Positions 1 through 64,000 of a DNA stretch of 64,000 nucleotides are shown here, in pieces. A program made the position numbers and the translations under genes. The DNA comes from Malachius bipustulatus (lineage: Eukaryota; Arthropoda; Insecta; Coleoptera; Melyridae), in NCBI GenBank assembly GCA_910589415.1, contig OU342635.1, positions 11,594,001 through 11,658,000 of the forward strand, given 5' to 3'. The first letter of the stretch is position 1. Each line of letters opens with the position of its first letter. The notes beneath the pieces are model-generated. The model ran no database searches. It worked only from the letters and a program-made list of their open reading frames with translations, and was not told the DNA's origin.

Positions 1-3000
1 GCAGTTATTCTATTTCACAGGCGAGATGAACGAGAGCTCAAGTTCCACTCGAGTAGAAGGGCACTGCTGACCCTGCTGAGGAGCTGGTCGGGGATTCTGC
101 ACTTCTGTAGCCCCGCCAACAAGATTGGCTTGAAGGCCATCATACAGGCCTTGTACCTAGACCAGCTGGAAGTGAGGGTATGTAAGAGCCCCTCAACTAT
201 AATATTTAAAAACTATTTGGAATATCATTTTGAAGAAGCTGGTTCATAAGAATTTTTTATCTACAGAAGGGAATTCTGGATCTCCTGTATGATCTATTCG
301 GGCTACAGCAGCCTGAATGGACAGATGAGCTCTCGGTTGCCTTACAGGCAATCGATCCTTCTGAACCTCACGGTAGCTGGCGTTTGAATGAAGGTCACGT
401 GGCGGCAGAGGGTCGTGCAGTGCTGCCTCATCTGGCCGCCTCAACCCCTGACCTGTTGGAGGCCCACAAGGCTTTGCTGTTACAGTGTCTTCTCGCCGAT
501 GGACTCCTGCCGGCTCTCGCCAGGGTTATAGCAACCGGAGACACATTTATCAGTGTACGTGCTACGGTCTTTTTAGGTAAGTAGGCCGATTAAAAAAAAA
601 TTTAGTTAAAGTCCTGCAAAGCTTCTTCTTGCTTTGTCACATTCGTTGTTATACTTTTAGGTGAAATCCTACGCCTGGTCCAATACCTTCTGCCATCTGA
701 ATCGGGCAACTTCAGTCCTGAGTTGCCGTCATTGCTGGAGTATGCTGTTACCAACAAACCCCAGGCCTTGACTGCCATCGCAGCTTTGCAACAGTTTCAT
801 AAGTAGGTGTTGGGTAATGTTACACCATCGTGACCTTCGTCTTGTTAATTTTGTGTTCTGAGGTCAGATTGCTTGAAAATTAATTCGAGCTACACCTCTG
901 TGACATTCTACGGTTTTTGAAATTATAGATTATTGAAGAAATGCCCGGCCTCCAACAGTCTGTTCCTAGATTACATCATAAGAAGCGGTTATTATGTGAA
1001 TTGTCCACGTAAAGATACTTACGAGAAGATATTCAAGCACAGATGCGACGAGAGGAGGAAGCCGAAGTTGCCTCAGGTATTTTGATTCCGCCGACTAGAT
1101 CTACATTTATTTATTTCATGATGTAATCTTCTTACCTGATTAATCTTAAAATTTCAGTTCATTGCAAAAGAGGAAGAGAACAGCATTAAAGAAACTGGAA
1201 TACTGACAGCCAAGGATGCTTACACCTGGGACTGGAACTTGATAAAAATATTATTAAGGGTAAGTGTCGATCCATTCCTGCTAGTTATCTGAAAAAAGCC
1301 AAAGTGCGAATGGCTAACTGATTGGATTTCAGGTTGACACAGATTTCAAGTTTGATCTCCTGATACCAGCGCATCGAGTGTTTTTCGAGCAGCTGATCGC
1401 ATTCTTCACTCCCTCCTCCAACCGTTACTCGCACATGGACCTGATCGGCGGCTCCCTGGCCAAGCAGGCCACTCCCGCTTACACCCTCGCTGCCATAGAT
1501 CTCATCCACTGCCTAGTCGATATGCAGGTTTGATTGTTTATCTACGTTAACCTCAAAAAAACTGAAAGTGTATTGTTGCAGGACTCCGAGGCAAGTAGAA
1601 TGTTGATCGGGCTCTTCACGGACATCCTTTACCACGTTCGCGCCATCCGGGCCGGGAAGAGTGTGCACGACTGCCTCTTCAGTCCACAGCACATGCTGAA
1701 CACTCAATGTCAGAGCTATTTTCTCTTTATCGGACGTCTAGGCACCGCCCAGACTGGCGCTAATCTCCTCAATTCCATCCACATGTACCAGGAGTAAGTA
1801 CTTTTTAACGCGTTGTGATTGTGTAAAGACAGAATTAGGAAAACTACGCTCAATCAAAATTCCCTCTTATCAAACTGGAAAACCCACAACATTCACAAGA
1901 CTTTGGAGTGCAAATTTTGGGAAATCAGTATGCAATAAGTCCAGAATTGTCAATCGGTAAGCTGTAACCTGTCACAAACACCAGGAATTTTTTATCTCCA
2001 GAAAGTACCGATGATGGTTTTCCAAAAAAAAGCCAACTACACAAAAACGCTATTTTAACCTGACATGCAGGCTCTTGAAAATACACAAACATACCACCAA
2101 ATCTGAAAATAAAAGGCTGAAAAATTTCCATTATCACGTTATCTAAAAAACAAAAAAATCTGTTTGCAGACTGGAGGAGCTGTGCTGCTGGACCCACCAT
2201 GACTGCTACCTGAAACTGACCCTTGCCTCCTTGGACCACTCCCAGCCCGGTCCCGCTCGGAGTCTCCTTGCCCGCGTTTTACAATGTCCGCTAGAGGCGA
2301 GCCGCCTCTACGCTACCCGCTTCCTCTCCGTCCTGCTGCGGGCTGGGGTGCCCGATGTCTCCACCTGGGGTGTGCGACTGCTGGTTGGGCGACTGAGTGA
2401 CGCTTCCGCGCTGGTGAGGGAGGCTGCCCTAGATGCCCTCAGTGAGGCATGTGAGGTGAGGGAGGCATTGGAGACGCTCATCCGGACCGACGGCGGGGAG
2501 CTGGCCAAGACGGGAGATCGAGGTGTGCTTCTTGGTGTTAGGTGAGTGAAATTTAGGGAACGAATTCGATTTGATAACTTGTAGCCTGAGCGACATGCCG
2601 CAACTATGAGTTTGCAACAAGTTTTGACGTAAATATTGAACGTAATTATTCCAAGTTTATTTGCGTTGGTTCCCAGAGGTATACACCATGAAAATTCACA
2701 TCCCAAAGAGATAAACTAGTTGTTATCTGTACATGGGTCTGGTATATTTATACAGGGTGTTAAGAAAATGACGGATAAACTCTTTAGTACATTGTAGGGG
2801 ACACTCAGTAGAGCACGGGAAAAATTTGGTGAGAAAAAAATGCCAAAGTTAACACTTTACTATCTTTGTTTTTCGGTATTTTTCACTAAAAAAAAAACAC
2901 TATCGAACTGTCAAAACAGAATCAGTAAGGTTAGAGCCATCTGACATTTTATTTTTTACAAGGGTCAACACAAATCATATAAAATTAAAAAGTACAATAC

Positions 3001-6000
3001 CAAATACCAGCAGTTATCGTGTTAAACGTTGCCAAATTTATTGTTCGATATTTCTGAACAATGTGGTGGTCTGCTTTCAGATTTTTATCCGTGCCTCTGG
3101 GATTAGAGAAAGCTAGACAACAAGGTCGGGTGGAGGAAGAGATCGCTCGCTGGGAAACCACCATGAATTTTCGCTACGTCCGCCTACTTGAGGAGCTGCT
3201 CAATAACGCTCTCACCTTGAATCAGTGTTCTGAAGATGGTGCGTTCGACGCCAGGTAAACTCCAGCCGTTTTGGTCTATACCTTATCAACTTCAAATTGT
3301 CGGTAATCACTTTCAACATAGCAAATTGATGATGATTAATGACAAATTGAGTGTTATTAGTGCCAGTTTGAAGTTGAAAAGGTATAGTTCCCTGAAATAC
3401 CTTGTCGTGGCTAGATTTAATTAAGATTAATTAAATATTAGTAATTACAGAGGCACTTCTTTGAACCTGGACCACTTGGGCAACGGCAAAGAGCTCTATG
3501 TTCCGCCTCACCTGTACGGGCAGCTCTCCCAGCTTCCGGAGGGTTTCCAAATGATCATGGAACATGGCTCCGTCAAGAATATGATTGAGGTGAAGCTAAA
3601 ATTTCAGTTTTACAATCATATGTTCTTTATATTTTATGTTTTGTTGTTAGACAGTGCATCTGGGACATTGCTCCACGGACACGGAGCTGTTGCGGTTGCG
3701 GGCAGCGCTGTGGGCCCTGGGGCACTTCAGTCTCTCCACGCAGGGATGCCAACTCCTAGGAGAACAGGGAGTGTTTGGAAATGTAGTGGCGCTGGCGCAG
3801 GGTTGTCCTGTTTACTCTGTCAGGGCTACCGCTTATTACGTCATTAGTCTCATTGCCACCACTCCCATGGGTGCCGATTCCCTTTTGCCATTCGGTACTG
3901 TTTCTCTTGACATGATCTTTTTTCTTAATTTCAACATGTCATCTATCCTTAGGATGGATATCGACGAGGCATGATCGACATGACATGTATCCGTTTATTG
4001 AGGAGACCTCGCCTGAAGGTGAGGTAGGAGCGGAATCTGAGTGGTGGGAGGGTTCAAGTATTGCCGAGGATAGCTTCTACTGTATTGAAGAGGATGGTAG
4101 CTGCTCGCCTGGATTAACTGAGGTCGCAATGGGCAAAACATCGATGCAGAAGCCACAAGGGAGCCACCAACGCTCCCTCTCCGAGACTGCCACTTTGGAA
4201 TTTTGCAAAGATTTGTCTGGGCATGGAGATCAGAGCGGTAGACGTTTTCAAGGACACGAGGATGCTATCAAGGAAGGTTCCCCATCCCACCTTAATGATG
4301 ATGACTTCCAGTCTAGGTAGTAGTTAATAGAGTAGTAGTAGTAGTTCTGTTGGGAAATATAAAAGAAAATTACTTATGTCTTGCATCCTTTCAGCGAGCA
4401 AACAGCTGTGACATCGGATAGTGTAATCCCTAGCTCAGTATCCTTCACTCTGGGTGTCGGAACCGGGGAAAAGGTTCGAAGACACTCGGAATCTTGCAAG
4501 CATACACCTCCCATGCATAGTGAGTTTGCTTCCTTATCTATTGCTGCTGATCGAACTGACACTTCTGCTAATACATTACAGGGAGTGACCGGCGGTTGCA
4601 GTCACTGGACCGACGAGATGTAGCAGGATATGCAACGCTACGCTCCCTTCGTTCTCCAGGTTCCGCAGGCCCTTTATCTTCCTATCGTCACTCTCTCCCA
4701 CATCATTCTCCCGCCAGGCCCACCAGGTTAGTATCTTCATACAGTAGTATATATCAGAAATGACTGTATCAATTTCCAGGATAACTCGCATAAGCAACGA
4801 CTATCTGGCAAAAATGAGCCTGATGTCTCTCTCCAGCATCAAGAAGTTCCAGATGAAAGGCGATACGAAGCACAAGAAGCAGGGCTATCTGGGTATTTGT
4901 TTGCCTGTCGATATCCTGCAGATATTCCCCGAGGAATCCCGGATAGAAAAGGAAGAACCTGCAAGAGATAAACACCGAGCGGAAAGTATTGAACCACAGG
5001 TAGAGAGTGAATTTCAGGTCCAGGAAGAGGGCGGGGAATGTCAGATGTCTTTGAAGAAACCCCAGAAGTATTTGTTCCATGATACAGCGAATTGTTTGAA
5101 GTGTTACGCTATTGACATTAAAGCTGTCCAAAATTCTGGTAAGTCTCCAAAGTTGTGATCAAAAGTCTTTGTTGTCATTGTGCCATAATAGTCTTGTATA
5201 GTTTTCACATCTCAAACTTATTTTTGGTTGCCATAAATGACATTATATTCATTGTGTTCCATTAAATCCTCGACAGTGTTATTTACGGCAATGAGTGGGG
5301 TTCGTCAGATGCCCCGAACTTAGGTCCAGTAGCAACTGATCTATTCTGTCGTACATCCCATCAGCCTGGACCTCCACTTTGGGATGTAGGTTTTGTCTCC
5401 TCTTGGTTCATATGTTTAAGCCCAGACCCTCTTATCCCCTGGCCTGTGAGACATGACCACAGACACTAGAGGGTCCAGTGTTTGTGTTTAGTCACGATAC
5501 CTCAACTAGGCTGGGGAAAGTTGGTCTACGGCGATGACTCTGAGGCTTCCAGAGAAACTTTCAATTCAGTGATCCAGGTCATCACTGACTTTACTTACAT
5601 TCACTGCAAGGCCATTCCCTATCCACCATCTGGGTCACACCCATTTTTATAGCTTCTTAAAAATGGTTATCTTTAGTTTGATCAAATAATCTAATTTTAG
5701 ATGGTTATATTAGCCTCGCCACATGTTGCAATTGAATATTTTCGGATCTTCTCCAAGTTGATATCATCATACCTGTTCCCTAACGTGTTCCCAGGAGGAG
5801 CAACTGAAATCCTGCGCCAAACAGAGCAGTTAGCGAATCCTGGATGGAGCGAGCAGGTGAAGCAGGTTCTGATCGCACGACGACTGCGAAACCCTGAAAT
5901 CTTCCGGGATGCGTGTCTCTACTCGGAGGTGAACCAGTTAATGGCAACACGTCCTTATCGTGCCCATGCCCGTCGTCTCCTGCAGGAGCTCTTCTTCGAT

Positions 6001-6328
6001 CTACCTCCACCTCAGACAACTGTGCACGTGTCAGCAGCCGGAGATGTGTCACCTAACCAGTCTCCTCTTAATCAAACCATACAGGTGAGCTCCTGATATA
6101 TTCAATGATATGGGGTATTACAGAAGTAGTTTTGGGTTACAGGGAAGAGAAGAGTCGATACTACCGCTACCGAGTGAGTCATCATATGAAAACTTGTCTA
6201 GTAATGGTACTAGAGGAAACGATTTGCCGACTAAACATGCTACGCAGAAGTTAACTTCATCGATCAAGACACTGGAGTCTTTGAATCTTAAGTACAAAGA
6301 AAATAAGTTTCCTATTAAGGATCTTTAA
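1..6328 (+). CDS. rictor: Rictor, TORC2 subunit (5' end outside window)
   Basis: Rictor is the defining scaffold of TOR complex 2, which phosphorylates AKT/SGK-type kinases. Seventeen exons can be read: 21-177, 267-576, 661-802, 929-1076, 1158-1259, 1333-1527, 1582-1793, 2170-2541, 3081-3254, 3451-3589, 3651-3894, 3953-4316, 4395-4519, 4582-4726, 4780-5138, 5795-6084 and 6143-6328. All introns are GT-AG, and the phases close to 1220 codons plus a TAA stop. Recognisable family blocks are the helical-repeat segment around RELKFHSSRRALLTLLRSW, the DGWISTRHDRHDMYP block opening exon 12, a Ser-rich low-complexity middle (exons 12-14) where the family carries phosphosites, and the C-terminal block DACLYSEVNQLMATRPYRAH followed by ARRLLQELF. 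AATAAA overlaps the stop region at about 6326. The gene converges on DCTN1. The start and N-terminal domain lie upstream of the window. Confidence 0.95.
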
Positions 6329-6410
6329 TAAAGTCTATGTATATCTATTTAAACGGTAGTTTAATTACTAGGGATTTTGATTGATGTGTGTAGGCTTTCA
6401 CGGCTGGCTT

Positions 6411-6503
6411 CAATTGAAATCAGAGTTGATTCCGGGCTGCTTTGCCATGGTCCATGGAGATTTGCCCCGGAGCAAAAACAGGAATCAACTTTGATTTCAA
6501 TTT
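6411..6503. repeat. Short foldback around CCATGGTCCATGG
   Basis: The left arm AATTGAAATCAGAGTTGATT pairs with the right arm AATCAACTTTGATTTCAATT. The centre (GCTTTGCCATGGTCCATGGA) recurs as a partial copy near 23425-23450, so this looks like an interspersed family rather than a chance hairpin. Confidence 0.55.
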
Positions 6504-6604
6504 GGTGACATATTTCATGATTTTTTTATTTTATTAGTCACTTAGATTATTAGATTCTTTGTGAGTGGGCCATTGTGACACCTCCAACTACGACCGAAGG
6601 TCTA

Positions 6605-6900
6605 TTGTGGGTGTTTGAACTTCGAAAATTGAGATTTTCACTTGTTTATAACTCACAAACTTCTCAGTTTAAACACCAACTGTAAAAACCAGTCTTATTT
6701 TTTCTTCTCAGACAAAAATGCAATAACATAGGAGCATTCCATTTAAAACAAACACATAACTTTGATATGCTATTGTCTTATGGGACATCTGCATACTCCA
6801 AAATTATTTTAAATTAATATTGTGTCCTGTACTTGAAATTTGAATTTTTTTTTTAAATCCATCGTTACTTCATCCAAGGATTGTGTTTTGTCCGGTAATT
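6605..6900. repeat. Interspersed repeat, linear copy A
   Basis: The block runs from GAACTTCGAAAATTGAG through CAATAACATAGGAGCATTCC to a stretch ending near TGTCCTGTACTTGAAATT. The same ordered blocks occur at 15238-15510 and, as a palindrome, at 40545-41000. This is non-coding MITE-like sequence lying just after rictor. Confidence 0.7.
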
Positions 6901-7193
6901 GGATTTTTATCTGTTGGGCAATGAAGGATTATTATTACAACTAGATAGTTTTCCCATATGTTTATGTTTACGTAATAAATACCTACAAAGAAAAAAGGAA
7001 AGGTAACGGAATGTAGGGCACCTTATTTTAATTCAAGCAACTCCTGTGATCAAAAGAAAAAATAACTTTTAATAAATCTGCAAAAATTACATGATTAACG
7101 CGATTAAAATAATTATTATATTAAAATAAATATCACTAACTTATATAAAGCAAAAAATTCAATATTAGTTACCAGCATTATCCACTAAGCCGA

Positions 7194-10100
7194 CTATAAT
7201 GATACTGTTTGTAAAATTCTTCGCAAATTAGTGAAATCTAACTGGAGGTCTATAATTTTCGGTTCCTCACTTGATGGAAACAATTTTTTGGGAATCTTGA
7301 TAAAGCCAATATTCACCGCCTTACTTTCATTGAGGGCCTGGAAAATAAATTACAACATTAATAAGAGTAACAAAAAGTGCTAATCCCTCAAGAGGAATCA
7401 CAGATATAAGATTATTTTCTCCGGATAATGGTCTCGCAAATGTGCAAAAAATATAATTCTGATTAAACGATCGTTTCAATTTTACTGTGTATTGCTGTGT
7501 CATAAGGTTTGAAAGGAACTGAGTTCTTTACTCCCCTTTAAAAGCCCTCGCAAAAGTACTTGAATTTTAGAACTAAAATAAACTTTTAAATATCAATTTC
7601 AAGTTTTTGTTACAAGGTGATTCAGTAGTGAGTACTTATCATACAACAATAAAAAATAAATAAACAAAAAGAGTTTTTCTTTATGCAATAAAAGGTATCA
7701 TGTGACCCCCCCCCCCCCTCCGGATTCTACACCACTGGGTGCTTCAGTTATACCCAAAATGTGGGTTATTAAATAACAAACCTATACAAAAAAATTGGTC
7801 CACTCTGTAGGAAGATATAATAAAAAAAACTGTTCTGTAAATCAGCACACCCAATATCCTGGAAAAAAATTTCTTTCAATTTTCTCCATATTCATAATAA
7901 TATCTGCAAGCGCCTTCAACTTATGGTACTTTTCACTGGATCACCTTGTACATTCCCCTCTACATTCTCAGCTAGCCCAAATGGAAGATACCTCACACAG
8001 TGATGTGTTAATTTTGACTGGGAGTGTATGATCAATTTGATCTTCACCTGTCAATTCAGTTTACCAGACACAGTACCTTAGTCATTTCTTTAGTGGGGAA
8101 AACATGAAAATCGGCTTCTATATGCCCTCCATATTTCCTCTTGACAATTTCATCGGCAACTCTGCTCTGAAACTCCTCAGCTCGCTGACGAAGAGAAGCG
8201 ATCTTGTCTTCTTCCTCGATGAAATGCCTCTGCCAAGCTGCTGCTCTGTTACTAGATTTTAGCTTATAAATTGGTGGAAACTTGGTCGTCGCCAAAGCTA
8301 ACAGTATCTCCTGCAATCACACAATCATTTACACTCATTCGGTAATAATAATTATGCACACAGCTTACCTGTTTCAAAGCGGCCCCATCTTTGTACAGCT
8401 GATCGAGAATTTCGTCATGTCTGGTTTTGAAGGTGGGCAACGGCTGCAGGCTGTCCAGCTGCTTGAGCAACTTCTCACTCTGCAGCTTGACTCGCTCGTT
8501 GTGTTCTTGATGGAAGAGCTTCTTCAGGTTGGCGATTTCCTGGAGTAGCAGGGGCGAGTCTTTGACCATTGCAGAAAGGCTCGGACCGATAGACGATTGA
8601 AGAGACGTCAAGGCTGAACCTATAAGGGTTAATTAAAATGAAGACAGCGAATACTGGTCACCTGTAATGTTTAGTCTGGACTCACCTGAAGTGCTCTTAG
8701 TGAGTGCGGCTTCAAGTTGGGCCTTCTTAGAGACAGCCCTTAGTTTCTCCTTTAGTTCGCCCTTCTCGTTCTCTAGCGAATCGATATCGGTCTGTAGATG
8801 ATCCAAAGTCTCCTCGAATTCCTTCTCCTTCTTCCTGAAATTGTTCTGCGCCTCCTCCATCTTCCTCTGGTACTTCTCGATGGTGAGTTCATAGTCCTTA
8901 TTCACATTTCCGAACTTTTTCTCGGCGAGCTCCTTCCTTATCGTCATCTCGGAGAGTTGTTCCTGTTTCTCTTTTAGAGCCCTCTTCAGTTCCTTGATGT
9001 CCGATTCCTTGTTCTCGAGCTTGCTGGTGAGGGTTTTGGTCTGTTCCAGTTCTTTCTTGACGGTCCCCGAACGGATTTGGATGGGAGGTGTCGGCTACAA
9101 GTTCAGAAATTATGAAATACCTCAAGAAAAAGTGACAGCGAACAAAGCTTACCATTTCTTCGTGCCTGTTAGCGGTAGTAATCTCGTATTCGTTATCTTG
9201 CAAGAATTGAGCTATTTGCGTAATCTGGGTAAGAACAAAACTGAGAGAGTTCTTTATGCTTTGCACGGGTCCCAGATCATCTTGTTCATATATTTTATCA
9301 CTTGCGTTGACAGCGATATCTTTTATTTTATCCTGGGAGAGACCTTTATCACTATCTAAAATTAACGATGCTCATATGAATGCTTAAACAATGATTAAAA
9401 ATGCACTTACCGCCATCCGAATTAAGAGTGTGTATGGCTTTTTTCACAATATCCTGCAGCGTTTTGATCACTTTACCAGAGTGTTGGTAACATTGATACA
9501 AATTTTCATAGATTTCCTTGTTCAGACCCAAGTTTGCTATGTTGGTATCGGGCGGCAGGCGACGCTTTGCCAGTTTTAATTGTTGCTGCAACTGCTCGGC
9601 GACCGTAATTACATGCTGTGACAACAACCCAATGTCTCCAATGTTGGCAGACTGAAAATAATCGGAATAACAACCGACTGCTCGTTTCTCAACATTTTTC
9701 TTTGTCCTTACCTCAATAAGGGACCTAAGTACGATAGCATCTGTACCGAATACATCGCATGCGTTCACCAGACTCTTAACACTGTCCCTGAGGAGGTGCG
9801 AGTGGTTGAGGCGGGCCTCCTGTCCGAGAAGCACCGGATACAGGGTGTTGAAATAGACGACGCATCGTTCTAATGCATCCAGGGGAACGTTTTCGTCCAG
9901 TTGACCTCGTTTCACCAGTTCCACGAATCCGTCGATGACCTTCTCCTGCGCAGCCATCTCCGGATAGGTAGCGCCGACCCTCAGTAGCCCATCAGGCTGG
10001 CAGGTGTTCAGAGCGTGCACGTACTGGTTCAAGATGGCCTAGATTTGGCAATCACACACAAAAAAAAAGTCACCAGTTGTAAATATTCCTGCACAACAGG

Positions 10101-13100
10101 AAGTTATGATAACAGGCACAATAAAAAAAAATGATCAAATTGCTTCAACAGCAAACAAATGGTCAGCCTAAACAACAAAATTCTGCAGTGGAAGGTAATC
10201 CTGGAAGAGGTCTTGCCAGATGCTATTTTTTTATGTGTCTTTTATCTTTTTCATCAACAATGAAAAGCAAAACAATTCATTTTTGGACTGGGTCTGAAGA
10301 TTATCAAAATACAAAATTTACATTTATTGAACTGAATCAATATGCCATCAATATACTGAATTAAAAGATAAATAAAATGTACCTACCTGTAATGCATATA
10401 TGTAGAAACTGAGCCTGCATCTGAAGGAGTACTGTTCGACGGCATGACCCTTAAGCACAGTGGTCCGATCGATTTTCTCCACTTGCGGGAACTTATCTTT
10501 CATCTGACTCAACAAGATGTCGGACTTCTGGATCAGTCTGGGTATTAGTAATAAAACTAGCACAGCATCGTAATCCCCTAAACAAACAGTAATAAATATT
10601 AAATTCTTTCCTCTATGGATCAAACCCACTGCCAATCTCACCTCCTCTGGTCATGAAGGACTCCGGCATGTACGACGTGAGGTAGCTGATGTGCTGCTGC
10701 AGCTGGACCACGTCTATGCGTCTCAACTCGAGGTCGATGGCCTTGGTGTGGGCCCGCGTTTCGCTGAACATCTTCCCAAAATCGGCAATCTCCGGCAGAG
10801 CCGTGACAGGACGGCTGGTCTCCTGCTCCAGGCGTCGCTGAACCTCCAGGCTCTGCTCCTGCAGCCGCTGCACCAGACCGCGGAACTTAGAGATTGTCTC
10901 CTCGCGGTCAATTATCGTCTCGAGGGCGGCATCTCGTTCGCGAAGAGCCTGGGAAAAGGAACTTGTATCTTAAAGGTGCAGTTATTCAATTTTCATAAAT
11001 CACATCTGCATGTCTCTTCATAAGTTAATGTCTCTCAAAATTCGGCTGCTCTGTATGCGTGATGTCATAATGACATGCCAAGTCGATTCGGGAGCCTAGG
11101 TCTAGGGAATCAATCATTAGTAGGGATTTTCAACGCTTCTGATTGATATGTGACAGCATCTTTAAAAGTTGTCAATTTATGAGTAAAAAAATAACTGTTA
11201 CCTCTCTGGTGGTCGCTTGTGCGAGATCCAGTTCTTCCCTTAGATCTGCTTCAAGCTCGGCGTTGCTCTCGACCAGCTGCTCGTTCATGTCCTGCAGGGC
11301 CTCCAGTTCAGCTACTTCCTCCTGCAGCTGGGTGACTTTCTCCTCAAGAGTGAGCTTCTGTTCGCCCAGCAAGACCACCATCTCTTCAGCACCCAGTGCA
11401 GCATCGACCTGGACAGATCAAATGTCTTATAGTGTTTCACATCGAATCTCAACATCACGTTTCTCCTTCTCTGACTGCAAAATCTTAATCATTAAACAAA
11501 TCTGTTTTGGATTTATTTATGAAAATATTCAAAACTTAAGCCGACCTGTTCTTGGAGGTCGGCGATCTGTTGCTCCATTGATTCGACACGAGCACTGAGC
11601 TTCTCCTTGGTTTTTCCTAGTTCGGTGATCTCGGACTTTTTCTGGTCAATGTCCTTCAGGAGCTTCTGGTACTCGTGCTTGTCGTGGGCCATCAGATCCC
11701 TTAGACGGACTAGTGTTTCTCTCAGCCTGGCATTCTGCTGCTGCAGCTGCTTCATCTCATAGGTCGACATTGTCTGTTCTGTACTGCCCGAAACTGTTCC
11801 TCCCACTTTAAAATAAAATAAACGATTAGCAAATTTATCAATGCACCAACAAATTTTAAATAAGAGGAAATTCGACATACACTTCTCAGCCATTTCCGTT
11901 TTCAGGATCTCCAAATCCAAAGTGACCTCTTCCAGGCGCTCCTTACAAGCGTCGAGTTCGAGCTGCAAAGTCTCGGCCTTCTCCTCGGCCATCTCCTTAT
12001 CCAGGGCCGCCATCTCTGCAGCTTCAGCCAAATCGGCTACATCTTCAGCGTGGCTTTCCTTCGCCTCTATCGCTTCCCGTGCCTCCTGCTTCGCCCGCTG
12101 AAGTTCCCGCTGGAGATATGCTTGGTTCTCCATAATCTTCGACTTGAACTCCAACAGCTGATCCAACTGTTAAAGACAACAAAATTAATTCTAACGTACA
12201 CCGTAGGTGATAAAAATTAGCTTCTATCCCAGAAAGCTTCCGGGATGGTGAACAACAAAAAATACAAATGCAACCGGGCCTCCAGGTTCTTAATAATGCC
12301 CTACCTGAATGCGGGTTTTGTCATAATCTTTCAATCTCTCCTTGTCCTCCTGCCTTTTCATTTTCAATGTCTCCATTTTCTCATTCAAATCCCTAATCTG
12401 CAGGTTCCTGTTTTCAATTTCCTGTTGCAACTGGAGTATGCTCATCTTCTCTTCGACGGAAGTGATCGGAGTAGTGGTCGTTGTAATGGACGTTCCCGGC
12501 GTAAACTGTGGCTTGAGAGTCTCCACAAAACCAGTCTAAAAAAGTAAAGATTCAAATGATAATCATAAGGATATTTCAGGTGCAGACATGTTACCTACCT
12601 CTACAAATGAAGCCCGTTTAGGTATCTGGCTGGGTTGTTCCGACAGATCGGTCTTTTCGGTGACCGGCGACGCGAGATGGCTGCGACTGCCAGTAAGAGA
12701 TTGCCTACTCCCGGCCAGCGATTGTCTGCTTTCGGAGAGGGACTGGCGACTGCTCGCCAACGACATGCGAGAGCTAACATGCAAACAACGGTAAAAATAA
12801 TAACGAAATTGTGAAGTTGTAAAAGGTTCTCTTAACATATTAACATGCAACAATGCATAATCTAAGTCTACAGTCTACACAAGGTCTGGGATTTAAACTA
12901 CAAAATTTACAGACAGTGCATTTTACTGAGGCCAGACATTCCTTGAAGTCATCACAGCTGTTGCTCAAAAAAAGTTTTTCCCCTTCAGAGTGGAATTTCT
13001 ATTAAGTCTTGCTTCAGTAAAATGCTAAAATGACTAGACTAAATTATAATATCGACACATAAGCGAAAGTAATCTAGAAAAGATATGCGAGTACGAACAA

Positions 13101-16100
13101 CAAAAACAACAGTTATAAACAAGGGTACCTTGAGGCTGATAAAGAAGGTGGTCGTTTCTGGGGTGAAGTTTTACGTCGAACACTATCCAAGCAGCGTTTA
13201 TAAGGGTTGGAAGGTTATTACATTAAGAAATACAGTTAATGCAATGTTTTGATTCAGCAAAGAAATCGACAACTGTGGAGTATTATAAAAAAAGGTGCTA
13301 ATAGTAACAGTTTTATTGCCCAACAGTAATAAGTAATAACTAATACCATTTGCAGAGTGCAAGACAATAAAAGTAAGTTCTAATACACTATTTAAATACA
13401 GAATAAACAGATAAATATACAAGCAGAAATCCCGCAAAACAACAAAATAATAACAACAACAAGAAATACCTTGGAAAATTAAAAAATAAATAAATAAATA
13501 AATAAATAAATATACCAAGCAACTTTGTCAACTTTGTACTAAGATAAGTTGACTTAAATCGACATAGTTTCATCAGAGATCCAAGAACATTTAGTAGTAA
13601 ATTGTAAAGACATTTTAGGGACACACCCTGTATTTAAAAATAATTTTTCCAATAATCAGCTCAATAAAAACTTCAATGTGACAGAACTGCAAAATACCAA
13701 AGTCAAAAAAATGTCAGAAAAAGAAAAAACCACACAATTAATTGATCACTTCTACGATCCAAATAAACTGGACACAAGCACGATCAGGTCGATCATTGAT
13801 ACGGCCTCCTATCTTAAAAAAGGAAAACTAAGCATCCCCGATTTCCAGGGTAAAGAAGCCATACTAGCATTAGACCAAGACTGCTTCAGGAGTCACCTAG
13901 GGATAAGCAAGGCGGCTCTTCTCCTGAAGATACCACTGCACATCGTTAAAGACTGCTCATTGATACAGACTGAATATGCGGAAGACAGCGGCAAGTTACT
14001 ATCATTAATGTCGGACGTAATTTTCTGTCGATTCCACAGTCATCTGAAAACAAAAAGGTTCATGCAGAAATCAACGGTGCCGGTCGTGAGCGTCTGTAAC
14101 CGAAACTATACCCTCTTGCAGGTATTGAGCGACTTGCTTACAATGAAAGAACAGTTCGTGGAGTTGGAGAATTTAACGGTGGGCTGGCACGGACCGCCCG
14201 GCAACTTGATCAACACTTATCTCGCCATTGCACCTCGTCTTGGTATGAACGTGAAGTATCACTGCTGCAACGAAAGTAATCAATTGATGTCTCCCTTGAC
14301 TCTTGACAGGGCGAAGGAGAAGTGTAAGGAGAAGAGCAAGATAACCGAATGCAAAACATTCAAAGATACGTTGGAAAAAGTCGATATAATCGTCTCCCAG
14401 AAACATACGATATCCAATTCGACAATCCAAGAGAAAGATATTACACACAGATGTCTCCTACTGCATCAATTACCGAGGAGTCACAACGAAATCAATGAGA
14501 AAGTTTTTGACCGGGAGCATAATATGACATTCAGTTCGTTTCTCAATTATAAATGGATTTGTGCATCGATTATGATAAAATGTCTAAAATAATATTATAT
14601 ACTATACAGGGTGTTTCACTCTTTACAACTTGTTCATTGGAAGTTTATGCTCTTCTAGCTAAAATTTCGTTCTGGAAATTACTTTCTTTAATTTGTCTTC
14701 CTAATTTTTTGGTTATTGGTATGTAATTACTTTAGAAATTAGTGCCTCAAGTCAGGTAAGGTTACATTCAAGTTTTTCGGCAATAATAAAACAGCCAGCC
14801 CTGTAGGATTTCGATTTTCACCTGATTGAAAACAAATATAAAAAATCGGAGTCAATGGTTTGAGCCCAATTATAAATAATACACAAAAAATATAAACAAT
14901 TTTCTATAACACAGCACTACCTAAGTTTGTATTTTAAATAAGGACAGCCTGTACATTAATACATTTTTATTGCTCTGTAGGTATACAACTTCTATGTTTA
15001 TTTTTGTGAAAACAAACCTAATGGCTAATAGCCACAATCATAATAGAAACATTTGAACTTTCTTTGGTTTTTTTTATTTGGCGACGCGTGGAGAAATCTC
15101 AGATTTTTTCAAATTTTTTATCACCCTGTATAAACATTTTATCTATACATATCATAGGATAGTACATGAAAAGTTAAAATAGGGACATGTAAGCCGTTTT
15201 TCTCTATCTTGAGCCATTTTCGTTGTACAGGGCCTTGAACTTCAAAAATTACGATTTTCACTTGTTTATAACTCAAAAACTTCTGAACTTAAACAGCAAC
15301 TGTAAAAGCCAATCTTATTTTTTCTTCTCAATCTAAAAATACAATAACAGGAGCATTCCATTAAAAAAAAAACATAACTTTGATATGCCACTGTCATATG
15401 GGACACTCTGTATACTCCAAAGTGATCCTGGTGTTGAATTTACAAATTATTTTTTGAAAAAATCCGTCATTTCGCCCACAGAGACCACTTGGAATGAGCT
15501 GGGACATTCTGTATACCTAACAGAATTATGTGTGAAAAAACTAAGGCTGAAAATTATTTTGAAGAAGAAACCTGAAGTTGCTGAACTGAATTTACTGAAC
15601 AAAAATATTTCAACTTACGTCGTAGGCTTTGGTTTCGTACCGCTTGGCCTTCAGTTGCATGAAAACATGTATAAAATAAATAAAACTTCTCTAAAAACTT
15701 AACAATAACATTTTTCTAAGCCTTTTATATTATTTATAGTATGAGGATTGTTCGATTAAATGAAACATCCACACTATTAACCCTTTCAGTCCTGTTCACC
15801 CAGTATATAAGTACAGGTGTAACTGTAAATTAATAACTGCTAAAAATCCAGGGAGTGGTCCCTTTTTGAAAAATAAGATGGATCTTGCATATAAAGAAAT
15901 TCATTTGAACACTCCCTGTCAAGATAAACCATTTTAAAAAAGCAAATCAGATTCTCATTAAGGATTAAATTGAAGGGATTATTGCTAGAACGTGATAAGC
16001 CACAACACATTAACCGACATTTTTGGTGGCTTTTCACATTCTAACTGCAGAAGTTGGCGCTGTAGTATCAATGCTAGAACTGGATTTTAAAGCTAGTGGC

Positions 16101-17591
16101 TTCATCTTTACGAATATTTTTGAACTAGTTTTTTATGTGGTCAGTTACACTATTGTATGATTAAAAAACAGTGACATCTCATTTTTGTAACAAGTGTGGC
16201 TTGTCACGTTCTGGCAATAAGCCCTTCAATTGTGCAACTTTTCCCTAATTTAATCGACCCTGTATCTCGTCGTATCATTTCCAAGATCCCCACATACTGC
16301 CACTTAACCTGGACACCCTGTATATCTAAAATGGCACCCTTTCAAAGATACAGCCCTTAGAAGGGGTTCAACCCGCCTACTAATATTGTTAAGATCAACA
16401 AACTCACATATAGTCTTGCAAACATTGGCATTCAGGGTGTTCCTGTTTTAGTGTCACGTATCACTTTTTACCACTGAATTTTTTTATCCACACCGACACT
16501 GAATGCCCTACCGAACAATCCTCCTACTAGTACCTTAATATTGATCAGTATGACTTACATGCTTTGCCGTCCTTTAATTCTCGAAGAGGTGGAACTTTCA
16601 TCGAACGACTGTTCTTTGATGTCGATCGGTTTACCATTTTCGTCCAACAGTATGACTTGAGGTGGTCTGACGAACGTTCCATAGTTCTCTTCACACTAAA
16701 AAAAATCTAATGAGACTTGCAAAACTCGTTAAACATAAAAGATGTATAAAAATTAAAAGAGACACCCAGCATCCAACCCAGTTTCCTAGCCTCGAGTGGA
16801 AGTCCATAAACAGTTTCTCACAAAGCTAAAAATATGACGATATGTGTGATTTAAGCTGATTAATTATAAACATATTATGTAACGTTCGTTTCCCAGTTAA
16901 TTACAAATTTAAATCCTTTTTCAATTTTATTTCATAAATCTGTAAATTCGGGTTCTGTTTAATGAATAATGAATATGAAAATGCCGTCCCCAAATTCTAG
17001 CGCCTTAGGCGGTCGTCTAGTTCGCCTATATGGACGGGCCGGCCCTTGCTGAGAGGATTTCAACACAACACAAGCGAAAAAAGTAGAATACCGTAGGGGA
17101 ACTGATGACGCGCGAACCCAACCTTGCCGAGATCTATACTATCTCATAGTGTATGTGGTATGTCTGAGTGCGAGTGGCCACTGATCTGAATGATCCAATA
17201 ATCTTCTGTACTTTTCATTCAATGTGGCGGATCAAGCTTTTGTGCAAGTAGTTTTGTACAACAGCACGGAAATGTTAATTGCTCACTAAACACTCCACGA
17301 AGTGAAGGCATTATGGGCCAACTCAGTCAGATGATTCAATAAAAGAGACCATCCGTAGAGAACTACTACAGCTACTGTGTTGCCTTTCATGAGTACATGA
17401 GTATAACGTACCTTGAAATATTCGATTCCTGAAATGGTCCCGTTGTTTTTGCCTTTAGGCTCATCCAGAACTATGCCAATCCATTTTCCGCTGGCAAACT
17501 TTGTGGGGCCGTAGAAAGCGATGACTCCTTGCACACCTTTTCCAATAACATCCACTCTCTGACCAATTTTTAATTGTTCCACTAGAGGCAT
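7194..17591 (-). CDS. DCTN1: Dynactin subunit 1, p150-Glued
   Basis: This is the large dynactin subunit that links dynein to cargo and microtubules. Exons in transcript order are 17591-17412, 16695-16559, 13182-13129, 12773-12599, 12535-12305, 12166-11881, 11805-11546, 11408-11202, 10948-10642, 10577-10387, 10038-9712, 9651-9411, 9355-9153, 9094-8686, 8619-8369, 8310-8077 and 7337-7194. They sum to 3837 nt, giving 1278 aa plus TAG, close to known Glued proteins. The first two exons encode the CAP-Gly domain, with the GKNNGT form of the GKNDG signature and the tail YFKCEENYGTFVRP. Then come a 54-nt basic exon (RRKTSPQKRPP), a Ser/Arg repeat (SRQSL three times), a coiled coil from exon 5 to about exon 9, the globular middle, and a second coiled coil in exon 14. 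The start is the only ATG before CAP-Gly. The donor of exon 7 (GTCGGC) is weak. Confidence 0.96.
13129..13182 (-). other. DCTN1: DCTN1 54-nt basic exon
   Basis: This small in-frame exon is phase 2 to phase 2 and encodes about 18 residues rich in Lys/Arg (RRKTSPQKRPPSLSASR), between CAP-Gly and the Ser-rich stretch. Vertebrate DCTN1 has alternatively spliced basic exons at the equivalent place that tune microtubule binding. Being 54 nt and symmetric, this exon could be skipped without a frameshift. Skipping is an inference. Confidence 0.75.
13711..14592 (+). CDS. OTC-fold protein with altered active site (putative pseudoenzyme)
   Basis: This single-exon ORF of 293 codons lies inside DCTN1 intron 2 on the opposite strand. 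It aligns along its whole length with ornithine carbamoyltransferase. The family's SMADAVLAR region appears as LMSDVIFCR (99-107). The region before and after the hinge appears as LLQVLSDLLTMKE (135-147) and LENLTVGWHGPPGNLI (152-167). The HCLPR motif appears as HQLPR (252-256), followed by a matching tail EKVFDREHNMTF and KWICASIMIKCL. The carbamoyl-phosphate loop STRTR is replaced (LALDQDCFRSHLG, 52-64). The HPxQ motif has become YTLLQ. The ornithine loop DxxxSMG is lost (VSQKHTISN). No mitochondrial presequence is evident. The frame is intact despite this divergence, so it may be a functional non-catalytic paralogue, a diverged transferase with another substrate, or a recent pseudogene. Confidence 0.72.
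   Translation: MSEKEKTTQLIDHFYDPNKLDTSTIRSIIDTASYLKKGKLSIPDFQGKEAILALDQDCFRSHLGISKAALLLKIPLHIVKDCSLIQTEYAEDSGKLLSLMSDVIFCRFHSHLKTKRFMQKSTVPVVSVCNRNYTLLQVLSDLLTMKEQFVELENLTVGWHGPPGNLINTYLAIAPRLGMNVKYHCCNESNQLMSPLTLDRAKEKCKEKSKITECKTFKDTLEKVDIIVSQKHTISNSTIQEKDITHRCLLLHQLPRSHNEINEKVFDREHNMTFSSFLNYKWICASIMIKCLK
14605..15130. mobile_element. TACAGGGTG-ended element in DCTN1 intron 2
   Basis: The element begins TACAGGGTGTTTCACTC immediately after the OTC-like stop and ends TATCACCCTGTA, so the ends are inverted repeats of about 9 bp. No coding capacity was seen. It belongs to the window-wide CAGGGTGT repeat set. Whether these two ends belong to one insertion is inferred. Confidence 0.5.
15238..15510. 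repeat. Interspersed repeat, linear copy B
   Basis: This stretch is closely similar to 6605-6900, with shared blocks such as ATTTTCACTTGTTTATAACTC, AACTTTGATATGCCA and ACTGTAAAAGCCAATCTTAT. It is non-coding and lies in DCTN1 intron 2. The remainder of the intron to 16558 is AT-rich, with another ACACCCTGTATAT end near 16313 and CAGGGTGTTCCTG near 16434. Confidence 0.7.
16985..17056. repeat. Possible hAT-type end (GGGCCGGCCC)
   Basis: DCTN1 intron 1 holds GCCTTAGGCGGTCGTCTAG followed by TTCGCCTATATGGACGGG and CCGGCCCTTG. This resembles the widespread terminal sequence of non-autonomous hAT elements ending CCGGCCCTG. Only one end was found, so it is a solo fragment at best. Confidence 0.35.
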
Positions 17592-19358
17592 GATTATTGG
17601 GGATACCGTTTATTACACTAACACTAAGCTAACAACTCCTACTCAGAAACATGTTATGGTACAATTCTTAAACAAAAAAACAATTTGATTATAACTTTTC
17701 GATTATTTGATTAATAAAATGATGGATTATGGTAATAAATGACTGATGAGTAAACATACATCAACCTCTCCTTCCTCTAACCTGGGTAAAAGGAAAAGGT
17801 AAAGCAGTGCTGCCAACCCGTGAAGACAAAAATGCGGTAGATTTGGACGTGAATTTCGGTAGATGTTGCCAAATTTCGGTAGAACAAAGAATTTTTTTAA
17901 ATACAGTCAAATTCGGGTTTTTTATTATCAATATAACGAACATAACCGCAGTAACAGTTAAATACTGGGTTCTGCAGTCGAAAATGTTAAAATTTCTTTG
18001 TTCTTCACAATGCTACTAAAATAGAGGGCACTTACCACGTGCGTAAATAATGGGATTCTTTTTTGCTTTGTTGATAAAATTACCTCCTATTACCCATTAT
18101 TTGCAAGACTTCAGGTAATTAATAATACTTTTTATTCAGATAATTAATTTACATTGAAATATTTGTTTATTGTATACAAATTATCATGAAAATATCACGA
18201 TTTTTGATAAAAAATGTTAAAACGTAAATTTCGGTAGATTGAGCTTGTCATCGGTAGATCGGTAGACAAGTTCAAATTTCGGTAGATCTACCGAAATTTC
18301 GGTAGGGTTGGCAGCACTGAGGTAAAGGCACAGAATATCAGAATAAACTAAAAAGGTAAAACATTAAAACAACATCCAAAATCAAAATATGGAAAGGAAA
18401 TTCTTCTTCCTCTTGCACTGACAGTTGACAGTCCTACCTGACACTTTGATTGATTGTACTGTAAACAACTGTCAGTTCCGCTGAAAACCTTGACTAGCAG
18501 CGTCTCGCAATACTGCCTCTTTCGGAATACAAAGAAGCTTGCGGCTGCGCCATAATATATACTTTATTTTTTATTTAGATAGATTCCACCAAGTCAAAAT
18601 TCTAGGGGAACGATTGACAATGGCAACAAGACTGATTAGGTTGGTTGTAGTGATAGTTATTACTAGAATAGTCACTACAATAGTTTCTAAAGTAATTTAG
18701 GTTACGTCGATTACTTGAGTTGAGATGTCATTTCATTTCAAAATTAAAAATCCAAAGAACTACACTCAAACGCAATTTTTTCATATTATGTAGACTTCAA
18801 AACTTTAGAGGCATTTATAAGTGTAAGCACCTATTTACTTTTACAAGTCTGATGTAGACAGAATTATACCCTTCCCTTCTTAATTTTCTGTAAAAATGTT
18901 GAAAATAGAAGATTTATTGACAAATAGGTTGATCAGATGAAATACCTGTTCCGATTGTAAATTCTAATATTCTGTGTGATTAAAAGACCAAAAGACAGTA
19001 TAGTTTGTACCATGAAACACCTCTGCTAAAAGAATACTCGGCTTTAATAAATTAATAATGTTACTTGCTAATTTCGAAGTTCTGAATGAACTTTATAACG
19101 CAAATTACAAAAGCAAAACGCAGCCATCAACAAAAATTTAAGTAACCAAGTAGTTGGAAGTCAAGGCCAGAAGTCCCACCTGACGAGTGACAGCAGTGAC
19201 AGTGACGACTGTAATAGAAGAAAGAAGAAGAACTTGACTAAAAGTTTGGTTATATTAGTTGATTGTTTATTTTCAATTACCTATTTCTAAAACTAAAAGA
19301 AGTTGATTTTTTAATAGTGTAGGGATTATAAAAATAAGGTGCACTAATAACAATAACT
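17592..19358. promoter_or_regulatory. Divergent DCTN1/NOA1 upstream region
   Basis: This is the head-to-head spacer between two start codons, so it must contain both promoters. It carries the 515-bp hAT MITE described separately. No clear TATA box was found for either gene. NOA1 could start anywhere near 19.2-19.33 kb. The rest is AT-rich without an ORF of note. Confidence 0.55.
17805..18319. mobile_element. hAT-type MITE with perfect 8-bp TSD
   Basis: The element starts CAGTGCTGCCAACCC and ends GGGTTGGCAGCACTG, so the termini are perfect inverted repeats of 15 bp. It is flanked by the identical 8-bp direct repeat AGGTAAAG at 797-804 and 8320-8327 (adding 17000 and 10000 respectively). CAGTG termini and 8-bp target duplications are hAT hallmarks. 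Inside, near both ends, the motif AATTTCGGTAGA is repeated several times in both orientations, a likely subterminal transposase-binding array. There is no transposase ORF, so it is non-autonomous. Confidence 0.88.
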
Positions 19359-22300
19359 ATGATTTTAATTCATTTAAACAAACGTTATGGTTTGAATTTC
19401 ACATATTCATTCATCAAATCCACACTCACCTCCAAGACATCCCCGGCAAGATATGTCCATAGAAAGGCTTTTGCATTGAATGAAAATATCAATAGTTCTT
19501 TACGAACGCTGATAGAAAAATACGAATCAAAACTATTGTATAGCTCTGTGATAGAAGAAAATCGTCTTCGATATGGATACCATAAGAACAAAGCAATAAT
19601 GGGCAAGATGATTTCGAAGCAAAAAAAAGAGGACCGGAAAACCTCCATAGAACAACCGATTCCTCTTAGTTTAAAATACCTAATTCAGGATAATGATTTG
19701 GAAGATATTCTCCGCAAGAATTCCCAACAGCAGGACCATGATGATACCAATGCAAACGAGACAGTAGCGCCTACACCAAGTCAATTTCCTTTTGAAAATG
19801 ATATGGATCGTATAATTTCCCCCAACATAACCGGCGATGATATAGAATCAGATAAAACTGAAAATGAAGAGAGTGTGCTGGAAAATATTGATGATCCTTC
19901 TATTGTAGCTGAGAGAGAGGTGCGCTTGAGGAGTGACATGGAAGAAAAAAGGAATTGGATGACGGCGTATGATAACTATGATGATGGCTTAACCGAGGAT
20001 GACTTAGATTACTCTGACGATAACTATGGAACTGCCGATCCAGCCTGTCCAACTAGTAATGTACCGTGTGGAGGATGCGGTGCTCTGTTACATTGTAAAG
20101 TAAGTGACTAAATTAGTGTTATATGCACATTATAACCATACCTGCTTTTATAGGACACACGAATCCCTGGTTACATCCCATCGGAGATCTTCAAGAACCA
20201 TTCGAAGGCCGGTGGAGCGAGTCTCTCCTCAATTACCTGTCAGCGATGCTACTTCCTAAGTGTACACAATGTGGCTTTACAGGTTGGCTATAAGTTATTT
20301 TATTTTGTAGTCTAAGGCCCAGTTTTCTCTTGATAAAAAAGGTGAACTGCATTCCTTTTGAGACACCACAAGTAAATTAATGCCAACCTCCAGCTTACAA
20401 AATTTGAGTTTGAAGTGGGGAAGGGTGTCACGTCAGAGTAAAATTACTTACTCAAAATTTGCTACCTTTATCTCCTTTTTCTAACTACCCACACAATTTG
20501 GGCAAACAGTCTAGGACAAATGTCTTAGATGTGTATATTTATTTAACTTAGTAGTTTATTTCGACTGTCCAGTTATATAATGAAATTAGGAATTATTTGG
20601 GATTGCAGTCAATTAAATTAAAGAACACTCTTTTTTCTACGTCAAGCTTTCGAATTAATTTTAATTCTTCTTCAGGACTATAGAATTTGAGATTAAATTT
20701 AAAGATTGTAAAAATTGTTAACCATAGGACTGTTCTTGCATACATTTAATTCATTGGCGTTAATTGCTGTAAATGTATGCAAGAACAGTCCTATGGTTAA
20801 CAATTTTTACAATCTTTAAATTTAATCTCAAATTCTATAGTCCTGAAGAAGAATTAAAATTAATTCGAAAGCTTGACGTAGAAAAAAGAGTGTTCTTTAA
20901 TTTAATTGACTGTTATCCCAAATAATTCCTAATTTCATTATTTATTTAACCATACTTTCACCTTTTCGTAGATAACTTTAAGTACCAATATGAATACAAA
21001 AAGTTGAACATTTTTTTCATTAACTTGCAGGTGCAGGTTTCACCAGATTTTTATCCCCAAGTTCTACATACCATCAGTGAACGCAGGGCTTTAGTGGTGC
21101 TGATGGTGGACTTATTGGACTTCCCGTGTTCAATCTGGCCGGGTATCGCAGACATATTTGGGAGACGGACACCTATAGTACTAGTCGGCAACAAGGTATT
21201 GATCTGTTTTGATTTGTTATGACAGAATAAACTCGAATATCTTCATTTACCATTGTTTGTTCATGTCACAATCACAAGTAGGGCTTTCATCTGAACTAGT
21301 TTTTCTCCTGCTAGTAATAAATCGTTTTCCCAACTGTCCTCATACTCATACTGCTCCTTAAACTTTGATTAAATTAGTTGCATGTAATAAGAAACATTTT
21401 TTCTTTAGGTGGACCTCTTGCCTCAAGATGACAGGAAATACCTTGGACGGGTGAAGAAAACACTGCTGGAGACGGCGAAGGAGTATGGGTTTGCGATGTG
21501 CGATCTCCGGCATGTTGAATTAATCTCAGCTAAAACGGGATTCGGGGTGGAGAATCTCATCACTCATCTGCATGCTATTTGGAAGTATAGAGGTAATGAC
21601 CATCAACTAAATGCCACTTTAATAAACCTTTTTTCTTTGTGATTATTACACTTTTGTGATATCCAGGGGACGTCTATTTGGTCGGATGTACGAACGTTGG
21701 CAAGTCGAGCCTTTTCAACGCCCTGCTCCAATCAGACTACTGCAAGTCTAAAGCATCTGATTTGATCCAACGTGCGACATGCAGCGTATGGCCCGGTACG
21801 TGCAAGATTCAAACTTGTTCAATGAGTTTAGGTTAAATAATTGTGTTACAGGCACGACACTAAACTTACTGAAATTTCCCATCTTACGTCCATCCGGTTG
21901 GAGGGTGTATGAACGGCATCAACGGTTGGTGAAGGAATCGCACACATTAAAACTGGAACGAGAGGTCAGGAAGCAGAGATTCCGAGACACTCGCAGTACC
22001 AAATATCTGCATCTGGTCGGTCGCATCGGACGTACCTTCCCACCTGAGAGGGACTACGTCGACGGCCAACAGGACTCCTTCCAAGTGAGTGAAACTGTTC
22101 TCTCTCCCTTTGCTCATCCATCACAGCTGCAGTTCTACCCTTTTTATATAGCCAGCCACCATGTCTCATATTTGCACCTTTTTCTGCTTCCCCAACCTTC
22201 TTCCTTGGATCTGCAAACACTCCCAATATTCTTCATCTCGAACTTGAATATTCTCTTCAACTTAGTTGTATTAGCCAAGTTGTTGTGCCCTTGTTAGAGC

Positions 22301-25300
22301 TTCTGCCAGTTCAGCCACCAGTGTAGAGAGAGACAGACGTAATAAATAAATCAAAACTACCAATGGCCCATTGCTGGGTTATTTGGATGTCTTATATAGC
22401 CGGCTGGCGGCTGATAAACCGCCCGTACCTTCATAAAAACCGCTACTATCATATCGCCTTCTTTTTTTGCCTACCTGACCGCTGCATCCGAGGATCTCGT
22501 TATAACCCCCTATGTAAATTATCTCGAGCCTCCGCTGTTCGATGATTTCCAAATAACTAATCCTCTAGGACTTGCTATAGTTTGTAAGTTTTTTTTTTTA
22601 GGAAAAACTCTTAACAGACCTTGGTTGCAGGTCAGAGGTACCGCATCGGCAACAGGTCGCCTGGAATTAGGCATAAACGAGGACAGCTCTGAATATGCCC
22701 TTGGTAGGTGGTGCTATGATACACCAGGTGTGGTGCAGCTTGACCAACTCCTACATCTGCTCACCACCGAGGAACTGGTGCTGACGATTCCCCGACAAGT
22801 CATCAGGCCCAGAACTTTCTGTGTGAAGCCCGGGACTACATTGTTCATAGCTGGTCTGGCTAGGCTGGATTACGTAGATGGACCCAATTCTCTTAGGTAA
22901 AGAAAAGAATGTTAGGAGTTTTTGTGGAATTCTATGTTTCTGTTACTTTATTTTATAGGTTAACAGTATTTTCATCGAACGAGCTACCTATAACCCTTTG
23001 TAAATTAGAGGAGGCCGATCGGTATTATGATGAACTGCTTGGAAGTGAAATGTTCAAAGTTCCTGTCAAGGATCCCGAGCGATTAAAAAAATGGCCTGGA
23101 CTGGAACTCGCCAAGGTTTTCACAGTGACCGGATTGCAGTATAACGAGTCTTGTAACGATGTCGTCTTATCTAATGCAGGTATTGTGGATGTTCAGTAGT
23201 AGTAGTAGTTGGTAGTCTGCAATCTTAATTAAAGCAGCAAAAATTAAACGATCTTACAAGGTGTGATGCGTCCAAGAAAGTCAATGTGTTTAGTGGGAAT
23301 CAAACCCAAGTCTCCTAATTACACGCCAGGTATTCTGACCACTAGACTACTGAGAACACATGTACTGATTCTCCACACAAGGTATCATTGATATTGTAGC
23401 ATTTCACATTTAAATGGGCCGTTTTGCCTTGGTCCATGGAGATTTTGTCAGAACATTTTGTCCACAGCTGCCGTAGAAATCATCAGCGGTTACTTATACA
23501 CTAGCGATATTTATAGGCAGACAGCTGTGAAATTATAGCCCGTGAAGACATGCCCCCATTAAGCAATGAAAGTATTTTAGTTTCTTTCGCGAGTATTTTT
23601 GGCATATTCGTCCACTAAATTATTATTTTTGACACATTATAACTTTTTATAATATAACTATTTTAATAATTAAATTACACAGAAAACTTGACAACATTCA
23701 TAGAATTTAATTCAAATGCAAGTTAAAGGGGGCTTAGCTGATATTCATTGTCAAAATTAATTGACATAGTTTACTGAAAAGCTCTTTAAGATTATACCGG
23801 GAGAAATCAGTTATTTTTCCATGATCAACCACCGTCCGAATAGAGTTGGAATAGCCTATAATACATCATTTTTTGATATCTTGAGTCAATAGCCGATTAC
23901 ACTTGTTTTTGTTTTGACTTTTTTGATCACACATTACTTTTAATTGTTTTGCTATTTTCACCACAGTAAAGCGACAAAAAATGTCATTGTTTGCTGGTTT
24001 AACCCACTTCGTAGCTCCGTTAATAACGAAGTTATACACCGTTCACATATTAAAAAAGAACTAGGTGGCCATGAACTTTTGTTTTTAGGTTTGCAAAAAT
24101 GAAAACTCCCTAGATCTCGATTGACAATATCAGCTGATCGAGATATTAAAGGTTAAGTAAACACTGACATTTGTCAAATCACTCAAATTGTCTCAGCTGA
24201 TTAACAGCCTTGTTGTCTAATTGAAGTTTTAGAAGAAGGGGTATCTAGGATAGGTAATTTTTTACTCTGATTATTTTTTTTCAAACTGACAAATAAAATT
24301 ATTAAATTTTTTACATTTTAAATTTCGAAAGAGCAAAATGACGAAAATAATATCTTTAGATGGATAAATCCGCATTAGGAAAGCATTTCAATGATTAAGA
24401 TCCAGAAAGTCCAAACTTAAGCAAACATTTAAGTTATTCTCTGAAGGTAAAATATATTTGGGATGTAAGTATTAAGTAAAATATGTGTATTTGCTAAATT
24501 GCTAGTAATGCGGTCTCTGATATAGTAGTCAGACCGTGCATTAGCAAGTATTATAAGACAGGTCAAATGTGAAATTACACCTTTGGGCAGCCCGCCTAAA
24601 ACAGGCACGAATTATGAAAATATTGTGTTTCCGAAAGATTTGCAATAATCTATTTCCAATACAAACCCAATCAAAATCATGGGGGTATTGCAAACTTCAT
24701 TATACAAGCACGTAAATTAGCAGCTTCCCTCTAAGGATAAAGTAAAGAATGTTATGTCTTGAAGAGCTTTCAAAATGCAAAATGTAAGTACACCCGACAT
24801 GTGACAAAATTAATATAATCATTGTGAAAAACTTATTTCGGAGGACGGGACGAAACAAATGGACATGGTGAAAATCTTATTAAAATCAAGCACTGATGAA
24901 GATGATTCTGATTCTAAGCAGGATGCAGTAGCGGTTATTGATAATGGGGGATAATTTTGGGCCAGAAGCGAAAACTGAAAAGTATCTTGTGTCTTGTGTA
25001 AAACATTCTCAAGTCTAGAATCTTTGGCTGGTTTCTGACACAGTACTACGATACCGAATAACCGACGAATTGACGAAAAATATTTGTCATTTACGTACTT
25101 ATATTTTAATATTTTAATAAACGCACCGATATATTTTAATTACCTGCTATATGTATTTATTAAAAGTAAATTAATATAATTGATTCAAGTTTTTTATTTT
25201 ATATTCAAAAAGTACATTCGTGTATTTTCCTAACTTGGCAAAATTACATGATTTTGCAACCTTTGACAACCTTTTTCTCAAACTCTTATGAAAAGCTTAA

Positions 25301-27877
25301 GATTTTAAGATCTTAGATCCAGCGACATTGCGTTCTAGTCCTTCTAGTTAAAGATTGCAATAGGTATGTGACGAAATGATTCAAAATAAAAAGCCCCCAA
25401 AGATGTAAATATAAAGATAATAAAAACCTTCTTGCGCATCAATCGCAGAAATAGTGTATTTTTATGCGATTCAATAATAAATATTTTCTTCCTATTTTTT
25501 TTTATAATGAATTTAATGAAAAATAATCCGATTTTTTTTTGGGAAAACTCCACCTACCTACAAAAAAAAAAGAATGATCCTCTCGTGGATGCGAACCCGC
25601 TCCAACAGTTAGCAAGTCAAGGATGTAACAAACTGAGCCACACGGTGCGTTTCGAATTTGTAGTGATGATGGGGTAGATATATGTAGTACGTCAGGTACC
25701 TACATCTACTCATTTTATTTTTTAAACTGGTCATATCTCAGTTATTAAAAAACCAATTTGAATACTTTTTTCACCTGCATGTAGGTGATTTAATTGTCGT
25801 TGCGATTGCTCTTCTAATTTTCAGAACCATTCATAATTGAATGTGAAAAAAAATAAAAAAGAAATTGCGAACCATTTCATCGATTTAATAATTTTATATA
25901 AGTGTAAGCTAATTTTGCACAAGCGAAAAACTTTTTTATCTTTCGTTTAAAGTGCTACATTAATCGAGGCGAATTGAAGCTAAGACATCAAATTATATGT
26001 TAAAGCAAAAAAAAAAATGGAAAATTTCGGTTCAACTTCTTCAAAAATGGACTCATAAACGGTTATAGAATTGACACATTTTCACCCTTTTTCCTACCCA
26101 CGACACTGGCTTATTAATGGAAAATATGCTAATTTTATTGCATTAACTCAAATTTCCAATAATTTTCTTCAAATCCTGTTAATTTGATTTCAAAGTTTTT
26201 TTGCCATCTTGCTCATACAATGGTTCAAAAAATTGTCAATTTTCCGTTAATGTTCAAAAAATTCAAATGGCCGCCATTTTGAAACGGCTCGGCCGATTTG
26301 GCTCAAGTGCAATACCAGACCACTCCTTGTGGACATCTTACTCTCACAAAAGTTTCAGCCCCCTAGATTGAAAACTGCGGCCAGAAACCGTGCCTCAAGG
26401 ACCGCATTTGGGGAACTTTGAAAGGACACCCTGTAGAAGTAACGTGACTTTTGGATTTTTTTTCAACGAAAATCTAAAGTCATTCCCAAGCTTTACAAGA
26501 ATCCAAAATTTCGTTCACTAATCTTGAAAGATAAAGCTACAGGAGCGTTTTTAAAATCGAAAAATCGTGATTTTGGAGAAATAAATAAATATATATATAA
26601 ATATATATATAAATATATATATATATATCGTGGGCAGGTGAATTTTGGAAAACCACTTTTTCGTGATCTGGGGGTCATGATCGGTGGACATTTGATGAGT
26701 TTGGGTGATTTTCGAAAAGTGATGTCGTCCTCAATAGTGTATTTTTTTGTTAAAAAATACACTAAAAGAATACCAAAAATATCAAAAATCCATCTGGCAA
26801 CTATGTCCTGTTCCTTGCCATAAAACTTCAACCTCATAAAAAAGAGACATAACCAAACTCCAGCCAATGATTGACAGCGGTTATACCCAGTGATTTCTAT
26901 CACCCTACACCATAACCCAATTCTTTTATAATAAGTGAACGGTGTATAGCAATAGGTGAACAGAAAAGTAGCAGATTTTTCAACACCCTGTACACTTCAC
27001 ACCATGGAAACTTTTAATCACCATAAACAGTTGAATAACATACAGGGTGTTGATTTTCAAAGCGGGCCATAGGGGATTAGCATTGCGAAAGTGGTTTTTG
27101 AGGATTCCTGCTCGCCGTTTAAACTGACAGAAATGGTTTTGGTATCAAAACGAAGCTAAAATTATTGCGCATAACGCTTGACATCAGAAATTAATTTAAT
27201 TTCACGTTGTCCTCTAAAATTATTCAGTAAAAATTCAAGTAATTGTTAATGTTTAATCACAAAATAGCATGCCTTGCCTAAACTATAATGACGTTTCTAC
27301 GTTTCGACAATCCAATAATAAAACTTTATAAGTCAGTAGGTAATAATAAAGTTTGGTTCTATTATTGGATTGTCAAAACCTAGAAACGTCATTATTGTTT
27401 AGGCAAGGCATGCTATTACATTAACAATTACTTGAATTTTTACTGAAGAATTTTAGAAGACAACGTGAAATTAAATTAATTTCTGATGTCAAGCGTTATG
27501 CGCAATAGTTTTAGCTTCATTTTGATACCAAAACCATTTCTGTCAGTTTAAACGGCGAGCAGGAATCCTCAAAAACCACTTTCGCAATGCTAATCCCTTA
27601 TGGCCCGCTTTGAAAATCAACACCCTGTATATAAAATCCAGCATTTTAACAGAGAGCTCTCGATTGGTCATGTTGTTTATTTGCATATTTATTTGTGTTG
27701 CCAGGTTGGGTAGCAGTGACTGGTGGTTATGAGATGGAGTATAAGCTTCAAGCGTGGACTCCAGAGAAGAGGGGAGCCTATGTCAGAAATAGTCTGTTGT
27801 CAAAGTCAGTAACTTTGAGAGGTGCTAGGATACGAGACTCTCCAGCTTATAGGATGAATAAAATGTACATACCGTAA
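19359..27877 (+). CDS. NOA1: NOA1, circularly permuted mitochondrial GTPase
   Basis: This is the YqeH/NOA1-type GTPase, which in animals supports mitochondrial ribosome assembly and translation. Exons are 19359-20099, 20154-20282, 21031-21195, 21409-21592, 21667-21795, 21852-22084, 22631-22896, 22959-23179 and 27705-27877. They sum to 2241 nt, giving 746 aa plus TAA. The N-terminus is basic and hydroxylated, suiting a mitochondrial presequence. A four-Cys zinc motif (C237, C240, C276, C279) precedes the GTPase motifs, which run in permuted order: G4 NKVD (344-347, split by an intron), G5 SAKTG (385-389), G1 GCTNVGKSS (413-421) and G3 DTPG (557-560). An acidic linker (about 135-225) separates the presequence from the zinc motif. 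The exon 3 acceptor is ambiguous by 6 nt because two AGs precede GTTTCACC. The last intron is 4.5 kb and full of repeats. Confidence 0.94.
20577..20941. mobile_element. 365-bp foldback element in NOA1 intron 2
   Basis: The left arm from ATAATGAAATTAGGAATTAT to about 20750 is an almost perfect inverted copy of the right arm from about 20771 to 20941. The loop is only about 20 bp, so the transcript would form a hairpin of roughly 170 bp. Few mismatches were seen (for example GGGATTGCAGTC versus GGGATAACAGTC), implying recent origin or gene conversion between arms. It has no ORF. Confidence 0.88.
23285..23360 (-). repeat. tRNA-like segment (pseudo-tRNA or SINE head)
   Basis: Read on the minus strand, the segment is 76 nt. 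It has A-box-like TAGTCTAGTGGTCAGAAT, B-box GGGTTTGATTCCC, and ends TGTGTT/AAACACA that pair. The anticodon stem is imperfect and the loop is too long, so a functional tRNA is unlikely. A tRNA-derived SINE head or a tRNA pseudogene fits better. Confidence 0.4.
25576..25650 (-). repeat. tRNA-like segment with A and B boxes
   Basis: On the minus strand it reads CGCACCGTGTGGCTCAG, then TTAGCAAGTC complement, then AGCGGGTTCGCATCCACGAG. The GGTTCGCATCC block is a near-canonical B box and TGGCTCAGTTTGTT an A box. The cloverleaf is not convincing, so it is listed as a probable SINE-type tRNA head. Confidence 0.35.
26578..26632. repeat. AT-rich microsatellite
   Basis: This is a run of TATA/AAATA units between two unique-looking flanks. 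It is a simple repeat inside the NOA1 last intron. Confidence 0.85.
27041..27629. mobile_element. 589-bp foldback ending TACAGGGTGTTG
   Basis: The left end TACAGGGTGTTGATTTTCAA is mirrored exactly by the right end TTGAAAATCAACACCCTGTA. The arms stay nearly identical for about 280 bp to a short centre near 27330, for example GCATGCCTTGCCTAAAC and its complement. There is no ORF. It lies 75 bp upstream of the last NOA1 exon, so the pre-mRNA would place a long hairpin next to that acceptor. Confidence 0.9.
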
Positions 27878-28757
27878 TAGCTTTTGTTACTGATTTTCCC
27901 ATTCCTCTTTCCTTTCTTTCGTGGATTATACCCGCAGAGTTCCTGTATCGTCATCAATAGCCTTTATGACAATGACCTGGATATTTATTTATCACAGACT
28001 CAGCAGCAGCACAGTTTTGTGTGTCAGATTTAGATGAGAAAAATATAAACACAGGGTTCTACTTTATAGTAGTTTTATGTTACTAGCAAAAAAAACATGA
28101 AAAAGGCCATTGAATAATCTAAAACAATACTTTTTATTTCTAAATTAAGAACCACTCGGATAAGTGTCAAATCATGGAGAAAACGTCGATCAAATCACAA
28201 AGAAAATTTCACAAATTGATCATGAGGTAAGTTTTCTTTTTGGAATGGATCATGTTGCTTGAAATGTTTGCCTGAAATGTACCATAAGTACCTATTTGAC
28301 AATAGATCTTCTATTTCAATATTTTTATAGAAAATTAAGAAGGAAACGGTATAATTCTAGATACATAAGACTTATAAGAGTAAATAGATAGGTGTGTAAA
28401 CAATGTCGTTATAATCGATTTTCACTGTGGTATTAATGTGATTTCTGATTGGATCAAATGAATTTTTACAATCAAAAACAATTAGATATTATGAATCAAA
28501 TATTAATTAATAAAACACACCCATATAGAAAAATATTTTTCTATTCGATAACATTCAAAGTCATTAATTATTTATACATAAGTAAACAAAAAAAAAAATA
28601 CAATGCTTTACATTATTCTATGTACTATCACATAATACGATTGATACTATACAAATTATAACTAACTTATAATAATAAATATTGAACAGAAATTGCATTA
28701 TTCGTGTCAATATTCTGAGTGAGTAGTGGTACTTGGACAGGTGCTGGTCGATGGTCG
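27878..28757. other. Convergent NOA1/FAM107 3' spacer
   Basis: This AT-rich spacer lies between the NOA1 stop (+) and the FAM107 stop (-). It should contain both 3' UTRs. No convincing ORF or repeat end was seen. Confidence 0.5.
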
Positions 28758-31700
28758 CTACTTGGCCTCGGTCCGAGCCCTTAGCTTCATCCTCGCCTCC
28801 AAGAATTCCTTGTTTATCACCTTGTCATCTTCATTCTTAAACAGAGAGGATAAGAATCGCGCGTTTGGTTAACCTAAAACAGTTACCTTTTCAGGATTGT
28901 TTTGTAGTCTTTTGGCTCTGTCGGCGATCACCTTCTCCAGCTCGGGAGTATTGCCGGAAGTATTGTTCTCCAGTTCCTTCTTCGCTATGTGGTCCTTCTG
29001 CCTGGCCAGTACCCGCTGCAGCTCTGTCTTCTGATTCAGGACATTCTTACCACTACAGAACAAACAAACAAACAATAATACATATTTTGTTAGTATCTAC
29101 TACCTTCCTGCATAGCAACAAGTGATATATTTATGGACATGGTCTTAAAGAGTAATTATTCTTGGTGCAATGGATCAAACAATACCCACAACCCCAAAAA
29201 TTGGCAACAGACTTTTTCAGCAACCTAATTCAGTTCCAGTGTGTGTGTATATTCCATTCCGATGTTTTTAAATTCAGAGTTGGCTATGGAAAATTTGAAT
29301 TATGTTGGTACCTCTTCGAATACTGAGCTTTGAACTACTACCTTTGATTTTAATTTGTCCTCCTTGTGGTACTCCAGAGGTAACTGGGAACTCTTGACAT
29401 AAAATGTTTTTTATTTTCACTGCTTGTTTCCTGTTTGATAAAAAATCACTTGACCATTTCAGTAGTGAATAAGAATAGAAATACAAACCCTATCGAATGC
29501 CTTCGCGAAATCGATATAAATAGTATCAACCTGCTGGCGATTTTCTAGAGCTTTCAGAATGTTGTCCTGATATTCAAGAAGATTTGAACCTCTGAGGAAA
29601 CCATGTTAGGGGAAACTAATTAGAGCGTAAAAAGGAAGCAAGTGCATAATTTCAACTGAATACATATCTCAGAAAACAAGGGAGTTATGAATAAAAAGTT
29701 CTTTTAAAATTTAACTTTAACACCCTGTGTCTTAAAAGAGGGACGCCTATGTGAAAAATGGCATAAGGAAAGCCCCATTATTTTAGACCAAGCAAAAAAT
29801 AGTTATTTTTTTTCAAAAATAATAAAAGAATACCGATGGTGCCATCACATGCGAAATAGTCCCCTTTATCTTTTTTTTTTAACAACTTTTAATGCCAAAA
29901 ATAGCTTTTTTTTATTATAAAAGAAAAACTGATGAGGCAATTTAAATGGTCCCAATGGACGAATTGTAGAGAAATTAAAATACGAAAAAAATGAGAGCTG
30001 AAACAAACCGATCGGTTCATTATTAAGAGAGATAAAAATGTTTTGTTTTTTTAATTCGTAAAGTCGTCATTTTTGAGTTGTAGTGCAGGCTCTTTGCGAG
30101 ATAGTCCATATTGATAGGTACCATGTGATGTGCAAAGCAGACAGACACTGTCAGATATTAGTTTTCGTGTAAGTAATTGCAATCAGAAGTTCTTCATAGC
30201 ATATTTTGCAGCGAGGTTGGATGCTCTGGCTGCTATGCTCTCTTTCACTCCTTGCAGTATTATTGTATTATAGATCAATTAAATAATGTAATGTCCTGTT
30301 ATAAGTTTGAAATGATGTAATTCGAGATGTGTCTGGTGCCAAATCAATAAATAAATAAATAAATAAAAAGCATGTGGATAGGCAGTGAGCTATGTGGTCT
30401 GTACAAATAGTAATAATTGGTTTGTCCTTCAGTGGAAAAGGTCAAATACAAATTGATCATAGGTGCCAACAGAAAAGCAGTAAATTTCAATGAACTCTGA
30501 AACTTACAGTCTTTTTCTTTTGGTTTTCCTCTTTTCTCAATTGCTTTTCCTATTTATGTACAGCTTTTCCTATTTATGTACAGTGTCAGTATCATAAACA
30601 TTGGAAAAGTATTTGGTATAAAAGGAATCTTATTTTTCAAAAGAGGAATTTCAATTGAAAAATCACACTGACCTTTGATAAATGGGAAAAGCAATTGACA
30701 AAAGACGAAAACCAAAAGAAAAAGACTGGCAATAACCAAGACCTAAAACAACTTACATCCGTTGGTTGAACAGCAGCTCCTTGTGCAAGCTCTGGCGCTC
30801 GGTGTTCTCCTTGACGGGGTTGGGGGGCTTCCGGGGCATAATTAGACCGTGCTCGGTGACGGCGGGTGGCGAGGGCGACTTATGCGGGCGCTCGGGGATC
30901 ATTGCCGCCCTAGACTCGCCCTCTTCTGAAACAATAAATAATCAGAATATTCATTTCGGATTTTGACTTTACAATGAGCAACAATAATAATTATTAGAGT
31001 AATGACAATATTCAAAAATCGGTTCCGAATTTGACATTTTTTTTTTTTTAAATTTCCAAAGTGGCGACCCCGCCTTGATTTTTCAAGAACTAAGTAACCG
31101 TGAATACTTACGATGTCAATTGACACCATACCCCCCCCCCCCCCCTGCAGCACAAACTGAACGGTCTGAAGAACTCCTTCATTTTTTGGACGCAAGAATT
31201 TGCCATCCTATTTCAATCTACTATAGATTCGGTATATTAATATGATGAATGTCCTGGCCTGGAGCACGCGAACCCGAAGCCAGATGATGCTTTAAAACGC
31301 ATTTTTCAGACAAACACATCAGGTACCACCACTGCGGGCATTCTTTGCTACATTAAATCTGCAGCTGCAGCATTCGTTAAGAGTTTACTATCAGATCCAG
31401 TAACGCCGGCTAGGTGTTGAAACAATCCAGAAATGTAAGGATGCAAAAGAATGAGGATTGGGCTTACAGAACAGAAGAACTAGCAATTGCAAAATTTGCA
31501 ATAAAAACTGCAAATTTCGTATTTTTACATTTATTCAAAATAAAATAAGGTACAGGCACGTTGCCATGAGACACCCTGTACATATTTGAGCCCGAGTAAG
31601 GATTTTTATGACGCAAATCCACTAAGTTGCCGCAGGTAACTTGATGTTTCAATAATTGAAGAATATCTATTAACAACTGGGACATCCAGTCTCTGCAGTA

Positions 31701-34700
31701 CAAGCACTACAAGCGACGGGTATAGATAACCTTGAAGGTGCAGTAAGAAATACTTACTGTAGTTTGTCATTACTTTCTGCAAGGATATTCCCTGGTGCAA
31801 TTAAATTTATTACGGGAAGTCAGAGCCGCTGACTTTCCACAAGGGGCAATAGCCCTTGAGGCTACTTGAAAACTTCTGACACTTGGGCTTTACCACAGCC
31901 ATAAGATATTTATTTATTTATTTTACTGGAGAAATGTAAGTTCAAAGAATCTCCCAAAGCAGATACGTTGCTAACATTATGATTTTTGTAATTTAACCAG
32001 CCTTCCATCTTTTATATTTTGCCTCATGTGCAAAATAATGTTTTTAAATCCCTTTGTCGGTAATTTAGTTGTTTGTAATAATAATAATTATTATTTGTTC
32101 GACATGTGCTTCCGCACATAAAACTCTGTACATATAACCCAAGCACCAGTCGTCAGGTTGAAGTCGCGTCATTAAATTTTTATGGACTTCAGCTTGCTTT
32201 TTTGGTTTCGCTGAGAAGAGTTCTATTTAAATTTATGTTTCCAGTTAATTGGGGGTAATTGCCTCTCTGTACTCATGTCACAATACATATGGAGATCTGT
32301 GGAATAATAATTGAAGTTAACATGCAGGTCCGCACTGCTGGCAGTCTCATAAGTAGAATGTTATAAAAATCGTTATAACCCGTTCGTTTGTCTATATCGG
32401 TGCGTATTGATGAATATTTTACTGTTAACCTGTAATTAGGTTAATGTAAAAAAAAGGTAAAGGTACAGAGAGGGGAGGGGAGGACACTTTTCGAGGATTG
32501 GCTCCACCGCCCCAATTGATCGCATATTATATTTTTCATAAACATTCGCAAATAAATTTAAAAAACAGTGCGGGCCCACGCAGCTAGGATCAAACCTGGC
32601 GAAATTATTCCTCATTTAGAACCAAAATCTAAAGAATCGGTGCAAATATATTTATATCTGATGGGTTGCATCGGAAGTGATTCATTTCCAGAAACACTTT
32701 GTTTATTCGCGTATTTATTGACTTGAATATCGTGATTCAACAATGGCAGTATGTCCGCCAATTTTCGAGAATCTTGTTAAAGTCGTAATTCGCGAAAAGA
32801 AGATAATAACTCGGTAATTGCGTTCGCGGACTTGACTGTTGTTGAGATAATTGCATAGAAACAGAAACAATTTATTTTCTCGATATGTAGATAAAAGGCA
32901 AAAGATAAATAATTGAGGTAAGATACAGGTGAGGCTTCCCTCGTTCGTACGACACCGACACGACATACCACCATGGCAGCCTAGACTATCTTCCAATTCT
33001 CCGCTTATCGGTTCCTGATCGCGCGCTCTGGATGGTTCCGCCATCCCTTTATGTCATCTGTACTTTCTTCCATTGGCTACTTAACGCGCGTCTGTTTTCC
33101 GCTCTTTCCAGTTATACCATTTTAGGTATGTACGATGCCCGCTAGGTGATATCGCGATCGTAAACCATAACTGACCTAAAAGGTCCGTGAATTTTGACAC
33201 GCTGTCGTTTAGAGAAGGTTGTTAAAATAAAAATTATATCTAGGATGCAAATTAGGCTATACCCCATAATCATGCGACATATTACATTATTTATTTTATT
33301 ACAAACGTGCAGTAGATACTATTTAATAAGATGAGGTTATTTTACCTGAACGGTAGTAAAATGATTGCTAATTAGTAAAATGTTTGAAGCAAGGATATAA
33401 TAAGAAGAAATGATTAGACAGATAAGCTAAGTTATGATGCCTTAGTTTCCCTCGCAATCGGACTTCGGAAGATAGAGGCTGAGTTCAAAGCACATTGAGA
33501 GGCCGCCGAATCACGATTTGTATCAGATGCCACGTGAGATCTGAGTCCTCGTAGTCCGTAGTTACTGCCGGATACCTTATTCTCGGCCCTCTAGCTATGC
33601 CACTGAGGCCGAATTTAAAGCGCAAAGACCTCCGTCAACCAACCGATTGAAGCTATAACAAGAATACCAACTAATAAGAAGCCAAATTGCGGTGACAATA
33701 TTAGAACTGTCATTTAAAAACCAAGACCAAAAGCCACTGACAATCGGTATGTTCACCTGACGTCAACTGTTGCGTTGTTGGGGTAGCGCTTGCGTTCGAC
33801 CTTCCAAACTAAAAAACTGCTCTAAACACAAACGGCAATTTGCTGAACAATAAAAGCCATAAACTTTGTTTCGCGTACTAAACTTACCGGTACGGATGTC
33901 GCCAAATCTCGACGTTCGAACCCGCATCCGTGCGCTCCCTTCGTGCCAAATGCTCGGTGCAGACAGCAGCTCGCACTGGATGGATTTATCCGCGGTCGTT
34001 ACCGGAGCTTGCATGAGGCCGACATGTTGACGGGGCGCTGGTTCGCACGAGTAGTCGCCTTCATAGCGTCCTCGCTTGACTATCTGCTCCTCGTCCAAGC
34101 ATGCACAATCGTGTGACACGACTCCAGTCCTCTTGCACCGCGAGCAAAATAGTCTCCAACGCACGGTACAGTCGCTGTGGAAGTGACCCATCTCGCCACA
34201 TCGCCAGCACAAAATGGAGTCTGGAGTGATGTCGGGTCCGGTCGGCCGATATCCCAAACTGCTGGAAAATTGCTCTGAGAGCGGCGCCGGTTCATCAGGA
34301 TGTACCGCTTCGGTAGTGGATGGTTGTGTCGTGGGTTGGGGGGTAGTGGTTAACGGTTCCTCCGCACACGACCACGGAGGTTCAGTCTTAATTCCTGCGG
34401 CGAAGATGGATGGTCGGTAGATCGGATACTCGTCCATCATCTGCCAAAAGTGACTCACTTCGCCACATGGAGTGATGTCGCATCCGCTCTGCCGATATCC
34501 CAAACTAGAGGACATTGGCTCCGAAGGTGGCATCGGTTCGTCAGGATATATTGCTTCGGTCGCGACCGGCGGAGTCTCATTGTCTATCGGCTCATTGTCT
34601 ACCCGTGGGTCGGCGGGGATGCGGATGCGCATTACGCGTCCTGACTCGGTTTGCACTGTCAGGCGGAACCGCCGGTCAGTTCTTGCTCCTGCCGGTCGCA

Positions 34701-37700
34701 AAAGTCGCAATTGATTATTTAAGTTAGGCGGTTTGGGGACCGTCGCCAACATTCTTTCCAGGCTCGGGCTAATGGTCGGCAACAGCTTAATCGGCTGGTA
34801 TCCCAAAATATTGGACATCGGCTTCGGGGGCGAGGTCGGTTTGCCAGGATGTACCGCTTCGGTAGTGGATGGTTGTGTCGTGGGTCGGAGGGCAGTGGTT
34901 AACAGTTCCTCCGTACACGACCAAGGAGGTTCAGTCTTAACTTCTGCGGCGAGGATGGGTGGTCGGTCGATCGGATACTCGGCCATCATCTGCCGAAAGT
35001 GAGTTACCTCGCCACATGGAGTGATGTCGGATCCGGTCGGCCGATATCCCAAACTAGGCGACATTGGCTTCGAAGGTGGCATCGGTTCGTCAGGATACAT
35101 TGCTTCGGTCGCGACTGGCGGAGGCGGAGTCTCATTGTCTATCGGTAGTCCTGCCCGTGGGTCGGCGGGGATGCGGATGCGCATTACGCGTCCTGACTCG
35201 GTTTGCACTGTCAGGCGAAACCGCCGGTCAGTTCTTGCTCCGGCCGGTCGCAAAAGTCGCAATTGATCATTTAAGTTAGGCGGTTTGGGGACCGTCGCCG
35301 ACATTCTTTCCAGGCTCGGGCTGATGATCGGCCATAGCTTAATCAGCTGGTGCTGGTATCTCAAAATATTGGACATCGGCTTCGGGGGTGAGGTCGGTTT
35401 GCCAGGATGTACTGCTTCAATATTGGAGTGTTGAGTAGTAGATCGGGGGGCAGTGGTTAACGGTTCCTCCGCACACGACCACGGAGGTTCAGTCTTAATT
35501 TCTGCGGCGAGGATGGGTGGTCGGTCGATCGGATACTCGGCCATGATCTGCCGAAAGTGACTCACCTCGCCACATGGAGTGATGTCGGATCCGGTCGCTC
35601 GAAATCCCAAACTAGGGGACATTGGCTTCGACGGCGACGTCGATTCGCCAGGATGTATCGGCGGTTCTACCCGTGGGTCGGGAGGTATGCGGATACGCAT
35701 CATGCGCCCCGACTCGGTCTGCACTCTCATGCGAACCCACCGGTCGGTTCTTGCGCCTGTCGGTCGCAAAAGTCGCAATTGATCATTTAAGGTAGGCGGT
35801 TTGGGGACCGTCGCCAACATTCTTTCCAGGCTCAGGCTGATGGTCGGCCACAGCTTAATCGGCTGGTATCCCAAAATATTGGACACCGGCTTCGGGGGCG
35901 AGGTCGGTTTGCCAGGATGTACTGCTTCGATATTCGAGTGTTGCGTTGTAGATCGGGGGGCACTGGTTAACGGTTCCTCCGCACACGACCACGGAGGTTC
36001 AGTCGTAATTTCTGCGGCGATGGTGGGTGATCGGTCGATCGGATCTTCGGCCATCATCTGTCGCAAGTGACTCACCTCGCCACATAGAGTAATGTCGGAT
36101 CCGGTTGGTCGAAATCCCAAACTAGGGGACATTGGCTTCGAGGGCGGCGTCGATTCGCCGGGATGTATCGGCGGTTCTACCACTTCTACCCGTGGGTCGG
36201 GAGGTATGCGGATGCGTATCATGCGCCCCGACTCGGTCCGCACTCTCGTGCGAACGCACCGGTCGGTTCTTGCGCCAGTCGGTCGCAAAAGTCGCAATTG
36301 ATCCTTTAAGGTAGGCGGTTTAGGCACCGTCGCCAACATTCTTTCCAGGCTCGGGCTGATAGTCAACAGCTCGATGGTCGGGCGGTTTGTGGATGGTGGT
36401 GTCGTAGGTCGAGGGACAGCCGTTTTAGGTTGTTCCGCACACGAACACGGAGGTTTAGTCACAGTCACAATTTCTGCGGCGATGGTGGGTGGTCGATCGG
36501 TTGGATCCTCGGCCATCATCTGCCGAAAGTGACTCACCTCGTCACATAGAGTGATGTCGGATCCGGTCGGTCGAAATCCCAAACTAGTGGACATTGGCTT
36601 CGAAGGCGGCGTCGATTCGCCAGGATGTATCGGCGGTTCTACCACTTCTACCCGTGGGTCGGGAGGTATGCGGATGCGCATCATGCGCCCCGACTCGGTC
36701 CACACTCTCAGGCAAACCCGCCGGTCGGTTCTTGCGCCAGTCGGTCGCAAAAGTCGCAATTGATCATATAAGGTAGGCGGTTTGGGGACCGTCGCCAGCA
36801 TTCTTTCTAGGCTCGGGCTGATAGTTATTCGGTTTGTGGATGGTGGTGTTGTAGGTCGAGGGACAGCCGTTTTCGGTTCTCCTGCACACGACCACGGAGG
36901 TTTCACCTTAATTTCTGCAGCGAAGGAGAGTGGTAGTTCGGCCGGATCTAGGGCCATCATCTCGGCCGATACGGAGGTGACGGACTCAGCAGGGTCTCTA
37001 GCACGACCACACGTCGACTGCCGCACGGCTACAAAACGGTAAATACATTAAACAAACTAGTCGTAGTTATGAACGGTCGCAGAAGAGGACGGGATGATTT
37101 AGGGTGTTCACAGACCAACGCGGGACTGCGGGAGAGAAGGGATCCGAGCGCGGGATAATATTGTGTATAGGAAATGCAAAAATAGAAATGCGTGAATTTG
37201 TGTTCATGATTCAGACTCCTGATTGAGATCTTACAGGTGTTCACGGACCAACGCGAGACTACGAGAGCGATCTGCGAGCAGAACGCAATTGTGCAACGAA
37301 AAATTCACGAACAAAAACTCACGCGACGTTTCTCCAGAGGGGACCCGGGTTTTCAGCGCACTGTTTTCCCGAATACCGTTGCACGTCTTTATCGCATTAA
37401 GGCACTTTCGGACTATAAAAACATACAAAAAAAAGACAAGATATGGATGAAATTTATCTGAAGCTGGGAGAAAGAAACAAGTACAAGAAAGTGTCCCGTG
37501 CATGTGTTTTCATTTAGAGATTATTATAGTCGCATTTAAAAAATATACTTTTTAGAGCGGTTTTTATAACATCCTGAAGTTGAAGCAGTAACTGAACAAG
37601 GAGCGCTAGAGAATGTATTGAATAAAAAAGGGTGTTATGAAAGGAGCCCGAGTATTTCGATAAGGCAATAGGGTCTTGCACCGTCCTAGCTAGTGCATGA

Positions 37701-39966
37701 CTGAAGAATTTCTTTCTTGCACCGCCCAGTATTTATGTTCCCTTCAAAAAGATTGTCCTATTGATCGCCCAGCTCTAATTGCTGTCCAAACACCAACTGT
37801 CTCAGGAAAAAGTATCCCGATCTTTGAAACCATACTTCATATGTGCAAAAAGCCTTTCTGAAAACTTTTTCAAGTTTCGGTGAAAACATCGACAAAAATG
37901 TAACCTCTCAGGAATGTCTCGGGCGGGGCAGCAACGAGTGACGGCAACCACCGTCAAGGATTCTCACTCGATAAGGATGCAAGTGAGAATCTTTGATGAA
38001 TGAATTTTCTGAGCTAGGTGACGAACCGTTGTGTGAGGATCATTTTGGTTAATTTCCATATTTTGTTCAGTACGTCTTTTTGGCCTGTCTCTCGACAATT
38101 TGGCAATATATCGCTTAACAGTCTCTCTAAAATTCTGGAGAGCCACCGCAACACCGGGACATTCCTCTTGGAACTCAATTGGCAGTTTCCTGTAGAGTAC
38201 ACCCAAGTTCCATTAATTTTATTTCAATTGCGAAAATATCTTTCTCAACTATAAAAGTTTTTTGCTCTAACGTAAACGCCATTTTATGATTTTTATAAAT
38301 CGATGTAATTAATTTAAATATAAATAAATAATATACACTAATATACATATATCAATCATAATTACCATCTTGAAAATATTTTCATTGAATTGAATGTCTG
38401 GAAATTTTTTATTTTGAGGCTCTAGGCCCATTAGTTTCCGAGATATGGACGGTGGCCGACCTTAGCAGGACACCCGGATACAAAAAAATAATTGATTTGT
38501 TTTGGCTGTAGACAATATTATGAAATATTGAAAATTATATTGGGATTGCAGCCAATTACAAAGGTTTACTATTTTTTCTTTTTTATGAACGCTTACGAGC
38601 TTTTCTTTAGCTCGAAAAGAAAAGAAATGAAAAAAAAGAAGAGCTAAAGAAAAGCTCGAAAGCGTGTAATTGGCTGCAATCCCAACATAATTTTCAATAT
38701 TTGGTATACGAGATATTTGAGATATTTGAGATATTTGATACAAAATTGGGAAATTTCGATTTTAAAAACGCTCCTGTAGCTTTATCTTTCAAGATTGGTG
38801 AACGAAACTTTGAATCCTTGTAAAACTTTGGAATGACGTTAGATTTTCGAACAGGTGCCCTTTCAGAATTCCAGAAATTCGGTTTTTGTCATATCATTTC
38901 AGGTCGCAGTTTTCAATTCAGGGGGGTTGAAATTTTTGTGGTAAGATATCAATAAGCAGCGGTTTTTTTAGCCCCTGATTAACGGCTACCAAACCTTTCT
39001 TTTCTTTTCTACTCTAACAGGTAAATCGTGTTTGAAAAACTAGAGCAGCGGATCCCAATCGACGTGTTCTTAAAAGGATTCACTTCGCGTGACTCGTTCT
39101 ACTATCCATAACACCATTAAAAGGTTAAGCATATAAAAGAGCGGGTGTGGGTGGTGTAAGCTTATTAATTCGATTATACCTATGAGAAAAGCCTTTCTAA
39201 TCAATGCATTCCTTAACCTCGCACTAAACGGTCAAACCTTATAGTTTATATTTATGCATCGGAATTAAAAATAGCTCATCAAAATCAATTTTTTCTTTCT
39301 ATTGAAGAGATCTAAGAGCTCTTTAAATGAAAATGCTACTTGAGTTGATGTTGAATAAATTGTTTCTCTAAGTTGTGGTATCTCTCTTTTTAATAATTTT
39401 AAGTACCTATAACCTTTTTAAAAAAATAAAAGACTTTAACATTATTTAATCTTCGAGAACTGGAAAAAAAGCTAAGTGGATTCATGACTCACCTTCACAT
39501 CAAATGACTAATAAAGTCTTCGGTGAGTGAAGACAACGAAATTTTTTTAATTTGTATTCTACATTAATTTTGAATCACTCGCAATAACAATAACATTCAC
39601 AAAATCAAACTTACCAATAATATCCTTCTCTCCTAATTTTGATTTTAATTCTTCTATGGTGGGATGTCGAAATTGGTGCGTGTCCTCTGTAGTCAAATCC
39701 TGAAAAAGAAATAATTATAAAAATGTTTTCTAGAAAGGAACATCTATAAAATTAATAGGAAATTCGTAGCCATTATTATAGGGATTTCAGCAGACTTTGA
39801 TGCATATACCTAGTCGATCGCAACCGGTGTGGATTTGAATGTTCTAAGAAGTTCGAAAAAGGGGCGAGAAGTCGAACAAAGGAACCGGAAAATTTCAAAT
39901 CTGAATGCATACTTTTCAGCGGGTTACTCACCTGACGAACGTTTGTGTATCGAGCCCTCCTCACTC
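28758..39966 (-). CDS. FAM107-family protein, long 5' isoform
   Basis: The family is small, coiled-coil, actin/cytoskeleton-associated (vertebrate FAM107A/B). Common exons are 30925-30757, 29052-28887 and 28835-28758 (stop TAG). The hallmark block is GLIMPRKPPNPVKENTERQ plus SLHKELLFNQR, then a helical stretch (NQKTELQRVLARQKDHIAKK) and TPELEKVIADRAKRLQNNPEK. Upstream on the same strand, exon 39699-39615 encodes DLTTEDTHQFRHPTIEEL and KSKLGEKDII. It has a good acceptor (CTTTTTCAG) and a phase-1 donor matching the phase-1 acceptor of 30925. A 35-nt exon at 39966-39932 (VRRARYTNVRQ) would join it in phase 0 but is weakly supported. The first exon was not found and may lie beyond 41.9 kb. I do not give a symbol, since one insect gene corresponds to two vertebrate ones. 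Confidence 0.75.
29350..29625 (-). pseudogene. Non-LTR reverse transcriptase fragment
   Basis: On the minus strand, in the FAM107 intron, HGFLRGSNLLEYQDNI, then VDTIYIDFAKAFDRV, then (after a frame change) SDFLSNRKQAVKIKN and VTSGVPQGG can be read. These are consecutive RT motifs of Jockey/CR1-type elements (palm D in YIDFAKAFD, then GVPQG). The copy is short, frameshifted and truncated at both ends. Confidence 0.75.
30508..30728. repeat. Inverted repeat beside FAM107 exon
   Basis: The left arm AGTCTTTTTCTTTTGGTTTT and following bases pair with the right arm ending AAAACCAAAAGAAAAAGACT, about 50 bp per arm with a 110-bp interior. A 20-bp unit TTTTCCTATTTATGTACAG is tandemly duplicated at about 30545-30583 within the left arm. 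It lies 28 bp downstream (in transcript sense) of the exon at 30757. Confidence 0.7.
30926..32968. other. FAM107 intron, no further exon seen
   Basis: The interval holds a poly-C tract near 31132-31145, an ACACCCTGTACAT repeat end near 31571, and AT-rich sequence. No additional phase-compatible exon was recognised. Confidence 0.5.
32969..33044 (-). CDS. FAM107 alternative first coding exon (MAEPSRARD...)
   Basis: ATG at 33044 opens MAEPSRARDQEPISGELED and ends SLGCHG with a strong donor (GTATGT) in phase 1. That is the phase needed to join the common exon 30925-30757. The joined product (76 + 169 + 166 + 78 nt = 489 nt) is exactly 162 aa plus stop, about the normal size of FAM107 proteins. 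This is the best-supported short isoform. Its promoter would lie at about 33.05-33.2 kb, where I see no clear TATA box. Confidence 0.75.
33763..36960 (-). CDS. Same block read as a stand-alone ORF (alternative model)
   Basis: If transcribed independently, the block can be read from the double Met at 36960 (MMALDPAELPLSF) to TGA at 33763-33765 as 1065 aa with no intron. The extra C-terminus beyond the 33888 donor is KFSTRNKVYGFYCSANCRL plus a short Cys/Gln-rich end. AATAAA on the minus strand occurs at about 33290-33300. Two near-identical 33-bp repeats lie upstream (37104-37136 and 37237-37269). This model competes with the cassette-exon model above. RNA would decide. Confidence 0.45.
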   Translation of the reverse strand: MMALDPAELPLSFAAEIKVKPPWSCAGEPKTAVPRPTTPPSTNRITISPSLERMLATVPKPPTLYDQLRLLRPTGARTDRRVCLRVWTESGRMMRIRIPPDPRVEVVEPPIHPGESTPPSKPMSTSLGFRPTGSDITLCDEVSHFRQMMAEDPTDRPPTIAAEIVTVTKPPCSCAEQPKTAVPRPTTPPSTNRPTIELLTISPSLERMLATVPKPPTLKDQLRLLRPTGARTDRCVRTRVRTESGRMIRIRIPPDPRVEVVEPPIHPGESTPPSKPMSPSLGFRPTGSDITLCGEVSHLRQMMAEDPIDRSPTIAAEITTEPPWSCAEEPLTSAPRSTTQHSNIEAVHPGKPTSPPKPVSNILGYQPIKLWPTISLSLERMLATVPKPPTLNDQLRLLRPTGARTDRWVRMRVQTESGRMMRIRIPPDPRVEPPIHPGESTSPSKPMSPSLGFRATGSDITPCGEVSHFRQIMAEYPIDRPPILAAEIKTEPPWSCAEEPLTTAPRSTTQHSNIEAVHPGKPTSPPKPMSNILRYQHQLIKLWPIISPSLERMSATVPKPPNLNDQLRLLRPAGARTDRRFRLTVQTESGRVMRIRIPADPRAGLPIDNETPPPPVATEAMYPDEPMPPSKPMSPSLGYRPTGSDITPCGEVTHFRQMMAEYPIDRPPILAAEVKTEPPWSCTEELLTTALRPTTQPSTTEAVHPGKPTSPPKPMSNILGYQPIKLLPTISPSLERMLATVPKPPNLNNQLRLLRPAGARTDRRFRLTVQTESGRVMRIRIPADPRVDNEPIDNETPPVATEAIYPDEPMPPSEPMSSSLGYRQSGCDITPCGEVSHFWQMMDEYPIYRPSIFAAGIKTEPPWSCAEEPLTTTPQPTTQPSTTEAVHPDEPAPLSEQFSSSLGYRPTGPDITPDSILCWRCGEMGHFHSDCTVRWRLFCSRCKRTGVVSHDCACLDEEQIVKRGRYEGDYSCEPAPRQHVGLMQAPVTTADKSIQCELLSAPSIWHEGSARMRVRTSRFGDIRTGKFSTRNKVYGFYCSANCRLCLEQFFSLEGRTQALPQQRNS
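33888..37028 (-). CDS. Giant repeat exon with zinc knuckles, phase 1-1, in FAM107 intron
   Basis: A 3141-bp open block (1047 codons exactly) lies on the same strand as FAM107. It is bounded by an acceptor (TTTTGTAG, 37036-37029) and a strong donor (GTAAGT, 33887-33882), phase 1 on both sides. It could therefore splice from exon 39615 and into exon 30925 without a frameshift. It encodes five full and one partial tandem units (starts near 36921, 36480, 36018, 35508, 34950 and 34401; 147-186 residues each). The core is SPSLERMLATVPKPP, then DQLRLLRPTGARTDRR and TESGRMMRIRIPPDPR. The last unit runs into CWRCGEMGHFHSDC (CX2CX4HX4C, 34209-34168) and a second Cys-rich motif CSRCKRTGVVSHDC, the paired arrangement seen in insect Gag-type proteins. 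If unspliced, the frame continues to TGA at 33763. The first in-frame ATG is 36960. Function is unknown. Confidence 0.7.
34099..34209 (-). other. Two zinc knuckles, Gag-like
   Basis: Knuckle 1 is CWRCGEMGHFHSDC with canonical CX2CX4HX4C spacing. Seven residues later comes CSRCKRTGVVSHDCAC, a CX2C...HXC variant. The pair, with aromatic and Arg residues between (TVRWRLF), matches the nucleic-acid-binding region common in insect retroelement Gag proteins and their host-derived descendants. Confidence 0.85.
34402..36921 (-). repeat. Coding tandem repeat, five units of 441-558 bp
   Basis: Unit boundaries set at the codons for AAEI give lengths of 441, 462, 510, 558 and 549 bp, followed by a truncated sixth. 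The same DNA phrases, such as GTGATGTCGGATCCGGTCGG and TCGCAAAAGTCGCAATTGAT, recur once per unit. Length differences come from extra Pro-rich segments (TEAVHPGKPTSPPKPMSN, NETPPPPVATEAMYPDEP) in the 3' units. All unit junctions stay in frame, so the expansion was coding-compatible. Confidence 0.92.
37104..37269. repeat. Direct repeat pair upstream of giant exon
   Basis: GTGTTCACAGACCAACGCGG at 37104 and GTGTTCACGGACCAACGCGA at 37237 continue as similar sequence for about 33 bp, 133 bp apart. They are GC-rich against an AT-rich background and sit just 5' (in transcript sense) of the repeat exon. They may be LTR-type relics or regulatory duplications. Confidence 0.6.
37960..38282 (-). pseudogene. 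HTH (DUF4817-like) transposon protein remnant
   Basis: From ATG at 38282 the minus strand reads MAFTLEQKTFIVEKDIF, then a frame change leads into KLPIEFQEECPGVAVALQ, FRETVKRYIAKLSRDRPKRR and HTTVRHLAQKI. This resembles the N-terminal helix-turn-helix region (DUF4817 type) found in many insect transposon-derived proteins. It is frameshifted and has no downstream catalytic domain. Confidence 0.55.
38527..38703. repeat. Short foldback, 38.5-38.7 kb
   Basis: AATTATATTGGGATTGCAGC near the left end pairs with GCTGCAATCCCAACATAATT near the right end. An inner hairpin AGCTTTTCTTTAGCTCG / GAGCTAAAGAAAAGCTCG also forms. The arm phrase GGGATTGCAGCCAATTA recalls GGGATTGCAGTCAATTAA in the 20577 foldback, suggesting one family. 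Confidence 0.65.
38704..38960. repeat. Dispersed repeat shared with 26.3 and 49.7 kb
   Basis: The phrases AAACGCTCCTGTAGCTTTAT, TCTTTCAAGATTGGTGAACG and a block ending GTTTTCAATTCAGGGGG relate to 26280-26560 (same phrases in inverse orientation). Phrases such as CATTTTGAAACG and CAGTTCCATAGGTTGAAAAC tie 49.68-49.8 kb to 26.28-26.38 kb. These are non-coding old MITE copies. Confidence 0.55.
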
Positions 39967-40020
39967 CTGCACATGAAATTTCTCCGGCAATTCAAACGAA
40001 TGCAAAGTTCGTCGGAAGAG

Positions 40021-40544
40021 TGACCGGCTTGACATACGCATATTTTTGCAAATTGTTTAAATCCACACTGCATGTCTTCATTTCATTTGACAAGAGATTT
40101 GACATAAATTTTCATTCATTGAATTTCGATATCTCATCAACATTGCTTTGTAAAAGAACAATCTGTAGAATCTTTTGTGTAGAAAAAACTGCCAGTTAAA
40201 AGTGCGTTTTTAAGATATCAATTAACCCTTTGTTGTAGATATTAGGGGCAAAAAAGTCCCCCACAACCCTAAAAATCAACACCATTGGAATAAAAAAAGT
40301 CATTTAGCAATAAAATAGTTGCTAATATCAATGATAAGATTTGTACAAAAGCTGAATTCTGTATCTTATACGGTTCCCAAGATATCTTAAAAAAAATGAA
40401 AAATAATCTTTTTTTTTACATCTCAAAAAGGGTGCATTTCGAGACACAACGTTAGGCAATAGGAAATTTTTTGTTTATTTTTTACCAAAGAATCAGCCCT
40501 TAAAGTTTTTAGATGTTATTTAGATACACTTGTATATAATTATT
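40021..40544. other. Spacer upstream of the last FAM107 exon found
   Basis: AT-rich sequence with no ORF or exon that I can support. Any FAM107 5' exon further upstream was not recognised. Confidence 0.4.
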
Positions 40545-41000
40545 ATACAGGGTGTGTCAGCTCATACGAAGCGGTCTTTGTGGGCCAAACGATTTGAAAT
40601 TTTACAAATTCAAGTACAGGATCACAATGACCACAATTTAAAATTATTTCGGAATATACAGAGTATCCCATATGAGAGTGGTATATCAAAGTTATGTTTT
40701 TTTTTTAATGGAATTCTCCTGTGTTATTGCATTTTTAGATTGTGTGAGAAGAAAAAATAAGATTGGCTTTTACAGTATTACTCGGGAAATCTAAAAATGC
40801 AATAACACAGGAGAATTCCATTAAAAAAAAAACATAACTTTGATATACCACTCTCATATGGGACACTCTGTATATTCCAAAATAATTTTAAATTATGGTC
40901 ATTGTGATCCTGTACTTGAATTTGAAGTTTTTTTTTTTTAATCCACTGTTTGGCCCACAGAGACAGCTTCGAATGAGCTGGGCAGCTGGGCTGTATACAG
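40545..41000. mobile_element. Foldback version of the 6.6/15.3-kb repeat
   Basis: The left half begins ACAGGGTGTGTCAGCTCATACG and runs through TTCAAGTACAGGATCACAAT and AATGGAATTCTCCTGTG. The right half is its inverted copy, ending in GCTTCGAATGAGCTGG. The centre lies near 40765. Linear one-arm relatives are at 6605-6900 and 15238-15510, so this copy arose by inverted duplication or the others lost an arm. Confidence 0.85.
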
Positions 41001-42870
41001 GTGTCCGTTTTTCCATGGGATACCATGGGTATCTCCTAAACGTTAAGAGATACAGGTTCCGTTAAATTAGAGAAAAGCTGCTCTATTTTGTGGCCATCTC
41101 GAATCCGTCGAGATATTTAAGATATCTGGGACCTGAAATATTCTGAAAAAAACGGAAAAATCGTGATTTCTTATTTTCGTCATATCTCTCTTATTATTAG
41201 AAATTAATAAATAATTTTCTGTAGGCTTACATAAGCAGTTAAGAGCTGACATTTCAGATGACAAAATCTGACATTTCAAAAATTTAAAAAGCCGACTAGA
41301 TTCCAGAGTTTTCATAGTCAACTTTTGTTTTTCTTATGGCCGCTATATTGGATTTTCATGTTATTCTGTATTAAAAAAATTACAGAAACCAAAAATCTTT
41401 CACATTAAAAAAAATCTTCAAAGTTGTCTTCTTCTTTTTTTCGAAAAAAAGCCTACTACTAAAAAAATACCTACTTAGAAGAAATTAAAAAGGTAAAGCT
41501 TAAGAGGAAATTTCATTTCAAAAAAGGTCAAACAAGAAGAAAGAGCCGATTTAAAATATTAGGGCGAATAAAAAAAATAGTTTGTGATTGTTAGAATGAA
41601 GAAAAATGAACAAAAAATAAATAAAAACAAATTAATAAATGTATGGATAGCAACGAAATTTGGTGAGAGCAACCTGGAGGTGGAAGCTAGCTGACGTCAT
41701 CCAAGATTGGACCACGTAAAAATTATAATGTCTTTAAAAACAAGAAAAAAATAAGAAGTTCTCTACGACATGAGTAAATTATGTAAGAATAATGTCAAAG
41801 AGACAAATATCTAAAAAAATAAACTCAGAAGTAACTCTACTACATCCCCTACAATGCGGAGAGACTCTAATTTTTGCAAGAGTTACACGACTTACTTGAT
41901 ATGAAGATACGTTTGCTTCGGCCCAACTTCACAGCAAAATATGAAAAACTTGATAATCTGCACTACTTTAGATTACGATCACAATCACGAACTACAATAA
42001 GCACGCGGTCACAGCGCAGATAACGACGCCCGCACGGACGATGATCATCAATTAACTGAAACTGAAGCGGGCAGCGGCAACTGATTGAATTTGCTCCAAC
42101 TAAATACCACTTACACTCACAAACACACTCCACACATGAAATAATAATTGAATACGTACTCCAGCGTCAGCGTATTAGAATACAAGTAAATAATACAAAC
42201 TGTCAAGTGGTTAGTATATACAGGGCCAGTTTAATTAAAAAATTACTGGAATTTCATAAAAAAATTGTTGAAATTTTGCTTGGTCGTAAGTTGAAACTCA
42301 TTTGTTTATACATACCTAGATATAGTTTTCTAAATTTTGGATCTGGTCTAGAGCATCAGAATTCTGGTTCTTTAAAAAGTTTTGCGCGATTCCAAGCTTT
42401 GCTTCAATGTTAATCCTGCATTTGCTCTAAGTTAACGCTCAGTTTTAACGATCTATCAGTCAAACTGATATTCCAAATGACAAGTTAAAACAGATTATTC
42501 GAACATTTTCGGATATGACCCTCTAATAACTTTCACAGAAGTTAGTTGGGAATACGAATACGTAAAAATGAAATTTGAAACGTGCTTTAATTTGAACACT
42601 GATACACATTTTATAATATTAAAGCAAATCAATTATTTGAATCGCGGCGATTTTCTATTTGGTATTGATTTTGAGAGGAATTTCAAGGGCTCCATCCAGA
42701 GCCCTATCTTTTTGAGGCACCTTCTAAACAAACTTTAAAACAGAATTATTGAATTCAAAAATTTCACTTGTAACGTCTTATACATATAACTTGTCCCTGT
42801 ACATTTTTCGCTGAAGAGGGCCAAAATAAATTTGAAACATGAGATCCGCGACCCATATGACATACATTAA
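41001..42870. other. Non-coding, possible FAM107 5' UTR region
   Basis: The sequence is AT-rich apart from a GC-richer island at about 41985-42080 (GCGGGCGTCGTTATCTGCGC on the minus strand). On the minus strand a donor-like CAAGTAAGTCG follows at about 41898. This could be an untranslated first exon and promoter of FAM107, but nothing proves it. Confidence 0.25.
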
Positions 42871-43576
42871 TATACAGGGTGTTTACTGTAAGGTTGACCA
42901 AACTTCACAGGCTGATTCTTCAGACTAAAATACACAAAAATATTTCCCATTAACGGAAATGCACCGTTTTTGAGATACAGCAAGGGTGTCGAAGAAATAT
43001 TCTTTTTCCAGTTTTTTGACGATATCTCGGGAACCGTATGAGATACAATCTTCAGCTCTTATACACATTATGTGCTCACTGATCCCCTTATGTTTGCCTT
43101 AAAATAAAGGTTTTGAAAAAATTCAGTGACGTAGATTTAGGGTATTTTGAGGGTTTGGACCCCCTAATTTCTACGCCACTGGAATAAATGCGATTTTAAG
43201 CAGCGCCTTTGAACCGTTTATGTTTTCTACACCAATAAGGTACTCCTGGGTAACGGCTCTAAAGTCAACCGTTTCCGAGAAAAATGTAATTTTATGAGAG
43301 AAAACATTAATTATAGGAATAAGTTTTCATTTACTTTCATTTTTCCAAAATGCTGTTGAAAATCGTTAAAAAAGTGACGTTTTCTCTCATTAAATGCCAT
43401 TTTTCTCAGAAACGGTTCACTTGGTTAACTAAGCCGTTAACCAGAGTACCTTTTCGGTGTAGAAAACATGGACGGTTCAAAGGCGCTGCTTAAAATCGCA
43501 TTTATTCCAGTGGCGTAGAAATCCTCAAAACACCCTAAATCTACGCCACTAATTTTTTTTAAAACCTTTATTTTAA
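42871..43576. mobile_element. TACAGGGTGTTTACT element with inner foldback
   Basis: ACAGGGTGTTTACTGTAAGG marks the left end. At 43099-43576 two arms of about 200 bp pair: AGCAGCGCCTTTGAACCG and CGGTTCAAAGGCGCTGCT lie symmetrically, with ATTCCAGTGGCGTAGAAAT outside them. No matching outer right end was found, so the copy may be truncated. A relative begins at 44597. Confidence 0.75.
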
Positions 43577-44596
43577 CCGTGCGTTCATTGCAAAAGTTTA
43601 AAACACACAGGCAGTTATTGCAATGCGTTCCTTAATGATATGTTAATATTTCAAGATTATTTTTCATGTCATTTTATGGAGAATAATTAAAAAAATAAAA
43701 GTTAATATGACATAATATGTCCGTAAGGGCTTACATTTTTTGCTGCGGGGTGGGGTGTTGAGTTTTTTTTTTTTAGAGTTATTTCTATTTTTTCTGAAAG
43801 TGGTATAAGCTATGCTTCCATATTTTTTTCAATTTTGGTATAAATGTTAATGTGACATAAAATCACTTATTTTTGTTAGAAAAGTTTTTCTATCGCTCCA
43901 CCAGTGGCGTCCCTGTAAACATGCCCTCTGACATATAGCCAAGCGGATATTTTTTCCGATTAATCTGATCAACTCTACATGAAAACGGTCTCCAGCAGTG
44001 CGCATGTGAATTTTCAATAAAAAAGCGTTTTTCTCGTCGGACGATTATAAAACCATTTAATTAAAGTTATATTAATTTAACAGTATTGGCGAATAGTTTT
44101 TGAACGCAGAAAATATCAGAGTGTAGCAATAGAATAACTTTTCTAATTAAAATAACGTGGTTTCATATCCTATTAACACATACCACAAATACTGAAAAAA
44201 ATATCTAAACTACTTTCGGAGATTTTATTTATTTTATCCAGAGAGTCATTATTAAGGAACATCCTGTATTCCTCCTTTTAATTATGATTTAAAGCACGAC
44301 CGATTCTAAGCACCAGCTAACATTGACATAGTTTTACTATACCTATTACAGCCAAGTATGATCAGTGCTTCAACTTGACCTGACCTTTGTAGTTTATTAG
44401 AACGGTCAATGCGACATATTTGTTTAATATTTACATAATTAATTATTATATTTGACCGGTGCAGTTTATTGCACTTATATTAGCGGTCATTGGACCCAAT
44501 CTTCCTTAATTATTATTTTCTTCACCATTACTACTTATAATACGAGTACATACATAGCTAACACAATTGGAAATAATATTAACCCACGCCAAGGTA

Positions 44597-45130
44597 TACA
44601 GGGTGTTTACTATCAACTAGTACACAAAAATGGAGGTGCTACGACTTATTCTAAGAAAAAAGGTTCCTATTAAAATGGGTCCGCAAACAGATACAGGATG
44701 TTTAAAAAAAATGTTTTTTGCGATATCTCAAGAACCGTTTGAGCTACAGGCTCCAGCTGTTGTGCAGATTTTTACATTAATATAATAGCTACTTTTAAGG
44801 CTTCAAACTGATGTTCTAAAATATGCCAGTAGTGGAGATTTTAGGGTTGCGGAAGGGTTTCACCCCCCCCCCTAACTTTTTCGGCACTGGAAAAAATAAC
44901 AATTTGAGAGCAAATTTCAAAGCGCCAATGTTTTTTACTCAAAAAAGTATTCCTGATCAAAACCTGTAGATTGTGCTTGTAGCCAGATTGTTTTCAACTT
45001 GTCTAGAATTTTTTTTCGATTTTTTTTTAAATATAAGATTAGGCGACTTTTATTAAAAGAGGCCCTTTTTGTAGAAAATAAGTCCATTAATCTGCGCTCG
45101 ATTTTCAAAAAGTTTTAATTCCATTGGCGT
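44597..45130. mobile_element. Second TACAGGGTGTTTACT element
   Basis: It starts ATACAGGGTGTTTACTATCA and shares layout and phrases with 42871 (GCGATATCTCAAGAACCGTTTGAG against CGATATCTCGGGAACCGTATGAG, each interrupted by a few changes). It contains a poly-C tract near 44863. The right end is not defined. No ORF. Confidence 0.55.
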
Positions 45131-47310
45131 ACTTAGAAGTTCAAAGAGTGTGAAACTTATTGACTTACACGAATGCCACAAATCTTTACCGGATAAACTG
45201 ATTTTCGATAAGATGACTCCGATTTTCAAAATACTAGAACTAGATTTTTGTTAAAAATAACGAAAAAACAAATTTTCACATTCGCATATAAAATATGAAA
45301 TGAATTTTTCATCATGATAATGGAAATATTACAACGATGCGGTGTAAGGTACCTCTGGCAGCATCATACTGGATTGATGATTCGCAAAATTCCAGACCAC
45401 AACGCGGAAATCGCACAAAGTATGCAGGTACTTGAAATAAACTAGCCAAACCATGTAGGTACTTAAACTGGCAGTAATTGCAAATTTTAAGCGTTATTCG
45501 CACGCACGCGTAAATAGATAATTATTATTAGCCTAGGTAATAATTTATTATAAATAATTAAACGATTTAAGTTGTTTTCTTATTTTTTCGGAGTGATAAA
45601 AGCGTGCAAACATTGCACTATTATTCACCGTCCTGTACATAAAGATACAAAGGTGGGATATCTGATTATTTGCGTTATGTAACGTGACACCAAGTCGGGT
45701 AATTCTCAAGGAAAATAAATAACCTCATGGTTTACCTACGTATTGTGTACCTACGGTGATTATCTACTGTAACAAACAACTAAATTATATCTTGTAATTT
45801 ATAAGATTAATTAAATGGGCGGGCGATATCGAGTTGGGCGAAGGATTTTGTTCTTCCAAAATCCCAGGGCTCAATTGGGCGACAGGCGAGAAATTAAGGG
45901 ATTATAAGAGATAATGAAACATAACTGGACAGGCAAGAAATACATGTGCGGCCTTGCCCATATATATAGCATCAGTGTTGCCAGATTTATTTAGTGGTGC
46001 TTTTAGTAGATCGGATAGGTATACCTAATCAATTTATTATTAATAATTGAAGTCGAGTAGGTAGTAGATACGTACCTACCTATGGCTATGTTGCACTTTA
46101 GCGTCATCGGTAAGTCAGGTCTTTGGTCAGGTGAAAAAAAAGTTATAAAAAAACCTACCCAGACCAAAGACCTGACTTACCGGTGAGTTTTAGTGCGGAA
46201 AAAAATAATAAATACCCATCGCATAAATAAACAGCTCCAATAGCCATACAAGAGCATGCAAATAACTCAACGGTATTTAGAAATTCCTTCGCCCAATTGA
46301 GCTCCCGGATTATAAGGACACCCGTAGAGTTGAAGGGTCACTCAGGTAATTTCGCCCAACTCAGAAACGCCGTTACCTACGCACAACATTTTATGTAAAT
46401 ATAACCCATAGGAGTGGTTATATTTTTAAAACATTTCTGTTTTATTCATCCATATAGTAGTTGATGCAGTAATGAAATAAATAAATAAATCTTACGTAAA
46501 TTCAAAATATTCCATATCAATAAACTTCCACAGAATTTTCTAATAGCGGCGCATAGTTTTAAACTTTCCGCTCACCTACCTACATCACCACAAATGTATT
46601 TTTCCTAATAATAATTATAACAAATCCTAAACATCGTATTAAAGCGCATATAATTATCGGATATTCAACTGCACCGATCCTTTATACAGAATCCCATCAC
46701 GCATGGTTCACATTGTGCAATAATGCATTTAAAGTTACAAACAGCACGTAAAAATTTCTAAATATTCATAACAAACACACTTAACTCAGATAAACATACC
46801 TAATCCTCATAAATTACTATTCAATAATAATTCATCCACACTCAATGGGTTTATTCAACTCTAAATGCACTGTTATTTATTATTTATTTATGATTACTTA
46901 TTACTCGTGTACTGAGTCACTAATAATTATAACAGTGACACGAATTCCAAAACACCTTCTTGCGCGCTCAAAATAATAATAATGGCGGTCTTTAAAATAA
47001 CACTTTCTTATCATATTATTTATTACATGGGTATTTATTCAGGGGAAACCCACGGAAAGAAAGCAGTTCCGCGCGCACCCTATTTCCCAACAATTTAATC
47101 CTATTTATTAGATACCTAATACCTATACGTGACTGTGACTGAATAGTCTACCCCAAGGAGGACCATTTGATGTATTATACATTCGGAAGCACGGCCAGTT
47201 GTGAAGTAGCCCAGTCATTATATCAAAAAAAATCGCCCTGAAAAGAAGAAATTTCTGTTGTCGATTTTTCTAGTTCTTTTGAATAACTGCGCTATTTCAT
47301 TTTTTTTATA
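45131..47310. other. Gene-free stretch with one foldback
   Basis: The sequence is AT-rich. It contains the 45831-46362 inverted-end element. The remainder shows no ORF with coding character. Confidence 0.5.
45831..46362. mobile_element. Element with GAGTTGGGCGAA inverted ends and nested palindrome
   Basis: The ends are GAGTTGGGCGAA and TTCGCCCAACTC (12 bp, perfect). A second inner pair is GGGCTCAATTGGGCG and CGCCCAATTGAGCTCC. At its centre lies a separate perfect 21-bp inverted repeat, GGTAAGTCAGGTCTTTGGTC against its complement (46108-46128 and 46162-46182). No target duplication was seen. Confidence 0.55.
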
Positions 47311-50300
47311 CAGGGTGGTCCAACTTAAAACGTCAGGACTTTACCAAACGATAGATAAGATAACGTTAAAGTAATGCCAGTTTCTCTAATACACTTATAG
47401 CCGGGAAAGCTTCCTTTTCAAGAAGATGAAGTTTCGGGAAAAAAATAATGTTTTGTGAATATTGTCAAAACGGCTGCTTTAAAAAAAATTGAAATTTGGC
47501 ACGCAGTATGAGCTAAGTATCTTTCATGATTAACGGCTTATGGTGATAAATTGCGAAAAATTACGAAGTGAGTTAAATGTAGGAAAAGTTGCGTATTTTT
47601 GTGCTGAAGCACGAAGCAGGATATAATTATTTTAGTATAAACATCTCTGCTTTGCACTTCATGACTCGGTTCCCAGAAGGGATAACCTATGCATGCGACG
47701 TCAAAATTGCTGAGTTGCAGATTCGGTGTGAACCGGTCACCCTAAATACATTAATTTTTTGGGAAACAACAGAATTTTAATGGGATGGGCAGACAGACTG
47801 CTCTATATACGGTATGCGGTGGTCTCTTTGATGTAGCTGCGTGTATGCGATGGGTATGGCGTAAACGGCGTCAGAGTGCCATTCCAAGGACCTGTCGATT
47901 CGCCTCCTTAAATGTCTTGAATCGTCCTAATGCTCCCCGTTTACCTAACCCTCCTTTTAGGTACATTTCAGCGCTCCTACAGTGTGGGTGTGCTAAATTT
48001 TAGGTAATTAACAGATTTTTTTTCAACAAGCATAGTTATAACTGGTGATTTAGGAGTCACCTGCATATGTGTCTTACTACCTACATAGTACAGCTAGATG
48101 AGGAAGAGCTGACCATTACACAAAACTGTCGAACCCACTTTTATTGTAAAAAGTGTATATAAGGGCTGTCTTTTTGGATAAAATTAAAAATACGGCTGTT
48201 GCTACACTTAGATTGCAAAAAAATCTTCCCAAATGAATTGCAAAATTGCTTATAGGAATCGGGCTAAATATATCTACTGGACTAACAAACCTCCCTTGTA
48301 ATATCACCCAAGACTCCACTGTTTATTGGGACCTCTCTCTACCTCTTATCAACTCCATGAACTGACTCAGTCAGTCAGTTGCGCTGATGACAGTGACGTT
48401 CTACACTGACGTTCCTGAACGTCAAGTGTTTCAAACTAGAATATTCTCGAACAGCTATCTAGTTCGAGAGCTGACCTGTACCGTAAATAATCAGTAAAGC
48501 GTCGAAGTCTCTGTCTTCACCGACCATTTGAGGGTATGTCTTTTAGTTTTTTTACTATTTTTTACTACTAGTAGGTACTAAATCCGACTGTTTGATTTGA
48601 ATTTTTTTTTTCAATAGAAATTTGCAGCAAACTTGGTTTTAGAGCAAAACAAATTGATATATATAATTCATTAATATGAGATAAAAACATCGTCATGTTA
48701 CTCCCGAGTTCAAAAAGGGTCTTTAAAAGACAAGAGAAAATGTTCGAAACAGCAAATCAGAATCATTATATCTAAACTCACCATCTTTTAACCATATACG
48801 AGGAACTCCCTGCTGTTGTCAACAAAACAAACTCATTCACAGCTTCACCGATTATTCTTGGCTACCCCTGAGCATGACCGAGCCGAAATAATATAATGGT
48901 AATGATAACAATCACGGACACAACAACTTCTATTATTCTAAAGTAAAAGTAACGAGTTCATGGACATTATATCACTGTATGTATACATACAGAGATAGAC
49001 AGACACACGCGCGCAACTATATCGTAATTCGTAACTTTAGTTTAAACAGCCAACAAGTAAAAATATTAAAAAGTAACACAAAATGGAATAAGGAAGTGAG
49101 ATACTATTTCGATTTAAGCATACGAACAACAAACAATGGCATGCACGCCTCGAAAATATCAATTTCAACATGCACCGCCAGCGCCACCGTACCTACTTGG
49201 TTTTTAAATTATTATTTAACACGCGTAATTATTGCAGACAATTTCGATTATGAATCAACGCACGAGAATAAAAAATTATGTCACCGGAATTGCGGCCCGG
49301 ATAATAACGCGGTGTGCTCGGTCCGATTAACTGGCGCGGTTTCAGGTGCGAGGCTAGATAAAGAGTCGCCGGCACCAGCACACCAGCCAGTCAGTTAAAT
49401 TGATTCGTCCTTATTAATTATGAAGCAGCAATTCGCGATCTTCGCGAAAAATTCACACCTGCACCGGCTGACACGATGACGTTACTCTAAAAATACCTTC
49501 TTGCGCATCCTTTGCAAACTTGCCTTAAGTGGTTATAGAATAGAACTTTAGCAATTTTGACCAATTTTGTACCGATGTCATTGGGTGTAGCTTGGGGTAA
49601 GTTATTCTTATTCCGTTAATTTGATTGAAAGTATTTTAGGGGATCAAAGAATATCAATCTTTACGAAAATTTAAATGGCCGTCATTTTGAAACGACTTGG
49701 ACCGATATTGCTCAAAGAAAATACCAGACAACTCCCTTCAGATATTCAATTCTTACAAAAATTTCAGTTCCATAGGTTGAAAACTGGGATCTCAAAGCGA
49801 GTGACAAAAACTGTTTTTTTTTAATACTCTTTTTTTTCATAGTTTTCCGGTCCATGAATTTCGTGCCTAAAGCTTGAAGGATATCATATGGCAAAGCGAA
49901 AATGTAACTCGCCGTAATAACTTGGAAACTGATTATAGGGTAATAAGCTTATAAGAGAAATCGGTTTAATTAATGACACTAGTGAAATTGGTGACATTTC
50001 AAAGATCCTACTAATTTCAAAAATAAAAAAATAATGCATAGGGAATGGAAAGTCCTTTTCAACAAGGTGACCTCCATCAACCCCCATTCCTATTGGAAGA
50101 AAATTTGGGGTTGCCACCCCCGCTCAGGAGGGTAAAGTTTGGACTATGTTTTCCGCGTCATAAGATGTCCCGATCACAAAAAAAGTTGACCTGCTTCGGT
50201 GTTTTTCGCGTAGGTACATCTTCAGTTCCAAGCTGACGGCGAGTTACGTTATCGTTGGGCCACCCTGTATGTAATGTAGGGCTACCAAAACTAAATGTAT

Positions 50301-50900
50301 GCAGTTTAGCAGACAAAAAAATCAAACAAACCCACCAAAGCTCACGCTCTACAATAAAGAGGTAGAACATGCCACAGCGTTTAGGTTTTTGGGAATGATC
50401 CTTGCAACTTGCCGAGGTTGGCAGACGACGACGTACACGACGAAGTTAAATTAGTAGAAGAAAGCCTCGAACGAGTAAAGAATAATAAAAACTTCCAAGA
50501 GGAAGTGTTTTGCTTTGCCAATAGAAAATAATTTTGGAGCGAAAACGAAATCACTAGCACACGAACAGACAACGTCCTGGAGTGCAAACAAAATAAAAGC
50601 TTGTGGATAGGCTGTGAACACTGCCGGTAAAACAGTATTCAAAATTCAAAGTACGAGAAATTAAGTGAAGCATTAGAATTTCGATTCGGCAATCCCCATC
50701 ATGAACCAGGTTTTCCAAAGTCAAGGTTCCATTGCAGAAATTTAAGGAACAGCCAGCCACGCAAGCCTTCGTTAATGGAATACGAGACACAGATGCAAAA
50801 TACAAAAGGATTCCAGGAACCAGTGTTACTGCGTGTTGTAGTGCCACTTCTCATTTGATGAAAGACTGTAAGGTTCCAGAGATTTCGGGACGCAGCTTCC
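47311..50900. other. Gene-free stretch, scattered repeat ends
   Basis: TACAGGGTGGTCCAAC occurs at about 47311 and its inverse GGGCCACCCTGTA at about 50258, nearly 3 kb apart, probably from different insertions. A member of the 26.3-kb repeat family sits at 49.55-49.9 kb. ORFs here are short and without recognisable domains. The GC-richer segment at 49.28-49.48 kb is unexplained. Confidence 0.45.
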
Positions 50901-52076
50901 ATTTCGGTCGGATGCTAGGCCCATCCTTTCGGGGGTCCCACAGGGATCTGTATTGGGGCCGCTACTATTCTCCCTGTATATTGCTGACCTTCCTGACACT
51001 GTCTCTCACTGCTCTATTCAAGTATTTGCCGATGACATTCAGTTACACCTTTCATTTCCATCATGGGATGTGCAGACTGCTGAGGCAAATATAAATTCTG
51101 ACCTGGCCAATATATACGAGTGGACCAAAGAAAATCACCTCTTACTGAATCCTGACAAATGCCAAAGCATTTTATTCGGCCCAAAAACCAAGAGGCAGTT
51201 AATTGGGAATCTAGATATCCGGATTGCTGGCTCCCAGATGCCAATCCATGATTGTGTTAGAAATTTGGGTGTCTTCATTGACCGTGAACTTTCCTTTAGC
51301 CGTAGCACAAGCCACCTCTGTCAAAAAGCTTATTTCAGTCTGAAGCAACTACTGCTTTATAAGATGTTACTGTTACTAGTTCCTCAGACTAACCTGCTGC
51401 TTTGCGAATCACTTGTCCTATCAATACTTAATTACGCTGATGTAATTTACGGCCCCTGTATATCATCTATTGACAAACAGAGGCTGCAAAAAAATACAAA
51501 ATTTCTGCATCCGGTTTGTTACTCCAATTCCGCAGTAACTCACACCACACACCTTATCTCCGCAGTCTCCAATGTTTAAAAATACAAGAAAGAAGGTTCA
51601 TTAACTATGTAGTCCTATTAAATAGAGTTATACAGACAGAAAGACCTAGATACCTTTACGACAGATTGTCCAAGAGGAGTGATGTCCATTGTCTGAACTT
51701 GCGTCATCACACAACCTCATTCTTCAGACGGAGTTTCTCCTACATCTCAACATTTCTATATAATAACTTATTGTCCGAGATGCAAAATTCATCCAGTAAT
51801 GCCTTAAAAAAAATCTAAAAAATAGAATTATCTCCGAAAACCTCGACCTAAATCTAGGTCTATTTTAGTGTAGGCTGAGTTATTAAAGTACTGATCACTC
51901 TTCTCACTGTAATGTGACCTGAATTAATACTCACCTTTGTTATGTAAATGTAGGGATACCTTGTATCAGCTTTGCTGTGGTAATCCCTTTTGGGCAATGT
52001 ATATATGGTGTAATTATGTGTATAATACTGTATAATATTGCTCAATAAATATTATTATTTTTATTATTATTATTTA
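50900..52076 (+). mobile_element. 5'-truncated non-LTR retrotransposon (Jockey/CR1-like RT)
   Basis: An open stretch encodes RT motifs [25 protein letters not shown], then the catalytic [12 protein letters not shown], followed by the thumb [11 protein letters not shown]...[12 protein letters not shown] and [14 protein letters not shown] frameshift near 51560 leads into the C-terminal end (ERRFINYVVLLNRV, PRYLYDRLSKR, SFSYISTFLYNNLL). The 3' end is an A/T-rich (ATT)n tail at about 52040-52076. Everything 5' of the RT palm is missing, typical of truncated target-primed insertion. Confidence 0.85.
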
Positions 52077-53069
52077 GTCCGTATCTGCAGGATCACTGAG
52101 ACCATTTCCATCAGAACACTCAAACGCCATTTGGATAGTCTGGGCGTTTATTGTTATTAACCAGCTGTTGTCGTGGTAATCAGCTACGCCAAGGACAAAC
52201 GAAAGCGATCAGACGGACTTCAGAATTTCCGTACTGTGATGTTGCACGTTTGCAGTATCGTCGCCTTTTGCTAGTGTATCTCTATGTATGTAGTGTTGCA
52301 TAACAGAGTTGTGGGAGATGCTGTGTGAACATCTAAATCTGACCCCCTTACTCTTATTTATATCTTACATCTTACATCGTTCTAATCTAAGCACAATAAT
52401 TATTATTGTGCTCAGAATATCGCACTAAGTGGTAATAAGCTCCATTCCTCTAGCTGTATCCCTCGTTGTATCGTTTCCTAACAAAAAGTCGAGTTTTTCA
52501 GGTTACGCGCAAAAAAAATTTATTAGCCTCACGCGGCAAATAACGAACTTCTCCTAAACAGAAATTATGGTGTAATTTTTCACAGTGTATGTAGTTAGAA
52601 TAAAAACGCCGCCCGCGGGTGTAAATAATTATTATTAACCTTTGAAACTTGAAACCTTTATAATGATCCGAGTACCGTTTTCACCGGTGCCGCGCCTACA
52701 AATCGATAACACTGATCACTAAATTGATTAGCCCGGCGATTCTCATGCGGGTGCGGTGCAATTCTAGGCATCACTTCGGTGATTAGGCTATGATTTAAAT
52801 ATGAGAGATATGAAAGTTTTAGAAAATGTGGTCTTAAAACTACGATCGCTTACCATTAATTAAGATACAATTGCTGATTAGTGTGAAACGATCGAAGATT
52901 AAAATCGTAAATGATTTAGTATCTTGAGATGTCAGATTAGTATAGGCAATTATTATTGGGAGGTGAAAACTGAGCTGAGAAGCAGTTGTCAATTATTATG
53001 ACTTGATGCAAAAACTAGTCTTATGCGCTGATTCAATTATGAATATTTCAGCAATTTTGGAAATTCGCT
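52077..53069. other. Gene-free stretch with GC-richer blocks
   Basis: No ORF or repeat end was recognised. The block 52.6-52.8 kb (GCCGCCCGCGGGTG and neighbours) is less AT-rich than its surroundings. Confidence 0.4.
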
Positions 53070-53970
53070 TTTTGAAAATTTGCCACAAAGCGAAGGAGGT
53101 AGAGGACTTGCTAATGTTAGGAACAAGCAAAACCGGCAAGGAGAAATGAACGGTTGAGCGGCAACGAGGTAAACACCAGGAATGGCAAGACAAGGCTCGG
53201 CACAGGCGGCACCCACATGAACTAGATCAATCTTATATCGATAAGAATGCTTCGAACGCATGGGAAGTTGTTCCCGGAGACGTAGGGCTTCATTACGACC
53301 ATACAAGACCAGGTGGTGAACACAAGAAACTGCCCTATAGCATATCATCAAGAATCCCAAAACGAGAGATGACAGGTGCAGTAAATGTCAAGAAAAACCA
53401 GACACCTATCATATAACAGCAGCTTGTAGCTCACTAGCTTGTAACTCATAGCATAGCTAAGGTGTCAAATGAACCTTATTACAGGTATGCACCTAGGCCA
53501 GTTATCGAGGATAGCGAATTGGGCATCTACTATGACAGGTCCATCCTCACTGATCGCTGTATCCCCCACAACAAACCAGACATAATAGTGAGGGATAAGA
53601 AAGCAAAGGGCCATCATCGGGGATGTAGCGATTCCCAATACCCACAACGGAATAAAGATCATAGCGGAGAAGAAACGGAAGTACATAGAACTAGAGATGA
53701 AATCAAGAATGTAGAATCTTAGCAAAGTGACCATCGTGCCACTGGTGATGTCAACTATACGGGTGTTATACCCAGAGAATTTCATAGAAGTCTGGAGTTG
53801 TTAGGAGTGAAGAAAAACATCTATAAACTGGTACAGAAAACTGTTATTCTGAACACCAGAAGAATGGTAAGGAAATTTTTGAGTCAATATTGATAGAGCG
53901 TGCTTGGTAAAAAACCGCACCTCATGGGATGGATGAACCAGAAAAACCTGAGATAATAATAATAATATTT
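53070..53970 (+). pseudogene. Non-LTR retrotransposon 3' remnant
   Basis: Pieces in several frames match the C-terminal region of a non-LTR polyprotein: LDQSYIDKNASNAWEVVPGD, CSKCQEKPDTYHITAAC (Cys-His motif), RPDIIVRDKKAKGH-type, then FHRSLELLGVKKNIYKLVQ read in another frame. It ends with AATAATAATAATATTTATTC at about 53954. Many stops and frameshifts are present, so it is long dead. Confidence 0.65.
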
Positions 53971-55182
53971 ATTCCCCTATAGTTCCGCTTGTGTGCATGT
54001 AAAAAATGTTGCAAAAAGCTGCGATCTTAAGATGCAAATTTGTACAAAACAGTTATAGAAATTATGAAAAAATGCGAAAGGGTCGCCATATAAACAATTA
54101 CGAATTTATGAACGTTTATGTTATTGGCAACTGTAAAATTATTGTTGGTTGGCCTGCAGAAGCAGTAACTGAATATTTTCATAATTACCTACCATCGTAA
54201 TGGACGGGCGTTTCAGGAAAGGAAACCTTGTCCACTTTCAATTTCCATTCCAAGTAGATTCCTACATACCTACCTAATAATTATTCTTGCAGTCTAGAAT
54301 AGATGCGGACAGACAGTCAGAGGCAGAACAGAACGGTATCACGAACAGAGCGAAGCTGCTTTCCCTTTTTAAAACTTACCGTTTCATTGATTACACTATT
54401 ATAAATAAGGTAAGTATAATAAAAATTAAATGCCCCAACGTTACTTAGCAAGTACCTACTATTTTATGGGACGTTACCGTTTGTTGTTGTTGCCATCAAT
54501 GCCATCATTATAATATTATTTTTGCAAGTCTGTTTCGCTTCAAGCAACCCGTATAATAATATTCCCAGGGACTTGTGCTCGAGTTCTGTGACGCTTTAAT
54601 AAATATTAATTTAAATGCAACTGCAGGATGAAAATATAATACACTAACATAACGAACTTCCTCTTATTTAGAACTGGTTGGTTGCCCTCAACAACTGTAA
54701 AGTGTATTGATTGGCAACACACAGGGTAAAATATCAAGTTACCTCTGATTAGACGATAATAAAAAATAAAAAAATATATTAATTTGATTGTCAATAGTCT
54801 TATTATTGTTACGATCTTATCGCTCAAGTTACGTTTTTTAATTAATTGTTTCTAGTGTGTAACATTGAAGTTATCAACAGCAACTCTATGACGCCTAGGC
54901 GTCCATAAAAGTCGTCAAGACGCCTCATGGCATAAAAAAAATTGAGAATATTTTTAGCTGCCAAAATATGCTACCGAGCAAAATTAGGGGAATACTTTTT
55001 GGAGTTCCCTCATCGACAAACCAGTGACTATACTTTCTCAAAATTTTACGTGAAGCAAGCAATAAGGGTATTCTTGAAGTTCTTCAACTCACCGGTTTGT
55101 GTATATGTATTTGCATTAAGGAGTCCAAAATAGACTTCGCACGATTTTCAGTTGAAATTTTAAACTTGCCCAAGAACCGTCC
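53971..55182. other. Gene-free AT-rich stretch
   Basis: Only short ORFs without domain character. No repeat termini recognised. Confidence 0.4.
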
Positions 55183-55338
55183 AAAGTTCAGTCTCCCTTC
55201 AGCCGACTTGCACGATTGATTCAAACTCCCTGCAGACTCTCTGTACCCTAAACCCTAATAAAAGTTCAGTCTCCCTTCAGCCGACTTGCACGATTGATTC
55301 AAACTCCCTGCAGACTCTCTGTACCCTAAACCCTAATA
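55183..55338. repeat. Perfect 78-bp tandem duplication
   Basis: The unit beginning AAAGTTCAGTCTCCCTTCAG and ending CCCTAAACCCTAATA occurs twice head to tail with no difference between copies. Perfect identity implies a very recent duplication or an assembly artefact. Confidence 0.95.
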
Positions 55339-55429
55339 CGATCTACACATAAGCAATAATCCCAATATCTTCATACGGCGTTGCTGTTTGGGGACATGGG
55401 ATCTGGAAAATACAAATTAGACCATAACT

Positions 55430-56840
55430 AAGATCCCTTCACCTGTGTGGTTGAGGTAGGTACCCATCGGGCGCGTCCCAGGTGGCGGATAGGGCACGGT
55501 CTTACAGTGATCAATAGTGAGTAAGGTTAGCAGCGGTGATAGAGCTCGTCGGATTTAAAACTCCAGACTGGCAGCTCAAAAAGCCCTTCCGCGGACCACC
55601 TCCCCCAACCTAGTTTTAGTGTCGTGACTAAAGGTCTGCACAGGGGTTATAACGATGCCGGAGAACGTCCGAAAGACCGTAAAACTCTGTTGTCGTGGTC
55701 ATATCTCGCGAACAGAGGAATACGGGGGTCTAGGCTTTACCGCCTGGACCAAAAGGAGGCAACCTTTAAAAACCTAAATCCTACGGAGGGAACCCAGGCA
55801 AAAAGGATGCGTGGCTGAATAGTAGATCAGTCCCTTCTGGATTCAACCTCGAAGAAGTGCCGCACCTTCGAAAATAAATGCGTACCATACGTATGAAGCT
55901 CTGCGTATGGTATTTTTTTTAATAGCTCCATTACTCGTGGGAACCATTTGGAGCAAGACACGCCTAATTTAAAAGGGGGGGGGGGAAACTGGAGAACCTA
56001 TAAAGCTGAAGTGTAACAAAACCCGGGACCAGCAAGGAACCGGTAGAACGTAAAAGAAGGAGAACCTGCTCCAAGGTTCTCAGAAGTGCAGCTTAGAGGG
56101 GACTTTCTCATGGCTTCCTGCGCTCACCAGGTCACAGAGGACTGGCTGGTGCGGGTGGTCAGGGAAATGGAACCCTGCTCAGGAGCGAAACTCGGCACCA
56201 AGGACGTTCCGAAACCTATAAGAGCACCAGTGTGGATACCAGGGGCCCAAGAGGAACCAGAAAAAAATCCTAAAAAGACTGGGAATTCAGAACCAGGGAT
56301 TAAAAACCAGAAACGTGGATCCTAGTCGACAGAAAACCTGACACAAAAGGCCAACAACTAATTTTCCTCATGGGAGAAAATAGAGCAAAATGCAAACCTT
56401 ACCTAAACCTAACTGGGGTGCTGTTCGAGCGACCAGGTGGGTAAAGGGAAGAGGGAGCAGAGAAGATGTAACTGAAAAAGCTGAGTAAGCACCAGCTGAG
56501 ATGGGCTCTATTTGGCTTCTAACAGGACACTGCCCACTAATGAAACACCTCTCAATAAGGAGTGAAAAACAACTCCGATTGCGGGAGATGCGGGGAGTGG
56601 GAGGAAACCTCATACCACCTAATGTGTGAATGCCCAGCACTAGAGGGAACTAGACTTCTAGTATTTGGGACCGAAATGGCAGAACCAAAAGAAATAGAAC
56701 AAGCACCCATTGGACTCATACTGAAATACTTTCGGAAGATGGGACTGTTTGAGATAGTTATCCAAAGGGGTACAATAAGCGCAAGCTTCAGTACAAGGGC
56801 TTTGAACCTACCCTAGAAGTAATAATAATAATAATAATAA
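55430..56840 (+). mobile_element. Internally deleted non-LTR element with DUF4780 segment
   Basis: The 5' part is GC-rich leader sequence. At 56086-56325 an ORF carries DFLMASCAHQVTEDWLV, EMEPCSGAKLGTKDVPKP and APVWIPG, matching the DUF4780 domain of insect retroelement ORF1-type proteins. Soon after, at about 56560-56815, comes DCGRCGEWEETSYHLMCECP, the Cys-His motif that ends such polyproteins after RNase H. The element ends in (TAA)n at 56818-56840. RT and endonuclease are absent, so the copy jumps from ORF1 to the extreme 3' end. Confidence 0.7.
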
Positions 56841-58559
56841 GATCCCTTCAAAAATCTTGTCCGAGATGCAGCATGTACTGGGAGTCTATATAAAACGGTT
56901 CCACACGAAACGGTATGCGCGTTGGCGAAGGTTCCTCCACTCTATATAGATTTACCTTGACAAGATAAGAGCTCTGAACGAGCTGGAACAAGTCGAATAT
57001 ACTCCACACTTTGACCAAGATATTATTTCCGAAGAGTACAGATACTGGAGTGTGGTAAAACTCGAAGCAGAAGCCAAAGAATTAAACTAATTGCAACAAG
57101 AATGGAATGGTACAACCAAAGGGAGGACTCTATACGAGCTTCTTTCTCATATTGAAGAATGGCTACTCTCTTCTCGTACTCCACCATTTGAGCTGAATAC
57201 AAATGGTATCTGACGTTCAAAAGAAAGGAGATTGACTTAATTTTTGGTCAATCAGAAAAATACGTATGACGCTAAACTGGACACGTTCGTGGTTTTAATT
57301 TCCTAAATAATCCTTATCGTATGCACAGTCTAATTTTAAAATTATGGATATAAAATAAAATAATTCATTAATAGTGCTTTAATTACCCCCATGAACACCT
57401 ACGCCAAGAACAAAACAATTCCGAGCACAAACTTCCCACGTCGGCATCAGTCAGCACTTACAACTTAACTAATCACCGGGACTCATTACGTCCCCGTTTA
57501 CCTCCCCCTTTCACATAAGCAAAGTAGGACTTCCTGCATTGTGCCCGATGAAAACGGGACAACGGTCCCGCGTTGGAAACGCTGGATCATGCACAAGTGC
57601 TGCGACGAGAAAGGCGTATAAGTGTTCATAATCACTTTCAGGAACATGGAGGAGTTAGTATGAGACGTTTCCGGCGATGTAGTGGGTTCATCGAGGGATG
57701 AGAAGTGCTTTCAACGCTTCTTGGACCCTTTTCGCTTCCTTTCTCTATTATGGAGGGAAAAATGATACGACATAGAGTTCTCATTATTCCGCATTCCACT
57801 GTTAAATAATAATTCTCGACGTTTATCGTGCAGCTCTTATTAAGTTTTAGGCGAGCGGGCGGACAACCCTAAAAAAGTCGCTTAGAAATAATTCGACTTA
57901 CTCTTGATTGCGACGCATGAGGGCGGTTTGCGTGAGTTTTATTGACCAAAACACGAACGTCTTCATGGGTCTCTCCAAAGCCTATCATCATTAAAAGGTC
58001 GATTCTGTCGGTCTTATTTAGTTAATCTCATTTTATTTTATTTTTTGAATCGCCTGGAAGATCAACCACCCAAATCACTTAATTGTGTTTGACAATAAAC
58101 AAACTGCAATTATTGTTTCTGTGATATTCCCTACGACTTCCCCTTTCATTGCTCAATTTGTAGGTCTTCTCACTCACCAGGAAAGGTCATTGGATTTGAG
58201 AGCTAATTTTACCTCCAGAGCCTGAACGCATCCGACAAGATCTTGGTTTTTCCCCACACTTTGTCACCCTTTCGGAGATGTACCGGTCTTTTTGCTTGTA
58301 GAGCTCTGTTGCTCAAAAATAAAAAAATAAAAATAAAAACTGCTATGGGTTACAGGTTACAGCTACTCGGTCCTAGAATATGCCTTTCCTGGTTTATCAG
58401 AGATTTGGAAAGGTCTTGATCAGAGATACCAAAAAAAAAGGCATACGCTTCCAGGACAAATGGGCATCCGAAATCCAGGAAAGTTAAAATAGAAGCAGAT
58501 TAGATGATCTTTGATTGCCATTAAAGCTGCTTCGCACTCGTTACAGTTGAAAGGATATA
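56841..58559. other. Gene-free stretch
   Basis: No supported gene. 57.40-57.62 kb is comparatively GC-rich with no coding signature and could be regulatory or unique host sequence. Confidence 0.4.
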
Positions 58560-59610
58560 CATTTTTACTGGTAAGCCTTATTAATGAATTATTGTATTGT
58601 ATCGCATTTATGGGGATGTATCTACACTAAGACCGAAGGTCTTTTGTGTCTCCAATTCTGGCCACTCTTCGATTACATCGCCCCATACAATTCTAGTTCT
58701 CGGAGGAGATTTAGGATTTCAGATGGTTCTAAATATGACAAGCCTTTTTCCGCTGGTTGGTCATTTTGCAGACCAATCTTGCTAAGGTGTGCTCTGAGTT
58801 TACAATGTCCTGTGAAAAAACCTGTTAGCTTTCTCAAACCGTTTTTGATGAGTCTGATATAGTTTTAAAATCTTTTTTTGGTTGAATTTTCCAATCATTA
58901 ATTTGGTCTGTCTCAATCCTGGGAGGTCTTTCTAAAGGTTTTCTCTTCTTTCTTTATTTTGTCTTTGAAAACATTTTCTCCTATTCTGCAAAAAAGTTCT
59001 GGCACAATGAGCGGCATTCTTGCTCCTCGCTTTGCTAGGTATGGTCGACTTCTTCATTGTCTTCCACACCTGTGTGTCCTGATGACGTATGAGCTCACTG
59101 CTTCAATGGCAGCTTGGCTTTCCGTTTCGACAGCGTGGATTTCCGCTTGAAATAATATGCTGGTGTACTTTTCCATCGTCTTAAGATATTTCGTACCAGG
59201 TCCAAAGACTCCTGCCCCTGTTCCTTCGACGGTTTTTGATCAGAACAATTGAACAAAGTTCTTCTCAAAGCTGCATTTCCTAGTGAGTGACTGAGTCCCT
59301 AGGGGCGCCACTCAAATGTTTCACATTACGTAGGGAGTGTTGTTCCCTTCTCACAATGGACAATCTCAATGCATATGCACGCAAGTCTCTGTATTTTTGC
59401 AAAAGTATTCCTCGTAGTCTTCTTCATAGTTCGGTCTGCCCCAGCCACAGCTCCGTAAGTGATTATGGGTCTCACTATCATGGTGTACATCCATTTTAGT
59501 GTACTTGGGTTACATCCTCAGGTCTTTCCTGTAATATTCCTGCACACTATATGAGAGCTTGAATGGCTTATTAATGAAACCCTATAGTGGAATAATCATG
59601 GAAAAACTTC
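58560..59610 (-). pseudogene. Non-LTR element remnant, RT thumb to RNase H
   Basis: Minus-strand reading across frames gives an RT thumb segment (KWMYTMIVRPIIT type, IQRLACI), then RNase H-like GAGVFGPGTKYL, LFQAEIHAVE and SQAAIEAVSSYVIR, then a C-terminal TGHCKLRAHLSKIG with GLSYLEPSEILN. It is heavily frameshifted. The thumb sequence resembles the element at 61.5 kb (LRWMYTMLVRPIITW), so both belong to one family. Confidence 0.65.
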
Positions 59611-61109
59611 CTGTACAAAGCATAGACACCAAAGAATAACCGAACAACACACTTGTGGTGCAGGTTTTGGGTCCGATAGATTCAAAATAGTCTCCACGAT
59701 CAACTCTCAGACCATTTACTTATATAACATAAACATGGCCAAGATATCTAAGAGAGGGTCTGCTAAAACTATATTCGTCTTATTTTATAGTTTTAGGACA
59801 GCGGCCCAACTTTACCCTGGATGTCTCGGTGGGTTTCAAAATCCGGATTAATGATTGTGACGCACGTTTCCAGGCCAGCACCCATTGTCGACAAGCCTGG
59901 ACCAGGTAGAGTTGGCGAATAACTCAAAAATACCTTATAATGAATTCCTTTACACCAACTTGCCAGGAGGCGTTTCGTATGTCCATCGAACTCAAATATT
60001 TGGTTCACCGCAGGCGATATAGACTAGAAGATACGTAAGGGACGGAATACGACTCCTTTTTGGTAATAACAGCGTTCTTTATAGTCCACACACACACATA
60101 CACGCACACCTTGTTACTACTATCCTTTTTTGATTTAAGAGTAATTGGAGATTGGAGACGAGTAAGTGTTTAGATACGCAGGCTGAAACAATTCCACCAG
60201 AGAAACTCTGAGAAACAGGAATCTTGTCGAATATAAGGAGATTTATTATTTTGCACGCTGCGGATGTGAGTAGGAGACAGGGAACAAAAGCTTCCGAGTG
60301 GAACAAAACCCCCAAAGGAATTCTTCCAATTCTTCCAATAGTTCTCTAGAGAATTTTCTTGATTTAAATGATAATTGTTGAATAGTGAAAGTAAAAAGGA
60401 ATATTAAAAATCAGATAAACGGTTAAAATTTTTGAAAAGAAAAAAAAATCGACTTCATCTTCCTCTAGCGTGGAAATTAAGCTTATTTTAACTTCAAATA
60501 ACATCATTTAACATTCTTCTGCCGATTACTTATACAGTTTTCAATATAAATCCTTGTACAAGTATAGTTAGTATACATTATTGCTGACCAATGGAGCATA
60601 CCTCGTAATAGTCCATAACAGCCATAAAACTCTTACTAATGGACGAGAAAGTATTAAAACATAGCACAAGAACAGCCAAGTGAAACCGCTTCAAGACCGA
60701 AAGCAGGGGCGTCGCTCTCATATGCACTCGTTCGGTTTGTGTATCGTCCAACAAATGTTCCGGAACTAATCTCTTTAATGGTAAAATTTATAATAATCGG
60801 GTAAGGTCTATGCGTTAATTTTTGACGAACGTGTTATTATCGGGGTTTTTGCCTTCAAAGGTCATTTTTCTCGTAAATTATTAAAGCAATTGATAACATA
60901 ATTTTCAAAAACACTCTGCAAATCATACTAATATACGCGATTCTCGTAAAGCGGGTCGTGCAAAACCACGCCCTAAGTCGAACTGACCGATTCCGATTAG
61001 TCTTACATCATTCATACTGAAATGTCTAGAGAGGCTGCTGGATGTGAACATCGTGAAGACTGTTTTAGAATTCCACCCTCTGAGTGTGCACCAATATGCC
61101 TGTCAAGCT
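59611..61109. other. Gene-free stretch
   Basis: No ORF with recognisable domains and no clear repeat termini. A (CA)n-like run lies at about 60089-60110. Confidence 0.4.
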
Positions 61110-61753
61110 TGCAAATCAACTGACTTAGCACTTAATAACCTCGTGCATTACCTGCATTGGGTATGCCGATGACATCGTCATAATAGCCAGAGGTAAATTT
61201 GAAAGTACTCTCTGCGACATTATACAGAGAGGGTTAAATATAACCCTGAAATGGTGCTGGTGCCAGGAAGTAGGACTAAACATCAACCCTGCAAAAACAA
61301 CACTTGTACCATCCACAAGAAGACTTAAGCTTCCTAAAATCAAAGCCATAGGCTTCAGCGAAGTGGATTTAGAATGGAAGGAAGAAGTTAAATTTCCAGG
61401 AGTAGCACTTAGACAAAAAACTACTGTGGAATCAGCACCTGGACAAAACAGTAAGTAAAGCCACTACCGCACTCATGGTGTGCAGGAGAATGGCTAGCAG
61501 AACATGGGGCTGTAACCCACACATTCTGCGCTGGATGTACACCATGCTCGTGAGACCTATCATCACTTGGTACAAGAGAACTAAGCTAGCAACAGGCAAC
61601 AGCAAAGAAAAAACTTGAGAAGATCCAGAGACTTGCGTGTCTCTGGATCACAGGAGCAATGAGAGCCTGCCCAACCGATGCGTTGGAAGTAATCCTGGAT
61701 CTGACACCACTACATTTGGTGATGAGAGAGAAGAGCTGGAGAAGGTCTACTTA

Positions 61754-63045
61754 CGAGGGTCATTTGAAAAGTTTCCGTCCTAACCGGCAACAAGTCATGG
61801 TGCATTCAAGTTCTCTTGCCAACCAATAGAGGGCCTTTACATATGTATGCCATAAAAATTTCAAATCATTCCAATCAGTACAAAACACATGGTACCCTTC
61901 CAAAGTTGACAGGTGACGTTTGTTAACGACAATGGATAAAATCGAGTATCGCGCGGTGATAAAGTTCCTGTATTTGAAAGGGAAAAAACTCGGGAAGTGA
62001 AAGAACAGTTAGACTCCGTGTATGGTGAATCGTCGCCCTCATTTACAACCGTGAAACATTGGGTGGCAAAGTTCAAACGCAGTCGTACAAGCATTTTTGA
62101 CGATGAATGTTCTGGTCGTCCAAAAACTGTTTCCACAGAAGATATTGTCAATTTAGTGCACACAACCGTGATGGAAGATCGCCGATTAACCATTAGGGAA
62201 ATTGCTGAGGCTTGTGGGATATCAACTGATCGGGTGCATAAGATTTTACATGAAGATTTATGCATGACAAAATTATCCGCGCGATGAGTGCCGCGTTTTT
62301 TGACTTTCGACCAAAAGCGCGTACGGATGGATATGTCGCGCGAAACTCTTCAGCTGTTCCAAAAGAATCCTACTGAGTTTTTGCGCCGATTAATTACTGT
62401 TGACGAAACCTGGATCCATCACCATACTCCGGAGACTAAACAACAGTCAATGCAGTGGATTGAGGTGGGGGAACCAGCTCCGAAGAAGGCGAAGGTCGTT
62501 CTTTCTGTCGGAAAAGTTATGGCGACAGTTCTTTGGGACAGTCGTGGAGTAATTATGGTTGATTACCTTCAAAAAGATAAAACCATTAACGGACCCTATT
62601 ACGCTGAGTTGCTGGACCAATTGAAGACGGAACTCAAGAAGAAACGACCACACGTGGCGAGGAAGAAGGTGCTGTTTCATCAGGACAACGCGTGAGTCCA
62701 TACGTGCATGGTTGCAATGGCGAAATTGGACGAATTGAAGTTCGAATTGCTTCAACACCCACCCTACTCACCAGACCTAGCTCCGAGTGACTTTTTTTTG
62801 TTCCCCAACTTGAAAAAATTTCTGGGTGGGAAAAAATATGGGTGAAATACCGAAGTTGAAGAGGCAGTAAACCTGTATTTTTCAGGTTTACCTAAAGAAT
62901 TTTTTTCTGATGGCCTAAAGGGTTGGGAAAAGCATTTGACCAAATGTATTGACTTGCGTGGAGGCTATGTCGAGAAATAAATTTTTGTTTGGTATGAATT
63001 ATGTGTTTTTCTTCAAAAGGCCGGAAACTTTTCAAATGACCCTCG
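61754..63045 (+). mobile_element. Full-length mariner, 1292 bp, in TA site
   Basis: The ends are CGAGGGTCATTTGAAAAGTT and its inverted copy AACTTTTCAAATGACCCTCG, flanked by TA on both sides (61752-61753, 63046-63047). It carries one transposase pseudogene. It lies inside the non-LTR element between the RT thumb and RNase H, so it is younger than that insertion. Confidence 0.95.
61932..62980 (+). pseudogene. Mariner transposase, DD34D type, inactivated
   Basis: From ATG (MDKIEYRAVIKFLYLKGK) the frame breaks at an A-run near 61985-61990, then resumes with the paired HTH region (TTVKHWVAKFKRSRTS, LTIREIAEACGISTDRVHKI). Catalytic residues are all visible: Asp in VDETWIHHH, Asp in HQDN and Asp in SPDLAPSDFF, with 34 residues between the last two. 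In-frame TGA codons interrupt at 62285-62287 (family Trp), 62693-62695 (family Arg, after HQDNA) and 62843-62845. It therefore has one frameshift and three stops. The terminal repeats are intact, so the element could still be mobilised in trans. Confidence 0.93.
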
Positions 63046-63780
63046 TAGGATGTCAAGAGTAGGAATCAGGAGTGTATGGCGAGCCACTGAGGATCGATCC
63101 TTGGGTGGCTGTGAGGGGCTCCTGACACTACCAAAAGACAGAACTGTTAAGAAATTCAGTTTCGAGAGAAACTTCATCACGAAACTGTCTACGAAAGAGG
63201 AATCGAACAACACCTCCAACTGTACTCTCAAAGAAAGTACGATCAAATGGTACACAGACGGCTCTAAAACTATCAAGAGAATATATGGGCCATGTACTCC
63301 AAACCATTAAGAAAATCCCCAACCATACTACAAGCGGAATTACACGCAATAGAAGTGTGCGTTCAAATAAACCTCGACAAAAACTACAAAAACAAAGAAA
63401 TAGAAATATTGACGGATAGTCAAGCAGCCATAAAGACGCTGAGCTCTTCGACCATCAGCTCCAACATGGGAAAATCTTGGGAGGGCCTAGGAAAATTTAA
63501 CGAATTAGGCAAGGGAAATAAAATTCACCTCAAGTGGATACCGGGCCATTCCGGAATCGAGGGAAACGAACGTGCCCACTCATTGGCAAGAAAAGGAACA
63601 TTGACACCCTTCATAGGACCAGAACCATTCTGTGGCTTCGAAGATACTTTCTTCAAGGCAGAACTCAGAAAGAAAGAAGAAAAACTGAGAGAAACCCATT
63701 GGAGCAAACCTTTCTTAAAAAATATGGGCTTCAAGCAAACATTATTATTGTCAATATGATCAGTTATCACCAAATAAAAT

Positions 63781-64000
63781 AATTTACCGAATTTAAAATC
63801 TTTCATATGTTTTGGCTACATAATGTTCCTAGTAAAGATTCAAGGCTGTCTCATCTGCATAAGAAATAACAGGACGTTTCACAAAATATGCCGGAAAATC
63901 AAAGATGCGATTCCCTGGCTCATTCTAAGCAAGAAAGGTCCTTTCAACATTGGTCCAACATATTATAAAGGCACCGTTCTCGTTATACAGGGTGTCAAAT
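63781..64000. other. Right edge of window
   Basis: No gene. A new TACAGGGTGTCAAAT repeat end begins at about 63984 and runs off the window. Confidence 0.5.

Follow-up and report, generated by a model that had tools for sequence, protein, structure and literature searches.

A stretch of 64,000 nucleotides of the Malachius bipustulatus genome (the window) contains, in an intron of a FAM107 gene, a long open block that derives from an LTR retroelement. Judging from sequence, we consider that this block is probably a protein-coding sequence whose frame has been selected, most likely translated from its own ATG in a nested transcript.

The block (Table 1) is in sense orientation to FAM107 and measures 3141 nt (1047 × 3), with 0 stops in its open frame versus 47 and 41 in the other two; over 500 base shuffles of 33400–37400, the longest open run was 320 codons. 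Its GC content is 0.57, versus 0.33–0.38 in the flanking intron. Segmentation by composition puts the 3′ boundary exactly at 33888 and the best 5′ start at 37155, leaving the acceptor unmarked. The original prediction of 1047 open codons between an acceptor and a GTAAGT donor is borne out by the frame and stop counts and by the splice sites themselves (TTTTGTAG/CC and CCG/GTAAGT, the slash marking the block edge). The same holds for its tandem repeats and zinc knuckle, which we resolve as five units and a cut-down sixth with a zf-CCHC knuckle. The spacing between units is a multiple of 3 in all cases, and indels are in-frame only. Tandem Repeats Finder reported nothing on the block.

Table 1. 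Features of the block and its FAM107 host gene (window coordinates).
Feature	Position	Strand	Remarks
Reported block	33888..37028	-	single open frame between an acceptor (next to 37028) and a GTAAGT donor (next to 33888)
Stop-to-stop ORF, 1094 aa	33763..37047	-	likely start ATG ATG at 36960/36957
Repeat unit 1, 147 aa	36520..36960	-	kinase tail, linker, module, zinc-knuckle linker
Repeat unit 2, 154 aa	36058..36519	-	
Repeat unit 3, 170 aa	35548..36057	-	
Repeat unit 4, 186 aa	34990..35547	-	
Repeat unit 5, 183 aa	34441..34989	-	predicted ordered module = residues 72-127
Unit 6 without module, plus zinc-knuckle domain	33888..34440	-	zf-CCHC = ORF residues 946-961, about 34165-34212
FAM107 exon	39615..39699	-	phase 1 out
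FAM107 exon	30757..30925	-	phase 1 in
FAM107 exon	28887..29052	-	
FAM107 last coding exon	28758..28835	-	
Kinase relic AVDVWSC	37001..37021	-	out of frame with block; E 0.02, weak taken alone
Two 35-nt direct repeats	37103..37270	-	37103-37137 and 37236-37270
Candidate private exon (lead only)	33757..33808	-	gone under stricter acceptor threshold
Possible private terminal exon, ending in a stop (lead only)	33485..33602	-	appears with loosened acceptor threshold

The relatives of the block in the same genome are gypsy-like LTR retrotransposons, in which gag, protease and RT-RNaseH-integrase are followed by a CaMK-like protein kinase, a 56-aa module, a zinc-knuckle protein and the LTR. In L033 and L026, which lie about 200 bases apart and are taken together, an LTR pair surrounds gag, protease and RT-RNaseH-integrase in that order, the LTRs of this one copy being identical over 996 nt. 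These relatives are assigned to Ty3/gypsy by the order of their domains and by Pfam matches. They share LTRs and the gag, protease, RT-RNaseH-integrase order with typical Ty3/gypsy elements (Metaviridae), but differ in that pol is followed, ahead of the 3′ LTR, by the kinase and the zinc-knuckle ORF. The planarian gypsy-like element Burro likewise carries extra host-like domains (MATH_TRAF_C and midasin-like), and the word kinase is absent from its description (PMC6431247).

Of this architecture the block retains fragments of the kinase and zinc-knuckle ORF only. Five units in tandem each comprise the kinase tail, the module and a portion of the zinc-knuckle protein, and a single zinc-knuckle domain comes after them. 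The unit starts match the kinase tails of the elements, the module is 68% identical over 56 aa to those of L029, L030 and L031, and the zinc-knuckle domain is 47% identical over 89 aa to that of L026. Element queries met the block through module and knuckle similarity only, the gag query matching through its own knuckle alone, and none of four LTR query sequences matched the window; no LTR or pol match was found beside the block. Lacking the LTRs, gag and pol of a Ty3/gypsy retrotransposon, the block is not itself such an element; it is derived from an LTR retroelement. When the genome was searched with the block, 42 of 788 candidates were scored; the best match other than the block itself (2489.9 bits) reached 99.7 bits, and no close second copy was found among these 42.

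The upstream edge carries the short kinase relic listed in Table 1 and, at 37112–37156 on the minus strand, a stretch that weakly resembles the kinase. Possible target-site duplications around the block amounted to direct repeats of 9–10 nt only. The 68 nt before the ATG were tried as a homologue of the unit ends and rejected (z 0.3–1.5). The segment 37029–37270, partly of the same origin as the block, does not serve as a decayed control, since one frame out of three stays open up to its last codon.

The units have accumulated at least 170 substitutions without any stop, for which the chance under neutrality is 0.0016. Across 10 unit pairs, dN/dS is 0.26–0.68 in the module and 0.48–1.15 outside it, while the five pairs that involve unit 6 give 0.66–1.17. 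In this comparison, proposed as a check in the original prediction, the module stays below 1, and other parts reach 1.15. Neighbouring units differ at 56, 52 and 103 sites by codon position (p 1e-5); the excess is smaller after removal of CpG sites (46/35/60, p 0.035), and counting each column once gives 38/33/56 (p 0.03). The absence of stops, the in-frame indels and the module dN/dS together suggest that the block was kept as coding, under purifying selection that the data support in the module but not clearly elsewhere. Some constraint at the protein level is supported. The dN/dS near 1 in the linkers and the modest p values once CpG sites are removed would also suit an inert fragment of an old element, open by chance or having recently left its element, and giving no protein. 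Relatives were not found in other species in searches of about 5.8 billion proteins, which is in keeping with such a relic and means that constraint is shown by no orthologue. We nevertheless regard a relic as unlikely, given the 1094 open codons and large divergence from all element copies compared, in addition to the constraint described above. That the block is a still or recently mobile non-autonomous variant with an expanded accessory array is highly improbable: some relatives in the genome are indeed young and non-autonomous, having gag, protease and a zinc knuckle but little or no pol, yet the LTR queries and the search for a second array among the matches scored both speak against it.

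The original prediction saw in the block a new exon of FAM107. The host gene itself is confirmed, as are the phases and splice sites: the four FAM107 exons join into 165 codons plus stop with a match to Pfam DUF1151 (E 1.9e-29), and the block, in phase 1 at both ends, fits exons 39615–39699 and 30925; with it inserted, the reading frame runs on to the usual FAM107 stop (1212 aa plus stop). A phase match at both sides has a chance expectation of about 1/9. On a consensus matrix the block donor, at 10.4 bits, exceeds the three FAM107 donors, at 8.1–8.8 bits, and composition and codon score drop there, from +0.26 to −0.81 nats per codon. These points would favour a fusion in which the block's donor joins exon 30925, whether the block serves as a cassette behind exon 39615–39699 or, under a promoter of its own, as an alternative first coding exon; the product would have about 1161–1212 aa and end in DUF1151. 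However, the ORF of the ancestral element stops close to the donor, which also accounts for the drop, a 3.1-kb exon would be flanked by long introns, and unit 1 opens with its own ATG at 36960. No FAM107 relative with such an extension was seen in a search that returned proteins of about 91–289 aa and in which long isoforms could therefore not appear; among 62 found, the 16 aligned have at most a short extra stretch in the junction region (about 25 aa in weevil P0024). No part of FAM107/DUF1151 proteins resembles the block. Known members are short, those of mammals having 131 and 144 aa (PMC3990222), and a literature search by title, mostly without subscription journals, found no comparable FAM107 isoform described. 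Since the block is retroelement-derived and has a well-placed ATG of its own, its status as a FAM107 exon is not established, and we judge the two fusion forms, taken jointly, to be distinctly doubtful.

Candidate private 3′ exons also stand against a fusion, as a lead only. Under a strict acceptor threshold they are absent, and the top-scoring structure does no better than chance, with structures as good in 141 of 300 simulations and in 177 of 318 stretches elsewhere in the window; with the threshold loosened they outscore 398 of 400. Poly(A)-like signals lie at 33327, 33300 and 33295, and comparison of the candidate exons with element sequence gave no convincing similarity. A protein begun at the block's own ATG, and ended either by reading through to a stop or in private 3′ exons, would fit these observations as well as a FAM107 fusion does.

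The history that we favour, of a selected retroelement-derived frame in a nested transcript, would begin with an old gypsy-like LTR copy, with a CaMK-like kinase and zinc-knuckle protein behind pol, that left its 3′ accessory region in the intron. The segment that begins where the kinase domain ends, includes the module and reaches halfway into the zinc knuckle would have multiplied in frame at the FAM107 locus until there were five units, with a complete zinc-knuckle domain after them; the LTRs, gag, pol and almost the entire kinase would have been lost. The block modules group together with modest support (68/84), so the multiplication may have taken place within the element before insertion. 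Selection would then have maintained the frame for some host function. Translation would most likely start at 36960, in a transcript that either continues as far as the 33763 stop or is completed by private 3′ exons. The product would have about 1065–1080 aa, largely disordered, with five small ordered modules and one knuckle that may bind nucleic acid.

Outside the genome, no relative of the block was found in phage records (by tblastn), in viral contigs (for which the C-terminal half and the unit alignment served as queries) or in prokaryotic genome contigs. Among the roughly 5.8 billion proteins, none of 7992 candidates scored (about 579–1843 aa) reached E ≤ 0.1, and in a further search none of 4217 (about 233–742 aa) reached E ≤ 1. 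That database does contain beetle proteins. A term search of PMC12440569 gave no matches.

The kinase-bearing LTR element may be a larger finding than the block. In the literature, searched by title and mostly without subscription journals, no LTR retrotransposon with a kinase gene was found described. Retroviruses carrying kinases act on host signalling, and a kinase gene in a young LTR retrotransposon raises the question of whether retroelements do so too. It would be a bold and improbable extension that a young beetle LTR lineage carries a catalytically plausible CaMK-like kinase together with a second protein that binds nucleic acid, and that the host multiplied the region of kinase tail, module and zinc knuckle in tandem for use as an alternative N-terminal FAM107 exon; were such exon use true, a repeat array that binds nucleic acid would be tied to a stress protein associated with actin.

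Among the host genes that stem from the Gag of LTR retroelements are Arc, PNMA, the ZCCHC genes and Drosophila Gagr. Like these, the block is a retroelement-derived open frame with a CCHC knuckle and no LTRs or pol; unlike them, it stems from the accessory region behind pol (kinase tail, module and second zinc-knuckle protein), is tandemly expanded and lies in an intron of another gene. If our interpretation is true, hosts can take over retrotransposon accessory genes, beyond gag and env, and a captured accessory gene can expand by in-frame tandem duplication within the intron of a conserved gene.

The block at 33888–37028 (minus strand), which lies in an intron of FAM107 and on the strand of that gene, extends over 3141 nt without a stop in its single open frame, as against 47 and 41 stops in the other two, and the stop-to-stop ORF around it (33763–37047, 1094 aa) is the longest listed for the window. 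No open run exceeded 320 codons in 500 base shuffles of the block region. The acceptor (TTTTGTAG/CC), the donor (CCG/GTAAGT) and both phases were the same on re-check, and the open frame does read as the tandem-repeat, zinc-knuckle polypeptide that had been proposed. Five units of 147, 154, 170, 186 and 183 aa, all in one frame and at spacings (462, 510, 558 and 549 nt) divisible by three, are followed by a cut-down sixth without the central module and with a zinc knuckle at its end (zf-CCHC at E 0.00031, scored over the whole ORF). Units 1–5 each finish with the mutilated first half of a knuckle (CGEVSHF and variants), the full ligand set being found in the last copy only. A structure prediction based on the five units shows a single ordered stretch of ~55 residues, with two short helices plus a hairpin, amid disorder. 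Just upstream of the block, 37701–38475 contains two repeats, probably other mobile elements, that also occur in flanks of two fetched loci, L021 (≤76%) and L016 (83%).

With the block as query, the species' own genome (544 Mb, 52 contigs) yielded 47 matches, 42 of 788 candidates having been scored. One is the block, 41 overlap its C-terminal zinc-knuckle part, and the other 5 are to the repeats only. One unit as query gave 72 matches, 63 of them beyond the block. We fetched 24 loci (20 and four more), and the 20 of their ORFs scanned with Pfam contain gag, aspartic protease, reverse transcriptase, RNase H, integrase and protein kinase domains (Pkinase E 1.7e-42 in L022 and 1e-42 in L026). On the domain map the kinase is present in ten of the 24 loci (L009, L011, L012, L022, L024, L025, L026, L030, L031, L032), in all of which the module and a zinc-knuckle domain lie downstream of it. 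Behind the zinc-knuckle ORF there follows an LTR of the L019 type (87–99% identical) in L009, L011, L012, L025 and L026, LTRs of other types in L022, L030 and L031, and a short partial LTR match only in L024; none was seen there in the 3.2 kb fetched for L032. Upstream of L026, locus L033 has a 5' LTR, gag (98.9% to the L010 gag) and the start of a protease. Because the LTRs of this L033/L026 copy are identical over 996 nt, with ~200 unread bases between the two stretches, and gag and the protease start lie upstream, its sequence places the kinase within a very young LTR element. Ten further loci (L010, L014–L020, L023, L028) have direct repeats of 692–1932 nt, 99.4–100% identical, that enclose gag, protease and zinc knuckle, with pol scant or absent; these are young non-autonomous relatives with near-identical LTRs. 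L027 and L028, 8.4 kb apart, share the same 1051-aa ORF, a single frame that runs through gag, knuckle, protease and then another zinc-knuckle domain.

The block can be mapped on these elements part by part. The units begin with sequence (MMAEDPIDR) that corresponds to where the kinase domain finishes (MLADDPDER in L022), and their middle corresponds to the post-kinase module (68% identical across 56 aa to L029, L030 and L031). The last part of the block resembles linker and knuckle sequence from the zinc-knuckle ORF; a gag query matches the block's knuckle too, but more poorly (E 5e-13 versus 1e-24). Three further matches are individually weak (E 0.02–0.18): the kinase motif AVDVWSC immediately upstream of the first ATG, out of frame; ARDPAESV...MMALDPAEL, upstream of that ATG and in frame, resembling ATEPAMSVWV-RQMMADDPDERP of L030; and a kinase-like stretch at 37112–37156. 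Four LTR queries found no match in the window, and a pol query found a single weak one at 60 kb (E 0.007). On these alignments, the block is a tandemly expanded accessory sequence of retrotransposon origin in the FAM107 intron.

Possibly the units multiplied within an active element, before insertion. We favour the view that coding sequence was kept after leaving the element, because of dN/dS, codon positions, the lack of stops and the module tree. Among units 1–5 (10 pairs), dN/dS is 0.44–0.92 for whole units; it speaks for constraint in the module (0.26–0.68) but not clearly outside it (0.48–1.15) or in the five comparisons that involve unit 6 (0.66–1.17). Differences between neighbouring units at codon positions 1/2/3 number 56/52/103 (p 1e-5), 38/33/56 with one count per column (p 0.03) and 46/35/60 without CpG sites (p 0.035). 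At least 170 substitutions among units created no stop (neutral chance 0.0016), and the five block modules form one group in the tree, with modest support (68/84). The block has thus probably been kept as coding.

That the block is a FAM107 exon, as originally proposed, is one possibility. With the FAM107 product as query, a protein search returned 62 proteins from 101 candidates; among the named ones, the top matches are beetle proteins (Leptinotarsa 62%, Tribolium 64%, Asbolus 66% identity), which makes the window very likely beetle DNA. Fusion by splicing is possible, as the block phases fit the FAM107 exons, its donor outscores FAM107's own donors, and both composition and codon score drop there, the score going from +0.26 to -0.81 nats per codon. 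However, the ancestral element ORF also ended near the block donor, and unit 1 opens with an ATG that has a good context. Poly(A)-like signals follow downstream (33327, 33300, 33295), although they are a weak sign, since this part of the intron contains 11 hexamers of the kind and these are only three of them. Candidate private exons (33808–33757, 33602–33485) beat 398 of 400 simulated sequences at a loosened acceptor threshold only, the best such structure being at chance level under the strict one. The splice sites and phases of the proposed exon stand, and the original interpretation is supported in part; the sequence is as consistent with a gene of its own, separate from FAM107.

Elsewhere in the window, the motifs of the carbamoyltransferase-like frame appear divergent; the reverse transcriptase and RNase H fragments are probably non-LTR element remains; and coiled-coil frames at 8633–9094 and 11513–12169 (minus strand) may belong to the same gene as the dynactin exon.

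Features of the window and of the element copy in the same genome
Feature	Position	Strand	Evidence
Aspartate/ornithine carbamoyltransferase domains	13558-14592	+	uninterrupted 344-aa frame, E 4.9e-13 and 5.3e-10
Reverse transcriptase and RNase H fragments	50872-51579, 63268-63759	+	E 1.7e-12 and 2.8e-11
Dynactin (dynein-associated protein) exon	9352-10038	-	E 7.7e-29
FAM107 exons	39615-39699, 30757-30925, 28887-29052, 28758-28835	-	joined product is a DUF1151 protein, E 1.9e-29
Kinase-bearing LTR element copy	L026:1-6850 + L033:1777-5201		CaMK-like kinase and zinc-knuckle ORF between pol and 3' LTR

The closest solved structures to the element kinase are CaMKII chains (E 1.5e-33). The glycine loop, lysine, HRD and DFG are all intact in four of the seven copies examined (L009, L022, L025, L026); L030 and L031 have HRN in place of HRD, and L032 lacks DFG. 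Full-text searching, judged by titles, found no title describing a kinase-bearing LTR retrotransposon, and the elements of this kind that lie behind the block may possibly be the larger finding.
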